IMG/VR virus record: IMGVR_UViG_3300009790_000015
Coordinates: 1 to 49,456 of that record
Origin: a virus
Direction: 5' to 3' (one strand)
DNA: 49,456 nucleotides
Made by a program: the position numbers and the translations under genes. Numbering within the stretch: position 1 is the first letter of the stretch; the number at the start of each line of letters is the position of its first letter. This document shows positions 1 to 49,456 of the stretch, piece after piece. The notes under the pieces were generated by a model. That model was not told the origin of the DNA. It ran no database searches and saw only the letters and a program-made list of their open reading frames with translations.

Positions 1-75
1 CCATCTGAAATGATATTAGAAGACATTAATAGCTCATTGTCGTATGTTAAATTATTATTATATAAATTCTGAACA
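1..75. repeat. Left copy of the 75-bp terminal direct repeat
   Basis: Bases 1-75 match 49382-49456 with one substitution (38 t, 49419 c). Joining the copies gives a 49,381-bp circle and restores one long minus-strand gene across the join. This is best explained as the overlap of a circular or circularly permuted assembly. A genuine short terminal redundancy is less likely because the repeat lies inside a coding region. The difference changes Asn to Asp in that gene and may be population variation. Confidence 0.9.
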
Positions 76-3000
76 GATCTTACTAAATCATATTGACCAT
101 GTTCTGAATCAATTTGTCTCATTTCAAAAGCATGATTCATACATATTTCAAATGCTGGAGCATATCTATTTATATCATATGCATCTGATGTGCTAATGCT
201 TATATTAGAGTTATTATATCCATAATTATTATTAACATTAGTATGTCCTGTTAAAAAATTCTCTGATCCACTTTGAGAACTAGTATCACTAACATCATGA
301 ACACCAAAAACTCTTGTCATGAGCATATTTTGACTCCTAGATGACATTTCATGTCCAGTGTATGTACCACTTGGTGCACCACTACTGCTACCTATACCGC
401 TACCATTTTTATGGTAATAACCTCTATTATCCCTTATCTTTTCACTCATAACACCACTAGAAGAATAATGTCTCATTTGAGCATCAAATCTATAATAAGC
501 TTCGTTATTTCCATGGTATGTTTCAGCGCAATAAGCGCCTTTTTCATTTTGAAAAATTTCAGTAGTTCCTACTAGTGGTTCTCCTGTTAACCATTTCCTG
601 TCTATGTATAAATAATCACCGATCTGCCCTGCGTACATAGTTGAAGAACCATTAGATAAAGGTATAGTAGCATCAGTAACTCTTGATCCATCATATAAAC
701 TGTAGTTATCTCCTAAGTAAAAATTACTAACACCATCTCCATTGTCACCTGATCCTCTTATTGATTTAAGAGTACCATCTGACTTGATTATACATCTCTT
801 TTTAAATCTTCCTCCAGCTGCGTAATGAAATGGAATTATTTGATTTATAGAACTATCTGCTTCATAATGACCTGCCCAAGTTCTTGTATCTTGAACTGCA
901 CATCCATTATCTGTAACTCTAAATAATATATTTTTAGATGAATAAGATGCAAACTTACCTGTATGCATTTGTATATGCCAAGTTCCTTCTGTGGATCTGT
1001 GATAAGCAGAATTACCCTCTAATGCTAGTTTTCCATTAGTCTTACCAACAAAACATACTTGATGTTTATTTCCTGTTTTATTCCAATCTGAATTTATAGC
1101 AGTATCTGTTTTAGTTATTGCATGATAATTACTAGGTCTTTCATCTTGAACATAAACATTGGATAAAGTATGTTTTTCTGGTAATACTTTCCTAACATCA
1201 TTAAGATTGTCAGTTCCATCCCATCCTATTATTCTACCAAAATCATAATTAGGCAAAGAATCAAATCTAATATTATGAGATACTGCACTACCATCTCTTC
1301 TTTGAACACCCCATCTCATAACAGAATAGTTCAAGCTGTCTCCTGGATATACATAATTCTGAGGTTTTAATTCATCTAAATCTCCACATACTTGAGAACT
1401 TTTTTGCATCAATGCATATGGTTCACTAGCACCAGAATGCTCGTAGTTATGCCATAAATCAAGAGCATTAGAACCGTGTTGATGTTTTTGATTTGGATGT
1501 GGAGCTTTATCTACCTCATCATAAGGAGGTGTTCTATCATACATTGTAGCACTATTATTAGTATCCACCATTGTAGGATGGAAATTATACAGCATTAAGT
1601 CCCATCTTGAAAATGAAGAATTATCTTTTCTTCTAAATAATACCCATACTTTGCAGGAATAATAAGGAAATTCATCTGATGCTCCACCTGAATTATCATG
1701 CGTAGCCATTACTTGAAAATCATCTATTCCTCTAACTTTATTACATATTGTATTTCCTTCATAATCAAGATGACCTCCACTACCATCTCCTAAAATAAAT
1801 CCTGTAAGTATATTACCAACATCAACTCCATGGTTTTGATTAGTAACATTCATTGTCTTATCAGCTGCTATATCCCAAAAATCTTTAGAGCCATGCTTTC
1901 TTGCGTGATGATGATCTGTATATCCTGTTGTAGGATAATGCTCTGCTCCTGCTCCTGCTACATTAGAATCATCATCATAAACATATCTTGCTAAAGCATT
2001 ATTTTCAGCAGCTGAACTATTTCCTTCTGTAGAGTTGTTCCATGTTTCTATTATACCTACTATATTTGAATTAACTGGTTCTCTACTCCATATTGTTTCA
2101 TATGTATCTACCCAGTTTGTTGCTGAAAAAGCAGATGATCCAGATACATAATCATTATCAGAATCTGTATCAAGAGCAAATCTTTCTGTTCCATATATAC
2201 CTCCAAACCAATGTTTGAATTTTCCATCATAAGTAGAATCTTGTGTTTTACCTATTTGACTATAATCTAATGTCATTAAAGCATCTCTTTTAGGACCCTT
2301 GTAATCATCATCTGAATTTAAACTATGATAATCCATTAAATTAATTCTATAAAAATTTCCTTGTATTGTAGAAATCCAATATACCATATGCAAGGCTCTT
2401 GATCTTTGGTCTGCAATATGTCTTTTATCTATAGTTCCATCACCATAACATATATATTTAGATTTACCTGAAGTATAACCTGATGTTAAGGGACTTCTAC
2501 AAGGTGCTATTGTCATTATACCAGAATCATCTAAAACACTAGTTAGATCTAATATAGAATGTCTTTTACCAGTAGCAAAACTAGCATCTGTATCAGTATC
2601 ATAACTTGTACTTACTTTATATACTAAATTACTACCTTCAGTAGCTCCTATAAAAAATGCAGGTATTCCAGATGTAGCATTACCTATATATTCTAAAACT
2701 TCACTTCCTGCTACATTATCTACAACCATGAATATATCTTTAGCAACTAAAGCAGTTTCACCTGCATCATTTTCATAATAAGCTTTTTTAGCAGCTAATA
2801 ACTTTGCATCTGAAGTATCATTTATGTTTGCTATTGAAAAGCACCATCCTATTTGTGGAACCACATTTGCTGCTTTACCATGAAGATTAAAATTTGCAGC
2901 ACCATCTGCATATAATACTCCTGATTGAAAAGCAACTTGTAATGTTTGTCCAGTATTCATAGTAACTTCAGAATGATATGATTGCAATTCATTAAATGCA

Positions 3001-4292
3001 ACCTTGTTATCATGTAATTGATTAGATGCAATAACATCAAAATTCATAGGTGCATATGATTCAGATAATGGTTCTAGTTCATCATTCTCTACATAGTAAT
3101 CATTATAGTTATTACCTAATTGATCTCTATCTATGTGACCTATCCATTTTGTTTTAAACTGCTCTCCTGATCCTAATCCAATATGTATGTTCTTATCTCT
3201 TGTTTTAAATGTTGATAAATTATTATGTACAATGTTAGAAGAAAACTCTCCAAGATTTGAATCACCATAAATATCTGTTAATCTAAATAATTTATTAGTG
3301 CTATAATCAATAGAAAATATATTATATTTATCTGAATCGTCTTTAAATACTGTCATATCATCTGATTTAAAAACAGTGCCTTGACCTTGTTGGCTTATAA
3401 CTACATTAAATGCTGATTTATTTAAACTTAAAAATGTATCAGTTCTTTCAAATTCTATTGTATTGGATTGATTAGGAACTAAATCACATTTACCTTCCAC
3501 ATCACATGTTATCTGAATAAAATAACCACTTGCAATTACTGCAGTTAGATTGCTTTGACCGTCTATAGCATTTTTAGTAGCAGTTGCTATTTCATTATTT
3601 GTTTTAGCTCCACTACCCAATGCTATTTCAACTCCTGTAAATCCTTCAAAATCTGTATTTCCAATTCCTGGATCTGTTCCAATGGAATTATATGAATACC
3701 AAAAATAGTAATTCTTTTCTTCAATTGTATCAGATGTTTCTGAACCAGTAATTGAATTTAATGTAAAGAATGTACCTCCCCATTGAAGAGTATCAGCACC
3801 TGTTGATGTATAACATTTTACAAAAGTACCAGCTGTAATTAAACCTCCTGTAACATTATCACTAAAATCTTCTTCTATAATAAAACTATCTGAGTCTACT
3901 AATGTAACTTTATGGTAACCATCTATAATATCAGGATCAGAACCTGCTGTTCCTGTTAATTTTATTATATCTCCAGTAACTAAACCATGTGCTGAAGATG
4001 TATTTATTTGAATAAAATCATCATCTCCTGATGCCATTGAATCTATTGCATGAGAAGTAGTATCATTACCACTTGCATTGATAGCTATAGTAACTATATG
4101 TTTTAAAGGAGTATTGAATGATAAGTTTTTTGAAAATACAGTATCTTCTTTTATACCTCTTAAAACTCCATCTTCGGTAACAGCATCTATATTATTAGAA
4201 AATGAAGCTGCATTCCTATCTATATCTGTTTCAGATGCAGATCCATTAATCCCCTGTGTAAATGTTGCTATTTCAAACTTCTGTTTAGCCAC
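1..4292 (-). CDS. Giant tail hub/nozzle-like virion protein, N-terminal two thirds (continues at right end of window)
   Basis: The minus-strand frame opens at a GTG at 4292, overlapping the end of the metallophosphoesterase gene by 8 nt, and stays open to base 1. It starts MAKQKFEIATFTQGIN, a start reminiscent of podovirus tail nozzle or hub proteins, which often open with an F-x-GG/QG-[IL]-N segment. The middle is rich in Asp, Asn, Ser, Thr and Tyr, as in large beta-structured virion proteins, with no recognisable enzyme motif. On the 49,381-bp circle it runs in frame into the reading frame ending at 47332, giving about 2,113 residues. The ATG at 26 (equal to 49407) is therefore internal. 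Its place between lysis genes and ejection-type proteins supports a late structural role. The exact role, nozzle, hub or spike platform, is inference. Confidence 0.75.
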   Translation of the reverse strand, partial: MAKQKFEIATFTQGINGSASETDIDRNAASFSNNIDAVTEDGVLRGIKEDTVFSKNLSFNTPLKHIVTIAINASGNDTTSHAIDSMASGDDDFIQINTSSAHGLVTGDIIKLTGTAGSDPDIIDGYHKVTLVDSDSFIIEEDFSDNVTGGLITAGTFVKCYTSTGADTLQWGGTFFTLNSITGSETSDTIEEKNYYFWYSYNSIGTDPGIGNTDFEGFTGVEIALGSGAKTNNEIATATKNAIDGQSNLTAVIASGYFIQITCDVEGKCDLVPNQSNTIEFERTDTFLSLNKSAFNVVISQQGQGTVFKSDDMTVFKDDSDKYNIFSIDYSTNKLFRLTDIYGDSNLGEFSSNIVHNNLSTFKTRDKNIHIGLGSGEQFKTKWIGHIDRDQLGNNYNDYYVENDELEPLSESYAPMNFDVIASNQLHDNKVAFNELQSYHSEVTMNTGQTLQVAFQSGVLYADGAANFNLHGKAANVVPQIGWCFSIANINDTSDAKLLAAKKAYYENDAGETALVAKDIFMVVDNVAGSEVLEYIGNATSGIPAFFIGATEGSNLVYKVSTSYDTDTDASFATGKRHSILDLTSVLDDSGIMTIAPCRSPLTSGYTSGKSKYICYGDGTIDKRHIADQRSRALHMVYWISTIQGNFYRINLMDYHSLNSDDDYKGPKRDALMTLDYSQIGKTQDSTYDGKFKHWFGGIYGTERFALDTDSDNDYVSGSSAFSATNWVDTYETIWSREPVNSNIVGIIETWNNSTEGNSSAAENNALARYVYDDDSNVAGAGAEHYPTTGYTDHHHARKHGSKDFWDIAADKTMNVTNQNHGVDVGNILTGFILGDGSGGHLDYEGNTICNKVRGIDDFQVMATHDNSGGASDEFPYYSCKVWVLFRRKDNSSFSRWDLMLYNFHPTMVDTNNSATMYDRTPPYDEVDKAPHPNQKHQHGSNALDLWHNYEHSGASEPYALMQKSSQVCGDLDELKPQNYVYPGDSLNYSVMRWGVQRRDGSAVSHNIRFDSLPNYDFGRIIGWDGTDNLNDVRKVLPEKHTLSNVYVQDERPSNYHAITKTDTAINSDWNKTGNKHQVCFVGKTNGKLALEGNSAYHRSTEGTWHIQMHTGKFASYSSKNILFRVTDNGCAVQDTRTWAGHYEADSSINQIIPFHYAAGGRFKKRCIIKSDGTLKSIRGSGDNGDGVSNFYLGDNYSLYDGSRVTDATIPLSNGSSTMYAGQIGDYLYIDRKWLTGEPLVGTTEIFQNEKGAYCAETYHGNNEAYYRFDAQMRHYSSSGVMSEKIRDNRGYYHKNGSGIGSSSGAPSGTYTGHEMSSRSQNMLMTRVFGVHDVSDTSSQSGSENFLTGHTNVNNNYGYNNSNISISTSDAYDINRYAPAFEICMNHAFEMRQIDSEHGQYDLVRSVQNLYNNNLTYDNELLMSSNIISD

Positions 4293-5049
4293 TTATTATT
4301 TCTCCCCATAGAGTTGTTTTACCTTTTACAATCTCAACAACTTGTACATTAAAATTTCCATTTTTAAAAAAATCAACTATTGCAAATGCGTGGTTCCAAT
4401 TAGTTAATCGACCACATAGCCAATCTTCATCTATTTCTATATCTTTCAAACAACCTAGACTCCAGGCACTTATAGTTCCACCTTTTCGAGTCTTAGTGAA
4501 TCTTTGTAGATCATGAGTATGACCATACATTATACTTTCACCATAAACATCTATGTGCTGGAAAGAATGATATTTACCAGTAAACTTACCATGTGTAAAA
4601 TTCAACTTTCCTATTTTTAAATTTTCTTTCTTATTATAAGGATAGTAATTATATCCTCTCTCTTCTAACTTTAAAGCATTATATGTTTCATAATGACTTA
4701 AATATGGATACCTTGTGACAAACTTGTCTAACCATACTTCGTGATTACCCTGAACAAAATGTCTTTCATTGCAACCAGCCTTATCTAAAGCTTTGTCAAT
4801 TTGATCCATACCTTTATTAACAGCTTTAATATCCTTGTTTAATAATGGTATTAGATCTTCCATTGGTTTGGCATTTCTGCCTTTCCAATAATGCGTGCTA
4901 AAATGTTCCCATTCACCAGTATCACCTAAGTCTACATATGCGTCTGGTTTAACGATCTTGATAGCTTTACAAACTACATTAATAGCTTTCTGATCATGTA
5001 CTGGAAAATGCTTATCTGGTGTAACTATTACTCTTTTGTGTATTCGCAT
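4285..5049 (-). CDS. Calcineurin-like metallophosphoesterase
   Basis: From the ATG at 5049 the protein is 254 residues and carries the metallophosphoesterase signature in order: D12-x-H14, GD at 42-43, GNHE at 101-104, H153 and GHTH at 176-179. These residues normally bind two metal ions and support phosphoester hydrolysis. An upstream TTG at 5067 would add six residues; I prefer the ATG because it starts just before the first beta strand and has GGGA upstream. It lies between the endolysin and the giant tail gene in the late arm. Phage members of this fold act on nucleic acids, nucleotides or phosphoproteins; the substrate cannot be read from the sequence. A late position is unusual for a replication nuclease such as SbcD, so a role during late infection or in the particle is possible. 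Confidence 0.88.
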   Translation of the reverse strand: MRIHKRVIVTPDKHFPVHDQKAINVVCKAIKIVKPDAYVDLGDTGEWEHFSTHYWKGRNAKPMEDLIPLLNKDIKAVNKGMDQIDKALDKAGCNERHFVQGNHEVWLDKFVTRYPYLSHYETYNALKLEERGYNYYPYNKKENLKIGKLNFTHGKFTGKYHSFQHIDVYGESIMYGHTHDLQRFTKTRKGGTISAWSLGCLKDIEIDEDWLCGRLTNWNHAFAIVDFFKNGNFNVQVVEIVKGKTTLWGEIISG

Positions 5050-5098
5050 TCTATATTTGATTCCCAATAATCAACTGGTATGTATATATATGCATATA

Positions 5099-5488
5099 TC
5101 ATCTTAGTTCAAAATGTGGAAAATCATCAAATTTGTTATCGTCAACTTCAAAGTTCATATTCCAATCTCCTCCCCAACGTAAAGTAATGCCCATCCCACG
5201 AGCCAACCCAATGACGAACCCACTAAAAAGGTGGAAACGTTCACGATCATTCCAGTCAACAGGGTAAGGCACGACATCAACAGCCCTACTAGGCTTAGCA
5301 TTATGCCTACCTTTAGGGTAATGGACCTTAGTTTTTCCTTCTGAGAATAATTTTTCTTGCCTTTCCTCACTTCTGTGCCCTTCTAACACAGAGCAATCTA
5401 CATGCTTGATTACTTCATTAAATACTTTTTGAAGATCTTCATGGCATGTAGATAAATTCTCTTTGCTTCTTTTACCAAACCTAGGCAT
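5099..5488 (-). CDS. Endolysin, M15-type L-alanyl-D-glutamate peptidase-like
   Basis: A 129-residue protein with the VanY/M15 peptidase layout known from the phage T5 endolysin: EGHRSEERQ at about 36-44, RHN with H62, SRAVD with D71, and a C-terminal DDFPHFEL with H125 as third zinc ligand and an Asp (121 or 122) as likely general base. Such enzymes cut the peptide stem of peptidoglycan at lysis. The ATG at 5488 overlaps the TAA of the 49-codon holin-like gene as TAATG, which gives a compact holin-endolysin pair. There is no signal peptide, so export would depend on a holin. Confidence 0.88.
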   Translation of the reverse strand: MPRFGKRSKENLSTCHEDLQKVFNEVIKHVDCSVLEGHRSEERQEKLFSEGKTKVHYPKGRHNAKPSRAVDVVPYPVDWNDRERFHLFSGFVIGLARGMGITLRWGGDWNMNFEVDDNKFDDFPHFELR

Positions 5489-5637
5489 TATTTATTCCTT
5501 AGTTTTTCTACTATAGGCTTTAACACCATATCCCAAACTAGATCATCTTTTTTAGATGGGGATAGTTTTATAGCTTTCTCTACAACATACAAGCCTAGCA
5601 ATATATATTCCCAATTTGCACTAATAAATGATAACAT
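5488..5637 (-). CDS. Small holin-like membrane peptide (49 aa)
   Basis: The frame from ATG 5637 to TAA 5488 encodes 49 residues starting MLSFISANWEYILLG. A hydrophobic segment at about 3-19 is followed by a charged KLSPSKKDDLV segment and a basic end. This pattern, one short helix after FISANWEYI and then a Lys/Asp-rich tail, is common for small phage proteins next to endolysins. It overlaps both neighbours as TAATG, so the three genes are probably translated in series. Holin function is inferred from context and topology. It could instead be an inner-membrane accessory factor. Confidence 0.65.
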   Translation of the reverse strand: MLSFISANWEYILLGLYVVEKAIKLSPSKKDDLVWDMVLKPIVEKLRNK

Positions 5638-5849
5638 TATTTTCTCCTAGATTTATTTTTTGTTTTCTTAACTCTCTTTGCTTTGCATCCACATTCAGTG
5701 CATACAAAATCTGATTTCTCATGAGACTTTTTCTCAAGATTAATAATTCTTTTCTCATGATCACTAGCAATCCGTTTATCTGAAACCTTCTCTAAGGCTT
5801 TGACAACTTGATTTATTATTAATTTTGTTGCTAATCCACCACCTATCAT
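5637..5849 (-). CDS. Small basic protein with Cys cluster, lysis-region hypothetical (70 aa)
   Basis: It has 70 residues. The N-terminus MIGGGLATKLIINQVVKAL is mildly hydrophobic or amphipathic, a charged helix follows, and a C-terminal CTECGCKAK cluster (CxxCxC) leads into a Lys/Arg-rich tail. The cysteines could bind one metal ion only if it dimerises or finds another ligand. It overlaps the previous gene by 4 nt (ATGA) and the holin-like gene by TAATG. Proteins of this shape are frequent upstream of endolysins, but I do not know a function. Confidence 0.6.
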   Translation of the reverse strand: MIGGGLATKLIINQVVKALEKVSDKRIASDHEKRIINLEKKSHEKSDFVCTECGCKAKRVKKTKNKSRRK

Positions 5850-6028
5850 TTCTTTTTACCTTCTGATTTTTTCTCTAGATTATCTTGAGATATTTCATTA
5901 GCAAGCTCTAACTGACCTTGTAATTTGTAAAAAAGCTCTTTAGCTTTATTAGCTTCAGACATTTTTAATTCATAAAAGTCTTTTGCTTGTCTCATTTTTT
6001 CAGTTATCTCAGTTATCTTTTTTTCCAT
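5846..6028 (-). CDS. Small coiled-coil protein (60 aa)
   Basis: A 60-residue highly charged protein, nearly all helix-forming (MEKKITEITEKMRQAK to KKSEGKKK), with a heptad-like spacing of Ile, Met, Leu and Ala that suggests a coiled coil. It lies in the small-gene block before the endolysin. Its start overlaps the upstream 82-codon gene by 20 nt, and its stop overlaps the next start by 4 nt. Function not recognised; a lysis regulator or small virion cofactor are both possible. Confidence 0.55.
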   Translation of the reverse strand: MEKKITEITEKMRQAKDFYELKMSEANKAKELFYKLQGQLELANEISQDNLEKKSEGKKK

Positions 6029-6257
6029 TTGATCTTATCTCCATTATTATGTTATTTAAAATCTCGTTTTTAGCATTTTCACAACAACTAATATACTTAC
6101 TATCATCGTAATATCCTTCAAATCCCCAGCCTTTTGTTCCCATAAAGCTATCATCTTTCGCTATTTTTTCCAATTCTTTTGTGTTACAAGTGTAGTTTTT
6201 TAAAGATATATTCTTTTTTTTATACTTATTGATAATATCTAATACCCTTTTAAGCAT
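6009..6257 (-). CDS. Hypothetical protein (82 aa) downstream of the second fibre gene
   Basis: An 82-residue protein starting MLKRVLDIINKYKKK, with an aromatic Gly-rich patch around GWGFEGYYDDSKY and two adjacent cysteines in the following YISCCENAK segment. The ATG at 6257 overlaps the TAA of the 722-residue gene as TAATG, so it is likely coupled to it. I do not recognise the family. A chaperone or cap for the preceding fibre is possible from position alone, because tail fibres are often followed by small assembly factors. Confidence 0.5.
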   Translation of the reverse strand: MLKRVLDIINKYKKKNISLKNYTCNTKELEKIAKDDSFMGTKGWGFEGYYDDSKYISCCENAKNEILNNIIMEIRSNGKKDN

Positions 6258-8425
6258 TAAAAATTAGTCCCAAAAAATGCTGCGTTATGAGTAACTGTTG
6301 GAGTTCCACCTGAAGCTGTATATTCTATATAAGGAATATCAGCAGTAACATCATTATCAACAGTTCCTAAATAAAGACCTCTTTCAAATTGTTTAGCATC
6401 AGTATTGATTGCATATTCAAAGTAATTTTGATAGTTATCACTGTAATATTCATCATACTCAATTATAGCAAATTTAAAATCAGAACCACTGGAAAGGTCG
6501 CTTCTTGCATCTGCATTAAAACTCCAAGTCATGTTTGCTATTGTAGAGTTGGAACCATCATCTATATCATTAGTTCCAGTAAAATTTAAACAATTTGTAT
6601 CCAATTCAGCTGGAGTATTAGGTGTGTCAGTTATATCACTAACAACTATTTCTGCTGAATATTCAGTAACATCGCTTGAAGACCAATCAGTTGTAAATCC
6701 TGAAAATTTATTCCAATTAACAGATGCAACGCTTGCAAAAGTGAAACTAGATTTTAAAAATATAATACTTATATCACTCCATAAAGACGATTCTCCAGTA
6801 GGAACTATAGTGCTCACAGCTCCTCTTGCTTTAAAAGACATAGATGATACTGTTCCTGATACCCCAGAACTGTCAAACCTATAGTGAGTTTGTCCCCATG
6901 ACCAAGTGCTATTACTAGCTAAAAATTTATTAGCAGAGTTGTCATTAAAGAGCTTAACGTTTCCACAACATGGAGCTATAGCATTAGCCCTATTAGCACT
7001 TAAAGATGTGTTAACAGGGGAACCACCTAAACTAAAATTTCCATCAGAACTATTACGAATAGCATCAAAGTTAGTTTGGCTTTTTCCAATAAATGCAGTA
7101 CTACCAAAAATACCTTCAGCATTCATTCTTGTATAATTCTCATCTTGACTTGCAGATAAATTTGTATCTAAGTATTGAGCAGAATTAAAATCTAACGCTG
7201 TATCTGGTTTTAATATTTTAGTATATTTGTAGCTTCCATCACTATTTTCTTTTAATGTATGTGTTGTGTAATATTCTAATACATTATAATCTTTATCAAA
7301 AGCTATAGGTGATTTTATATAAAAAGATTCATTTGCTATTTTAAATTCAAACTGATCATTAATTGGTTTATAGTAAGTATTGTCAACTTCTATTTTTAAA
7401 TCTTTGTTAAGCTTATTAGATATATCTGAGCAAAAATCAGATAGTTCTAAATTTAAAAATGAGGTTTCTTCGAAGTCTTTGTTTTGAAATAATATTTTAA
7501 CCTTATCAGGTATATCAGTAGTATTAATAAATGCAAAAAATATTTCATTTGTCGCACCATATCCACCAACTTTTTTATTATCTTTTGTAAAATATTTACC
7601 AGTACCTCCATCATTAAAAACCTCCAATCCATATATATCGCATATATTATTAGCCATTATATTTTCTATATTACTTATATTATAAGCTTGAGCTGTAAAT
7701 ATTATGCAATCTTTTAAATACATAGAACCACCATTAGGATATAAATTTTCGTTTATTACATAATCACCTAAATCACTATCTCCAAATTCTTCTTCTTTAG
7801 AATACCCTCCTGTTGTAATATAATCATCGGTAATTTTACCAGCATAACAATCAAAGAACGAAATATCCTTATTTAAGCGATTATATGCATTATGCATACC
7901 AAGATTAGTATTTCCGTTATTTTCGCCTATATTAGTTAAATTAAAGCCAAAATCTCTAATTACAGTAGTTTCTGTATACTTGGAATTCTGTAAAGATAAA
8001 CCTTTTGCATATATATCAAATTCTATTTTACAATCGTTGAATGATTTATTTAGCTTAACAAGTTGCTTTAATTTTGTTTTTCTTAAACTTATTTCTAGAT
8101 CAGTTTCTACATTAAAATCTTGCGATACTCCATCTAACTCTACATTAATTAAACTAAATTCTAATTGTTGTGTGCCTAAGTGTTGATTGCTATCAGGTCT
8201 AATGCCAATTACTTTATGTGGATTATTCCCTTTTCTTTTACCTACACTAAAAATATTTTTATCCATTAAAGATATATCTCCAATAGAAGATGTTGTATCA
8301 TTGAATGTTAGATCAATATCGTCAAATGTTCCATCTGGTTTTTTATACCACATGGGAGCACCTACAGGATATAGCCTATAAGTTGTATCATCTAATTGGC
8401 AATGTGTTCTACTTAGAGGTTTCAT
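6257..8425 (-). CDS. Virion protein, second tail fibre or spike candidate (722 aa)
   Basis: A 722-residue protein rich in Asn, Asp, Ser, Thr and Phe with few charged helices, as in beta-structured adsorption proteins. The N-terminal 90 residues (YRLYPVGAPMWYKKPDG and onward) could be the particle-anchoring part. The C-terminal third has repeated Ser/Thr/Ala-rich strands and ends in a short hydrophobic FFGTNF. It follows the large fibre gene and the 34-codon gene, whose end overlaps its start by 17 nt. No lyase or hydrolase motif was seen, so a receptor-binding role is inference from position and composition. Confidence 0.6.
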   Translation of the reverse strand: MKPLSRTHCQLDDTTYRLYPVGAPMWYKKPDGTFDDIDLTFNDTTSSIGDISLMDKNIFSVGKRKGNNPHKVIGIRPDSNQHLGTQQLEFSLINVELDGVSQDFNVETDLEISLRKTKLKQLVKLNKSFNDCKIEFDIYAKGLSLQNSKYTETTVIRDFGFNLTNIGENNGNTNLGMHNAYNRLNKDISFFDCYAGKITDDYITTGGYSKEEEFGDSDLGDYVINENLYPNGGSMYLKDCIIFTAQAYNISNIENIMANNICDIYGLEVFNDGGTGKYFTKDNKKVGGYGATNEIFFAFINTTDIPDKVKILFQNKDFEETSFLNLELSDFCSDISNKLNKDLKIEVDNTYYKPINDQFEFKIANESFYIKSPIAFDKDYNVLEYYTTHTLKENSDGSYKYTKILKPDTALDFNSAQYLDTNLSASQDENYTRMNAEGIFGSTAFIGKSQTNFDAIRNSSDGNFSLGGSPVNTSLSANRANAIAPCCGNVKLFNDNSANKFLASNSTWSWGQTHYRFDSSGVSGTVSSMSFKARGAVSTIVPTGESSLWSDISIIFLKSSFTFASVASVNWNKFSGFTTDWSSSDVTEYSAEIVVSDITDTPNTPAELDTNCLNFTGTNDIDDGSNSTIANMTWSFNADARSDLSSGSDFKFAIIEYDEYYSDNYQNYFEYAINTDAKQFERGLYLGTVDNDVTADIPYIEYTASGGTPTVTHNAAFFGTNF

Positions 8426-8513
8426 TTTTAAAGTATTTCTTATATTTCTTTATATCTTGCTGCCAAAACTTTAAAGACTTTTTTAATATTTTATTGTATT
8501 CTTTTTTAGTCAT
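8409..8513 (-). CDS. Tiny basic protein between the two fibre genes (34 aa)
   Basis: The frame from ATG 8513 to TAG 8409 encodes 34 residues starting MTKKEYNKILKKS and is very rich in Lys and aromatic residues (FWQQDIKKYKKYFK), forming one amphipathic helix. Its ATG overlaps the fibre stop as TAATG and its end overlaps the next gene by 17 nt, so the intergenic gap is fully used by this frame. That packing, also seen at neighbouring junctions, is the main support. Function unknown; it may mainly serve coupling. Confidence 0.45.
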   Translation of the reverse strand: MTKKEYNKILKKSLKFWQQDIKKYKKYFKNETSK

Positions 8514-11500
8514 TAGAAATTTAAACTTGCTACTCCATAGGCTATCTCATTGTCAGCATCATAAAAAAATGATATAATATCTGTTTTACTTGCAGCTGTT
8601 GTTAATGTAGGATTACTACCACCTGCAAATTTTACTGTAGCACTACCTGATGCAGCCTCAGTAGCATCTCTATCCCAAACCTTATAGTTAGTTACTGTCC
8701 TACTACCTGAACCATCTTGTTTTAATATTAAAGTAAAATTACCTGATGTTTTTGGGAATATTAAATTTAAATCTGTTATATTGCCACTTCCAAAGGTTAC
8801 AAACTGTTTGTTTCCTGTTTGAAAATCTACATTAGTATCAGAAGCATTGTATGTAGGTGTTACTAAATCAAAGCCAACCCCACAACCATCAAACTCTACC
8901 CAATTTGTTGCTTCAATATTTATATTACTTGCAGCATTCATATGAATATCGCCATCTATAGTAAAAGTTAAATCTGCATTAGCAGCATCATCATCTACTG
9001 TGGTTAATGTTGTTGCTCCGTGTGTTGTAGTTACCATCCTAAAGTAATCGCCTGTATCGGCACTACTTACTTGTTGGTAATCTATTCCACCGTCTACTGT
9101 TTTATTGTTAATACCAATATTTGTATCGGCAGTTCCGTCCACATCCACACTAACGCCTATTGCTTGAGATTCGCCACTTCCCATATCATCACCATTAACT
9201 TTAGATTCTATTCCATAAATTAATTGTACGTGATTACTACCGCCTGATACATCAACTAAACTGTGCATTCCATAAACCCTATCAATCCCTGCAGCTACAT
9301 TTCCTGTTCTATCTAAATCTACAACTAACCCTTTTGTTGTTCCAGATGTAGCAACACTATAATCTTTATCAATAGTTAATGTCCCAGCCATAGTATCATC
9401 AGCGTTGTTTGTTAATCTTAATTCAACAGCTGTTTCTAAAGCTTGTAATGCTTCTTTTATAGTTTGATTATCGGCAATTGTACTACCAGTAAATGTAGCT
9501 AAATCATTAGCTGTATCAGAAGCAGCTCCTACTAAAGTAAATAAATGGTCTAAATCTAATTTTGCTTTAGTACTTGAATAATTTAAACTTTCAATTCCAC
9601 TGGCTGTAAAATGAGCAAATTGATTATCAGCTGCACCTCCATCAATAACTATTGCATTCGTATCATTTAATCCAAATGTTAATGATGCTTGTGCTCCTAT
9701 AGCAGATAATACTTGTGCTGCACTCAAACCTTCAACCTCAGTTCCATCTATTCTGAGAAAATCATCATCTGCTACATTAGCATTGCATTCAAGTATGTTG
9801 CCATCACTAATTCCAGTTGCTTGGTCTGCTGTAGCCCCAGCTTCTACTCCTAGGAATGATAATACATCGCCTTGTGTCATTTCTGTTGGTGAAGATGCAC
9901 TCCCAGAATTATTACCTAACATTCTAGCATCAGTAACATTTTGCATTTTAGCATAAGTAACAGCTCTATTATCAAGCTCAGCTGTTGCTACACCTAAATC
10001 TTTAATAGTAACACTACCAGAGGATACTAAGAAATTATCAGTACTAAATGCTGCAACCCCTTTATTAACGCTTGTCGCTTCTTCAGCTGCTATAGTAATT
10101 GTTGAAGTACTAATACTTGTATCTATTCCTTCTCCACCATTTATAGTCCAATCTGCATCTCCGCTACTTATAGTATGATTGCCACTATCTGCTATAAATT
10201 TAACTCTGTCAATATCCCCAGTATTAGAAGTCCATCCTGCGTCATTATTAAATTGACCTAATTTTATTTCATCTATTTGTTTTCTTTTTTGAACATTATT
10301 ATCTAAATACACTAACTCATCTTCAGAACCAACTACATCTGCTGTTCCATCAGTTAATTCAGTTAAATCTACATTAAATGTTGTAGTTGATAAATCTAAT
10401 AAACTACCTGCACTATAAGTTGTATTATCATTTTCAGGAACAACCCAAGTTCCATCTTTTCTAAGAAATTGATTACTATGAGTTCCACTTCCTGCTGCAA
10501 CCAACCCAGCTGCATAAGAATTACCAGATGCCATAACACTGTAGGTTGTATTTGTATAATTAGAAGCATCTATAGTTCCTGCGCTAGCACTTGTCCAATC
10601 TATATGTTCATTAGCAACAAAGCCTGTTAAATCATCATGAGCTGGAACTTTTCCTGCTACAAGAGCAGTACCGCTCCATGTTCCTGCTGATATTGTTCCT
10701 GCATTAGTTATTCCATTATCAAATGTTATCGCATTTGTTATGTTGCCTCCAGTGATAGTTAGATCTCCAGCAATTTCAGTAATTGAACTTGCCCCATGTC
10801 CTATATCAGTATCAACCGTACCATCGCTTTGAGGTGAAAATTTTATCGCATTTCTTAAAGACCCATGAGTCATAATCGATTTTTGATAATAGGCTCTTTC
10901 TTCTCCATCTGCTACATCTGATAATATAAGATTATCACTCATGTAAGTAACATCTTGCCCTGCATCATTTTTACCAATATAATTTAGCATACAAATATAA
11001 TCAGTATCAGCAGGAGATGCAGAGTTGTGATAAAAACTCATAACAGGACCATATGTACCAGCCTCGGTAGATGTTATTTGAAAACTTGGCTTAGCAGTAC
11101 TTGGACTATTATCTACTATAGTTACATCACCACCATCTGCATCTAAAGTTATATCACCAGCTACATCTAATGTTAAATCTCCTGCGCTTGCTATTGTAGC
11201 AGGCACAGTTACTGTACCAGTAAATGTAGGACTTGCTAATGGTGCTTTTGTAGCTATTGAATTAGTTACTGTTGTAGAAAAACTTGCATCATCTCCTAAG
11301 GCTGCTGCTAATTCGTTTAATGTATTTAATGTACCTGGCGCAGAATCTACTAAATTTGAAACAGCAGTTTCTACATAAGCAGTGGTTGCTATTTTTGTAG
11401 AATCATCACCTGCTGATTGCGTAGTAGTCGTTGGACTTCCACCTAATGATAAGTTGCTAGCTAATGTAGTAATATTAGTTGTCCCTGCCCATGTACTTAA

Positions 11501-12934
11501 AGCAGTATCTTCTACATTACCCAATGATAACATAGTTTTTAAATTACCAGGAGTTATTTCTTCTATTACACCTGCTCCTGCAGAATCTCTACCTAAAATT
11601 CTATCTGTAGCACTAACATTTTGTATTTTAGCATATGTAACTTGATCATCAGCTATATGAGCAGTATCAATAGATCCATTTACATAATGCTCACTATTAA
11701 TAGAATCATCTGCTATATTATCTCCATCTACAGCATCAGCAGAAAGATGAACATGATCTATACTTCCATCTGTATAATGTTCGCTATCAACTGCATTATC
11801 TGCTAGATTGTCTCCTTCAATAGCATCATTGCCTATATAAGCATGAGCAATTGGAGTTGCGGTCCATACACCACTAGTAATAGTTCCAACTTCTGTAATA
11901 GCTAATCCGTTAATATCTGCTTGAGTTTGATCTGCTGTAGCATTATCTTCAATTCCATTTAATTTAGTATGGTCGTCATTAGTAAAATCATTAGTAGTTA
12001 ATCCTCCATCACCTACAGAATAAGTTGTATTTGCAGAAGCTATTGTTATATTATCAGCATCTGTATGTGTTAATGTTATATTTGAACCTGCTACAAATTT
12101 AATATCGTCAGTACCACTTCCTGCTCCACCTGTAGTATTTCTTAATATAATATCATTACTACTATCTACAAATGATAATGTAGTAGTGTTTTGAGTATTA
12201 GCAGTCATATCATCTACAAGAAGATCAATTTTACCACCAGTATCATCATATGTTACGTTTATTCTTGTTTCACTATTACTGCTAAACATACCACCAACAA
12301 TATCTTGAACTTGCTCTGTGCTTAATTGAGTATTTGTATCTGGTGGTACTTGGAAATAACCATCTTCTCTTAAATATCTTGTAGTAGTTCCTGTAGATCC
12401 AGGACTAGGAACAAGACCTTGATTATCATTGTCAAATGTTTGTCCAGTTGCCCATGGTATATTGCTTTGATGTATATCTGTAGAACCTTGACCTGTTGTC
12501 CAATCTATTATTTCATTATCAGAAATTCCCAAATCAGATCTAACTTGTGCTCCAGTTCTTTTTTTAACAATATTATCACCTGTATCTACAACAAGAAAAC
12601 TTTCATTAGATCCATCTCCACTAACTGGTTGCATAGAAAGACTACCAAGCAATGTAGTGTTAGCACCAGATAAGTTAATAGCAGATGTACTTCCTGATTT
12701 TATTGTTAATTCACTTGAATTGTTATTTAAACTACCAAACAATACTCCATTATCTTTTAATAATATATTAGAACTATCTGCATCTAATATTAAATCACTT
12801 GCAGCATCTAATAATAAATCTCCAGATGCGCAATCTATTTCATTGTTTGATATAGTAAGATTAGATCCAATGGTTGTGGATCCTATGCCTGTTCCTATAA
12901 CTAAATCTGAGTCATCTCTATTCCAAGTAGCCAT
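8513..12934 (-). CDS. Large tail fibre protein with internal repeats (1473 aa)
   Basis: A 1,473-residue protein built of short degenerate modules: repeated DGxID/DNxxDSEHY units around residues 370-430 (EHYTDGSID, EHYVNGSID), repeated TYAK(I/M)QNV plus RxLGxxS units, and TWVVPEND/YFQVPPDT strand pairs. The N-terminus MATWNRDDSDLVIG leads into strands of SDLILDADSS type, common in bacteriophage fibres. The C-terminal 110 residues (FTLILKQDGSGSRTV, FAGGSNPTLTTAAS, ending GVASLNF) resemble the terminal domain of many marine phage fibres. It should form trimeric adsorption fibres. It follows the adaptor genes at once, with an 8-nt gap, as expected for a podovirus-type late operon. Confidence 0.85.
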   Translation of the reverse strand: MATWNRDDSDLVIGTGIGSTTIGSNLTISNNEIDCASGDLLLDAASDLILDADSSNILLKDNGVLFGSLNNNSSELTIKSGSTSAINLSGANTTLLGSLSMQPVSGDGSNESFLVVDTGDNIVKKRTGAQVRSDLGISDNEIIDWTTGQGSTDIHQSNIPWATGQTFDNDNQGLVPSPGSTGTTTRYLREDGYFQVPPDTNTQLSTEQVQDIVGGMFSSNSETRINVTYDDTGGKIDLLVDDMTANTQNTTTLSFVDSSNDIILRNTTGGAGSGTDDIKFVAGSNITLTHTDADNITIASANTTYSVGDGGLTTNDFTNDDHTKLNGIEDNATADQTQADINGLAITEVGTITSGVWTATPIAHAYIGNDAIEGDNLADNAVDSEHYTDGSIDHVHLSADAVDGDNIADDSINSEHYVNGSIDTAHIADDQVTYAKIQNVSATDRILGRDSAGAGVIEEITPGNLKTMLSLGNVEDTALSTWAGTTNITTLASNLSLGGSPTTTTQSAGDDSTKIATTAYVETAVSNLVDSAPGTLNTLNELAAALGDDASFSTTVTNSIATKAPLASPTFTGTVTVPATIASAGDLTLDVAGDITLDADGGDVTIVDNSPSTAKPSFQITSTEAGTYGPVMSFYHNSASPADTDYICMLNYIGKNDAGQDVTYMSDNLILSDVADGEERAYYQKSIMTHGSLRNAIKFSPQSDGTVDTDIGHGASSITEIAGDLTITGGNITNAITFDNGITNAGTISAGTWSGTALVAGKVPAHDDLTGFVANEHIDWTSASAGTIDASNYTNTTYSVMASGNSYAAGLVAAGSGTHSNQFLRKDGTWVVPENDNTTYSAGSLLDLSTTTFNVDLTELTDGTADVVGSEDELVYLDNNVQKRKQIDEIKLGQFNNDAGWTSNTGDIDRVKFIADSGNHTISSGDADWTINGGEGIDTSISTSTITIAAEEATSVNKGVAAFSTDNFLVSSGSVTIKDLGVATAELDNRAVTYAKMQNVTDARMLGNNSGSASSPTEMTQGDVLSFLGVEAGATADQATGISDGNILECNANVADDDFLRIDGTEVEGLSAAQVLSAIGAQASLTFGLNDTNAIVIDGGAADNQFAHFTASGIESLNYSSTKAKLDLDHLFTLVGAASDTANDLATFTGSTIADNQTIKEALQALETAVELRLTNNADDTMAGTLTIDKDYSVATSGTTKGLVVDLDRTGNVAAGIDRVYGMHSLVDVSGGSNHVQLIYGIESKVNGDDMGSGESQAIGVSVDVDGTADTNIGINNKTVDGGIDYQQVSSADTGDYFRMVTTTHGATTLTTVDDDAANADLTFTIDGDIHMNAASNINIEATNWVEFDGCGVGFDLVTPTYNASDTNVDFQTGNKQFVTFGSGNITDLNLIFPKTSGNFTLILKQDGSGSRTVTNYKVWDRDATEAASGSATVKFAGGSNPTLTTAASKTDIISFFYDADNEIAYGVASLNF

Positions 12935-12942
12935 ACTAACCC

Positions 12943-13362
12943 CTACATGTCATGTTGTTGAACATTAAAACCAGTATCTAGTCTTCCAGTATTTGCATAC
13001 TTTCTAGCTTCTATTGTAAAATCTTTATAAACCTTTCTCCAATATTCTGCAACTTGTATTCCTTCAACATCTTTTCTATATAACTTTTCCATTACCTTAG
13101 CTATTAATGCTTCATGAAATTGAGCAGGTAATTTAGAATACTCAGTCAGATCTATACTTGCACCTAAACTGAATTCAGCTGCGTCTGTATCAGTACCAGG
13201 TCTATATATTTTTGCAAATTCTTTACAATAAACTCTTATTGTTTTTCCATTATTGGAAGAAGAAGGAGGGGATACTGTTTCACCATTATTAGAAGTAGTA
13301 CCTAGTGCAAGTTTGCCTCTTTCAATCCACCATATCCATCCTTTACTATTTAATACAGCCAT
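12943..13362 (-). CDS. Head-tail adaptor-like virion protein (139 aa)
   Basis: It has 139 residues. The N-terminus has a Trp-rich strand (GWIWWIERGKLAL), then a Ser/Asn linker, then a helical C-terminal half with LPAQFHEALIAKVMEKLY and EYWRKVYKDFTIEARKY. A strand-rich first half, a helical second half and an L/IPxxFHEALI segment recall connector-ring proteins encoded just after the capsid genes. Its start overlaps the previous gene as TAATG. Assignment is by pattern and order only; it could be an adaptor, a stopper or a tail completion protein. Confidence 0.6.
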   Translation of the reverse strand: MAVLNSKGWIWWIERGKLALGTTSNNGETVSPPSSSNNGKTIRVYCKEFAKIYRPGTDTDAAEFSLGASIDLTEYSKLPAQFHEALIAKVMEKLYRKDVEGIQVAEYWRKVYKDFTIEARKYANTGRLDTGFNVQQHDM

Positions 13363-13637
13363 TATACCATATCCTCATCTTCCTTGTCTGGTTTTGCTTT
13401 TAATCTTTGTGCTCTTTCTCCATCTATATATACATCAAATATTTGTATTATAGAATCGTCTAAAGTATAATAAGTTTTATCTGTTACAGTATTTCCTGAT
13501 ACTGTATAACTTGCTTCTGATACTCTAGTCTCAGAGCAAAATTCTTTGTTTGCTTGATTTAATAATTTTATAATTCTTTGATCAGAAACCTCTGGATGAG
13601 ACTCTTTTATATTTTCTATCATTTCTTTTAAAGTCAT
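13362..13637 (-). CDS. Small connector-associated protein (91 aa)
   Basis: A 91-residue protein with an N-terminal helix pair (MTLKEMIENIKESHPEVSD, then RIIKLLNQANKEFCSET) followed by a short beta part (YYTLDDSIIQIFDVYIDG). The LNQANKEFCSET segment resembles the first helices of head-tail adaptors (LN.A...f...t). Coupled by TAATG at both ends to the neighbouring adaptor-like genes. Probably one subunit type of the portal-to-tail channel. Not identified beyond that. Confidence 0.5.
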   Translation of the reverse strand: MTLKEMIENIKESHPEVSDQRIIKLLNQANKEFCSETRVSEASYTVSGNTVTDKTYYTLDDSIIQIFDVYIDGERAQRLKAKPDKEDEDMV

Positions 13638-14254
13638 TATTCTTGTCCTCCAAACATTTCATTGTATTGTGCTTTTAATCTATCTACTCTGTTAGCTATA
13701 AGTTGAGCTATCTCAGAATCTTCCACATCTTCTATATAATCATGCATTTTAGCTTCTAATATTTTAATAGATGCATATAATAAAATATGATCATAATACT
13801 CAGCTGGAAACTTATCAACAGAAGATGTTCCATTATAAGTAGTAACTGTATATTCAGGTAAATATATATAGTATAAATGAGCTGAACCAGTAGGTGCTGG
13901 TTTAACAGTCATATATTGTTCTTGAAAATAGTATATTGGATCATTTGCAGATGCATAATGTATTGAATCAGCATCTGTATATTTATGCAATAAATTTGGA
14001 CTAACTTCAGACGCTGGTATTGAATTTCTTTGAACATATATTATTTCGTGAACTTCATCTATATCTATAGCAGTACCATTAGTTATAGCAGGATCAGACC
14101 ATATCCCAAATTTTTGAGATGCATCTGAACCTTTTATAGCTTTTATTTTTTTATATACATCATAACAACCATCAACGATATACTGCTGTGCCTCGGCATC
14201 AGTATAACCGTCTGTTGAACCTACATAATATCCTATTTTTGTTTTAAAATTCAT
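13637..14254 (-). CDS. Head-tail adaptor protein (205 aa)
   Basis: It has 205 residues: N-terminal helices containing DAEAQQYIVDGCYDVYKKIK, a beta-rich middle (EIIYVQRNSIPASEV, YYIYLPEYTV) and a C-terminal helical hairpin starting at FPAEYYDHILLYASIKIL. The order helix, beta barrel-like centre and helical tail, with P-x-E-Y-[YH] before the last helices, matches adaptor proteins that dock on the portal ring in P22-like and related podoviruses. The gene lies behind the decoration gene after a 67-nt gap that holds a perfect hairpin. Confidence 0.65.
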   Translation of the reverse strand: MNFKTKIGYYVGSTDGYTDAEAQQYIVDGCYDVYKKIKAIKGSDASQKFGIWSDPAITNGTAIDIDEVHEIIYVQRNSIPASEVSPNLLHKYTDADSIHYASANDPIYYFQEQYMTVKPAPTGSAHLYYIYLPEYTVTTYNGTSSVDKFPAEYYDHILLYASIKILEAKMHDYIEDVEDSEIAQLIANRVDRLKAQYNEMFGGQE

Positions 14255-14276
14255 ATTTTCCTTTAGTTACAGATTT

Positions 14277-14304
14277 GGAGCAAGCCCTTTATACGACTTG
14301 CTCC
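14277..14304. other. Perfect 8-bp hairpin between decoration and adaptor genes
   Basis: GGAGCAAG at 14277-14284 is matched by CTTGCTCC at 14297-14304 with a 12-nt loop. In the minus-strand transcript the stem is followed by AAATCTG, not by a U-run, so it is not a typical intrinsic terminator. It may be a weak attenuator, an RNase processing site or a 3' stabilising element separating highly expressed capsid genes from connector genes. Confidence 0.65.
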
Positions 14305-14321
14305 TAGTTCTGTTAAACTGA

Positions 14322-14735
14322 TTACGAAGCCTGAGTAATAGTTATTTTACTATCTACACCAGAGAAAGCAAATACATACCAATTTGTACCATCGCATACT
14401 AAATCGCAATAGTCACCAGGTGCTGCACCATCAACAAAAGTGATAGTGTCTGCATCTGCATCAGATTGTATAGCTTGAGCTGCATCGTTAGTAGCACTTA
14501 ATACAGTTCCAACCATTATGTTGGCACTACTATTAGTTACTATTGTTGGTGCTGCTCCTGTAGCTGTTAAAATAACCTTTAGCTCATACCCTTTAGAAAG
14601 AGCAGGTAAGGTAAGCACATTAGCTGCGCTACCATCTAAGAAAACAGTTTTCCCAGAATCTGCTAATTGTAAAGATGTATCAGCATCTACTACTTTAACT
14701 CCGCCATTTGTTCCACCCATATAAGGTCTAGACAT
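14322..14735 (-). CDS. Head decoration / capsid-stabilising protein candidate (137 aa)
   Basis: A 137-residue beta-rich protein starting MSRPYMGGTNGGVKVVDADTS, with strands such as SKGYELKVILTATGAAPTIV and a C-terminal NWYVFAFSGVDSKITI. Small, Ala/Thr/Val-rich proteins placed directly after the major capsid gene are usually decoration proteins, and a start of the form MSRPYMGG...GV is common among them. The 13-nt gap to the capsid gene supports co-expression. Function is inferred from order and fold-like composition. Confidence 0.6.
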   Translation of the reverse strand: MSRPYMGGTNGGVKVVDADTSLQLADSGKTVFLDGSAANVLTLPALSKGYELKVILTATGAAPTIVTNSSANIMVGTVLSATNDAAQAIQSDADADTITFVDGAAPGDYCDLVCDGTNWYVFAFSGVDSKITITQAS

Positions 14736-14748
14736 TGATTAGCCCTCC

Positions 14749-16125
14749 TTACGCTGTGATTTTAATTAACGAATGTGAGTTAATATTAGTAATACCGATT
14801 CCCTCATCAGACATATATTGATCTTTAACGCCATCATACGCATTATCAGTTTTGATATTGGTTTGATACATTGAAGCTCTATACTGTGAATGGAATAGAT
14901 TATCTTCATCAACTACAACCATGTATTTGTTATATGGTCCTCTCAATGCAGGAGTAGGAATCATTTGCAACATTCCATGAGATGTCTCTAAAGTTCTATA
15001 ATTAAACCCTAGAGCATCTCTTTTCATATCACCCATGTTAACACTCCAACCATTGTTACCAGCGAAACCAGAATTACCAGCTATTTTAGACCAGTAACCC
15101 AATGCACCAGCACCAACAAATGCTTTTTTAACACCTGAAGTTGGAACATATTGGAACACTTTTTCCATATCATCAACAAAATTAGCATATGTATAACTTG
15201 CTTCTGATGCTGTGAATATGTTTTGATAGTCATGAGTTGTTGTAGATTCACCATAGTTTTCGATAGCTGAAACGATACCATAAGTAGTTCTTATTTTACC
15301 TGCTCCTGAACCTGCTGGAGTAGCTATTGTTCCTACTGCTGGACCATTAATACCGCCGTCTGCAAATGTTTCATCTGCATTAGTATCATTATAACCATCA
15401 CCATATGCTGACTCTTGTAATCCAGTACCACCAACACGTTTACCAAATAAGAAAGCTCTTTCTTTTTGGATTTTGTGTTCTTGTGATTTCTGCATTCTCA
15501 ACCTAGCTAGTTCAGATGATTCACCTCTTAAAGCCGCTTCTAACAATGTACCAGTAATTTCAAGAGGATTCTTGAAAATCTGACAAGAGTTATAAACTAT
15601 TTTAAGTTCATCTGCCCAAGCTTCAGGTGAGTAACCACCTTCACCGTGTGCATTACCAATAACATGGAATACATCATTTTCTGCTACGTCAATAGCACCG
15701 CCTACAGGCGTTATTTTAATAGATGTAGCACTTGCAACTGTTGTTACTATTGCAACACCTTTTTTAGTTGCTTCAGTGCTATCCCATACTTCAACTTCCA
15801 TACCAAGCCATGAAGCATCTGCTGATGGTAAGCCTACATAGGCTGTTCCACCTGCTCCATCATCAATAGTAATTGCTGCTGATTCAGTTGCATCTGCTGC
15901 GTTAGCTGGATTTGAAGCTGCATGAAAGCTTTGCTTTACCCAAGGTTGTTTATGTTCGAACATTTTGAAAACGGGATCTGGAACATTTCTTGTTTCTTTA
16001 TTAGCTATAACAGTTGTAAACGGAGTTACGTCCGTCCACAATTCTTTTACAACTTGAGGATCGATGTAAAAATTACGTCTATCCGTAAAGAGAACTCCAG
16101 ATGCCGATAGATCTTTTGCTGCCAT
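14749..16125 (-). CDS. Major capsid protein (HK97-fold candidate)
   Basis: A 458-residue protein in the canonical place after portal and scaffold. The first 70 residues include FTDRRNFYIDPQVVKELW and DVTPFTTVIANKETRNVPDPVF, as in capsid proteins that start with an N-arm and a helix over the lattice. Residues 95-160 (AITIDDGAGGTAYVGLPSAD and following) look like an inserted beta domain. The QIFKNPLEITGTLLEAALRG and QKSQEHKIQKERAFLFGKR segments suit the long spine-helix region. A 68-nt untranslated leader with an AGGAGA site precedes it, longer than most gaps in this arm, which may help high expression. Confidence 0.85.
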   Translation of the reverse strand: MAAKDLSASGVLFTDRRNFYIDPQVVKELWTDVTPFTTVIANKETRNVPDPVFKMFEHKQPWVKQSFHAASNPANAADATESAAITIDDGAGGTAYVGLPSADASWLGMEVEVWDSTEATKKGVAIVTTVASATSIKITPVGGAIDVAENDVFHVIGNAHGEGGYSPEAWADELKIVYNSCQIFKNPLEITGTLLEAALRGESSELARLRMQKSQEHKIQKERAFLFGKRVGGTGLQESAYGDGYNDTNADETFADGGINGPAVGTIATPAGSGAGKIRTTYGIVSAIENYGESTTTHDYQNIFTASEASYTYANFVDDMEKVFQYVPTSGVKKAFVGAGALGYWSKIAGNSGFAGNNGWSVNMGDMKRDALGFNYRTLETSHGMLQMIPTPALRGPYNKYMVVVDEDNLFHSQYRASMYQTNIKTDNAYDGVKDQYMSDEGIGITNINSHSLIKITA

Positions 16126-16193
16126 CTTATTATCTCCTAATTAACCCTTCACTCAACTGCTATATAAGCCTTCGGTCAGGGATAGATTGTTTA

Positions 16194-17087
16194 TTATTTT
16201 TTCCATGATAGCATACTTTGATTAAATAATTGCTCATCATTCATAGGAGCTTGAGAAGTTCCACTTGTTACTGCTGTGGATTGAGGAACTTTCATTCTCT
16301 CTTCTCTTTGTTGATAATCAGCGACTCTTTGTTGAGATTGCATTTGCTCTTTTGAAGGAGCATTTACCATCTCATATACTTTAAACAAAGTTTCGAAAGA
16401 TACATTATTTGGATTTTGAAGCCATTGAAGAGCTTCAGTTGTCTTATTAGCATTCCAGCCTAAAGTTTGCATAGCATAACTTCTAGCTTGGGATTGAGCC
16501 ATTTCATCTCTTTGTGCTGCTTGAGCCATTGCTTGTTGCTCTTGCCTATATTGGTCAACTTTTCCATAATGATCAATCATATCATCTCTATATTTATCAA
16601 CAGATAACCTATACTTAAATGAATCGCTATCTGGATCATTGTATGCGTCTACCTCGTTGTAAGAATGTGGTTTTTCAGGACGAGTTGGAGCCTGCAATGA
16701 ATTCTGCTGAGCAGGTTGTTCATTGGAAGGCGATTGCTGTTCTAAATTTTTCAAGATCTGGGGGTTTTGTTGTATAGCGTTTGCAACAGGTCCCATCATG
16801 TTTTTATATTGTTCAAACTCTTGACTTATCCTACTAAGCTCACCTTGTGTCTTGTCGTTCTTCGATTGCCAGTATTCATAACGATCGGTATCTTGTTTTT
16901 CCTGCTTTGGGACAGCATCAGCATCACCTGCTAATTGTCCTATAGAAGTTTCAGCTGTTGGGTTAGCCATATCACCAGAAACACTTAAACCAGGTTGTTC
17001 AGGCGTTACGCCTGCTTGACCTATTGGTGCTTTCGCTGGATCTGTTGTTTCCATTACTGCCGCTTCTGTATTTATTACGTTTTCCAT
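16194..17087 (-). CDS. Scaffold-like capsid assembly protein (297 aa)
   Basis: A 297-residue, Gln/Glu/Pro/Ala-rich protein of low complexity. A disordered N-terminal 70 residues is followed by a long helical part (KTQGELSRISQEFEQYKNMM, QEQQAMAQAAQRDEMAQSQ) and a short basic end (QSMLSWKK). Placement between portal and major capsid, together with this composition, fits scaffolding proteins that template procapsid assembly through a basic C-terminal helix. No protease motif is visible. Confidence 0.75.
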   Translation of the reverse strand: MENVINTEAAVMETTDPAKAPIGQAGVTPEQPGLSVSGDMANPTAETSIGQLAGDADAVPKQEKQDTDRYEYWQSKNDKTQGELSRISQEFEQYKNMMGPVANAIQQNPQILKNLEQQSPSNEQPAQQNSLQAPTRPEKPHSYNEVDAYNDPDSDSFKYRLSVDKYRDDMIDHYGKVDQYRQEQQAMAQAAQRDEMAQSQARSYAMQTLGWNANKTTEALQWLQNPNNVSFETLFKVYEMVNAPSKEQMQSQQRVADYQQREERMKVPQSTAVTSGTSQAPMNDEQLFNQSMLSWKK

Positions 17088-17115
17088 GATTCTCCTAGTT
17101 TGTCATTATCAGCAA

Positions 17116-19350
17116 CTATTCTTCATCTAGACCTAACAATTCTTCATTCATAACATTTTGAGGATTGTCTGCTTCTTTCACCATTATATTCACTTCCTCT
17201 TTAATTTGTTTTAAATGATCGTTAGTTCTATTTTTATACAATTGAGATGCAGCTGACATCTGTGCTTCCATTTTAGCCAGCTTCACTTCAAAATCTTTTA
17301 GTTCAACACGTTTCCTATCATGTAATGATTCACGCTGTGCTGTTTGTAAATCCCCTTTTAATTTTTTAACTTCTTCTTCTAGGGATTGTATTTGGCTTGC
17401 TTGTTGAGATGCCATTCCAGCTCTCTCAAGAACACCTTCCATATCAGCAACATCTGTTTGTTTAAGTAGTTCAGTTTGGTCTATAACTCCTAAAGAATAC
17501 AATTCTTTATAGTATTCAAACCTAGCCCATCTATTAGAAGGCATAGTAGAACCTGATACTACTTGAATATCATAACGACCAATCGTTACATCATTTATTC
17601 TACCTAGGATTTCGTTAGTAAAATCATTAAATACCAATTCATTTACTTTTACATCCCTAGGTGATCTATTTGGTTGAATAATTCTCATTGTTTTTTCTTC
17701 TGTATATACCCAAGGAATTTGCTGCACTATAACTTTACCAAATTGATTAAGCATTGATTCAATATCGTCTTTTTTAGACCTAATACGTCTTTGACCAAAT
17801 TCATCAAGTGCTATAGTTCCTTTGTATGTTTGAGGTGATCCACCTTGATCACCCTGCATTAATGCATATATACCAAGAATTCTTTCTATATCAGCTTTTG
17901 CTTCTCTTTCATTATTATATAGTTCATTTGGAAGAGGAACAGGTCCAGCTACTATTGGTTGTCCAAGTTCTGGGTCAAATTCAACAACTGCTGTACCAGC
18001 TTTAGCCCATTCTTGCTCTAAGTTTCTTTTATCTACAGAACCTCTAGGTATCAATAGTTTTACATTAGTAGAACTAGATGCATGAGCTATTATTAAACTT
18101 CTAATTTTATTTATATACTCTTGTAATCCTTTAACTAATCTAACATCACTTTGAGGAAAAGGATTTCTATCGTGATGGTTCATGATAGGAACTATCGGAT
18201 AGTATTCGATTGGTTTCACATAATCTACAATTAACTTATCTCCAACTGAAATAACACATCTTACTCTGTCACATTTAATCTCAGTTACCTGTATTAACTT
18301 ATCTTGAACTAAGTCAAGAACAGATATTGGTATTATTTGAGTTGTTGAGTTAGGAACAGATCCTGGTTGCTCTTCACCTTTAAGTTGAACAATCTCTCCT
18401 GTCTGAGGATCTTGATATTCGTGAAACACTCCATTAAATTTTTCATATAATATGTTAGCTTCTTCTATATCTTTTTTAGAAGTAAGATATATAGTTTCAT
18501 CAACGCTTCTTTTCTTTATTGCAAAAGCAGGTCTTTTTAAATACTCCTCATAAGCCTCTTTTGTAAACATATGCTCTCTTGGCTCATATGGATCATATAC
18601 TCTGATCATAGGAGTTTTAACTTTAGTAAACCTTTCTATAACCTCTAATTCCCTGTCCTTATCCTGACTTCCTCTTGAATTACCTTTATTGTATGGACCT
18701 ATTTGTTGATTGTGAACGCTGTGGTCTCTACTTGTTGGATAATCTTCTAGTAAGCTAGTATTATCTGCTTCTTTGATTATATCAGCATAATCTGGATATT
18801 GTAATAATAACTGAGATTCCATAATTTTCTTAGCTATCATAATATGATTAGCATCCTGCGCAAATGGATCTCTTGAACTTGGATCTATAAATACATCCAT
18901 TGGATCAATAGATTTTATTATTATTTCACCTTTACCAAAATCTGCATTCATATCAGGGTATGCCATGAGACATCCCATTCCTTTTACATAATAATCATCA
19001 ATAGCTTGTTTTAAAGCTACATTTCCATTGGAAAAATCCCATATCCACTCCATAATATCAGACATGACTCTAGCAGTTTTAACATCGCTATCCTCTCTGG
19101 CTGTAGCTTGAAACCTTGGCTTATTAGTTGTTAGTAGAGCTTTAGCTTGTTCAACTGCATTATGTATACAATTGACAACAACAGGAGATTGATTTCTCGA
19201 CTTTAATGTATCTATTTGTGATTTTGTCCATTGAGCACCAGATCTAAACTCACTATCCTCTACTGCTTGTTTAGCCCACTCTGCTCTTGCCCCTGAATAA
19301 TCTCGTAATAACTCTTCCGTAAGTTTTACTTCGTCATTTTTTTCTGGCAT
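17116..19350 (-). CDS. Portal protein (P22-like, 744 aa)
   Basis: A 744-residue protein with portal-type order: an N-terminal helix ending EFRSGAQWTKSQI, the clip/stem segment with VVNCIHNAVEQAKALLTTNKP, a wing with IKSIDPMDVFIDPSSRDPFAQDA reading D-P-x-x-V-F-x-D-P, and the MNHHDRNPFPQSDVRLVKGL segment with a following stem helix. The FIDP motif and the large size match podovirus-type P22/SU10-like portals, which form the dodecameric DNA gate. The last 120 residues are a strong coiled coil (QIQSLEEEVKKLKGDL and on), which could be the barrel that reaches into the capsid. Confidence 0.92.
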   Translation of the reverse strand: MPEKNDEVKLTEELLRDYSGARAEWAKQAVEDSEFRSGAQWTKSQIDTLKSRNQSPVVVNCIHNAVEQAKALLTTNKPRFQATAREDSDVKTARVMSDIMEWIWDFSNGNVALKQAIDDYYVKGMGCLMAYPDMNADFGKGEIIIKSIDPMDVFIDPSSRDPFAQDANHIMIAKKIMESQLLLQYPDYADIIKEADNTSLLEDYPTSRDHSVHNQQIGPYNKGNSRGSQDKDRELEVIERFTKVKTPMIRVYDPYEPREHMFTKEAYEEYLKRPAFAIKKRSVDETIYLTSKKDIEEANILYEKFNGVFHEYQDPQTGEIVQLKGEEQPGSVPNSTTQIIPISVLDLVQDKLIQVTEIKCDRVRCVISVGDKLIVDYVKPIEYYPIVPIMNHHDRNPFPQSDVRLVKGLQEYINKIRSLIIAHASSSTNVKLLIPRGSVDKRNLEQEWAKAGTAVVEFDPELGQPIVAGPVPLPNELYNNEREAKADIERILGIYALMQGDQGGSPQTYKGTIALDEFGQRRIRSKKDDIESMLNQFGKVIVQQIPWVYTEEKTMRIIQPNRSPRDVKVNELVFNDFTNEILGRINDVTIGRYDIQVVSGSTMPSNRWARFEYYKELYSLGVIDQTELLKQTDVADMEGVLERAGMASQQASQIQSLEEEVKKLKGDLQTAQRESLHDRKRVELKDFEVKLAKMEAQMSAASQLYKNRTNDHLKQIKEEVNIMVKEADNPQNVMNEELLGLDEE

Positions 19351-19401
19351 TGATTTCTTTATTAATTAGTTAACTAAAATTGTAGTTAATATAATCAGGC
19401 G

Positions 19402-20892
19402 TTACACAGTCATCCAAGAATCATTTGAGAATTTGTTAATAAAATTAGCATTTTCGCCATTATTAACGTCATCATCTTTATGATTAGGGGGATATATGTT
19501 TTTATTTGCATAAAACAATCCATCTAGTAGATCATCATGCTTTCCTCTGGGGTAGAGTAATAGTTCATCTTTCAGTTCTCTCATTTCTTTCTGTATATAT
19601 ACTTTCTTTTGTGCGAAATAAGGCTGCAATGTTTCTAGTCTGGAAGACTTAGAATTACGAGGTCTTTCTTTTATTTCCAATCCTGATATGAATATCTTCT
19701 CTTCATCACATCTTTTCTTCACATACTCTCTTAACATCTCCTGGTATCCAACTGATTCTATCCTTGTTTTAGCTGGTTTGTATATTTTGAACTGATTTAT
19801 GATAGATTCAGCTAGATTCATGGGAGTAGCTCTTTTTTGGTAATATGGTAATACAAATCTATTTCCACTATTATCAATCGCAATTGAAACTATTGTACTG
19901 TAATCCGCAGTTTGAGCAGTAGAAGATGCTGGATCTACTCCCATAAATACATTAACTGCCCTAACTTCTTTTGTGGATTCATCATTTAAGGTAGTTAATT
20001 CTATATAAGCATTATTTTCTTTATGTATTAATTTTCCTTCATAATATTGAATATACTCATCTTTAAACAATTGATCTTCATCTCCAACGATTTCACAGAG
20101 ATATTCTCTATAAAACACGCTAACACGACCAATTGACTCTAATTCTTTCTTCTTTTGCTTTAATTTCTTAATTGGCTGCCATTCTTCCCATAATGCAATA
20201 TTCTTATGTAAATCTGGTTTAAATAGGAAGTTTTTCCACCCATCCATCTCTTTTAGCGTCTCAACAAGGCATCTTTGGTGTATTGGCGTACCAATAATTG
20301 CTATCCTGCCTTTTTTTGGATCTAATGAAGGTATAGCTGATTGCAATAACCACCTTAAGTTACCTTCCATAGCTTCTGATGTCTTTGTATTGTTCTCATC
20401 CTCTGGATCATCTACCACTATAAGAGTAGGTCTTTGATTACCATGCTTGATACCACGCAACTGCTGTCCAGTACCTTTGCATATAATCATACTACCATCT
20501 TTAAGCTGAACCTCTGTTTTAGCCCATGATTTAGCCGAATTCATACCCCAATAGCCAAATAACTGTCTAAATTGTGGAGAAAAGTCTAAAACATCCTTGA
20601 TTGTACCTAATAATTTAACTGCATGGTCTTGTGTACGAGATACAAGCACAATTAGCTTAGGTCCTTTATCAAACATTATATGATATAGTGGATATACACC
20701 TCCAACTATAGATGACTTAGCATGTCCCCTGGGAGCTATGATATTTATTTGTTTTTCCGATCTATCTAGTAATGTTTCAGCTATTTCATAGTGAAATTTA
20801 GGAGAATCTACAGAAAACATATTAGGCATTACAACCTTGCCAAATAATATCATATTTTCTTTTAAACTACTGAGTATCTTCTGGTTCTTCAA
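19402..20892 (-). CDS. terL: Terminase large subunit (TerL)
   Basis: A 496-residue packaging motor. ATPase: Walker A-like IIAPRGHAKS at 51-60, Walker B LIVVDDPED at 157-165 and an IGTPIH coupling motif near 200-205. RNase H-fold nuclease: MGVDP with D320, RIES with E379 and KHDDLLDG with Asp 453/454. The start is a TTG at 20892 overlapping terS by 26 nt with AGAGAG upstream; an ATG at 20853 would remove 13 residues. TerL pumps DNA through the portal and cuts concatemers. Together with the P22-like portal it suggests headful packaging, which agrees with a circularly permuted genome. Confidence 0.95.
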   Translation of the reverse strand: MKNQKILSSLKENMILFGKVVMPNMFSVDSPKFHYEIAETLLDRSEKQINIIAPRGHAKSSIVGGVYPLYHIMFDKGPKLIVLVSRTQDHAVKLLGTIKDVLDFSPQFRQLFGYWGMNSAKSWAKTEVQLKDGSMIICKGTGQQLRGIKHGNQRPTLIVVDDPEDENNTKTSEAMEGNLRWLLQSAIPSLDPKKGRIAIIGTPIHQRCLVETLKEMDGWKNFLFKPDLHKNIALWEEWQPIKKLKQKKKELESIGRVSVFYREYLCEIVGDEDQLFKDEYIQYYEGKLIHKENNAYIELTTLNDESTKEVRAVNVFMGVDPASSTAQTADYSTIVSIAIDNSGNRFVLPYYQKRATPMNLAESIINQFKIYKPAKTRIESVGYQEMLREYVKKRCDEEKIFISGLEIKERPRNSKSSRLETLQPYFAQKKVYIQKEMRELKDELLLYPRGKHDDLLDGLFYANKNIYPPNHKDDDVNNGENANFINKFSNDSWMTV

Positions 20893-21640
20893 CTTTTCTC
20901 TCTAATTTAAGCTTTTTATCCTCTGCTTCTATCTGTTCTGTAATCTTGCTGCTAAAATCAAGCTCAACAGTATCTGTAGTAACAACCTTTCCAGGTTTCA
21001 TCTGCAATAGATCCATAAAACTATCAGTAACTTTCAAGAAATTAGATATATCACCCTTAGATCTAGCTATATCCAGTGCTTCTAACTGCAAATCAACTAC
21101 CTGCTCCTGCGTAATACCTTTATCTATTAGTATTTCCTTCAGTTTCTTTTCAACCATTTCTACTATCCTTTGTTTTTTAAATAATCTCCTAGCTGTTGCT
21201 GCTGGAATCTTCTGATCAGGTCTATATATCTTTCCGATCATGTCCCAATCAGGCTTATTACCCTGAATAATATCAGCTACATAAGCATTTACTGCGTTAT
21301 TTGCTCTTGTAGTCCTAGCTTCCTTATCTTCCCACCTTGTAGGCTTAACGTGTGAGTATATACCAGCCTCTTTATTAGGCTCATACATAAACTTACTATT
21401 AGCTGTTACCCATTGAACTCCATGTGCACACTTAATAAACGTCTTAGTCCTACCTTTCTTGTCTGTGTAAACATTTTTAGACAAACAATCACTTACATAT
21501 CCATCATCAGACACTGCAAGATCTCCTTCATCTGCATGTCTCCATTCTATATACGCATGACCTAGCCTATTAGCTTCTTCTTTCGTATATACCTCATAGC
21601 TTCTTACCTTCCCAGCTATCCTTCTTTTTATTACATCCAT
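20867..21640 (-). CDS. Terminase small subunit-like DNA-recognition protein
   Basis: A 257-residue protein directly upstream of and overlapping terL. The C-terminal half resembles small terminase subunits: IPAATARRLFKKQRIVEMVE as a DNA-binding or ring helix region, then EILIDKGITQEQVVDLQLEA, DISNFLKVTDSFMDLLQMKPG and a charged tail. The N-terminal 100 residues (MDVIKRRIAGKVRSY; HAYIEWRHADEGD; FIKCAHGVQWVTANS) look like an added small domain. A strong TAAGGAGG ribosome site lies upstream. It should mark the packaging start on the DNA. The call is based on order and helical pattern. Confidence 0.75.
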   Translation of the reverse strand: MDVIKRRIAGKVRSYEVYTKEEANRLGHAYIEWRHADEGDLAVSDDGYVSDCLSKNVYTDKKGRTKTFIKCAHGVQWVTANSKFMYEPNKEAGIYSHVKPTRWEDKEARTTRANNAVNAYVADIIQGNKPDWDMIGKIYRPDQKIPAATARRLFKKQRIVEMVEKKLKEILIDKGITQEQVVDLQLEALDIARSKGDISNFLKVTDSFMDLLQMKPGKVVTTDTVELDFSSKITEQIEAEDKKLKLERKVEEPEDTQ

Positions 21641-21758
21641 ACAACCTCCTTAATAAAAGAACAAAAACATAATTAACATAACAAGCTTATCTATTAGCCA
21701 TAGTGCTATTAATAATGTTAATTTGTTATCTACTTTAATCTACTTCTCCTACTCCCTA

Positions 21759-21790
21759 TACAAACGTAATGCTCAAACATTACGTTTGTA
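21759..21790. repeat. Perfect 13-bp inverted repeat upstream of the terminase genes
   Basis: TACAAACGTAATG at 21759-21771 is followed by a 6-nt loop and its exact complement at 21778-21790. It sits in the 200-nt non-coding gap 21641-21840 before terS. Neither side has a T-run, so it is not an ordinary terminator. The gap also holds two TTATCTACTTT copies (near 21726 and 21804). A regulator operator, a late promoter element or the packaging recognition site are the main options. Confidence 0.7.
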
Positions 21791-21840
21791 AGTATGTTAA
21801 GTCTTATCTACTTTCCACGTATACTACTATATACTCTTAC

Positions 21841-22029
21841 TTAATCCGTACTCTCCTTGTAATCTTCAGGCTTAATTTTATCTAACCTCTGCTTTATCAT
21901 CTTAATTGCAATAGCCTTTTCAGCTTCCATCGCTTGCATATACTGATCAAAGTCTAAATCATCTGGCAATTCATCTATAAACCCTTGTGCGATTACATCA
22001 TATACAATATATTTATCTTTCTTATCCAT
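21841..22029 (-). CDS. Small acidic helical protein, first gene of the late arm (62 aa)
   Basis: A 62-residue protein (MDKKDKYIVYDVIAQGFID to KPEDYKESTD), mostly charged helix with LDFDQYMQAMEAEKAI. It is the first minus-strand gene before the terminase genes, separated from them by a 200-nt gap with an inverted repeat. The upstream AAAGGAGAG-like sequence is on the other strand; its own start has no strong ribosome site. Function unknown; a regulator of the late arm is possible from position only. Confidence 0.5.
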   Translation of the reverse strand: MDKKDKYIVYDVIAQGFIDELPDDLDFDQYMQAMEAEKAIAIKMIKQRLDKIKPEDYKESTD

Positions 22030-22406
22030 AAAATAATATACAAAAGGAGAGTGCTACTTTCAAAACTATATTTAGAGTGGGTGTGAAAGAGAATGATTAA
22101 ACCCACACCCCCTGAATGTAGGGTTGGTGGGGTTCGATTAGGTTGAGTTGAGTTGGTTACATTGAACTTAAGTCACTCAACCCAAGTCTCACCCCACCAA
22201 TAGGTGTACCCACCCATAGTCCTCTCTTACTCAGGTCCTCCCCCTGTCGTATACACGACAGCCCTCGGATCCGAGAAGAGATGGTCTATGAACGATTAAC
22301 TCATTCCCCTTAGATAGGTTAGAATCAGCTATGTTATTGATAAAACCATACACACTCTTACGAGTGCTCTTGTTTTATGTTAAGATTAATTTGATTGGAG
22401 AATATT
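22030..22406 (+). ncRNA. Structured gene-free divergence region with GC-rich stems
   Basis: These 377 nt lie between the divergent arms and carry no convincing gene. Exact pairings include GGGTGTG 22079-22085 with CACACCC 22104-22110, the competing GTGGGT 22077-22082 with ACCCAC 22101-22106, a 10-bp stem 22124-22133 with 22191-22200 enclosing an 8-bp stem 22141-22148 with 22175-22182, a 7-bp hairpin 22244-22261 and the palindrome CTCGGATCCGAG at 22264-22275. The region is clearly richer in G and C than flanking genes and ends in a plus-strand hairpin and T-rich stretch. A plus-strand structured RNA is favoured; a replication origin or packaging site with the same repeats is the alternative. 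Confidence 0.6.
22353..22378 (+). terminator. Hairpin terminator with GTTTTATGTTAA linker
   Basis: CACTC at 22353-22357 pairs with GAGTG at 22362-22366, followed by CTCTTGTTTTATGTTAA. It is the weakest member of the repeated terminator-linker series and marks the 3' end of the structured divergence region. Confidence 0.55.
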
Positions 22407-22511
22407 ATGGATGAATGTATAACAGAAGGTTGTAATGAAGAAACTGCATCAGACAAGAACACTAAATGTATTGAGTGTATTTGGGATGATATATGTGATG
22501 ATGGATATTAA
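22407..22511 (+). CDS. Cys-rich microprotein, first early cassette (34 aa)
   Basis: It has 34 residues from ATG 22407, with TTGGAG 14-9 nt upstream. The sequence starts MDECITEGCNEE and has five cysteines in the pattern C-x4-C-x11-C-x2-C-x6-C, so one metal site is plausible. It is acidic. It lies between two hairpin terminators and so is a stand-alone cassette. Other members of the array have similar Cys pairs. Function unknown; an early host-takeover peptide is a guess. Confidence 0.5.
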   Translation: MDECITEGCNEETASDKNTKCIECIWDDICDDGY

Positions 22512-22517
22512 AATATA

Positions 22518-22548
22518 AGAGCATGCTATTAAAGTATGCTCTTTTTTT
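22518..22548 (+). terminator. Intrinsic terminator of the first cassette
   Basis: A 10-bp stem, AGAGCATGCT at 22518-22527 with AGTATGCTCT at 22533-22542 (one G-U pair), is followed by a 7-T run and ATGTATG. It belongs to the GAGCATACT...AGTGTGCTC family repeated through this arm. Confidence 0.85.
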
Positions 22549-22560
22549 ATGTATGATGAT

Positions 22561-22711
22561 GTTAGAACTACACAGTATAATCAAGTCATACATAACATAA
22601 CTGTGTCATAGGTGTGTTCCTAACGGGACCTACACAAGTCAGTGGGATAACAATGTCTTGTCTAACAAAGAATCCCACATTAAAGAGTAACCTTACAGTT
22701 GCTCTTTTTTT
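22561..22711 (+). ncRNA. Stand-alone structured RNA cassette with terminator
   Basis: This slot of the cassette array holds no gene. It carries stems GTTAG 22561-22565 with CTAAC 22620-22624, ACACAGT 22570-22576 with ACTGTGT 22600-22606, and GTGGGAT 22642-22648 with ATCCCAC 22672-22678. It closes with a terminator hairpin AGAGTAAC 22684-22691 with GTTGCTCT 22698-22705 and a T-run. An alternative hairpin pairs the GTGTGTTCC arm with GGGACC-TACAC. Terminators on both sides argue for a separate small RNA of about 150 nt. Confidence 0.65.
22684..22711 (+). terminator. Terminator of the 22.6-kb RNA cassette
   Basis: AGAGTAAC and GTTGCTCT form 8 pairs (one G-U) around a 6-nt loop, followed by seven T and ATGTTAAC, the recurring linker. 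Confidence 0.85.
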
Positions 22712-22740
22712 ATGTTAACTTAATTAAATGAGGATACATC

Positions 22741-22893
22741 ATGAAATTGTTAAACAAACTTGCTTATGGATTAGGACATTTTACTACAAAAGTGCCTAAA
22801 TTATCTACTGAACCAATTAAATCTATTTATAGTCATTTTAAGGAAGGTAGAGTAGACGGCAAAGCAAGAAAACAATCTGACATGAACAGTTAG
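22741..22893 (+). CDS. Basic microprotein (50 aa)
   Basis: 50 residues, MKLLNKLAYGLGHFTTKVPKL at the start and GRVDGKARKQSDMNS at the end; net positive, with an amphipathic N-terminal helix. ATGAGGAT lies upstream of the ATG. It sits alone between two terminators of the array. No family recognised. The short hydrophobic N-terminus could associate with membranes but is too short and interrupted for a clear transmembrane helix. Confidence 0.55.
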   Translation: MKLLNKLAYGLGHFTTKVPKLSTEPIKSIYSHFKEGRVDGKARKQSDMNS

Positions 22894-22899
22894 ATAATT

Positions 22900-22933
22900 A
22901 AGAGCATACTACTTGTTAGTGTGCTCTTTTTTT
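22900..22933 (+). terminator. Intrinsic terminator of the 22.74-kb cassette
   Basis: A 12-bp stem, AAGAGCATACTA at 22900-22911 with TAGTGTGCTCTT at 22917-22928, then a T-run and ATGTTAAG. Same family as the hairpins at 23231 and 23655. Confidence 0.88.
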
Positions 22934-22964
22934 ATGTTAAGCTAAATAATAAAGGAATATAACA

Positions 22965-23225
22965 ATGAAACCTTGTGAAATTAGTAATATTAGAAGTGAA
23001 ATATCTGCAATAACAGAAGTAATGAATCATAATCCCAAATTAAAACAAGATAATGATTTAGTAGATCAATTAAATGAACTTTATAATCAACTCGATGCAA
23101 TACAGAATTTCGAATCATATAGAGAAGAATATGTAGATCCATTTCAAGTGTTAGTTAGTAAAAGTAAAATGACTCATGATTATTATGATGATCCAAATGA
23201 TCCAATAATGAGTGATAGGTATTAA
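22965..23225 (+). CDS. Hypothetical acidic helical protein (86 aa)
   Basis: 86 residues starting MKPCEISNIRSEISAI, with a coiled-coil-like first half (EISAITEVMNHNP; LVDQLNELYNQLDAIQNF) and an acidic Tyr/Asp-rich end (DYYDDPNDPIMSDRY). AAGGAA precedes the ATG. It lies alone between two terminators. No known family recognised; dimer formation through the Leu-rich helix is likely. Confidence 0.6.
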   Translation: MKPCEISNIRSEISAITEVMNHNPKLKQDNDLVDQLNELYNQLDAIQNFESYREEYVDPFQVLVSKSKMTHDYYDDPNDPIMSDRY

Positions 23226-23230
23226 TAAAG

Positions 23231-23263
23231 AAGAGCATACTTTCATTAGTGTGCTCTTTTTTT
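23231..23263 (+). terminator. Intrinsic terminator, identical to the copy at 23655
   Basis: AAGAGCATACT at 23231-23241 pairs with AGTGTGCTCTT at 23248-23258; loop TTCATT; T-run to 23263. The unit with its T-run and ATG matches 23655-23690 base for base, showing recent duplication or strong constraint. Confidence 0.9.
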
Positions 23264-23285
23264 ATGAATTAACAAAGGAAATAGC

Positions 23286-23435
23286 ATGAAAAACATACTT
23301 TCACACCTTAAAAACTTCTACCATAACGACCAAGACTTTCTTAAACTTCTTGACACACTTGCTCAACTGCAAGACGACAGGAAACTTGCAGAACTTCTTG
23401 GAAAGAAAGAAAGGGAATTAAAGAGTAAGCTTTAA
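23286..23435 (+). CDS. Leu-rich microprotein with atypical codon use (49 aa)
   Basis: 49 residues, MKNILSHLKNFYHND start and a charged KKERELKSKL end. Of 12 Leu codons, ten are CTT, one CTG and one TTA, and AAC, GAC and TTC are preferred, whereas nearby genes mostly use TTA, AAT, GAT and TTT. This suggests recent arrival from another genome. The terminator stem starts inside the last codons and the stop lies in its loop, so gene and terminator form one unit. Leu spacing suggests a coiled coil. Function unknown. Confidence 0.55.
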   Translation: MKNILSHLKNFYHNDQDFLKLLDTLAQLQDDRKLAELLGKKERELKSKL

Positions 23436-23453
23436 ATAGCTTGCTCTTTTTTT
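23421..23453 (+). terminator. Terminator overlapping the 3' end of the 49-codon gene
   Basis: AAGAGTAAGC at 23421-23430 pairs with GCTTGCTCTT at 23439-23448 (one G-U). The TAA stop at 23433-23435 is in the 8-nt loop. A T-run and ATGTTAAC follow. Confidence 0.88.
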
Positions 23454-23487
23454 ATGTTAACTACAATAAAAATAGAAAGCTAATACT

Positions 23488-23649
23488 ATGCAAAAAGATA
23501 ACTGCATTAATTGCAATAAATCATATCATAAAAATAAGATATTCTATTGCAGATTTAATATGTATCCATTATGTAAAATCTGCTTTGAACATCCTTCCAA
23601 CACTAATAAAACTATTTATTATCCTAATTATTACTATCCTAATATCTAA
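23488..23649 (+). CDS. Zinc-ribbon-like microprotein (53 aa)
   Basis: 53 residues starting MQKDNCINCNKSYH, with paired cysteines CINC and CKIC plus one further Cys (FYCRF) between them, compatible with a four-Cys zinc site. The end is Tyr/Pro/Asn-rich (YYPNYYYPNI). It sits alone between terminators. A hydrophobic frame overlaps it from 23441 but starts in the terminator T-run and is judged a shadow. Likely binds nucleic acid or protein; no specific role can be given. Confidence 0.55.
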   Translation: MQKDNCINCNKSYHKNKIFYCRFNMYPLCKICFEHPSNTNKTIYYPNYYYPNI

Positions 23650-23654
23650 ATAAT

Positions 23655-23687
23655 AAGAGCATACTTTCATTAGTGTGCTCTTTTTTT
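23655..23687 (+). terminator. Intrinsic terminator, identical to the copy at 23231
   Basis: AAGAGCATACT at 23655-23665 with AGTGTGCTC from 23672, then T-run to 23687 and ATGTTA. Exact duplicate of the hairpin 424 nt upstream. Confidence 0.9.
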
Positions 23688-23718
23688 ATGTTATTGACAT
23701 TAAAATGGAGGACAATAA

Positions 23719-23823
23719 ATGGAAAAAGAACATTTGTATTGTCTATGTTGTGCAGACACTATTGACTCAATAGAGGAAAATCCTCGTGAAGTTTGTAGTG
23801 AATGTGAATCAGTAGGATTTTAA
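23719..23823 (+). CDS. Zinc-ribbon microprotein (34 aa)
   Basis: 34 residues starting MEKEHLYCLCCADT, with C-x-C-C and, 15 residues later, C-x2-C (VCSECES), a classic rubredoxin-knuckle-like arrangement for one zinc. ATGGAGGACA gives a good ribosome site. It forms one cassette of the array. Comparable tiny zinc ribbons are frequent in phages and usually of unknown function. Confidence 0.6.
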   Translation: MEKEHLYCLCCADTIDSIEENPREVCSECESVGF

Positions 23824-23830
23824 ATATAAA

Positions 23831-23864
23831 AAGAGTAAGCTACTTATTAGTTTGCTCTTTTTTT
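23831..23864 (+). terminator. Intrinsic terminator of the 34-aa zinc-ribbon cassette
   Basis: A 12-bp stem, AAGAGTAAGCTA at 23831-23842 with TAGTTTGCTCTT at 23848-23859 (two G-U pairs), T-run, then GTGTTA in place of ATGTTA. Confidence 0.87.
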
Positions 23865-23893
23865 GTGTTATATTAATAAAATATGAGGATATT

Positions 23894-24097
23894 ATGGAAA
23901 AAACGATAAATACCTTTAAACACATAAAAAGTATCGTAAATGATTATTTATATGATTTGTGGTATAGTGAAAATGGAGAAGATTTAGAAATCAAGTTTGC
24001 AGAAAGTGGAGCAAGTAAAGAGCTTGATTTTGATGAAGAAGAAGAGATTTTAAAAGAGTGGAAGAAATTTAAAGATGAAATGGAAATATTGGTGTAA
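23894..24097 (+). CDS. Hypothetical acidic protein (67 aa)
   Basis: 67 residues from the ATG at 23894, which has ATGAGGAT upstream; the longer frame from 23852 starts inside the T-run and is rejected. The protein opens MEKTINTFKHIKSIVNDYL and ends in an acidic helix (EEEEILKEWKKFKDEME). The first 20 residues resemble those of the next cassette gene (KSVLNDYI), so the two may be distant relatives. Function unknown. Confidence 0.55.
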   Translation: MEKTINTFKHIKSIVNDYLYDLWYSENGEDLEIKFAESGASKELDFDEEEEILKEWKKFKDEMEILV

Positions 24098-24104
24098 GTA
24101 GGAT

Positions 24105-24196
24105 AAAGAGAGTAAAGGTAACCGTTATAATCGGTGTGTGCTTATATATAAGTAACTCAAATTGTGTGAAATTCACGATACTTTTGCTCTTTTTTT
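24105..24196 (+). ncRNA. Branched RNA element closed by a terminator stem
   Basis: AAAGAG at 24105-24110 pairs with CTCTTT at 24187-24192, with AAAG/CTTT support inside. The interior has ACCG...CGGT, CTTATA-TATAAG and GTG...CAC hairpins. The closing stem is directly followed by more T and ATGTAA, so the terminator of this cassette seems to have been expanded by an inserted multi-branch domain. No gene fits here. Confidence 0.5.
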
Positions 24197-24218
24197 ATGT
24201 AAACTAAAAGGAGATATA

Positions 24219-24452
24219 ATGAAAGAATTAGGATATTATAAATCAGTATTAAATGATTACATATGTAAATATAACCCAACATTGGGTATTCATAGATTTA
24301 CAATAGATTGCATAGGTAATCCACTTGAAATATCTAATCATAATAATTCAATAATAAAACCATATTTACCTTATATTAATAGTTTTACTAAATTATTGTG
24401 TAAAGGTAAAATGTGTGATAGGTATATACTTAAAAAGGGTAAGCTTGTATAG
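24219..24452 (+). CDS. Hypothetical protein (77 aa)
   Basis: 77 residues from ATG 24219 with AAAGGAGAT upstream; a longer frame from 24162 runs through the preceding RNA element and is rejected. It begins MKELGYYKSVLNDYI, similar to the start of the previous cassette gene, and ends in a basic KGKMCDRYILKKGKLV. Its last codons and stop are part of the following terminator stem-loop. Function unknown. Confidence 0.55.
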   Translation: MKELGYYKSVLNDYICKYNPTLGIHRFTIDCIGNPLEISNHNNSIIKPYLPYINSFTKLLCKGKMCDRYILKKGKLV

Positions 24453-24466
24453 CTTGCTCTTTTTTT
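24436..24466 (+). terminator. Terminator overlapping the end of the 77-codon gene
   Basis: AGGGTAAGCT at 24436-24445 pairs with AGCTTGCTCT at 24451-24460 (two G-U). The TAG stop at 24450-24452 lies at the loop. T-run and ATGTATAAC follow. Confidence 0.83.
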
Positions 24467-24496
24467 ATGTATAACAATCGTTATATTCCTAATATC

Positions 24497-24637
24497 TTCT
24501 ATAAAGCCAAGTAGTTTAGAGTAGATGTGTCAATCAATACCAATAGTAAACTCTATCCTATTTGGCTTCCTACTTGCTATCTTAAAAAAACGAATACTAA
24601 AAAACCCCTATTACTAAATAGCCAACTCTTTTTTTTT
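24497..24637 (+). ncRNA. Structured gene-free cassette, RNA candidate
   Basis: This 200-nt slot without a gene has AAGCCAA 24504-24510 with TTGGCTT 24562-24568, TAGAGT 24517-24522 with ACTCTA 24550-24555, and a competing AAGTAG 24509-24514 with CTACTT 24570-24575. It ends with CTCTTTTTTTTTGTTAA at about 24627-24640. The pairings enclose one domain; the terminator half-stem has no clear partner. A small RNA or an RNA switch with two states is possible. Confidence 0.5.
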
Positions 24638-24669
24638 GTTAATTTAATTAAATTGTGGAGGGTAAAGTT

Positions 24670-24954
24670 ATGTTAAAAGGAACCTATTGGATTATGAAAG
24701 AAAATGAATCTAATGAAAAAGTCTTACAATCAGACCCTGATTTTAAAGATAGAATCAAAGATGTAGATTTAGTTTCAATTCCTGTAAAGGACAATAATCT
24801 ATCAAGCGATCCTAACCAACAACCTGATGTATTAAATACATTAAGGGATAAGTTGGAGTTTAAAGGCAACATAAGAATGTCATCAAGTGGCAAATCTTGG
24901 AATTTATTCAGAGATGAGCTTGAACAAGATGATTTATCTGTAATGCCTGTATAG
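24670..24954 (+). CDS. Hypothetical protein (94 aa)
   Basis: 94 residues from ATG 24670, preceded by GGAGG at 24657-24661; a GTG at 24655 would place the ribosome site inside the gene and is rejected. It starts MLKGTYWIMKENESNE; the middle is Asp/Pro/Asn-rich and probably flexible (DNNLSSDPNQQPD), followed by a helix (NTLRDKLEFKGNIRM) and an acidic end. No family recognised. Confidence 0.6.
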   Translation: MLKGTYWIMKENESNEKVLQSDPDFKDRIKDVDLVSIPVKDNNLSSDPNQQPDVLNTLRDKLEFKGNIRMSSSGKSWNLFRDELEQDDLSVMPV

Positions 24955-24962
24955 TAATAATA

Positions 24963-24996
24963 GAGAGCCTCAAAGAACCGAGGCTCTCTTTTTTTT
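24963..24996 (+). terminator. Strong intrinsic terminator
   Basis: A perfect 9-bp stem, GAGAGCCTC at 24963-24971 with GAGGCTCTC at 24980-24988, loop of 8 nt, then eight T and CGTTAAC. The most canonical terminator in the window. Confidence 0.93.
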
Positions 24997-25027
24997 CGTT
25001 AACTACTAATTAGCTCTAAGGAGAAAT

Positions 25028-25549
25028 ATGTCAATATTAGAGAAAAATGCATTGAAATTGGAGAAGTTCAGAAAATTCATGCTAAAAAAAGGATATACTT
25101 ATTTAACAGTATATTATGATGGAGGTGGTGATAGTGGTGAATGTTATGAAATGGAAGGTCATAAGTCATCAGATATACCAGAAGAACATGTGGCTGAAGC
25201 AGCTCGTCCAAATAAGTGGAATGATTCAACTAACGATTTTCAAAAAGTATCAGAAAAAGAATCATATTCACATTGTACTAACAATCAATGGGATGTGCTT
25301 CAATCAATAAGACAATACAATAAAGAAAATAACGAAAATGTTGATGAATGGACTTTAATAGAATGTATTAATTATGACTGGTATAATGATAATGGTGGTC
25401 AAGGCAGATTGGTGTTTGATTTAAAAAAGGGTATTTTAATTGTTTTCGGTGAAGAGAATACAAGAAGTTGTATTTTCAGAGTAGAAAAACATAAAATAAA
25501 TGGTGAAAGTACATACATAAATAATGATCATGAAATGCCTCAAGCATGA
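25028..25549 (+). CDS. DUF6878-like protein (173 aa)
   Basis: A 173-residue protein with the pattern YYDGGGDSGECYEMEG at about 30-45 and a later DWYNDNGGQGRLVFDLKKG. These two blocks, YxGxGDSG and a W-x-N-x-x-GG-x-G motif before beta strands, recall a family I know as DUF6878, found in phages and mobile elements; the family name is from memory. ATG follows AAGGAGA. Its stop overlaps the start of a DUF6915-like gene by 4 nt, and that pairing also occurs elsewhere. Molecular function is unknown. Confidence 0.65.
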   Translation: MSILEKNALKLEKFRKFMLKKGYTYLTVYYDGGGDSGECYEMEGHKSSDIPEEHVAEAARPNKWNDSTNDFQKVSEKESYSHCTNNQWDVLQSIRQYNKENNENVDEWTLIECINYDWYNDNGGQGRLVFDLKKGILIVFGEENTRSCIFRVEKHKINGESTYINNDHEMPQA

Positions 25550-25896
25550 AATCATGGCATCATTGTAAGTCAAGTGTTAGACATTTCGGTGGAATAGAAG
25601 AAGATTATATCAAAATACATCAATGGTTTGATAGAACTAAAGATCATTATGCTGATATAAGACACAGAGCTTTAAGGCATCATACTCTTGGTATAAAACA
25701 ATGTGAAGATAAATTCGGTGAAGTTATATGTAACGCTGATAATAAATGGGTACCAGTTAGATCCATTGCAGAGCAACATATACGAGAAGACATTGGTTTT
25801 ATACCATCAGTTCAAGATTGGCTTAAAGAAATGAAACCAGCTAAGTGGATGGTTAGCACAAGAAAGAACATATTAAAAACAAGAAAACTAATGTAA
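25546..25896 (+). CDS. DUF6915-like protein (116 aa)
   Basis: A 116-residue, His/Trp-rich protein that follows a distinctive family pattern: WHHCKSSVRHFGG at the start, IHQWFDRTKDHYAD, HRALRHHTLGI, an FG segment, then AEQHIREDIGFIPSVQDWL. This matches the family I recall as DUF6915, usually 100-120 residues, in phages and integrative elements. The conserved His, Asp and Glu could form a metal site, but no activity is known. It overlaps the previous gene by ATGA. Confidence 0.75.
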   Translation: MKSWHHCKSSVRHFGGIEEDYIKIHQWFDRTKDHYADIRHRALRHHTLGIKQCEDKFGEVICNADNKWVPVRSIAEQHIREDIGFIPSVQDWLKEMKPAKWMVSTRKNILKTRKLM

Positions 25897-25897
25897 T

Positions 25898-26059
25898 ATG
25901 TGTCAAACAGATAAATATTTAAGCATTTGCTGTGGAGCAATACCAGATCTAAAACATATATATGAAAAAGGTAATGGTGTGTGTAGTAAATGCTTAAAAT
26001 CTTCAAGTTTTTGGGATAAATACGATAACAAAGAATATGAAGATGGAGAATATTATTAG
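25898..26059 (+). CDS. Zinc-ribbon microprotein (53 aa)
   Basis: 53 residues starting MCQTDKYLSICCGAIP, with CC at 11-12 and CSKC at 29-32, a CCGA-type phage zinc ribbon with an acidic Tyr-rich tail (EYEDGEYY). Starts one base after the DUF6915-like stop and is followed by the large terminator element. Nucleic-acid or protein binding is likely, role unknown. Confidence 0.6.
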   Translation: MCQTDKYLSICCGAIPDLKHIYEKGNGVCSKCLKSSSFWDKYDNKEYEDGEYY

Positions 26060-26067
26060 TTTTAAAG

Positions 26068-26159
26068 AAGAGAGCCAATATAACTGGTCCTGTAAGTCCT
26101 AATGTTAAGCTACTTAGTAGAGGCTTAGGCAAAGGAATATGTGAGGCTCTCTTTTTTTT
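26068..26159 (+). terminator. Terminator with a 68-nt structured insertion in its loop
   Basis: AAGAGAGCC at 26068-26076 pairs perfectly with GGCTCTCTT at 26145-26153, followed by a T-run and GTTAATT. Instead of a short loop there are 68 nt with nested pairings (CCTAA...TTAGG, AAGC...GCTT, CTA...TAG). The stem resembles the compact terminator at 24963, so this looks like the same element enlarged by an inserted RNA domain. Confidence 0.7.
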
Positions 26160-26190
26160 TGTTAATTCTAATAATTGTGGAGGATAAATA

Positions 26191-26367
26191 ATGGCTAAAG
26201 TAACAGTAATGCATATGGGTGAAAAAGAGTTTTATAAAAGAATGAAACTGATAAATAATTATTTGTCAGGTTCTGAAAGATTCTTAATTTACGAAACAGC
26301 TTCTTGCTTTAATAATCATGGAGCAAGTATTGTAGAAAAAGCAATGAATGGAGGTAGTGATGAGTAA
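26191..26367 (+). CDS. Hypothetical protein (58 aa)
   Basis: 58 residues from ATG 26191 with GTGGAGGAT upstream. It starts MAKVTVMHMGEKEFYKR and ends AMNGGSDE. Mixed helix with a short hydrophobic RFLIYETASCF segment. The gene opens a five-gene overlapping block and overlaps the next gene by 8 nt (ATGAGTAA). Function unknown. Confidence 0.55.
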   Translation: MAKVTVMHMGEKEFYKRMKLINNYLSGSERFLIYETASCFNNHGASIVEKAMNGGSDE

Positions 26368-26539
26368 AATGAATAATATAATAATAGATTTTCTTCAAGA
26401 TGGAGGAAGAGATCTAGGATATGATGAAGATAACATGCCTGATATAAAAGATTTAGATGTTGTGCTAAATCATAGTGTTAATATATGGGAATACCATGGT
26501 AAAACCCATAAAGAATACTATGGAGGTAAAGATGAATAA
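26360..26539 (+). CDS. Hypothetical acidic protein (59 aa)
   Basis: 59 residues from ATG 26360, preceded by GGAGG at 26350-26354; the upstream ATG at 26348 would hide that site and is rejected. Acidic (DGGRDLGYDEDNMPDIKD), ends GKTHKEYYGGKDE. Overlaps both neighbours by 8 nt with matching ATGAxTAA junctions. Function unknown. Confidence 0.55.
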   Translation: MSKMNNIIIDFLQDGGRDLGYDEDNMPDIKDLDVVLNHSVNIWEYHGKTHKEYYGGKDE

Positions 26540-26804
26540 ATTAGCATTCTTTACAGCATTATCTAAATGTTTTGGATATATAACTTGGGCAGCATCAAAT
26601 GCAGTCACATTAGTTACAAAGGTAAGCCAAAAAACTATTGATACATTCAATCCAGCTGAAAGATATGATGTGGAAATATTTAATAAATCTGAGCAAATAG
26701 ACAAAAGAGAAAACATAAGTCATTCTCAATTAATTAAATTAATAAAATCAATAGATGTATTTCCATCTTTATCATTAATTGTAAGCAAAAGAAATGATCT
26801 ATAA
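26532..26804 (+). CDS. Hypothetical protein with N-terminal hydrophobic helix (90 aa)
   Basis: 90 residues from ATG 26532 with TGGAGGTAAAG upstream. The N-terminus MNKLAFFTALSKCFGYITWAAS is moderately hydrophobic, then a helical, charged C-terminal half (FNKSEQIDKRENISHSQ). Possibly membrane-associated. The last 11 nt overlap the next gene. Family not recognised. Confidence 0.55.
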   Translation: MNKLAFFTALSKCFGYITWAASNAVTLVTKVSQKTIDTFNPAERYDVEIFNKSEQIDKRENISHSQLIKLIKSIDVFPSLSLIVSKRNDL

Positions 26805-27045
26805 TTACTTTGTAGGAGATACAAAAGGATGGGTTGAGGTCAGGAAAGATGAGCTTGCAAAAGCAAACATACTTGACCTCATCTCTACTTGTAGTTATGA
26901 AAAAGGGAAGTATGTATATCTAGACGAAGATATAGATTTCTCTTTTTTTTTGTATATATTTAACGAATATACAGAGTTAAACAAAATAGAAATTAAAGAT
27001 AATCATTTTGACAATTACAATAAATATAGAGGAGGATTACAATGA
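26794..27045 (+). CDS. Hypothetical protein (83 aa)
   Basis: 83 residues, MIYNYFVGDTKGWVEVRKDE, with a beta-rich first half and an acidic YVYLDEDIDFSFFLYIF stretch. Overlaps the previous gene by 11 nt and the next by 4 nt (ATGA). No known domain recognised. Confidence 0.5.
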   Translation: MIYNYFVGDTKGWVEVRKDELAKANILDLISTCSYEKGKYVYLDEDIDFSFFLYIFNEYTELNKIEIKDNHFDNYNKYRGGLQ

Positions 27046-27251
27046 GTGCAAGAGCAGCAATAATAAGAACAGTATTTAATATAGAAAACAAGTTTGACGA
27101 TATAAGAATAATGAACAGGTATGAATTAAAATCTTATATCAAACAAAATAGATCTATTCAAGTAAAAATAATGAGCAGAAATTACTCAGAAAGTGATAGA
27201 ATGGTATCATCAAAAGTAATATATGCAAAGAATAGATTAAGATTAATGTAA
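27042..27251 (+). CDS. Small basic hypothetical protein (69 aa)
   Basis: 69 residues, basic (Arg/Lys-rich), MSARAAIIRTVFNIENKF start and KVIYAKNRLRLM end, behind a GGAGGATTACA ribosome site that lies in the previous gene. The charge pattern suggests nucleic-acid binding, but no motif is recognised. It is the last gene before the large structured RNA region. Confidence 0.5.
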   Translation: MSARAAIIRTVFNIENKFDDIRIMNRYELKSYIKQNRSIQVKIMSRNYSESDRMVSSKVIYAKNRLRLM

Positions 27252-27963
27252 AAGTTGTCTGGCATATACAGGATCAGTTTAAATGCATCTCGAGAGCACT
27301 GACAAAATATGCCAACCATTATAAACCGAGGTGATGGAGGGAGATAGTGGTCAACAATTACGGAACAAGCTATCGAGGAAAAAGTGTAGGTTTATATAAC
27401 ATTAATAGATGAGGTTCAAGAGATATACTTGAGACGGAGGTGATGAGTATAGGTACCAGGAGAATGCCCTGCGTGTAGTCTATTAATAACAAGTAGTCAT
27501 AGCGCTGTATTAACTAAGTCTAGTGCTCAGCCAAATTATCGATGTGGTTGTAGATCTAAGCCTCATGGGCAAGTCCCATGGACGAAGACTTCGCAAAACA
27601 GATAAGTAGGGTTACAGTTGCATTGACTACATTAATAAATTTTGAGAGATAGTGCGTAACCTGCAGGTAGACGAATGACCATAAGCTTCGCGTCATTTAC
27701 TATCTCTCACAAACTTAGTCCAACTCTGAAACAAAGGAATGAAGAGGTAAGGATAATACAGGGAGTATTGCGGATGATTACTTTGGCGCCTCCATAATAA
27801 CAGAGCATGCTCATTACCTGTGGGAGACCGACATATCTTTGCTCAACAGGCTCAGTAGTAGAAGAATGGTTCGCCTCCAAAGATTAAAAAGAGAATAATA
27901 ACATAGTAATCGTTAAAACAACTAGTATCCTCCAGTTGAAAAAAGTTATTGTTCTCTTTTTTT
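27252..27963 (+). ncRNA. Large structured RNA candidate (about 710 nt)
   Basis: A gene-free stretch of 742 nt between two complete genes, much of it in exact inverted repeats: GGCATAT 27261 with ATATGCC 27307; TATAAACC 27320-27327 with GGTTTATA 27389-27396 enclosing GATAG/CTATC; TCAAG/CTTGA at 27416-27432; CATGGG/CCCATG near 27564-27580; an 11-bp stem 27643-27653 with 27699-27709 enclosing AATGAC/GTCATT; AATAC/GTATT at 27755-27769; AGGTAA/TTACCT; CTTTGG 27781 with CCAAAG 27877; and a final 15-bp terminator stem. It also looks richer in G and C than its flanks. Size, branching and phage setting recall large ornate RNAs such as GOLLD or ROOL, but I cannot assign a class. Group I intron was considered and not supported. 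Confidence 0.75.
27888..27963 (+). terminator. Long-stem terminator of the large RNA
   Basis: AAAGAGAATAATAAC at 27888-27902 pairs with GTTATTGTTCTCTTT at 27945-27959 (15 pairs, one G-U). The 42-nt interior contains hairpin CAACT 27919-27923 with AGTTG 27934-27938 whose loop ends in CCTCC. T-run and ATGTTATG follow. Confidence 0.88.
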
Positions 27964-27993
27964 ATGTTATGAATTAATAAATGGAGGTATAAA

Positions 27994-28335
27994 ATGGCTA
28001 AAATAGGCAAAAAAGAATACGATCTAAATGATCCAAAAGAATGTACTCAGTATTGGACAGAATATGCAGCTAAAATATTAGTTGGTAAAACAATTACAAA
28101 GGTTGGATATTTAAATAGCAAGGAATGTGAAAGAGATTTTGGTTGGTATAAAAGACCAATTACTTTTACATTAAATACTGGAGAAATTGTTATAGCACAA
28201 ATGGATGATGAAGGTAATGATGGTGGGGTATTGCTAGTAGAATATCCAGGAGAAACTGTTGAATATAAACACACTCCAGGTATAAAGTTTCCAAAAACCT
28301 CTACATTACCTGTATTAAGTACAGACGATGTGTAA
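27994..28335 (+). CDS. Conserved phage-type hypothetical protein (113 aa)
   Basis: 113 residues starting MAKIGKKEYDLNDPKE. The core LVGKTITKVGYLNSKECERDFGWYKRPITFTLNTG followed by QMDDEGNDGGVLLVEY matches a pattern seen in many phage proteins of 80-120 residues (L-x-G-K-x-I, gWY-x-RP, DDEGNdgG), a small beta fold of unknown role. ATGGAGGTA lies upstream. First gene after the large RNA. It overlaps the next start by 8 nt. Confidence 0.65.
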   Translation: MAKIGKKEYDLNDPKECTQYWTEYAAKILVGKTITKVGYLNSKECERDFGWYKRPITFTLNTGEIVIAQMDDEGNDGGVLLVEYPGETVEYKHTPGIKFPKTSTLPVLSTDDV

Positions 28336-28555
28336 ATACTATTTAAATAAATCAAGAAAATATAAAAAGTTATTAAAACAAAATAAAGATGGAGTTTTTG
28401 TAAACACAGATCATAGGTTTGTAGGTAAAGTGCAGCTTAAAAGTGGAGCTGTGCTTAATATAAAGTTACATGAAGCATACAAGCCAGGAGGACCAACTGG
28501 AACAATAACAAAAAATCCAAATAAGATGATAATTGACATTAAGGAGAAAAAATGA
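28328..28555 (+). CDS. Basic hypothetical protein (75 aa)
   Basis: 75 residues, Lys-rich, starting MCKYYLNKSRKYKKLLK, then a beta-type segment (FVGKVQLKSGAVLNIKLHEAY) and a GPTGT turn. Overlaps the previous gene by 8 nt and the next by ATGA. Could bind nucleic acid by charge. Not recognised. Confidence 0.55.
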   Translation: MCKYYLNKSRKYKKLLKQNKDGVFVNTDHRFVGKVQLKSGAVLNIKLHEAYKPGGPTGTITKNPNKMIIDIKEKK

Positions 28556-28704
28556 GCAAAATAATAAAAGAAGTTTCAAGATTAACTACAGAATGTTGTG
28601 ATAGAACGCCACTTATTGAAGTTCATGATAATGAATGTTGGTCTTTATGGGAGTTTTGTCCAAATTGCCTTGATGCTTATGGTGTAAAAGAAATAGGAGA
28701 TTAA
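28552..28704 (+). CDS. Zinc-ribbon microprotein (50 aa)
   Basis: 50 residues, MSKIIKEVSRLTTECCDR start, CC at 15-16, Cys at 29 and FCPNCLDAYG with C-x2-C at 36-39, giving a four-Cys zinc site. AAGGAGAA lies upstream in the previous gene. Fourth or fifth tiny zinc-ribbon of the early arm. Function unknown. Confidence 0.6.
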   Translation: MSKIIKEVSRLTTECCDRTPLIEVHDNECWSLWEFCPNCLDAYGVKEIGD

Positions 28705-28705
28705 A

Positions 28706-29029
28706 ATGCGTAAATCATTAAAAACTGAAATATTGAATATAGATGGAGATTACCATATATACGAAGGTATGGGTAAATATCATGGTAAGAAATATGAAGT
28801 TCAAATAATAAGAGAAACATACCAGCCAAGTAAAAACGAAAATAGAATACCAGTATTATGGGTTGATGTTCATAAAAATTGGATTGAAGACAATGATGAT
28901 GCATTTGATACTCTTAGAACAGAAATGTTTAAAAGTATGAGTGCAGCTTGTAAACATCTTGAGATTCATTTCAATTTAGATCCAAGAACAAAGAAAAAGC
29001 TAATGAAATTTAAACATTGGAGAATGTAA
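28706..29029 (+). CDS. Hypothetical protein (107 aa)
   Basis: 107 residues with an N-terminal beta part (MRKSLKTEILNIDGDYHIYEG; YHGKKYEVQIIRETY; RIPVLWVDVHKNW) and a helical C-terminal half with FDTLRTEMFKSMSAACKH and a basic end. Starts one base after the previous stop; its TAA overlaps the next ATG (TAATG). Family not recognised. Confidence 0.6.
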   Translation: MRKSLKTEILNIDGDYHIYEGMGKYHGKKYEVQIIRETYQPSKNENRIPVLWVDVHKNWIEDNDDAFDTLRTEMFKSMSAACKHLEIHFNLDPRTKKKLMKFKHWRM

Positions 29030-29226
29030 TGAATGCAAAAACTAAGCTAGATGTATGGAATATAGATTATATAGATACAGGTGAATTCCAAGAAAGCTGG
29101 GAAGAAGTCCCTGATGAGGACTTATGGGAAGATGGTGAAATAGATAATCAGAAACAATTAATGGATAAAATAGAACATCATCTTTTAATAACAGGTAAAT
29201 GGAAATTAATCAGGAGAAAGCAATGA
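29029..29226 (+). CDS. Acidic hypothetical protein (65 aa)
   Basis: 65 residues from ATG 29029, which overlaps the previous stop as TAATG with GGAG upstream; a TTG at 29017 is rejected. Acidic and Trp-rich (LDVWNIDYIDTGEFQESWEE; DEDLWEDGE), ending in a helix with HHLLITGKWKLI. The acidic front could mimic DNA, as some anti-host proteins do, but that is a guess. Confidence 0.55.
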   Translation: MNAKTKLDVWNIDYIDTGEFQESWEEVPDEDLWEDGEIDNQKQLMDKIEHHLLITGKWKLIRRKQ

Positions 29227-29540
29227 GAAAAGACACGAGAAATGATTTATTAGTATTAATTAATACATTAGATAATATAGATGATTTAAGAGAAGTAAGG
29301 ACTATGGTAAAAGATAAACTTGAATCACTTGGCAGGGCAACTAAATATAACCTTGTTGCAGGTGATAAAGTGAGAATAAGTGGAAGTCCTAAGATTGAAA
29401 AAGGTAAGATTATTAAAATAAACAGAACAAAAGCAGTTGTAGATTGTTTTAATCATCATAAAGAACATATGGGAGAGTGGACTGTTCCATTTTCAATGAT
29501 AGTTAAATTAGTAAATCAAGATGAGGAAATATCAATATGA
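29223..29540 (+). CDS. Hypothetical protein with KOW/SH3-like segment (105 aa)
   Basis: 105 residues from ATG 29223 with CAGGAGAAAG upstream, ATGA overlap with the previous gene. The first 45 residues are helical (RNDLLVLINTLDNIDDLRE). The second part, LVAGDKVRISGSPKIEKGKIIKINR followed by AVVDCF and WTVPFSMIVKL, has the layout of KOW or SH3-like barrels (GDxVRI...KGxIxxI..). It may contact RNA, DNA or transcription factors. Confidence 0.6.
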   Translation: MRKDTRNDLLVLINTLDNIDDLREVRTMVKDKLESLGRATKYNLVAGDKVRISGSPKIEKGKIIKINRTKAVVDCFNHHKEHMGEWTVPFSMIVKLVNQDEEISI

Positions 29541-30349
29541 GCAATATCGGATCATGGTACGATCCAATCAGGAAAGTACCTTTAGAATATAATGGAACTA
29601 AATCTAATGCTTGGTCTGTTCAAAGAGAAGACTTAGATAATAATTCAGGCTGGAAAGAAGTAGGTGTTGTTAGTAGTAACTATTTGCTAATAAATAATAT
29701 GGAAGTAGAAGAATTAGCAAAGAGTGTAACTGATTCATCAGAATTCAAATGGGAAACAGATAAAATCTTTTGGAATGGAAGACAATTTATGTATTCCATG
29801 ATAGCAAAAGATTACAAAAGAGAAATAGCAGTAGGAGATGATGTTTCACTTGGTATAATGTTTTGGAATAGTTATGATGGATCAACAGCACTACAGTTTA
29901 AAATATTCTTACAAAGATTAGTATGTTTAAATGGAATGGTATCTAATGATATATTTGATTCATATAGATTTAAACACGATAGGTCATCTGAAGGATATGA
30001 AGATCAAATAATGGAAGCTGCAACGATAATAAATAACTCTGAAGATAATATAAGATATTTTGTAAATGGATTAAGAATGTTTTCAAATACTCCATTAGAT
30101 ATGAAGAAATTATCACATCTCAGAGAAAACTATTTAACAGGAGTACCAGTTTCTTTGTTTGGAACTATAGTAGATAAATTGTTAACTTATTCAGAGTATC
30201 CAACAGTTTATGATCTATACAATGCATCAACAAATGTATTATGGCATAAAAAGAAATCAACTAAAGCAGATTTCGATCACAATGCATATATTACAGACAG
30301 TTTAATGAAGTATTCACAAGATGCATTAAAACAAGAATATAGTAGTTAG
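29537..30349 (+). CDS. DUF932-family phage protein (270 aa)
   Basis: 270 residues with the DUF932 pattern: an N-terminal NAWSVQREDL segment, YLLINNMEVEELAKS, the central DDVSLGIMFWNSYDGSTALQ and the diagnostic FKIFLQRLVCLNGMV, then a helical end. Such proteins are common near recombination genes in phages and plasmids; a DNA metabolism role is assumed but not proven. Here it lies upstream of the ERF annealing protein, separated by a structured RNA and a terminator, and overlaps the previous gene by ATGA. Confidence 0.85.
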   Translation: MSNIGSWYDPIRKVPLEYNGTKSNAWSVQREDLDNNSGWKEVGVVSSNYLLINNMEVEELAKSVTDSSEFKWETDKIFWNGRQFMYSMIAKDYKREIAVGDDVSLGIMFWNSYDGSTALQFKIFLQRLVCLNGMVSNDIFDSYRFKHDRSSEGYEDQIMEAATIINNSEDNIRYFVNGLRMFSNTPLDMKKLSHLRENYLTGVPVSLFGTIVDKLLTYSEYPTVYDLYNASTNVLWHKKKSTKADFDHNAYITDSLMKYSQDALKQEYSS

Positions 30350-30355
30350 AAAATA

Positions 30356-30531
30356 AGGGATAAACGACACGTCAGCGGTGAACAGCTGAGCTTAGAACAG
30401 TTCATAGTGTTTTGTTTATAAAGTAATGTCAATTAACAGTTTATCCCTAAATTTGTCGGACAAAACAGGGATGTGGAGTGGGTGCGCACGGAAGCCTAAA
30501 TAGTAAACCTCTGTTAGGACACATTCCCTGT
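30356..30531 (+). ncRNA. Two-domain structured RNA candidate
   Basis: Domain 1 is closed by a perfect 10-bp stem, AGGGATAAAC 30356-30365 with GTTTATCCCT 30439-30448, and has internal ACAC/GTGT and TCAGC/GCTGA stems. Domain 2 is closed by ACAGGGATGTG 30465-30475 with CACATTCCCTGT 30520-30531 (one bulge) and contains the palindrome GTGCGCAC 30483-30490 and CCTAA/TTAGG. A terminator follows at 30542. No gene fits. It could be a trans-acting RNA or a leader of the recombination operon. Confidence 0.7.
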
Positions 30532-30541
30532 TGAAAAAGAG

Positions 30542-30585
30542 AAGAGAGCTTTCTATGAATTAGATCGATTAAGCTCTCTTTTTCT
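30542..30585 (+). terminator. Terminator before the recombination-replication operon
   Basis: A 10-bp stem AAGAGAGCTT at 30542-30551 with AAGCTCTCTT at 30571-30580, loop of 19 nt, then TTTCTTTG. Ends the structured RNA; the ERF gene starts 52 nt later behind CGGAGG. Confidence 0.82.
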
Positions 30586-30636
30586 TTGTTTATTAGTTAA
30601 AATAATACTAAATTATAAGTCCAAATCGGAGGTATT

Positions 30637-31101
30637 ATGGAACAAAATCCAACGGAAAATCAAATTCCTAAAATAGAAAATATAGTAGAAGATCAATCGC
30701 CTACAGTAGGCAAAATAGCTAAAGCCTTAGCTAATGCACAGAAAGACATAATGGGAGCCAAGAAAGGCTCAGTAAATCCATTCTTTAAGAGTGGTTATGC
30801 AGATCTGTATGCAGTAATCGAAAGTTGTAGAGAAATATTGTCTAAGAATGAAATAGCATTTGTTCAAGGCAATAGATTCAAAAATGGTGTGTTTTTAGTA
30901 GTTACTAAATTGATACATTCATCTGGAGAATGGCTTTCAAGTGAAATAGCTTTACCAATGCCTAAGAATGCAAACGCACAAGCTATAGGTTCATTAAATA
31001 CCTATGGAAGAAGATATGGTTTAGCAGCAATGGCTGGTGTAGCACAGAAAGACGATGATGCTAATGAAGCATCTGGGATGTCACAAACAGTAAGTAAATA
31101 G
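30637..31101 (+). CDS. erf: ERF-family single-strand annealing protein
   Basis: 154 residues. The core PTVGKIAKALANAQKDIMGAKKGSVNPFFKSGYADL, with a later SKNEIAFVQG and the LNTYGRRYGLAAMAGVA segment, is the ERF superfamily signature: A-x-A-x2-[EQ], N-x-F, YADL, Y-x-x-RY-x-L. ERF proteins bind ssDNA and anneal strands, giving phages their own recombination and genome circularisation. It is shorter than P22 Erf and seems to hold only the core domain. The good ribosome site CGGAGG and the terminator upstream suggest a new transcription unit here. Confidence 0.88.
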   Translation: MEQNPTENQIPKIENIVEDQSPTVGKIAKALANAQKDIMGAKKGSVNPFFKSGYADLYAVIESCREILSKNEIAFVQGNRFKNGVFLVVTKLIHSSGEWLSSEIALPMPKNANAQAIGSLNTYGRRYGLAAMAGVAQKDDDANEASGMSQTVSK

Positions 31102-31109
31102 GAGATAAT

Positions 31110-31706
31110 ATGGAATGGGTAACAAATAGTTCTGGAGGTGGTGGAAAAGGTAAAACAAACATATTTGTAGACAAAGCTAAGATAGCAAAAGTCGAAATCA
31201 AATATGGTGTTCAAGAAGAATGGCAAACATATTGCGATGATATATCAATTCATTTGACACTTGACATCGGAAAAGATTTCCAACCTACCATGTATATAGG
31301 TGGAAATTATAAGAAAGATGATGTTAGTGGAGAAATAGTTGGTTGGTCAACAGCATTTAAGATTAAACTATTCTTTGACGCACTTGGTATGCCAATTAAA
31401 TTAGATAAAGGAATGAGTCCTAAATCAAGTAGATTACCAGCTGATGCTGAACAAATACTTATTGGGAAAGACTTTCTTAGACTAACATATGTTTCAACCA
31501 AAACTAAAAGAGATGGTGGAGCATTATGGAAAGATTGGCAAGAAACTCGTTCAGCTGCATATGATCAAAGTAAATTCAAGCAAGAATTCAAAGAAGCTGT
31601 AAGCAAAGGATATATTAAAGACTTTGCAAAAGCTACTGAAGAAGATAGTTCAGATACATCTGGACCATGGGATTCTTCAAATGAATTTGCTGGGTTGCCA
31701 ACTTAA
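31110..31706 (+). CDS. Probable ssDNA-binding or ERF-partner protein (198 aa)
   Basis: 198 residues with a Gly-rich N-terminus (SSGGGGKGKTN), a beta-rich body (KIAKVEIKYGVQEEW; DISIHLTLDIGKDFQPTMYI; DFLRLTYVSTKTKRDGG) and a flexible acidic tail (EEDSSDTSGPWDSSNEF). This layout, an OB-like body and an acidic tail, and the place right after ERF (8-nt gap) fit a phage single-strand binding protein. The DDDIPF-type tip of bacterial SSB is absent. Identification is inference. Confidence 0.55.
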   Translation: MEWVTNSSGGGGKGKTNIFVDKAKIAKVEIKYGVQEEWQTYCDDISIHLTLDIGKDFQPTMYIGGNYKKDDVSGEIVGWSTAFKIKLFFDALGMPIKLDKGMSPKSSRLPADAEQILIGKDFLRLTYVSTKTKRDGGALWKDWQETRSAAYDQSKFKQEFKEAVSKGYIKDFAKATEEDSSDTSGPWDSSNEFAGLPT

Positions 31707-31966
31707 TGAAAACCAAGGAAATGGTTCTTCGGTATACTAAGTATAGATTAGCCCAGGGTATAGATACTATATCATCAATTGATATAGAAGATAACTTACC
31801 TAAGTATGGTAAAGCTTTGTGGAACGAGACAAGGTTACCATCGGCTTATTCTAGAGAATGGCGAAGAATAAGAGAGAATAGAGAATATCTAACAGCTGGT
31901 ATAAAAGATGTTAAAGAGATTAAATCTGCTGGAGCATCTTACAAAATATGGCAACTGATAGTGTGA
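31706..31966 (+). CDS. Small basic protein of the replication operon (86 aa)
   Basis: 86 residues, MKTKEMVLRYTKYRLAQGI start, rich in Arg and Tyr (SREWRRIRENREYL), ending with a Lys-rich ASYKIWQLIV. It overlaps the previous stop by TAATG and the primase-helicase start by 19 nt. The helix-turn-like order suggests a small DNA-binding or helicase-loading factor, which is inference. Confidence 0.6.
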   Translation: MKTKEMVLRYTKYRLAQGIDTISSIDIEDNLPKYGKALWNETRLPSAYSREWRRIRENREYLTAGIKDVKEIKSAGASYKIWQLIV

Positions 31967-33723
31967 AATATATCGAATTAGCAATAGGTTCTGTATCAAA
32001 CAGAGCCTATGCTATTCGACCAGAACATATAGCAAAATACATAAAACCTAATCAAGAACTATATCGAAGTCTATTTATATTAGATAAAAGTGCATTTGAA
32101 CACTTTAGAGACAAGGGATCTATCAAGTCTTACAAAGGTACATATGCATTAAATACTATTATATTTGATATAGATAGAGGTAAGAAAACTGGTGAAGATA
32201 CTAAGCAAAGAGCATTATCATTTTATGAAACATTGCTTGAACAAGGCTTAGAAGATGATCAAATACATATATGGTTTAGTGGTAGAGGTTTTCACATAGA
32301 GATACCTAACCTTTATGGTTTTGTACCAAGTGAAAACTTACCTTATCAAGTAAAGATGACGATAGATAGTCACTTTGGTAAACTTGTTGATAATATATAT
32401 GATAAAGGTAGATTAATTCGTGTTGGCTACACAATAAATATGAAAAGTGAGCTATACAAATTACCATTATCATGGCAGATGTTAAACGATATGACATACT
32501 TAGAAATATGTGAATATTGTCAAACACAAAAACAAGACTATAACCATAGCCCATTTGATGAAGAACAAGTAACATTATGGGAAGATAAGGTTCTTGATGT
32601 TAAGGAGTTTAAAGAAGAAACTAATGCTGATGTATCTAACACTAATCTAAATGCACATGTAACTTGCATACAGAAGATGTGGAAATCAGAAAAAGAAGGT
32701 GAAAGACATATAACACTACTTAGAATGGCTAATGGTTGGCGTAGAATGGGCATTCAAAAAGAAGGTGCTATAAAGATGTCTGAATATAATATACCTTCAT
32801 TAGATCATAATGAAATTCTTAAAATTATAGATGATGTATATGCATGGGAACACAATGGATATAGTTGTAGTGATACAATTATGGAAAAGTATTGTGATCC
32901 AATATGTAAGTTCTATAAGAGAAAGAACTATGGTCTAGAAGTCTTAAATGTAAAAGAGTTATCTAATAAGTTAAGAGATTTTGTATCTATGGATATGGAT
33001 ACTAATTGCTTTAATTTAAAAGATTATTACCCAATGAATACTAACTACAGGTTTCTTCCTGGAGAATTAGCTATATTGTTAGGTGATACTAAATTAGGTA
33101 AAACTGCATGGCTTCAAAGCTTAATGGTTAAACTATCACATATGAATGTATTATATCTTTCATTGGAGGTTGGTGATTGGCTAATATTCAGAAGATTTCT
33201 TCAAGCAGGTAATGGTATTACCAAAGAAGAAGTTAATGATGTTTATAGAGATTATGACGAAGATAAAGTCAAGAAAATTAATGATAAAGTAAAACACATT
33301 AAAGTAATGACTACAAGTCCAGACATAGACTCTATGAAACAAATTATAGCTGATAATCAACCACAAGTTGTATGTATAGATACTATAGATGCAATAGAAG
33401 TTAGATATAATAATGATCCATTTACAAAGATGGAGAAAATTGTTAATAGTTTAAAACAAATAGCAACTCAAATGGATGTTATATTCTTTGGTATATCACA
33501 TATATCGAAAGGTGCTTCAAGAGATATGCTTACTGTTCATAGTGCTAAAGGTAATTCAGCAATTGAGCAAAAAGCAGATAAGATCATTGGAATACAAGGA
33601 GATAGACAAATGAATGATACTAGAGTTATTAGGTCGTTAGCATCTAGAGATGAAACTGATTTTGAAATGGCATTTAAGTTTGATTATAAAACATTTCAAT
33701 TCAAACCATTGGAGATAAAATGA
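31948..33723 (+). CDS. Fused AEP-type primase and RecA-fold replicative helicase
   Basis: 591 residues. The N-terminal part has archaeo-eukaryotic primase features: TIIFDIDRG with D74-x-D76, WFSGRGFHIEI with SGRGFH at 111-116, and RLIRVGYTINMK near 155-165. A Cys cluster follows (GYSCSDTIMEKYCDPICKFY), likely zinc or Fe-S. The C-terminal part is a DnaB/RecA-like helicase: Walker A LLGDTKLGKTAW near 378-389, Walker B VVCIDTIDAI near 474, and ISHISKGASRDM plus HSAKGNSAIEQKADKIIGI. It should prime and unwind the fork in one polypeptide. With no phage DNA polymerase in sight, it probably recruits the host polymerase. Confidence 0.9.
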   Translation: MATDSVKYIELAIGSVSNRAYAIRPEHIAKYIKPNQELYRSLFILDKSAFEHFRDKGSIKSYKGTYALNTIIFDIDRGKKTGEDTKQRALSFYETLLEQGLEDDQIHIWFSGRGFHIEIPNLYGFVPSENLPYQVKMTIDSHFGKLVDNIYDKGRLIRVGYTINMKSELYKLPLSWQMLNDMTYLEICEYCQTQKQDYNHSPFDEEQVTLWEDKVLDVKEFKEETNADVSNTNLNAHVTCIQKMWKSEKEGERHITLLRMANGWRRMGIQKEGAIKMSEYNIPSLDHNEILKIIDDVYAWEHNGYSCSDTIMEKYCDPICKFYKRKNYGLEVLNVKELSNKLRDFVSMDMDTNCFNLKDYYPMNTNYRFLPGELAILLGDTKLGKTAWLQSLMVKLSHMNVLYLSLEVGDWLIFRRFLQAGNGITKEEVNDVYRDYDEDKVKKINDKVKHIKVMTTSPDIDSMKQIIADNQPQVVCIDTIDAIEVRYNNDPFTKMEKIVNSLKQIATQMDVIFFGISHISKGASRDMLTVHSAKGNSAIEQKADKIIGIQGDRQMNDTRVIRSLASRDETDFEMAFKFDYKTFQFKPLEIK

Positions 33724-33908
33724 TTCAATACAAAAAAGTAGAAGATATTGAGAAGAATCAAATGGCTTGGTCTTTAATAATTCTCTGGTTATTTTCAGTC
33801 ACTTTGTCTTATAATATAATGAAAGGTGACCATATAACTTTTGGTATTAGCCTAGGTCCATTAGAGACTTCATTATGTTTATCTATATGGAGAAAGTTAC
33901 TACCATGA
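33720..33908 (+). CDS. Small membrane protein (62 aa)
   Basis: 62 residues with a hydrophobic segment at about 15-33 (MAWSLIILWLFSVTLSYNI), starting MIQYKKVEDIEKNQ and ending in a basic SIWRKLLP. It overlaps the helicase stop and the nuclease start by 4 nt each (ATGA). A single-span inner-membrane protein is likely. It could anchor the replication complex, act in lysis timing, or be a remnant. Not recognised. Confidence 0.55.
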   Translation: MIQYKKVEDIEKNQMAWSLIILWLFSVTLSYNIMKGDHITFGISLGPLETSLCLSIWRKLLP

Positions 33909-34249
33909 AAGCTAGATCAGCTAAGAATAAAGGCAAAAGGTTACAGAATATATTAAGAGATAAATTGATTAGCTTATATCCATCTTTAAAGGATGATATA
34001 GGCTCTCAAATAATGGGTATGCAGGGTGAGGACATTGTCCTTACCCCACATGCAAGAACACTAATACCTTACTCTTTTGAGTGTAAGAATGTAGAAAAAC
34101 TAAATGTTTGGAAATCATTCGAACAATGTAAAACTAATGCTGGGGATTTAACACCAGTGCTAGTTATTAAAAAGAATAGACAAACACCAAAAGTAGTAAT
34201 GGAATTAGATGAATGGTTAGAAATTATTAGGATCTTAGGAGAAAGATGA
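33905..34249 (+). CDS. PD-(D/E)XK endonuclease, resolvase-like
   Basis: 114 residues from ATG 33905, chosen over 33875 because GGAGAAAG ends 8 nt before it. The sequence has the PD-(D/E)XK nuclease core: basic helix RSAKNKGKRLQNILRDKL, GEDIVL with D43, SFECKN with E59-x-K61, and a following QCK helix, ending in a WLEIIRILG helix. The small size matches Hjc-like or VRR-type phage nucleases that cut branched DNA. It probably resolves recombination intermediates made with ERF before packaging. Overlaps the next gene by ATGA. Confidence 0.75.
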   Translation: MKARSAKNKGKRLQNILRDKLISLYPSLKDDIGSQIMGMQGEDIVLTPHARTLIPYSFECKNVEKLNVWKSFEQCKTNAGDLTPVLVIKKNRQTPKVVMELDEWLEIIRILGER

Positions 34250-34533
34250 AAAGAAGAGACTCAATTAATTACTTAAAAAGACTTTATGTGTTATTAGACA
34301 GATTAATGGGAAGTTCATTGTTAGGTATTAAATATACCAAATCATTAAAAAGAGGTATTAATTCTTTACAAAAGAATAAACTATCTGTAGATAATGGAAC
34401 TTTTAAAGTTAATGTGAATAAAAAGAAAAACAGGATTACTGTAGATATATCACATAAAAATGGAGAATTAATAGAGTCGCATACTTACGATCAAGATAGC
34501 CTAATAGGTGAAGATATAATAGGTGAATCATAA
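34246..34533 (+). CDS. Hypothetical basic protein (95 aa)
   Basis: 95 residues; a Lys/Arg-rich helical front (MKRRDSINYLKRLYVLLDRL; KYTKSLKRGINSLQK) and a beta-strand back half (TFKVNVNKKKNRITVDISHK) with an acidic end. ATGA overlap with the nuclease gene suggests coupling. Nucleic-acid binding is plausible by charge. Family not recognised. Confidence 0.55.
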   Translation: MKRRDSINYLKRLYVLLDRLMGSSLLGIKYTKSLKRGINSLQKNKLSVDNGTFKVNVNKKKNRITVDISHKNGELIESHTYDQDSLIGEDIIGES

Positions 34534-34589
34534 GGGGCTTTGCAATTACCTCCATTCCTAACTCCACACTATCACAAGTGAGGCTCCTT
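34532..34589 (+). other. Short hairpin RNA element in an intergenic gap
   Basis: AAGGGGC at 34532-34538 pairs with GCTCCTT at 34583-34589 (one G-U), with CACT 34567-34570 and AGTG 34577-34580 inside and a CCTCC at 34549-34553. It fills the gap before a 37-codon gene. It could control translation of that gene or act as a weak terminator; no long T-run follows. Confidence 0.5.
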
Positions 34590-34606
34590 ATGAAAATGGA
34601 GAATAT

Positions 34607-34720
34607 ATGAAACCAATATCACATGAACTAAATAGCGTTTGGATCACTGCTGATGGGAAGAAATTCCTAAGTGAGAAAAAAGCTAAAATACACCAAAGAA
34701 AACTAAGAAGTGTTAAATAA
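34607..34720 (+). CDS. Basic microprotein (37 aa)
   Basis: 37 residues from ATG 34607 with ATGGAGAATAT upstream: MKPISHELNSVWITADGKK at the start and a Lys/Arg-rich helix (SEKKAKIHQRKLRSVK). Follows the hairpin element and overlaps the next gene by 11 nt. Similar W-x-T-x-D-G-x-x-F-x-x-x-x-A segments occur in many short phage proteins. Role unknown. Confidence 0.5.
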   Translation: MKPISHELNSVWITADGKKFLSEKKAKIHQRKLRSVK

Positions 34721-34916
34721 TTGTTTTAATTGTGCCTATCTCAAATCAAGGGATAGGTGCAATTGGTGGAAAGTATACAAAAAATTACCCTCAAAAAAAA
34801 TCCCTAACACTATAATTAAAAAAGGTTGTAAGTTTTTTAGAGACAAAAATGATAAATTTCACTCTTTGATTGTTTTTTTAATCGAGGAATATAATGGAGA
34901 ATTGATTGAAAGATGA
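34710..34916 (+). CDS. Small Cys-containing protein (68 aa)
   Basis: 68 residues from GTG 34710, no ATG available nearby. CFNCAYLKSRDRCNWWK and a later KKGCKFFRD give C-x2-C-x8-C and one more Cys, suitable for a zinc site; phage proteins with a C-x2-C-x(6-8)-C...GC-x-x-F pattern are common. Ends in a helix with a hydrophobic stretch (HSLIVFLIEEYNG). Function unknown. Confidence 0.5.
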   Translation: MLNNCFNCAYLKSRDRCNWWKVYKKLPSKKIPNTIIKKGCKFFRDKNDKFHSLIVFLIEEYNGELIER

Positions 34917-35058
34917 ATACTACGCTGAAGAATATAGAAATTTATCCAGGAGAGAAAGATATAAAAAGGCTGCTTTATTAGCGTCAGATAATGGTAGATG
35001 TTGGTGGATTTATTTGTATGTTATGTCTTTTTATAGATATACCTGGAAAAAAGATTAG
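34906..35058 (+). CDS. Last early-arm gene, Tyr/Arg-rich small protein (50 aa)
   Basis: The frame opens with a TTG at 34906 behind GGAGAA and encodes about 50 residues, including DEYYAEEYRNLSRRERYK and a Trp-rich WWIYLYVMSFYRYTWKKD end that is partly hydrophobic. The ATG at 34913 gives only 22 codons in another frame, so I prefer the TTG. Its stop (35056-35058) overlaps the stop of the opposing minus-strand gene (35055-35057). Moderate certainty only. Confidence 0.4.
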   Translation: MKDEYYAEEYRNLSRRERYKKAALLASDNGRCWWIYLYVMSFYRYTWKKD

Positions 35059-35171
35059 TCCCAGTCATCTTCTCCCATATCAATAGTCATATCAATATCA
35101 AAAATAACTATTTTCCATAACCATATAATTAAAACAACTAGTATTGCTATTATAGAAAGGAATATTTTCAA
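35055..35171 (-). CDS. Single-span membrane peptide, last late-arm gene (38 aa)
   Basis: From TTG 35171, which overlaps the previous stop (TTGA), 38 residues: hydrophobic KIFLSIIAILVVLIIWLW, then a strongly acidic tail (DIDMTIDMGEDDWD). This is the shape of a one-helix inner-membrane peptide. It closes the minus-strand arm and its stop overlaps the stop of the plus-strand gene. Role in lysis, as pinholin partner or spanin-like peptide, is a guess. Confidence 0.45.
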   Translation of the reverse strand: MKIFLSIIAILVVLIIWLWKIVIFDIDMTIDMGEDDWD

Positions 35172-35341
35172 TTTCTTATTTTTGCATATAAGGTCATAAT
35201 ACCAACTACTATACCTATTGAAAGTGATACAAATGTTAATATGGGGTTTAAAACCTTTAAAAAGCCTATTAACGTTGAAAAAAAGCTAGTACCCATACCT
35301 ATCTCAGGGTAAGCGGATAAAACTCTTAATGTGTCCCTCAT
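35168..35341 (-). CDS. Holin-like membrane protein (57 aa)
   Basis: 57 residues from ATG 35341, overlapping the MscS-like gene by ATGA. It starts MRDTLRVLSAYPEIGMG, then two closely spaced hydrophobic segments (SFFSTLIGFLKVL and ILTFVSLSIGIVVGIMTLY) and a short basic end (AKIRN). Two short spans and a charged end resemble class II holins, so this could be a second holin in addition to the one next to the endolysin. Confidence 0.55.
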   Translation of the reverse strand: MRDTLRVLSAYPEIGMGTSFFSTLIGFLKVLNPILTFVSLSIGIVVGIMTLYAKIRN

Positions 35342-35703
35342 TCTATTTCCTCGCAGTCATCCCATTTTTTCAAGTCTAGCATTGGTAAAGGCTTTTCTAT
35401 CATATGGTCTTTTAGTTTATCGTTTTGAATTGCTACTTTATTGCCACCTTTTATATATGGTTTACCATCATTACACCCAACCTCATATACAAATAAAATT
35501 GTTTTCCAAAAACCTACTCTTACTACTCTAGCTGGTCTATCATCAAAAATTATAACATCATCAGTATTTAAATCATCACCAGCAAAAACTTTAATAGCCT
35601 CTATAAGAGACTCAATGGTATTACGTCCTATTAGGAATAAGAAGCCTATTGCTGCCATCCAGCCATATTGACCAATAAGATTCTCTATAACTTCTTGTTC
35701 CAT
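35338..35703 (-). CDS. Miniature MscS-like membrane protein (121 aa)
   Basis: 121 residues: a short N-terminus, one transmembrane or pore-like helix at about 13-40 (GWMAAIGFLFLIGRNTIES and on), then TDDVIIFDDRPARVVRVGFW and, after a short insertion, GGNKVAIQNDKLKD. The second part follows the MscS beta-domain pattern (D-x-V-x-I-x-x-x-x-G/A-x-V-x-x-I/V-x-x-x-x-T-x-x, then V-x-I-P/Q-N-x-x-L). Bacterial MscS is about 280 residues, so the N-terminal spans and the C-terminal alpha-beta cage are missing. It may assemble a small channel or regulate a host channel, possibly for lysis or ejection. The assignment is by pattern. Confidence 0.6.
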   Translation of the reverse strand: MEQEVIENLIGQYGWMAAIGFLFLIGRNTIESLIEAIKVFAGDDLNTDDVIIFDDRPARVVRVGFWKTILFVYEVGCNDGKPYIKGGNKVAIQNDKLKDHMIEKPLPMLDLKKWDDCEEIE

Positions 35704-35713
35704 TTATCCCCAT

Positions 35714-36271
35714 TTATTTTATAGTTGAATTATGAAGCTTTTCTAAATCTCCTTTAGTCACATTCATAGGAGTTTTGTTTTCATTTAAAAATTGCATGTA
35801 TTCAGATTCATTCATATCATTAACATTTTTTACCATACTCTTAGCTTCTCTATGCACATTTGGATCTTCAGTTAATCCAGATGCTGCATGAGTCATTAAG
35901 TAACGAGCAAGTTCTTCATCAGACATATCCATACCTTGATATATACCTGCATCTCTTAATGCTACCATTTTTTCTTGTATTGTATTTGCTTTAACAAATG
36001 TTTGAAATCCTTCATTAGACATTAAGTCTTGAACTCTAGGTTCCCATTGCAATTCATCTTTTTTCATTCCAATAGGACTTTTGTTTTCAATAAGTTTATT
36101 CCAGACATTCATATGATCTTTAGCAATAACTTGAGCATTTTTAGTTGCTTCATCTATTTGCTCTACACCAAAGCCGAATCTATCTCTTCTTTTTTTAAAC
36201 ATATGATCTGGATCATCCATTACTTTCTCTGCATCTCCTGTTAGTCCATGATAATTTTCATCTCTAGCCAT
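35714..36271 (-). CDS. DRFGFG-motif protein, virion-associated candidate (185 aa)
   Basis: 185 residues, mainly helical. Near the start is KKRRDRFGFGVEQID, the same motif as in the two preceding genes. Two segments repeat internally: ENKSPIGMKKDELQ and ENKTPMNVTKGDLEKL. It starts at TAATG on the previous stop. Position after the giant ejection-type protein suggests a late virion or assembly role. Family not recognised. Confidence 0.6.
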   Translation of the reverse strand: MARDENYHGLTGDAEKVMDDPDHMFKKRRDRFGFGVEQIDEATKNAQVIAKDHMNVWNKLIENKSPIGMKKDELQWEPRVQDLMSNEGFQTFVKANTIQEKMVALRDAGIYQGMDMSDEELARYLMTHAASGLTEDPNVHREAKSMVKNVNDMNESEYMQFLNENKTPMNVTKGDLEKLHNSTIK

Positions 36272-36636
36272 TATTTACCTTCCTTGCTAGATTGACCTAG
36301 CATTTCATTTGTTATACCAAAATCTCTAAGACTCATATCTTTAGGAAAGCCTTCTTTTTCTAGGGCAGCTTCTGTTATTTTTTTTAATAATTCATCTCTT
36401 TTCCCACTCCAAGAATGTCCAGGAACATACCAAGGTTTTTCATCTTGATGATACCCTTGAAATATTGAAACCAAAGCTTGCCTAATATATGGAATATCTT
36501 TATCCATATCCCAAGGTGTTTTTCTCCATTGTTGAAGATCAATTGGATCATTGACTTCATATTCACCTCTTTTAAATTTACTTAAATAATCATTTTGATT
36601 ATCTTTAGTACCATATCCGAATCTATCTTTAGCCAT
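36271..36636 (-). CDS. DRFGYG-motif protein (121 aa)
   Basis: 121 residues from ATG 36636, which overlaps the previous stop as TAATG; a longer frame to 36672 would overlap the previous gene by 37 nt and is rejected. It opens MAKDRFGYGTKDNQND, then a Trp/Tyr-rich middle (LQQWRKTPWDMDKDIPY; KPWYVPGHSWSG) and a helical end. The DRFGYG near the N-terminus is shared with both neighbours. Probably one of a set of co-assembled late proteins. Confidence 0.6.
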   Translation of the reverse strand: MAKDRFGYGTKDNQNDYLSKFKRGEYEVNDPIDLQQWRKTPWDMDKDIPYIRQALVSIFQGYHQDEKPWYVPGHSWSGKRDELLKKITEAALEKEGFPKDMSLRDFGITNEMLGQSSKEGK

Positions 36637-37100
36637 TATTTTGGTCTCCTTGCATCTGATATACGCATCCATGCTTCAGATCTCCATAAAGCATCATCTG
36701 TATCACCTGCGTATTGTTTCAACATTTCTTCTTTTTGTGTAACTGATGCTTGCATAAACATAGCTAATTCATTTGTTCCAAAATCTTTATTGTAAGGTTG
36801 TATAAATTTACTAAAAATTTCAGCATGATCTCTTTGTGATTGACCATCAAACATTCCTACTGTATCTGCATTTTTACTAGGTATCCCATATCCAAACCTA
36901 TCTTTTTCAATTTGAAGAGGGACATTTCCTTCAAGACCAGGAAATGGAATTTGCTCTCCTCGCAATAATCTTTTATATCTAGCATCTCTAGGATAAGAAG
37001 TAAAAGTCTCTCCTTCACCTTCATTTCCAAGATACATTGCACCTCCTCCTATTCCTAAACCTCCTATTACGCCTTTTAAAATATCTTTTTTAATTCCCAT
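36636..37100 (-). CDS. DRFGYG-motif protein with Gly-rich N-terminal helix (154 aa)
   Basis: 154 residues. MGIKKDILKGVIGGLGIGGGAMY is a Gly-rich hydrophobic segment that could insert in a membrane; residues about 66-72 read KDRFGYG; the remainder is helical (FSKFIQPYNKDFGTNELAMF). It overlaps the giant gene's end by 11 nt. A membrane-active start plus a shared motif suggests an ejected or particle-bound protein. Family not recognised. Confidence 0.6.
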   Translation of the reverse strand: MGIKKDILKGVIGGLGIGGGAMYLGNEGEGETFTSYPRDARYKRLLRGEQIPFPGLEGNVPLQIEKDRFGYGIPSKNADTVGMFDGQSQRDHAEIFSKFIQPYNKDFGTNELAMFMQASVTQKEEMLKQYAGDTDDALWRSEAWMRISDARRPK

Positions 37101-40100
37101 ATAATTCCTCTAATTCTTTATTTATGTTTTCTTTTCTTTTTCTCAGTATTTCTTCTCTTTCCATTCTATATCTAACTTTATCTAATGGAATTCCTAAAAA
37201 TTGTTGTAATGCTCTCCCCTCAAGCGTTCCATAGGGTTCATTAAATGTTTTATCAACAGATCTAACAAGTCTACCAAAAGGGAACATTGTGTAAGCATGA
37301 TAATCAGCAAATCTTTCCCAATCTTTATTAATTAATGCAGTAAATGGTTCTGTCAATCTAGCTATTGGTGGTGTTACTATATTTAAAGGAGCTATAGGAT
37401 AGGGATATTTACCGAAAAATGCCTTATCTCTTTCTTCCTTGTCACCAAGCAACCACTCTCCAGTTTCCTGCATCCAATCGTAAGGAGGTGGAAGTGTTGT
37501 GTCAAATAAGCTATATGCAAAAGCAGTACCAAGAGCCATAACGAACATGTTGATTGCAAAATCATTTTTAAACTTATCAAATTCCTTAGTACCTGGTTCA
37601 AATCCGTAATATTTAGCTTTTCTAAGCATCTCTTTACGAACTCTTACTGAATTAAACACAAATAATTTAAAACGAGATAATGTTTTTCCCAAGGCAGTTC
37701 TCATAAAAGCTGGTCTTGCAGCACTATGATATATAAACTGCGTTGCTTCAACACCTCTAAGACCTGCTTCCATAACTGCTGGATCGTTAATAGAAAGGTC
37801 TAATGCATTCTTACCACCAACTGCTTCCATGTATTCAACTGCATGTGATAAATATGCATCTCTTCTTAATTTACGTTCTGATGTTTGCATAAACCAACCA
37901 GCACTACTATCTATTATTTTATTTACCTTATATTTCCTTGCTATATCAGCAACAGTTTGGTCACTAACATTTGGATCTCTTGCTATTTTCTGACCTAATT
38001 CTTTAAAAAAGTTTTTAAGGTTTTTACCTGCTGCACCTTTAACACTGTTTAAATTAGCATCTAGATTCAATTCGTTAGCAATAAAATTCTCTATAATACC
38101 TTGTTCTGATAAATATGCATCTAAATCTTTCATTGTTTTAACTTCAGTACCATCTTTAAACTTTAATCTATAATTACCATTTAAATCTTTTATAAGATTT
38201 TCAGTAATCCATTTCTTATTATTCACTCTCCTGAAGTTCTTCAATCCAGCTCTAGTAATTGTCATTTGAGTACCACCAAATAAATTACCTGCCATAATCT
38301 TAGGGTGACCTAAAATAGTAATAAGCTGGTATTTAGCTTCACCTCTACCAACTTTATGTATTAATCTAGTTAATGCTTCTGTATGAGCATTCATTTGAGC
38401 ATTATACAATTCAGGATCAGAACTTTTAAGTTTTGGATCTGGAGCATTAGGAATATCTCTAAGACCTGGTATCTTTCTACCAAACTTCTTAAAGTTATTA
38501 CTTCTATTATACCATTTTATAAGAGCTTCATCACTTGTTCTGTAATATAATCTTTTCTTGAACTTAGGATCTGCTTTTATATAAGCTGGTAAATCTGATA
38601 AAAATGTAGTAGGTAATCCCATTGCATCTCTAAAATAAGTCTTTAAATATAAAGCCCAATCAGCAGTATTATCATTAAAGTCTTTACTTTGCTTAAAGTT
38701 TTCTATTTGTTTTCTAAAATACATAGATTGCATAACTTTAGTCTGGGCTCTGATTATATTCTCTTTATATATATTAATTAAATTGTGAGATCTATCCCAT
38801 CCAGGCCTATCACCTGTTCTACCTCTTAAAGAACCAGGAGTATGTCCAAGTAAATCTCCTTGCGGAGTACCTTCATGAATTAACTGTTCTATTATCTTAC
38901 CACCTCTACCACCATCTTGCTGTTGACTTTTATCAACACTAGTTCTAATTCTAAGCTCAGTTAATTGTCTTTCTCTTGGATCTGTAATGCCTTCCAATCT
39001 TTCTTGGATATAATTCTCTATCTCTATTTGAGTTCTTTTGTTTCTACCAAAGTTTAAATGAGGAATATAAGTCTTAGTATCTCTCTTTTTAACACCTTCA
39101 AATTTAGTGTTCTTACCAGATCTATATTGTTCTCTTAATTGTTTATCGGATTTCTTACCTCTATTATTAGATACAAATCTTTCTACTCCAAGCTCATAAA
39201 CATACCTTTGTAATGTCTCAAAAGGTATTCTTGGTGCCTTACCACCTCTTTCTACGCTTGTAAATACCGCTTTTTCGAGAGATTCAAAGTTAAACCTACC
39301 ATTACTACCCCAAGACAAAAAGTTTCCATAATCTTTGTATTTATGATTTTTGTCTACTGATGTCCAATCTCCTTTTTTATCAGTAAAGTAGTTTCCATTC
39401 TTATCTTTTGCATATATAAACTTATCTCCAAATTGGATAAAATCTTTAGTATATAGTTTATCAGTTTTATCTATTAATTGATCTTTAGTGTATTTTTCTT
39501 TACCTATTGTAATAGTATCAGGTAAATCTTTATACTCTTTCATAGACTTATAATCTTTACCTTCTTTTTTAGAAATTACAAGTTCATTAATACTTAATGC
39601 TCTTTTTTCATCTAATCTAAGATGTGGGTATCTTCTTATATTGTTTTCTGGAACATTTTTTAAATCAGATTCCATAGACATATTAGTTTTATGGATATAA
39701 TCTTTAATACCTCCAATTGTACCAGTATATTTCTTAACTCTTTTAAGAACCACACCATCGCTAGTCTTAACATTCTCTAATGTTGAAGTAAAAAACTTAT
39801 TTTCAAATTGCTGCATGTGTAAATCCATATATTCAATAGATGCTCTCCAAGCATTATCAGGTAATTGTGTACCCTTTGATGTAAATCTGTTATCCATATC
39901 CTTAATGTATTCGTTTATAGCCCTTATATCTTTTATATCAATAAGGCTAATATCTTTACCCATAGGACCATCTTTACTTTTAACACCTGAGTCTTTACTC
40001 CATTGAATAAAAAAGTCGTTAAAGTTATCCCTTATCATAGGCACTTTATCTAAATTCTTTTCAAATTCTAATACCAACTGTGCTTCTTTATCAGTAATAG

Positions 40101-43100
40101 CTCTAGACCTTAAGAAATCTATCTCACTATCAGGAACAAGCTTTTTAGTAATAGTTTGCCTTACTTGTTGTTTAGGAGTTCTAGGTGCGTTTGTATATAA
40201 AAAACCACCATCTTCAACTTTTCCTGTTTTAGTGTACTCGTTAAACATTTCATATATCTTTTGATGTGTGTCTACATAATTTTTCAAAGATCTATCGTGT
40301 ACATACTGCGATTGAAACGCTAATCTGTTTCTTATAGTCCCACCTTCTTTATGTAAAAATGGACTTAATAACCATAAATCAAAGTAGTCTTTTAAAAGCT
40401 CTTTAGTTATCAAATTATCTTTACCATATTTCTTACTATATTGATCTGCTTTAACATTTATTCTTAAATTAAATCTTCTAACTGCATCATCAAAAAATGT
40501 ATGACTAGAATTAGTTAAGTTTAATTCTTCTGGAGTAAGCTTTTCTTGTGTCCTAACAAAGTTCTCAGTTTTCTTCTTTATAGATGTAGCTTCTTTTGCT
40601 ATTGGATCTAATAGTTTTTCAATGTATCTAGCTTTAGATTTATCTGAAATACCCATAGCATCCAATGCATCATATATTTCTTGACCTTTCTTAGTAATAG
40701 CATCCCATGATGTTAATTGATGAAAGTCACCTTCAAGTTTAAACCTAGAATCTTTTATGTTATGTGGATTAATTCTAAACCCAGGAGATAATTGATTTAA
40801 CCTATTAACTTGTGATAGCTTTTGTTGATTCTTAATTATAGTATTTTGAACTTTTTCTAAATTCTGTACATAAGAAACAAATGCATCTTCGCCTAATAGC
40901 TTTCCTGTTAATTTACTCTTCTTTATATGATTACCTATAAAACTTGAGAAATTAGAATACTCTGATAAATCACCACTTTGCTCCATTCTTGCAGCAACTT
41001 GTTCCCATGTCATTTTAACATTTGGTTTAGTCATTTGTATTGCACTTGCTATATCTCTATGTAGTGATGTCTGAGCTAATCTCCAATGTAGTAAATCATT
41101 CTTTCTTCCAGTATGATCTATAAAATTACCCTTAGTTTTAAATCCTGTTTTTAATAATAAATCAGGATACGCTGCTGGATCTAAAGACTTAGAGTAATCG
41201 GCTGCATCAGCAGATCTATTGACCATTTCTCTAGCAACCTTAATCATTTCTTTATGTGCATTAGGTTTTAATTCTAAGATAACTTTACCTGCATAAAAAC
41301 CTTTACCTGGAACTTCTGGTAATGTACCTTGATTGTTTTGGTTTTTATTATAAATAGGTATTTCTAATTTACCTTTTAAATTAACATGATCTGCAACTGC
41401 AAGTAAATTGTTCTTAGCAACAATACCAATACCCAATCCTTGATTACCTTTAGCTGCATTATCAGCAACCATTCTTCTCATAGAAGGAGAGAATTTACTT
41501 CCTACATAGCTAAATTCATCTGCTACTTCAGAATCAAACATTCCCTTTCTATCATTAGCTTTATCCTTACCATCTACCCATCTTTTATCTTTGTCAGGTC
41601 CAACTTCCCATTGGTCTTGTTTTTTTCTGAAAGCCTCTACTACTTTTTTAGGCATATTTTGATATATAAAAGTAGAGTCGCTGTCCTTATCAGCCCCACC
41701 TAGGTAAGCATTATCTTTAGCATTAGTTAATATATTGTGACCTTTCTCACCTGTAAATCCATCAAACCTTAACACTCTAGTTCCTGACATACTATCTGAA
41801 GGAACTCTTATAACTAACATTTCAAATGCATCTGGATCTTTTCCTGTCTTTTTAAATTCTTTCCAAGCTTTTCCTAATGTAGTATCTTTTCCATCATATC
41901 TTACTTTCATACCTTTCATACCATCGTTGTATCTAAAATGTCCATCCTTAACATTGTTAGATAATAAAATATGAGGATGCTTAGGAGCCATCCATGTCTT
42001 AGCAGAATATTCATACTTAGGACTTGTTAATCTGTTTAGCATATATTTTCTGTATATATCTTCAAAAAACTTTCTACCATGATGACTAGTCTCTCTTTGA
42101 GACTGAGAAAAATCTGCGACATCTAATATTCTATTGTTTCTATATATATACTGTTCATATTCTTCTTTTGAAAATGTATCTATATCTCTAAGATCTCCGT
42201 CTTTCTCCATGCTAGCCATTTTTCTAGCTAAAATTCTAGCTAACTTTGAATCTCCATGATTAGTAAATACATCGTGTATTATTTCTAAATCTATTTTATC
42301 TAAATCTACATCTTCAAACTTTTCAGATTTGTTCTTTATTATATCTTTAACTCTTTGATTTAATTCTGGATCACCTTTTATATTAGGCAAGTAAACTTCG
42401 TTCCATAATGATTCCATAGCACCAGGAGAATCTAATCTATTAAATGCACCACCTAATTGTTTTGCAATTCTTTGTTTTTTAAGAGATGTTCTAGGATTCT
42501 CGTGAGTATTAAGATTTAATCTTATGTCACTTTCTTTCATGCTAAAAGTGATAAGTTTATCTGAGCCTGTGTGCTTGTATTCACCTCTCTTTAACGCATC
42601 TATATCAAAGTTATTAAATCCATTTTCACCTAGATTACCTGTATGTTTAGCTGCTGATCTCATTATAAGTGCTCTTATACTAGTATCATTCATATACTTT
42701 TGTATTTCTTTAGGAGCAGATGCACCAGCTGCTTTAACAATCATAGTACCATATGGAGTTTTAACTACTATAACTGGCTTATTCATACCTATATTGAATT
42801 CACCTTCTTGTTGGTTTTTCTTAGTTTTAATATAGTCTAACCCAACAGACTTCATCATAGTTTTCATATCTTCTGGTTTAAAATATATAGTACCATCTGT
42901 ATCACTATCATATTTTTTCTCTGCTCCAGTAATATCTTTATAAATCTCTGATTCTACATCATTAAAAATAGCAAAGTCTATTTTACCTCCTAAAGAACCT
43001 TTAGGAAGAGGCATAGATTTATCGTGATATATCTGTTCTCTTTTATTCCATTCTATTACATTCTTAGCATATCCCTTTTTCACTAGATTATGTATTGAAC

Positions 43101-45048
43101 CTAAATCGTTATATCCAGTTTCATACATACTATTTCTTTCAGCTTCAGCTAATACATTAGACTTCCAAGCCTTTTCATGTAAATCTCTTAATGCTTCTGG
43201 ATTCTTTCTTGCATTAGGATAATACTTTATAAAATGCTCTAAACTTTTATTAAAGCTATCTTTTAATTCTTTCCTAGTAGTATGACCACCTCTGGCTAAT
43301 GCATCTATTAATCTCTCTACAGTATATAAATCTTTATCTCCATGATATTTTCTAACTGTAAGAACTCCCTTATCTTTAATACCTCCGAATATATATCTAT
43401 CATGTTGATCTAACTTAACATCAACTTTCCATTGAGCTTCTTTAGTCCATTTTCTAACAGACTCTGGAGCCCAAGGTGTTCCACCTGTAGAATCAGTATT
43501 TAATGGTTTAGCTCTACCAGTAGCTTTTCCATTCTTCATTTCAAACACAGTATCAAATGTTATATACTCTGTATTTTCTAATATATCAGCAGGTCTGTTA
43601 ACTCTTCTATCTCCTATTTGAGCATTCTCAACTAGACCATTAACACCTATTTTATTAACATCAATACCACCTATAACATCTATTTCTGTTTTACCATTCT
43701 TAACAGTATATGTAATTGCAAATACATTCTTTAAACTCTCTCTTTCCTTCATATTTTTAAGATTAGTATTCTCTGGTACTTCAGATTTATTAGGTGTTGT
43801 ATCGTTAGGATTCTCTCGTTTATCAAAATTGTTATTTAACTGATCTACTATATCTTTATGAACATAAAACTTATGTCCTTTACCTTCTACATATGTTAAA
43901 TAAAAATCTTTAGCTTGAGCTCTGTATTCAGCATCAATCATGTCTTGAGTAGGTCTTTCATTTTTACCTAAACCTTCTGAATATTTAATATTCTCTTCAA
44001 CCATGGAATCAACTGCATCTTTATCAAATCCAAATGCTTCCATGTTTCTTCTGTAGTAATTCTTTGCATTACGAGTTACTTCTGAGTTTATATAATCTTT
44101 AGCACCCTTAGAATAATCTCCATAGTTAGGATGTTCCTCTGGTCTAAATATATATTTCTTATCACCATTATACATTAAATCTTTAATGAATTTACCACCT
44201 TCTGTTTCAACAGCAGGTCTTGCATTATATCCAAAAAAACCACCTAGTAATGTTTGATATACAACCATTTCAATAGGTTCATCTTGCAAGTATGTAGGAA
44301 GACCTAACATAGCTGCACCAACAGCACCTTTTAATTGCTGTTCTCCCTTTCTATATTCTAATGGATTTTTAGATTTAAGGTAATTATTAGTAATACGAAG
44401 TTGACCTAATCCACCAAATGCACCACCTGCTATAGCACCATGTACACCAGAATCTATAATTGCATCTGTTCCTTTCCATATACTAGATACAGCACTTGCT
44501 GCACCAAGATGAACAGCTTGATCAAACGCTGCTCTTGGACCTGCACCTTTCTTCATAAACTCTAAGGTATCTATAGCTGTTTTCTTTAATAGCTTATCAG
44601 ATCCTTTCTTAACAAAATCTCCACCCATCATAGGTATTGACCAATGATTAGCTTTACCTGCTATTGCAGCTCCTTGATTTAAATATTTAGGTACAGTAGT
44701 TGCACCAAGCTTAGTTAAACCTTTGGCACCTAATGATAAAGGACCTGCTATAATATTTGGAGCAAAACCTGCTAAATGTCCAAGGGAGTGAGCTATTGCT
44801 TCATAGGTAGTCTTAGGCTCTTTACCACTTAATTTACCTACAGGTAATGTAGTAAATCCTTCTAAGAACCCTAACTGTATTTGTTGTAATGATTTGCGAA
44901 GACTAAAATCATCAGTCTTTCTTTTAAAAGGTATGTCCTGTTGGTTAGCTAACTCCTGTAACTCATCTACTTGTTCATCTGAAAACAAATGCGAGTTGTA
45001 TCTATATTGTCTAACAAGATCGAATACTCTCTCGTTATATTTAGACAT
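37090..45048 (-). CDS. Giant 2652-aa ejection-type protein with RNA polymerase-like DxDxD region
   Basis: The largest gene, 2,652 residues. The N-terminal 280 residues have Gly/Ala-rich hydrophobic stretches (SLGHLAGFAPNIIAGPLSLG; GGAFGGLGQL; YQTLLGGFFGYNARP) typical of internal virion proteins. Around 1079-1126 it reads RVPSDSMSGTRVLRF and, 25 residues on, YLGGADKDSDSTFIY with Asp 1120, 1122 and 1124, spaced like the RxPs...GADFD(I/G)D block of two-barrel RNA polymerases including crAss-like virion RNA polymerases. The middle Gly/Ile and Phe are replaced by Ser and Lys, so activity is uncertain. The last 250 residues contain a membrane-like FAINMFVMALGTAFAYSLF and a Lys/Glu-rich end. Injection with DNA and early transcription are inferred. 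Confidence 0.7.
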   Translation of the reverse strand: MSKYNERVFDLVRQYRYNSHLFSDEQVDELQELANQQDIPFKRKTDDFSLRKSLQQIQLGFLEGFTTLPVGKLSGKEPKTTYEAIAHSLGHLAGFAPNIIAGPLSLGAKGLTKLGATTVPKYLNQGAAIAGKANHWSIPMMGGDFVKKGSDKLLKKTAIDTLEFMKKGAGPRAAFDQAVHLGAASAVSSIWKGTDAIIDSGVHGAIAGGAFGGLGQLRITNNYLKSKNPLEYRKGEQQLKGAVGAAMLGLPTYLQDEPIEMVVYQTLLGGFFGYNARPAVETEGGKFIKDLMYNGDKKYIFRPEEHPNYGDYSKGAKDYINSEVTRNAKNYYRRNMEAFGFDKDAVDSMVEENIKYSEGLGKNERPTQDMIDAEYRAQAKDFYLTYVEGKGHKFYVHKDIVDQLNNNFDKRENPNDTTPNKSEVPENTNLKNMKERESLKNVFAITYTVKNGKTEIDVIGGIDVNKIGVNGLVENAQIGDRRVNRPADILENTEYITFDTVFEMKNGKATGRAKPLNTDSTGGTPWAPESVRKWTKEAQWKVDVKLDQHDRYIFGGIKDKGVLTVRKYHGDKDLYTVERLIDALARGGHTTRKELKDSFNKSLEHFIKYYPNARKNPEALRDLHEKAWKSNVLAEAERNSMYETGYNDLGSIHNLVKKGYAKNVIEWNKREQIYHDKSMPLPKGSLGGKIDFAIFNDVESEIYKDITGAEKKYDSDTDGTIYFKPEDMKTMMKSVGLDYIKTKKNQQEGEFNIGMNKPVIVVKTPYGTMIVKAAGASAPKEIQKYMNDTSIRALIMRSAAKHTGNLGENGFNNFDIDALKRGEYKHTGSDKLITFSMKESDIRLNLNTHENPRTSLKKQRIAKQLGGAFNRLDSPGAMESLWNEVYLPNIKGDPELNQRVKDIIKNKSEKFEDVDLDKIDLEIIHDVFTNHGDSKLARILARKMASMEKDGDLRDIDTFSKEEYEQYIYRNNRILDVADFSQSQRETSHHGRKFFEDIYRKYMLNRLTSPKYEYSAKTWMAPKHPHILLSNNVKDGHFRYNDGMKGMKVRYDGKDTTLGKAWKEFKKTGKDPDAFEMLVIRVPSDSMSGTRVLRFDGFTGEKGHNILTNAKDNAYLGGADKDSDSTFIYQNMPKKVVEAFRKKQDQWEVGPDKDKRWVDGKDKANDRKGMFDSEVADEFSYVGSKFSPSMRRMVADNAAKGNQGLGIGIVAKNNLLAVADHVNLKGKLEIPIYNKNQNNQGTLPEVPGKGFYAGKVILELKPNAHKEMIKVAREMVNRSADAADYSKSLDPAAYPDLLLKTGFKTKGNFIDHTGRKNDLLHWRLAQTSLHRDIASAIQMTKPNVKMTWEQVAARMEQSGDLSEYSNFSSFIGNHIKKSKLTGKLLGEDAFVSYVQNLEKVQNTIIKNQQKLSQVNRLNQLSPGFRINPHNIKDSRFKLEGDFHQLTSWDAITKKGQEIYDALDAMGISDKSKARYIEKLLDPIAKEATSIKKKTENFVRTQEKLTPEELNLTNSSHTFFDDAVRRFNLRINVKADQYSKKYGKDNLITKELLKDYFDLWLLSPFLHKEGGTIRNRLAFQSQYVHDRSLKNYVDTHQKIYEMFNEYTKTGKVEDGGFLYTNAPRTPKQQVRQTITKKLVPDSEIDFLRSRAITDKEAQLVLEFEKNLDKVPMIRDNFNDFFIQWSKDSGVKSKDGPMGKDISLIDIKDIRAINEYIKDMDNRFTSKGTQLPDNAWRASIEYMDLHMQQFENKFFTSTLENVKTSDGVVLKRVKKYTGTIGGIKDYIHKTNMSMESDLKNVPENNIRRYPHLRLDEKRALSINELVISKKEGKDYKSMKEYKDLPDTITIGKEKYTKDQLIDKTDKLYTKDFIQFGDKFIYAKDKNGNYFTDKKGDWTSVDKNHKYKDYGNFLSWGSNGRFNFESLEKAVFTSVERGGKAPRIPFETLQRYVYELGVERFVSNNRGKKSDKQLREQYRSGKNTKFEGVKKRDTKTYIPHLNFGRNKRTQIEIENYIQERLEGITDPRERQLTELRIRTSVDKSQQQDGGRGGKIIEQLIHEGTPQGDLLGHTPGSLRGRTGDRPGWDRSHNLINIYKENIIRAQTKVMQSMYFRKQIENFKQSKDFNDNTADWALYLKTYFRDAMGLPTTFLSDLPAYIKADPKFKKRLYYRTSDEALIKWYNRSNNFKKFGRKIPGLRDIPNAPDPKLKSSDPELYNAQMNAHTEALTRLIHKVGRGEAKYQLITILGHPKIMAGNLFGGTQMTITRAGLKNFRRVNNKKWITENLIKDLNGNYRLKFKDGTEVKTMKDLDAYLSEQGIIENFIANELNLDANLNSVKGAAGKNLKNFFKELGQKIARDPNVSDQTVADIARKYKVNKIIDSSAGWFMQTSERKLRRDAYLSHAVEYMEAVGGKNALDLSINDPAVMEAGLRGVEATQFIYHSAARPAFMRTALGKTLSRFKLFVFNSVRVRKEMLRKAKYYGFEPGTKEFDKFKNDFAINMFVMALGTAFAYSLFDTTLPPPYDWMQETGEWLLGDKEERDKAFFGKYPYPIAPLNIVTPPIARLTEPFTALINKDWERFADYHAYTMFPFGRLVRSVDKTFNEPYGTLEGRALQQFLGIPLDKVRYRMEREEILRKRKENINKELEELYGN

Positions 45049-45072
45049 TTATTATCCCCTATAAGCTATCAA

Positions 45073-45711
45073 TTAAAAATTATCTAAATAATCTTGATAT
45101 GTTCTAGGAGACATACTCATAGAACCAGTGCCTAATCTATTACTCATTCCTAATTGTAATAAATTAGGACTACCTTCTCTTGGTAGTGGTAACCTTGGAG
45201 TAGGAGGTCCTAATCTTAAAGCAGGAGATCCTAATCTTGGAGCACCTGATCCTAACAATAATGTATCTCTTCCTTTATTTATATCTGACATTTTATTCCC
45301 AGCAGCCTTAGCACCTTTTCTTGTTTTCCATAAAGTGTTTGCTCCTTTTACTGCTGCTATTCCATATTTAAAAGGTACTGCAAATCCTGCCGCTGTACCG
45401 ATATTACCCCATGTTTTATCAAGGCTTGATTCACCAAAGTATTCTTCTCCTATTGAAGTAGGTCTCCATTTATCAGGAACAAGTCCTAATGTTGCTGAAT
45501 CTGCAAAATCAAATAATGCTTTTCTAACTGGTTTAGATTTTGGTGTTAGATCTGTACCAAATTGGGCAGCTAACATAGCTACATTTTCTAAATCTTTTCT
45601 AGGTAAATAATCTAAATCACCTCTGTTAAATCTATCTGTTAATTCACGAACAGCTTTAAGTTGTCTGTATTGAGGTGTGAAAGATTCTGGGGATACATTT
45701 ATTCCTGCCAT
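45073..45711 (-). CDS. Virion or ejection protein sharing the giant protein's N-terminal module (212 aa)
   Basis: 212 residues. Residues about 35-120 (LENVAMLAAQFGTDL, RKALFDFADSATLGLVP, TWGNIGTAAGFAVPF) resemble the first 105 residues of the neighbouring giant protein (VDELQELANQQDIPF, RKSLQQIQLGFLEGFTTLP, AIAHSLGHLAGFAP). After a basic hinge comes a Pro/Arg/Leu-Gly repeat region (GAPRLGSPALRLGPP and more). Both probably enter the particle through this shared module and may line or open the ejection channel. Confidence 0.65.
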   Translation of the reverse strand: MAGINVSPESFTPQYRQLKAVRELTDRFNRGDLDYLPRKDLENVAMLAAQFGTDLTPKSKPVRKALFDFADSATLGLVPDKWRPTSIGEEYFGESSLDKTWGNIGTAAGFAVPFKYGIAAVKGANTLWKTRKGAKAAGNKMSDINKGRDTLLLGSGAPRLGSPALRLGPPTPRLPLPREGSPNLLQLGMSNRLGTGSMSMSPRTYQDYLDNF

Positions 45712-45712
45712 A

Positions 45713-46225
45713 TTAAAATCCTTGTTGTGTAATTTTTATTAAATCCAATAAACTATTATAATCCATTCCTTCAGGATTATTAAGATAACCACTTTGAATC
45801 ATTTGATTTAAAGTATTCATATCCATACCTTTTAAATCTTCTGGTAATATCTCATCATATTCTGGTTTACCACCAGCATAATCTTCATCTGTTGGAGCCC
45901 AAGGGTTAAGTCTTTGATTCCATCTTTGTCCCAATCCAGTTGTCCAATCATCATAAGATTTTCCACCAAATAAAACATCTCCAAGACCTAAATCTTGTTT
46001 TTCTTTAACATCTTTTAATTTTTCATTAAAGTCAGATTTTTGTTTCTGTATATTAGCCCACTTACCTAATACATTTTGCTGAGCATCATAATTGCCTTTA
46101 GTAATATCCCAAAGATTGTTATACTGAGTCTTTTTAAAATCTAAATCAGCAGTAAATTTCTCATCTTGTGATCTTCTATTTCTCTCAGCTTCTGCTGCTC
46201 CGTATATATAATCTCCTATTGCCAT
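45713..46225 (-). CDS. Virion-associated helical protein (170 aa)
   Basis: 170 residues: MAIGDYIYGAAEAERNRRSQDE and a long charged helix (FNEKLKDVKEKQDLG), then a Trp/Pro-rich middle (WTTGLGQRWNQRLNPWAPTD) and a C-terminal acidic helix (LPEDLKGMDMNTLNQMIQSG). It lies in the block of proteins between the tail hub and the giant protein, where podoviruses keep internal virion proteins. Family not recognised. Confidence 0.6.
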   Translation of the reverse strand: MAIGDYIYGAAEAERNRRSQDEKFTADLDFKKTQYNNLWDITKGNYDAQQNVLGKWANIQKQKSDFNEKLKDVKEKQDLGLGDVLFGGKSYDDWTTGLGQRWNQRLNPWAPTDEDYAGGKPEYDEILPEDLKGMDMNTLNQMIQSGYLNNPEGMDYNSLLDLIKITQQGF

Positions 46226-46242
46226 ACTTCTCCTTTAAAATA

Positions 46243-47076
46243 TTAATTAAACATTGGACTATTTCTATATACCATATTTAATGGATTTCCTCCACCACCA
46301 TATGAATAAATAGAACTACTTAATCCAGAAACATTTCCAGATTGTACAAAATTATTATTAAAAACTGGCGAAGAATCATTACTTGATCCTTGAAAATTAC
46401 CACCGCCATAATGATTACTAAACGCATTGTTTAATAAATTATTACCACTAAATCCACCTTTAATTCCTTGTCCTGCATTTTGTGCAAATGATTTAACACC
46501 ACTTAAAAGTCCGCCACCTCCTCCAGCTTTAGGCACTATAGCTTCAGATAGTTTACCACCTATAGCTCCTATAGAGGGACCTAAAAATCCTCCCATTAAA
46601 CCACCAGCAAAGCTTAATTTAGCTGATTTAGCTTGTTGTCTAGCTTGTTGGTTAGCTTGTGCTCTTTGTCTAAATAAAGAATTAAGTGAATTCCTTAAAC
46701 TCCCAGACTGAGCTTGCATTTGACCAGCTTGTGATAAAAAACTACCTGCTTGACCTTGCTGAGCCATCATTTGATTAGCGTAATTCTTTTGAACTTGATT
46801 TCTAATCATACCAGAACTATCCATACCTGCTGGTGTAAACGCTTGTCCAGATCTTGCAGCTTGTCTTTGTGATAATACCCCTTGATTAGCTTGTATATCA
46901 AATGCATCTTCCATAGCATTCTGCTTAAACATTTGATTTCTATTGCTAGTTGGATCCCATAATTGTTGAGACCGCATAAAAGAAGTATTAGAATAATCAG
47001 CTAATTGATTAGCATTACCTGCTTGACCGTATTTATCTATTGGACTGTTATCTATTACTGGACTAAATAATCCCAT
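46243..47076 (-). CDS. Gln/Gly-rich DNA-ejection-type protein (277 aa)
   Basis: 277 residues of low complexity: MGLFSPVIDNSPIDKYG start, a Gln/Ala/Arg-rich helical zone (FRQRAQANQQARQQAKSAKL), a Gly-rich hydrophobic stretch (LSFAGGLMGGFLGPSIGAIGG) and an Asn/Ser/Gly-rich end. Long Gln-rich helices followed by a membrane-active Gly segment are typical of proteins ejected into the host envelope. ATG follows a good ribosome site. Inference by composition and order. Confidence 0.65.
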   Translation of the reverse strand: MGLFSPVIDNSPIDKYGQAGNANQLADYSNTSFMRSQQLWDPTSNRNQMFKQNAMEDAFDIQANQGVLSQRQAARSGQAFTPAGMDSSGMIRNQVQKNYANQMMAQQGQAGSFLSQAGQMQAQSGSLRNSLNSLFRQRAQANQQARQQAKSAKLSFAGGLMGGFLGPSIGAIGGKLSEAIVPKAGGGGGLLSGVKSFAQNAGQGIKGGFSGNNLLNNAFSNHYGGGNFQGSSNDSSPVFNNNFVQSGNVSGLSSSIYSYGGGGNPLNMVYRNSPMFN

Positions 47077-47077
47077 C

Positions 47078-47332
47078 TTACCTCTTTTCTATCATTGTAA
47101 AACCAGAAAGCTCAAACCAACCTTCATCTGTTCTTACTTCAATTGCGACTGTTCTATCTGATTTTTTGTTAACTCTTATATTACCTGCTTTACCAGAACC
47201 TTCTGAGAAAGTATCATCAGAAGCTACATTTACAGCGTCTATTAATTCATTAATATCGTCATAAATGCTATTTATTACAAGTTGTAATTTAGGATCATCT
47301 ACTCTTGGAGCTATTTTTTTACTTTTAGACAC
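47078..47332 (-). CDS. Small structural protein next to the tail hub (84 aa)
   Basis: 84 residues from a GTG at 47332 that overlaps the hub stop (TAGTG). The first half is helical (DPKLQLVINSIYDDINELIDAVN), the second beta-type (GNIRVNKKSDRTVAIEVRTDEGWFEL). Short proteins of this layout, an N-terminal dimer helix and then IRV...y.i...t.eGW.., are common beside tail genes in phages and may be fibre-like trimer pieces. Role unknown. Confidence 0.6.
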   Translation of the reverse strand: MSKSKKIAPRVDDPKLQLVINSIYDDINELIDAVNVASDDTFSEGSGKAGNIRVNKKSDRTVAIEVRTDEGWFELSGFTMIEKR

Positions 47333-49456
47333 TATCTAGTCCTCTTATCTATATAGTCTATCATGATACTATCCACTACTCCTTTTTGATTCTGCAGCAT
47401 AACTTGTATGTTTTTACCTTTACACTTGCTAGGTAATTTAATAACAGGTGCTATATTAAATACTCTCTGTCCTTCAAGACCTGTTGTAGATCCAGTAGAA
47501 GAATCAAATGTGTGTTCTACTGCTGTTGTTCCTAGTTGTGCTCTTGTAACTGTCAGTGTAAATCCACTAACAGCTGTAACAAGCATTATCTCATCTTCTA
47601 TCATAATATAACTATTGACAGGAGGAACTAATCCTTCAATCTTAGATGTGTTAGCATTTTTACCTTTCAGTGTAAATGATGTAGCACTATTAGATATTGT
47701 AGCACTCACAAATCCACCTGTAAATGATTTAACGTGTTTATTAGTTAATACTGTTAGTTGTTGTAAATCTCCATCTACATATACAGCCATATCATCATTC
47801 CATTTTGGAGGTGTTGATATTGTGCTTAGTATAGTAGATCCAAGTGTACTTATCCTGTGAAATCTTTTATCATTAGTAACATTTGTAATTGCTAACTTCT
47901 TACTTAACCATTTCCAATCCCTAGATGTTGTATCTTTTTTATAGTTATATAAGTAAGAGTTATTTGCAATTAATATATCACCATCTTTACCTTGGACAGC
48001 TTTTAATACCTTAGGAGCTTCCCAGTAATCCCATCTATTTCTACTTATATTATAAACCCAAGCCATTGGTATATTAGTAGAATAATCTGTATCAGAAACA
48101 CCATATACAAAACATACGAATGAATTAGATTGTCCATCATAAAATATAAATGGATCTATATTCGCTGTATTCTCTGATATTTTAACTGACTCTTGCCATC
48201 CTATATCTATGCCTTCATATGTTGATATTGATAGTATATTGTTAGCTATAGGAGTAGACCTTGTACCATCGTGTAAATAAACATTGTTTTTATCTGCAAA
48301 ACACATCCCAAACTCTGTAACACAAATTGAATCTTTATTTAAACAACCTACACCTTCAAACTTATCCTCTACAAACATTTGTGTTGGATTTATTCTATAT
48401 ATGTTAGATCTATCAAAAGCCCATATTTTACCAGCAAATGATTCTATTGCTACAGGTTTAGAGTCTAATACTAAATAGTCTTTAGTGTAATCAAACTGAC
48501 TAAAGTTTCCTGGTTTAGATTTAAATATATACTTAGATGAATCATCTATTTCTGGATGATATGCTTTTGCTACAAATAAAGTATCATCTAATACAGTAGA
48601 CATTTCATAGTTTAAACTAGTGTTTGTAATATCCTCACTAATACCTGTTAATGCTGTATAAGAAGAGAATCTTTTATCATCTCTAAATGACCTAACATAG
48701 TTACCATCTGTATCTAAAGCCCAGTCTTTTGCATCCAATTCTAATTCCTTAACCATTCTGTATAAATCATTGTTTGTATTTTTTCTATATATAACTATAT
48801 GAGAAACTCTTTTGCTTAATAAGTTTGTATTCAATAATTTAATATTAACAGTTCCATGTTCATATGCTGTTGAGCTTATATCAATATCATAGAAAAATGT
48901 ACTTAATGGACTTTCTTGATAACCATCATATAGTAATGATATTTTATATTTAATATTAGAATTAGCAGGGAATTCAGTACTACCTGCTGTTAATCCTGTA
49001 ACAGATAATAATGAAGATAACACTGTATATCCATCTGCTGTCAATGATTTTGGATCTTGAATATTATCATCATTAAAATCATAGCCTCCAGTATTTTCTG
49101 CAAAAGGAGCTACAAACTGAGAAGATGAAGTTCCTGTTGCAGGTTTAACAGTTCCATTAGCCCATAATGATCCATAAGCATTATTGGCTGTTATATCTTC
49201 ATTGCTAGTTAATGCTCTAGGTAATAATTTTGTATAGGTACTATAATTTTGCTCTACTTCTTTACTCATTAAATCTAAAGGTTGGTGAACTTGGGATCGT
49301 TGATAAGAATCACTCATTGTTTCTGTTGTTCCAGTATTTCTATAATCTATACTTTGACTTGTTATTACAGATGAATTCTCACCATCTGAAATGATATTAG
49401 AAGACATTAATAGCTCATCGTCGTATGTTAAATTATTATTATATAAATTCTGAACA
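47332..49456 (-). CDS. Giant tail hub/nozzle-like virion protein, C-terminal third (continues from left end of window)
   Basis: The frame is open from the window edge down to TAG at 47332; the ATG at 49407 lies in the terminal repeat and is in frame with the gene from 4292, so it is probably not the real start. This part holds beta-rich blocks typical of tail nozzles and hubs: AGKIWAFDRSNIYRINP, ICVTEFGMCFADKNNVYLHDG, IPMAWVYNISRNRWDYWE, and a C-terminal ITNVTNDKRFHRISTLG and IQVMLQNQKGVVDS segment, resembling a propeller-like fold. The intact protein would be 2,113 residues, far larger than the 700-900 residues usual for T7-like nozzle proteins. Confidence 0.75.
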   Translation of the reverse strand, partial: VQNLYNNNLTYDDELLMSSNIISDGENSSVITSQSIDYRNTGTTETMSDSYQRSQVHQPLDLMSKEVEQNYSTYTKLLPRALTSNEDITANNAYGSLWANGTVKPATGTSSSQFVAPFAENTGGYDFNDDNIQDPKSLTADGYTVLSSLLSVTGLTAGSTEFPANSNIKYKISLLYDGYQESPLSTFFYDIDISSTAYEHGTVNIKLLNTNLLSKRVSHIVIYRKNTNNDLYRMVKELELDAKDWALDTDGNYVRSFRDDKRFSSYTALTGISEDITNTSLNYEMSTVLDDTLFVAKAYHPEIDDSSKYIFKSKPGNFSQFDYTKDYLVLDSKPVAIESFAGKIWAFDRSNIYRINPTQMFVEDKFEGVGCLNKDSICVTEFGMCFADKNNVYLHDGTRSTPIANNILSISTYEGIDIGWQESVKISENTANIDPFIFYDGQSNSFVCFVYGVSDTDYSTNIPMAWVYNISRNRWDYWEAPKVLKAVQGKDGDILIANNSYLYNYKKDTTSRDWKWLSKKLAITNVTNDKRFHRISTLGSTILSTISTPPKWNDDMAVYVDGDLQQLTVLTNKHVKSFTGGFVSATISNSATSFTLKGKNANTSKIEGLVPPVNSYIMIEDEIMLVTAVSGFTLTVTRAQLGTTAVEHTFDSSTGSTTGLEGQRVFNIAPVIKLPSKCKGKNIQVMLQNQKGVVDSIMIDYIDKRTR
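49382..49456. repeat. Right copy of the 75-bp terminal direct repeat
   Basis: Equal to bases 1-75 apart from c at 49419. It marks where the circular sequence was opened. See the left copy for interpretation. Confidence 0.9.

Follow-up and report, generated by a model that had tools for sequence, protein, structure and literature searches.

The gene-free stretch at positions 27252–27963 of the window (the window being the whole 49,456-nucleotide stretch of virus DNA analysed, IMG/VR record IMGVR_UViG_3300009790_000015) on balance probably encodes a discrete phage RNA, some 710–715 nt long and non-coding, that is fused from several modules, shares the orientation of the early genes, ends in a terminator and would act in trans. 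The modules are real folded RNAs under selection; they are non-coding, mobile, and nest in one another as cassettes, and the 3′ module, M3, is not bound to one neighbouring gene.

The gene-free stretch and its surroundings

The window genome, a virus record of 49 kb, consists of two gene arms: a minus-strand arm with the structural genes (terminase, portal, capsid and tail) and a plus-strand arm in which a DUF932 protein and a primase-helicase are encoded along with many small genes. Open reading frames stop at 27251 and resume at 27994. In this gap (27252–27993) the longest frame is 40 aa on the plus strand and 57 aa on the minus strand, against a mean of 44 aa in shuffled sequences, and no conserved coding frame was found, so that the claim of an earlier, sequence-only reading that no frame explains the gap holds; its claim that the gap is richer in G+C than the surroundings is equally correct (39.3% vs 32.2% for the window). 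The same reading had described more than ten closely packed inverted repeats. For exact repeats of at least 8 bp there is indeed an excess (5 observed vs 0.9 expected, reached in 0 of 60 shuffles), but there is none at 6 bp or more (20 vs 15.6 expected), and since the folding energy of the whole region is also ordinary (z = −0.85), much of the repeat count is chance. Whole-region folding energy was rejected as evidence for a structured RNA, and the case therefore depends on relatives.

The three pairings named in that reading (27320–27327 with 27389–27396, 27643–27653 with 27699–27709, and 27781–27786 with 27877–27882) are exact, and GAGGTGATG occurs twice as claimed, at 27328 and 27437 (the second copy had been placed at 27438). 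The motifs of a further proposed pairing, GGAGGTG at 27436 and CGCCTCC at 27787 (also found at 27872), are present in the window, and CTTTGG/CCAAAG (27781/27877) is exact there; however, in the relatives one partner of each is altered or missing, and both pairings were rejected. The 3′ end of the RNA is an intrinsic terminator on the plus strand (27889–27962, z −4.8) with a U run, whose stem, running from 27886/27889 to 27962, has 17 bp and not the 15 bp first given.

Several other structured stretches lie nearby. Terminator-like sites number 17 in 22000–34500 (3.6 expected), and most of the small genes in 22517–24990 are separated by terminators of their own with the common tail CTCTTTTTTTATGTTA. 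Between the two gene arms, 22030–22350 is G+C-rich and gene-free with large hairpins, is 75–81% conserved in L007, L029, L034 and L084, and may be an origin or a terminator that works in both directions. M5 (24495–24575) is a strong hairpin (z −4.8) with the invariant loop GAUGUGUCAAUCAAUACCAAUAG, which is also found in L002, L007, L025 and L067. Behind the DUF932 gene, 30346–30545 is a second gene-free structured RNA, 66–77% conserved in L003, L004, L005, L007 and L008, with compensatory changes (CCUA/UAGG vs CCAG/CUGG) and a variable inserted hairpin.

Modules shared with related phages

Parts of the window RNA were found as separate modules in about 25 related IMG/VR contigs, which were reached via the downstream gene and the helicase, with more added via conserved RNA motifs. 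Because most of these contigs are fragments, the absence of a module from one of them means little. The order in the window is the M1 hairpin, M2, a helix domain, a core-less M4 with nested hairpin cassettes, M9, M3 and the terminator; the module map of the contigs shows that what is strung together here is kept apart in most relatives. M1 and M3 are usually near each other there, M4 lies 1–10 kb off, M5 and others are scattered, and mostly the modules are intergenic and have no terminator of their own. M1, M2 and M3 stand together in L004, L029 and L043; M4 is upstream of M1-M2-M3 in L004/L064 and directly after M3 in L030, and in the window the shortened M4 and M9 are placed between M2 and M3. 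In BLAST searches of named phages neither the window RNA nor an M3–M4 stretch had a match, and among plasmids, searched with the window RNA, there was none either. Among 84,980 reference genomes the single match is a 46,061-base contig (L004) of the Prochlorococcus single-cell genome AG-436-M02. Since such assemblies may contain infecting phages or co-sorted cells (PMC6122165), Prochlorococcus is the likely, though unproven, host. The host sign psbA is absent from all 14 phage records tested; the virus is marine and probably cyanobacterial.

M3 (27714–27884, plus strand) consists of a 5′ hairpin, a long helix (ACAGG/CCUGU in the window) and a closing helix (GGAG..CGACAU/AUGGUUCG.CUCC). The M3 covariance model, made from 5 seed sequences with the window left out, matches the window over its full length at 27745–27884 (69.5 bits, E 9.7e-12), with the long helix, the closing helix and the conserved UCG.CC.AAAG end by which the family is defined; there are 26 matches besides the window, the 5 seeds included, and on whole contigs exactly one M3 copy was found in 17 of 19. 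An initial MAFFT alignment of all M3 sequences misplaced the long helix, and a structure-guided model was used in its place. In the resulting alignment of 23 distinct sequences, which was fitted to the proposed structure and favours it, 93% of cells are paired and 18 of the 22 pairs have changed on both sides; none of 500 shuffles was as good, and slid partners were at most 51% paired. For example, the long helix is GACC/GGUC, GUGUG/CACAC or GUACAU/AUGUAC in different phages; the junction UGAYCAC..AAUAACA is single-stranded and highly conserved. It can be argued that the fitting does not explain the covariation, because of the slid and shuffled controls and because the helices can be read directly. 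The covariation among homologues that the sequence-only reading had called for is found in both M3 and M4. M3 alone folds no better than its shuffles (z +0.6). By approximate gene calls its downstream neighbours belong to at least 9 gene families and its upstream neighbours to more than 10, and its single copy beside many different genes therefore speaks for an RNA that stands alone and against the leader of a single gene. Directly 3′ of M3, a terminator-like stem with its T run is present in the window, L004, L007 and L029, as would fit a 3′ domain that completes an RNA. A further structured stretch of roughly 300 nt lies behind M3 in L072 (6900–7215) and L002 (4460–4770), with AGCCUCA..UGGACGAAG and the conserved end GUGUGGA..UCCUUCAUUACUACACCACACACUAGUUU.

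In its typical form M4 folds as a three-way junction whose core hardly varies, and its covariance model gave 20 matches. In the M4 alignment, likewise fitted to the structure that it thereby favours, 99.1% of cells are paired and 9 of 18 pairs have changed on both sides, counts reached by 0 of 500 shuffles. M4 often comes immediately after the DUF6915 gene; by approximate gene calls, this gene precedes it in 12 of 19 cases. The window has a deletion variant (27493–27633, plus strand, fold z −2.8), matched by the model at 27469–27641 with 29.2 bits (E 0.0039 in 469 kb, 4e-4 in the window record): set against the family definition of closing helix and three-way-junction core, helices P1 and P3 are kept, with the closing GUAGUC/GACUAC and the inner GCGCUGUA/UACAGUUGC, and the conserved core GUCAGUCACGG..UAAGAGAACCUGUAUGG is lost. 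Because the core is missing and only the closing and inner helices remain, this M4 reads as a remnant or scaffold, probably just a scaffold remnant. Inside it lies the M7 cassette (27538–27605, plus strand; AUCGAUGUGGUUGUAGA...CUUCGCAAAACAGAU), and inside M7 the M6 hairpin cassette (27560–27588, plus strand; GCCUCAUGGGCAAGUCCCAUGGACGAA). In L038, M7 is free-standing upstream of M4 and carries a plain CCGAAAGG hairpin; in L034, M6 sits directly in M4, and it also occurs in another RNA of L014, L015, L023 and L060. The same hairpin units have been inserted by different phages at variable helices, both in M4 and in other RNAs, and the nesting of these cassettes illustrates clearly how RNA evolves in nature via whole-hairpin exchange.

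M1 (27258–27315, plus strand, fold z −2.6) is a three-storey hairpin present in about 15 related contigs, with the outer stem UGGCAUAU/AUAUGCCA and the apical-loop palindrome UCUCGAGA; its outer stem covaries (UGGCAUAC/GUAUGCCA vs UGGUAUAC/GUAUACCA in relatives). In loop segments picked by eye, a palindrome of at least 6 nt is present in 8 of 10 variants and missing from 2 (2.3 expected, p 0.0002; p 0.003 with one variant per distinct palindrome); this test was restricted by position because a palindrome test of the whole inner loop gave no information. The palindromes are 6–8 nt long and differ in their letters (UCUCGAGA, ACUGCAGU, UCUGCAGA, GCUAUAGC, UGUGCACA, CGCGCG and others), which by analogy hints at possible dimerisation through kissing loops between two copies; short hairpin stems could account for part of them. 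M2 (27318–27398, plus strand) is closed by UAUAAACC/GGUUUAUA between the conserved flanks ACCGAGG and GAGGAAAAAGUGUAGG, and has another interior in L004/L064, L029 and L043/L082. The helix domain (UUAAUAGAU.../...GUCUAUUAA; 27402–27486, plus strand, fold z −0.6) is weak because no relative of it was found, and so far it is seen only in the window. M9 (27643–27709, plus strand, fold z −3.5) has an 11-bp stem with two palindromic-loop hairpins (ACCUGCAGGU and AAGCUU); copies 90–95% identical occur in L019, L024, L063, L068 and L069; four of these relatives have M9 immediately after M4, and in L069 it stands alone.

Possible roles of the fused RNA

The window RNA would have been built by fusion of M1, M2, M4, M9 and M3, separate intergenic elements in related phages, and its action would be in trans, either structural or as a decoy; M3 may be its functional centre, and self-association by loop-to-loop pairing between copies may fall to M1 and perhaps to M9. 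A trans-acting, possibly self-associating RNA fits best and is preferred because M3 stands beside unrelated genes, a terminator follows it and the M1 loops are palindromic. The main rival, less probable and still a serious contender, takes the modules as cis-acting mRNA elements, that is, structured spacers by which the long mRNA of the early genes is processed or is protected, for instance from host RNase E, an enzyme reported to be induced by a cyanophage infecting Prochlorococcus (PMC9692554). The modules often start from, or overlap with, the upstream stop codon and finish before the next ribosome-binding site, M4 often comes after the DUF6915 gene, many terminators stand between the early genes of the window, and in most relatives the modules, being without a terminator of their own, may be mere parts of an mRNA. 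However, the conserved single-stranded junctions of the M4 core and M3 go beyond the needs of a protective hairpin, and M3 keeps a single copy per contig among varying neighbours.

It is rather unlikely that function is now confined to M3 (and M1), with the remainder of the 715 nt left over as debris from cassette exchange. M9 would hardly have stayed so close to its copies elsewhere, M1, M2 and M3 co-occur in three contigs, and M4 has kept P1 and P3, although the deleted M4 core, the helix domain without relatives and the ordinary z-scores of several parts would suit such a scrap heap. A riboswitch or leader of the downstream gene (27994–28335) is very improbable in spite of the junction-like folds and conserved loops, for a terminator separates RNA and gene, M3 precedes many unrelated genes and no Rfam riboswitch matches.

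Comparison with known structured RNAs

A search of the window against Rfam 15 at gathering and relaxed thresholds gave no family at or above its gathering score, GOLLD and ROOL included; the sub-threshold hits, Plastid-psbA-3/4, fall on the terminator hairpin with 27–28 bits against cut-offs of 48–57. Of what the sequence-only reading had proposed, a structured non-coding RNA is supported by modules that covary and do not code, and a member of GOLLD or ROOL is not, since no model matches the window, although sister phages have GOLLD as an adjacent element; a new class is supported too, but the RNA is a fusion of several separate modules and not one class. That it is a divergent GOLLD or ROOL, as similar length, phage origin and the nearby GOLLD of sister phages might suggest, is likewise highly improbable: even with the thresholds relaxed, the covariance model of the conserved GOLLD (RF02032) 3′ domain finds nothing in the window, yet it scores 137 bits in G009, 170.5 in G021, 126.4 in G011 and 112.6 in G006, on the same strand and 0.5–1.5 kb upstream of M3 in these four sister contigs. 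In G009, GOLLD (G009:27837–28244, which is L072:5838–6245) lies just behind a tRNA-Met, and a gene stands between it and M3, the two being separate RNAs; by their L numbers, the four contigs with GOLLD are L072, L089, L090 and L091. GOLLD is next to and separate from M3 and missing from the window, and they are therefore neighbours, not one RNA. Marine GOLLD env-38 has been described downstream of a Met-tRNA (PMC12286853), and the phage group of the four contigs is a possible natural home of marine GOLLD. The window has no tRNA, so a GOLLD-like proximity to one is absent here. In another related phage contig, L076:15670–15750 gives a partial tmRNA match (60.5 bits).

ROOL (RF03087), which occurs in phages and prophages, measures about 600 nt and forms nanocages (PMC12286853), is alike in being a phage RNA of similar size; its model matched neither the window nor any of 9 contigs, a 9-contig search that had no positive control signal. 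The manA, wcaG and PhotoRC-II RNAs, mostly potential 5′ UTR elements belonging to defined genes (PMC2864571), are also structured RNAs of marine cyanophages. None of the three matches the window RNA. In the dimerisation initiation site of HIV-1 and in other kissing loops, the apical loop is a palindrome of 6–8 nt whose letters vary and whose self-complementarity stays. Its likeness to M1, whose dimerisation is putative, is an analogy only, without common descent.

More tentatively, a marine phage lineage may hold an RNA construction kit, with which trans-acting, self-associating RNAs are made from interchangeable, nestable cassettes alongside GOLLD or replacing it. At least two well-supported RNA families (M3 and M4), together with M1, are here added to phages probably infecting Prochlorococcus, beside GOLLD, the function of which is a long-standing question; and because the modules are small, self-contained and swapped between RNAs, they offer a route to dissect large phage RNAs. 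M1, M2, M3, M4 and M9 differ from GOLLD in having no sequence or model match to it, and it coexists with these RNAs as a separate element in the four contigs. A 14-mer RNA cage is the assembly characteristic of GOLLD, whose self-assembly comes about partly through loop–loop contacts (PMC12286853). GOLLD resembles the window RNA in that it is large and ornate, occurs within the same group of phages, and has a conserved 3′ domain and a variable 5′ part.
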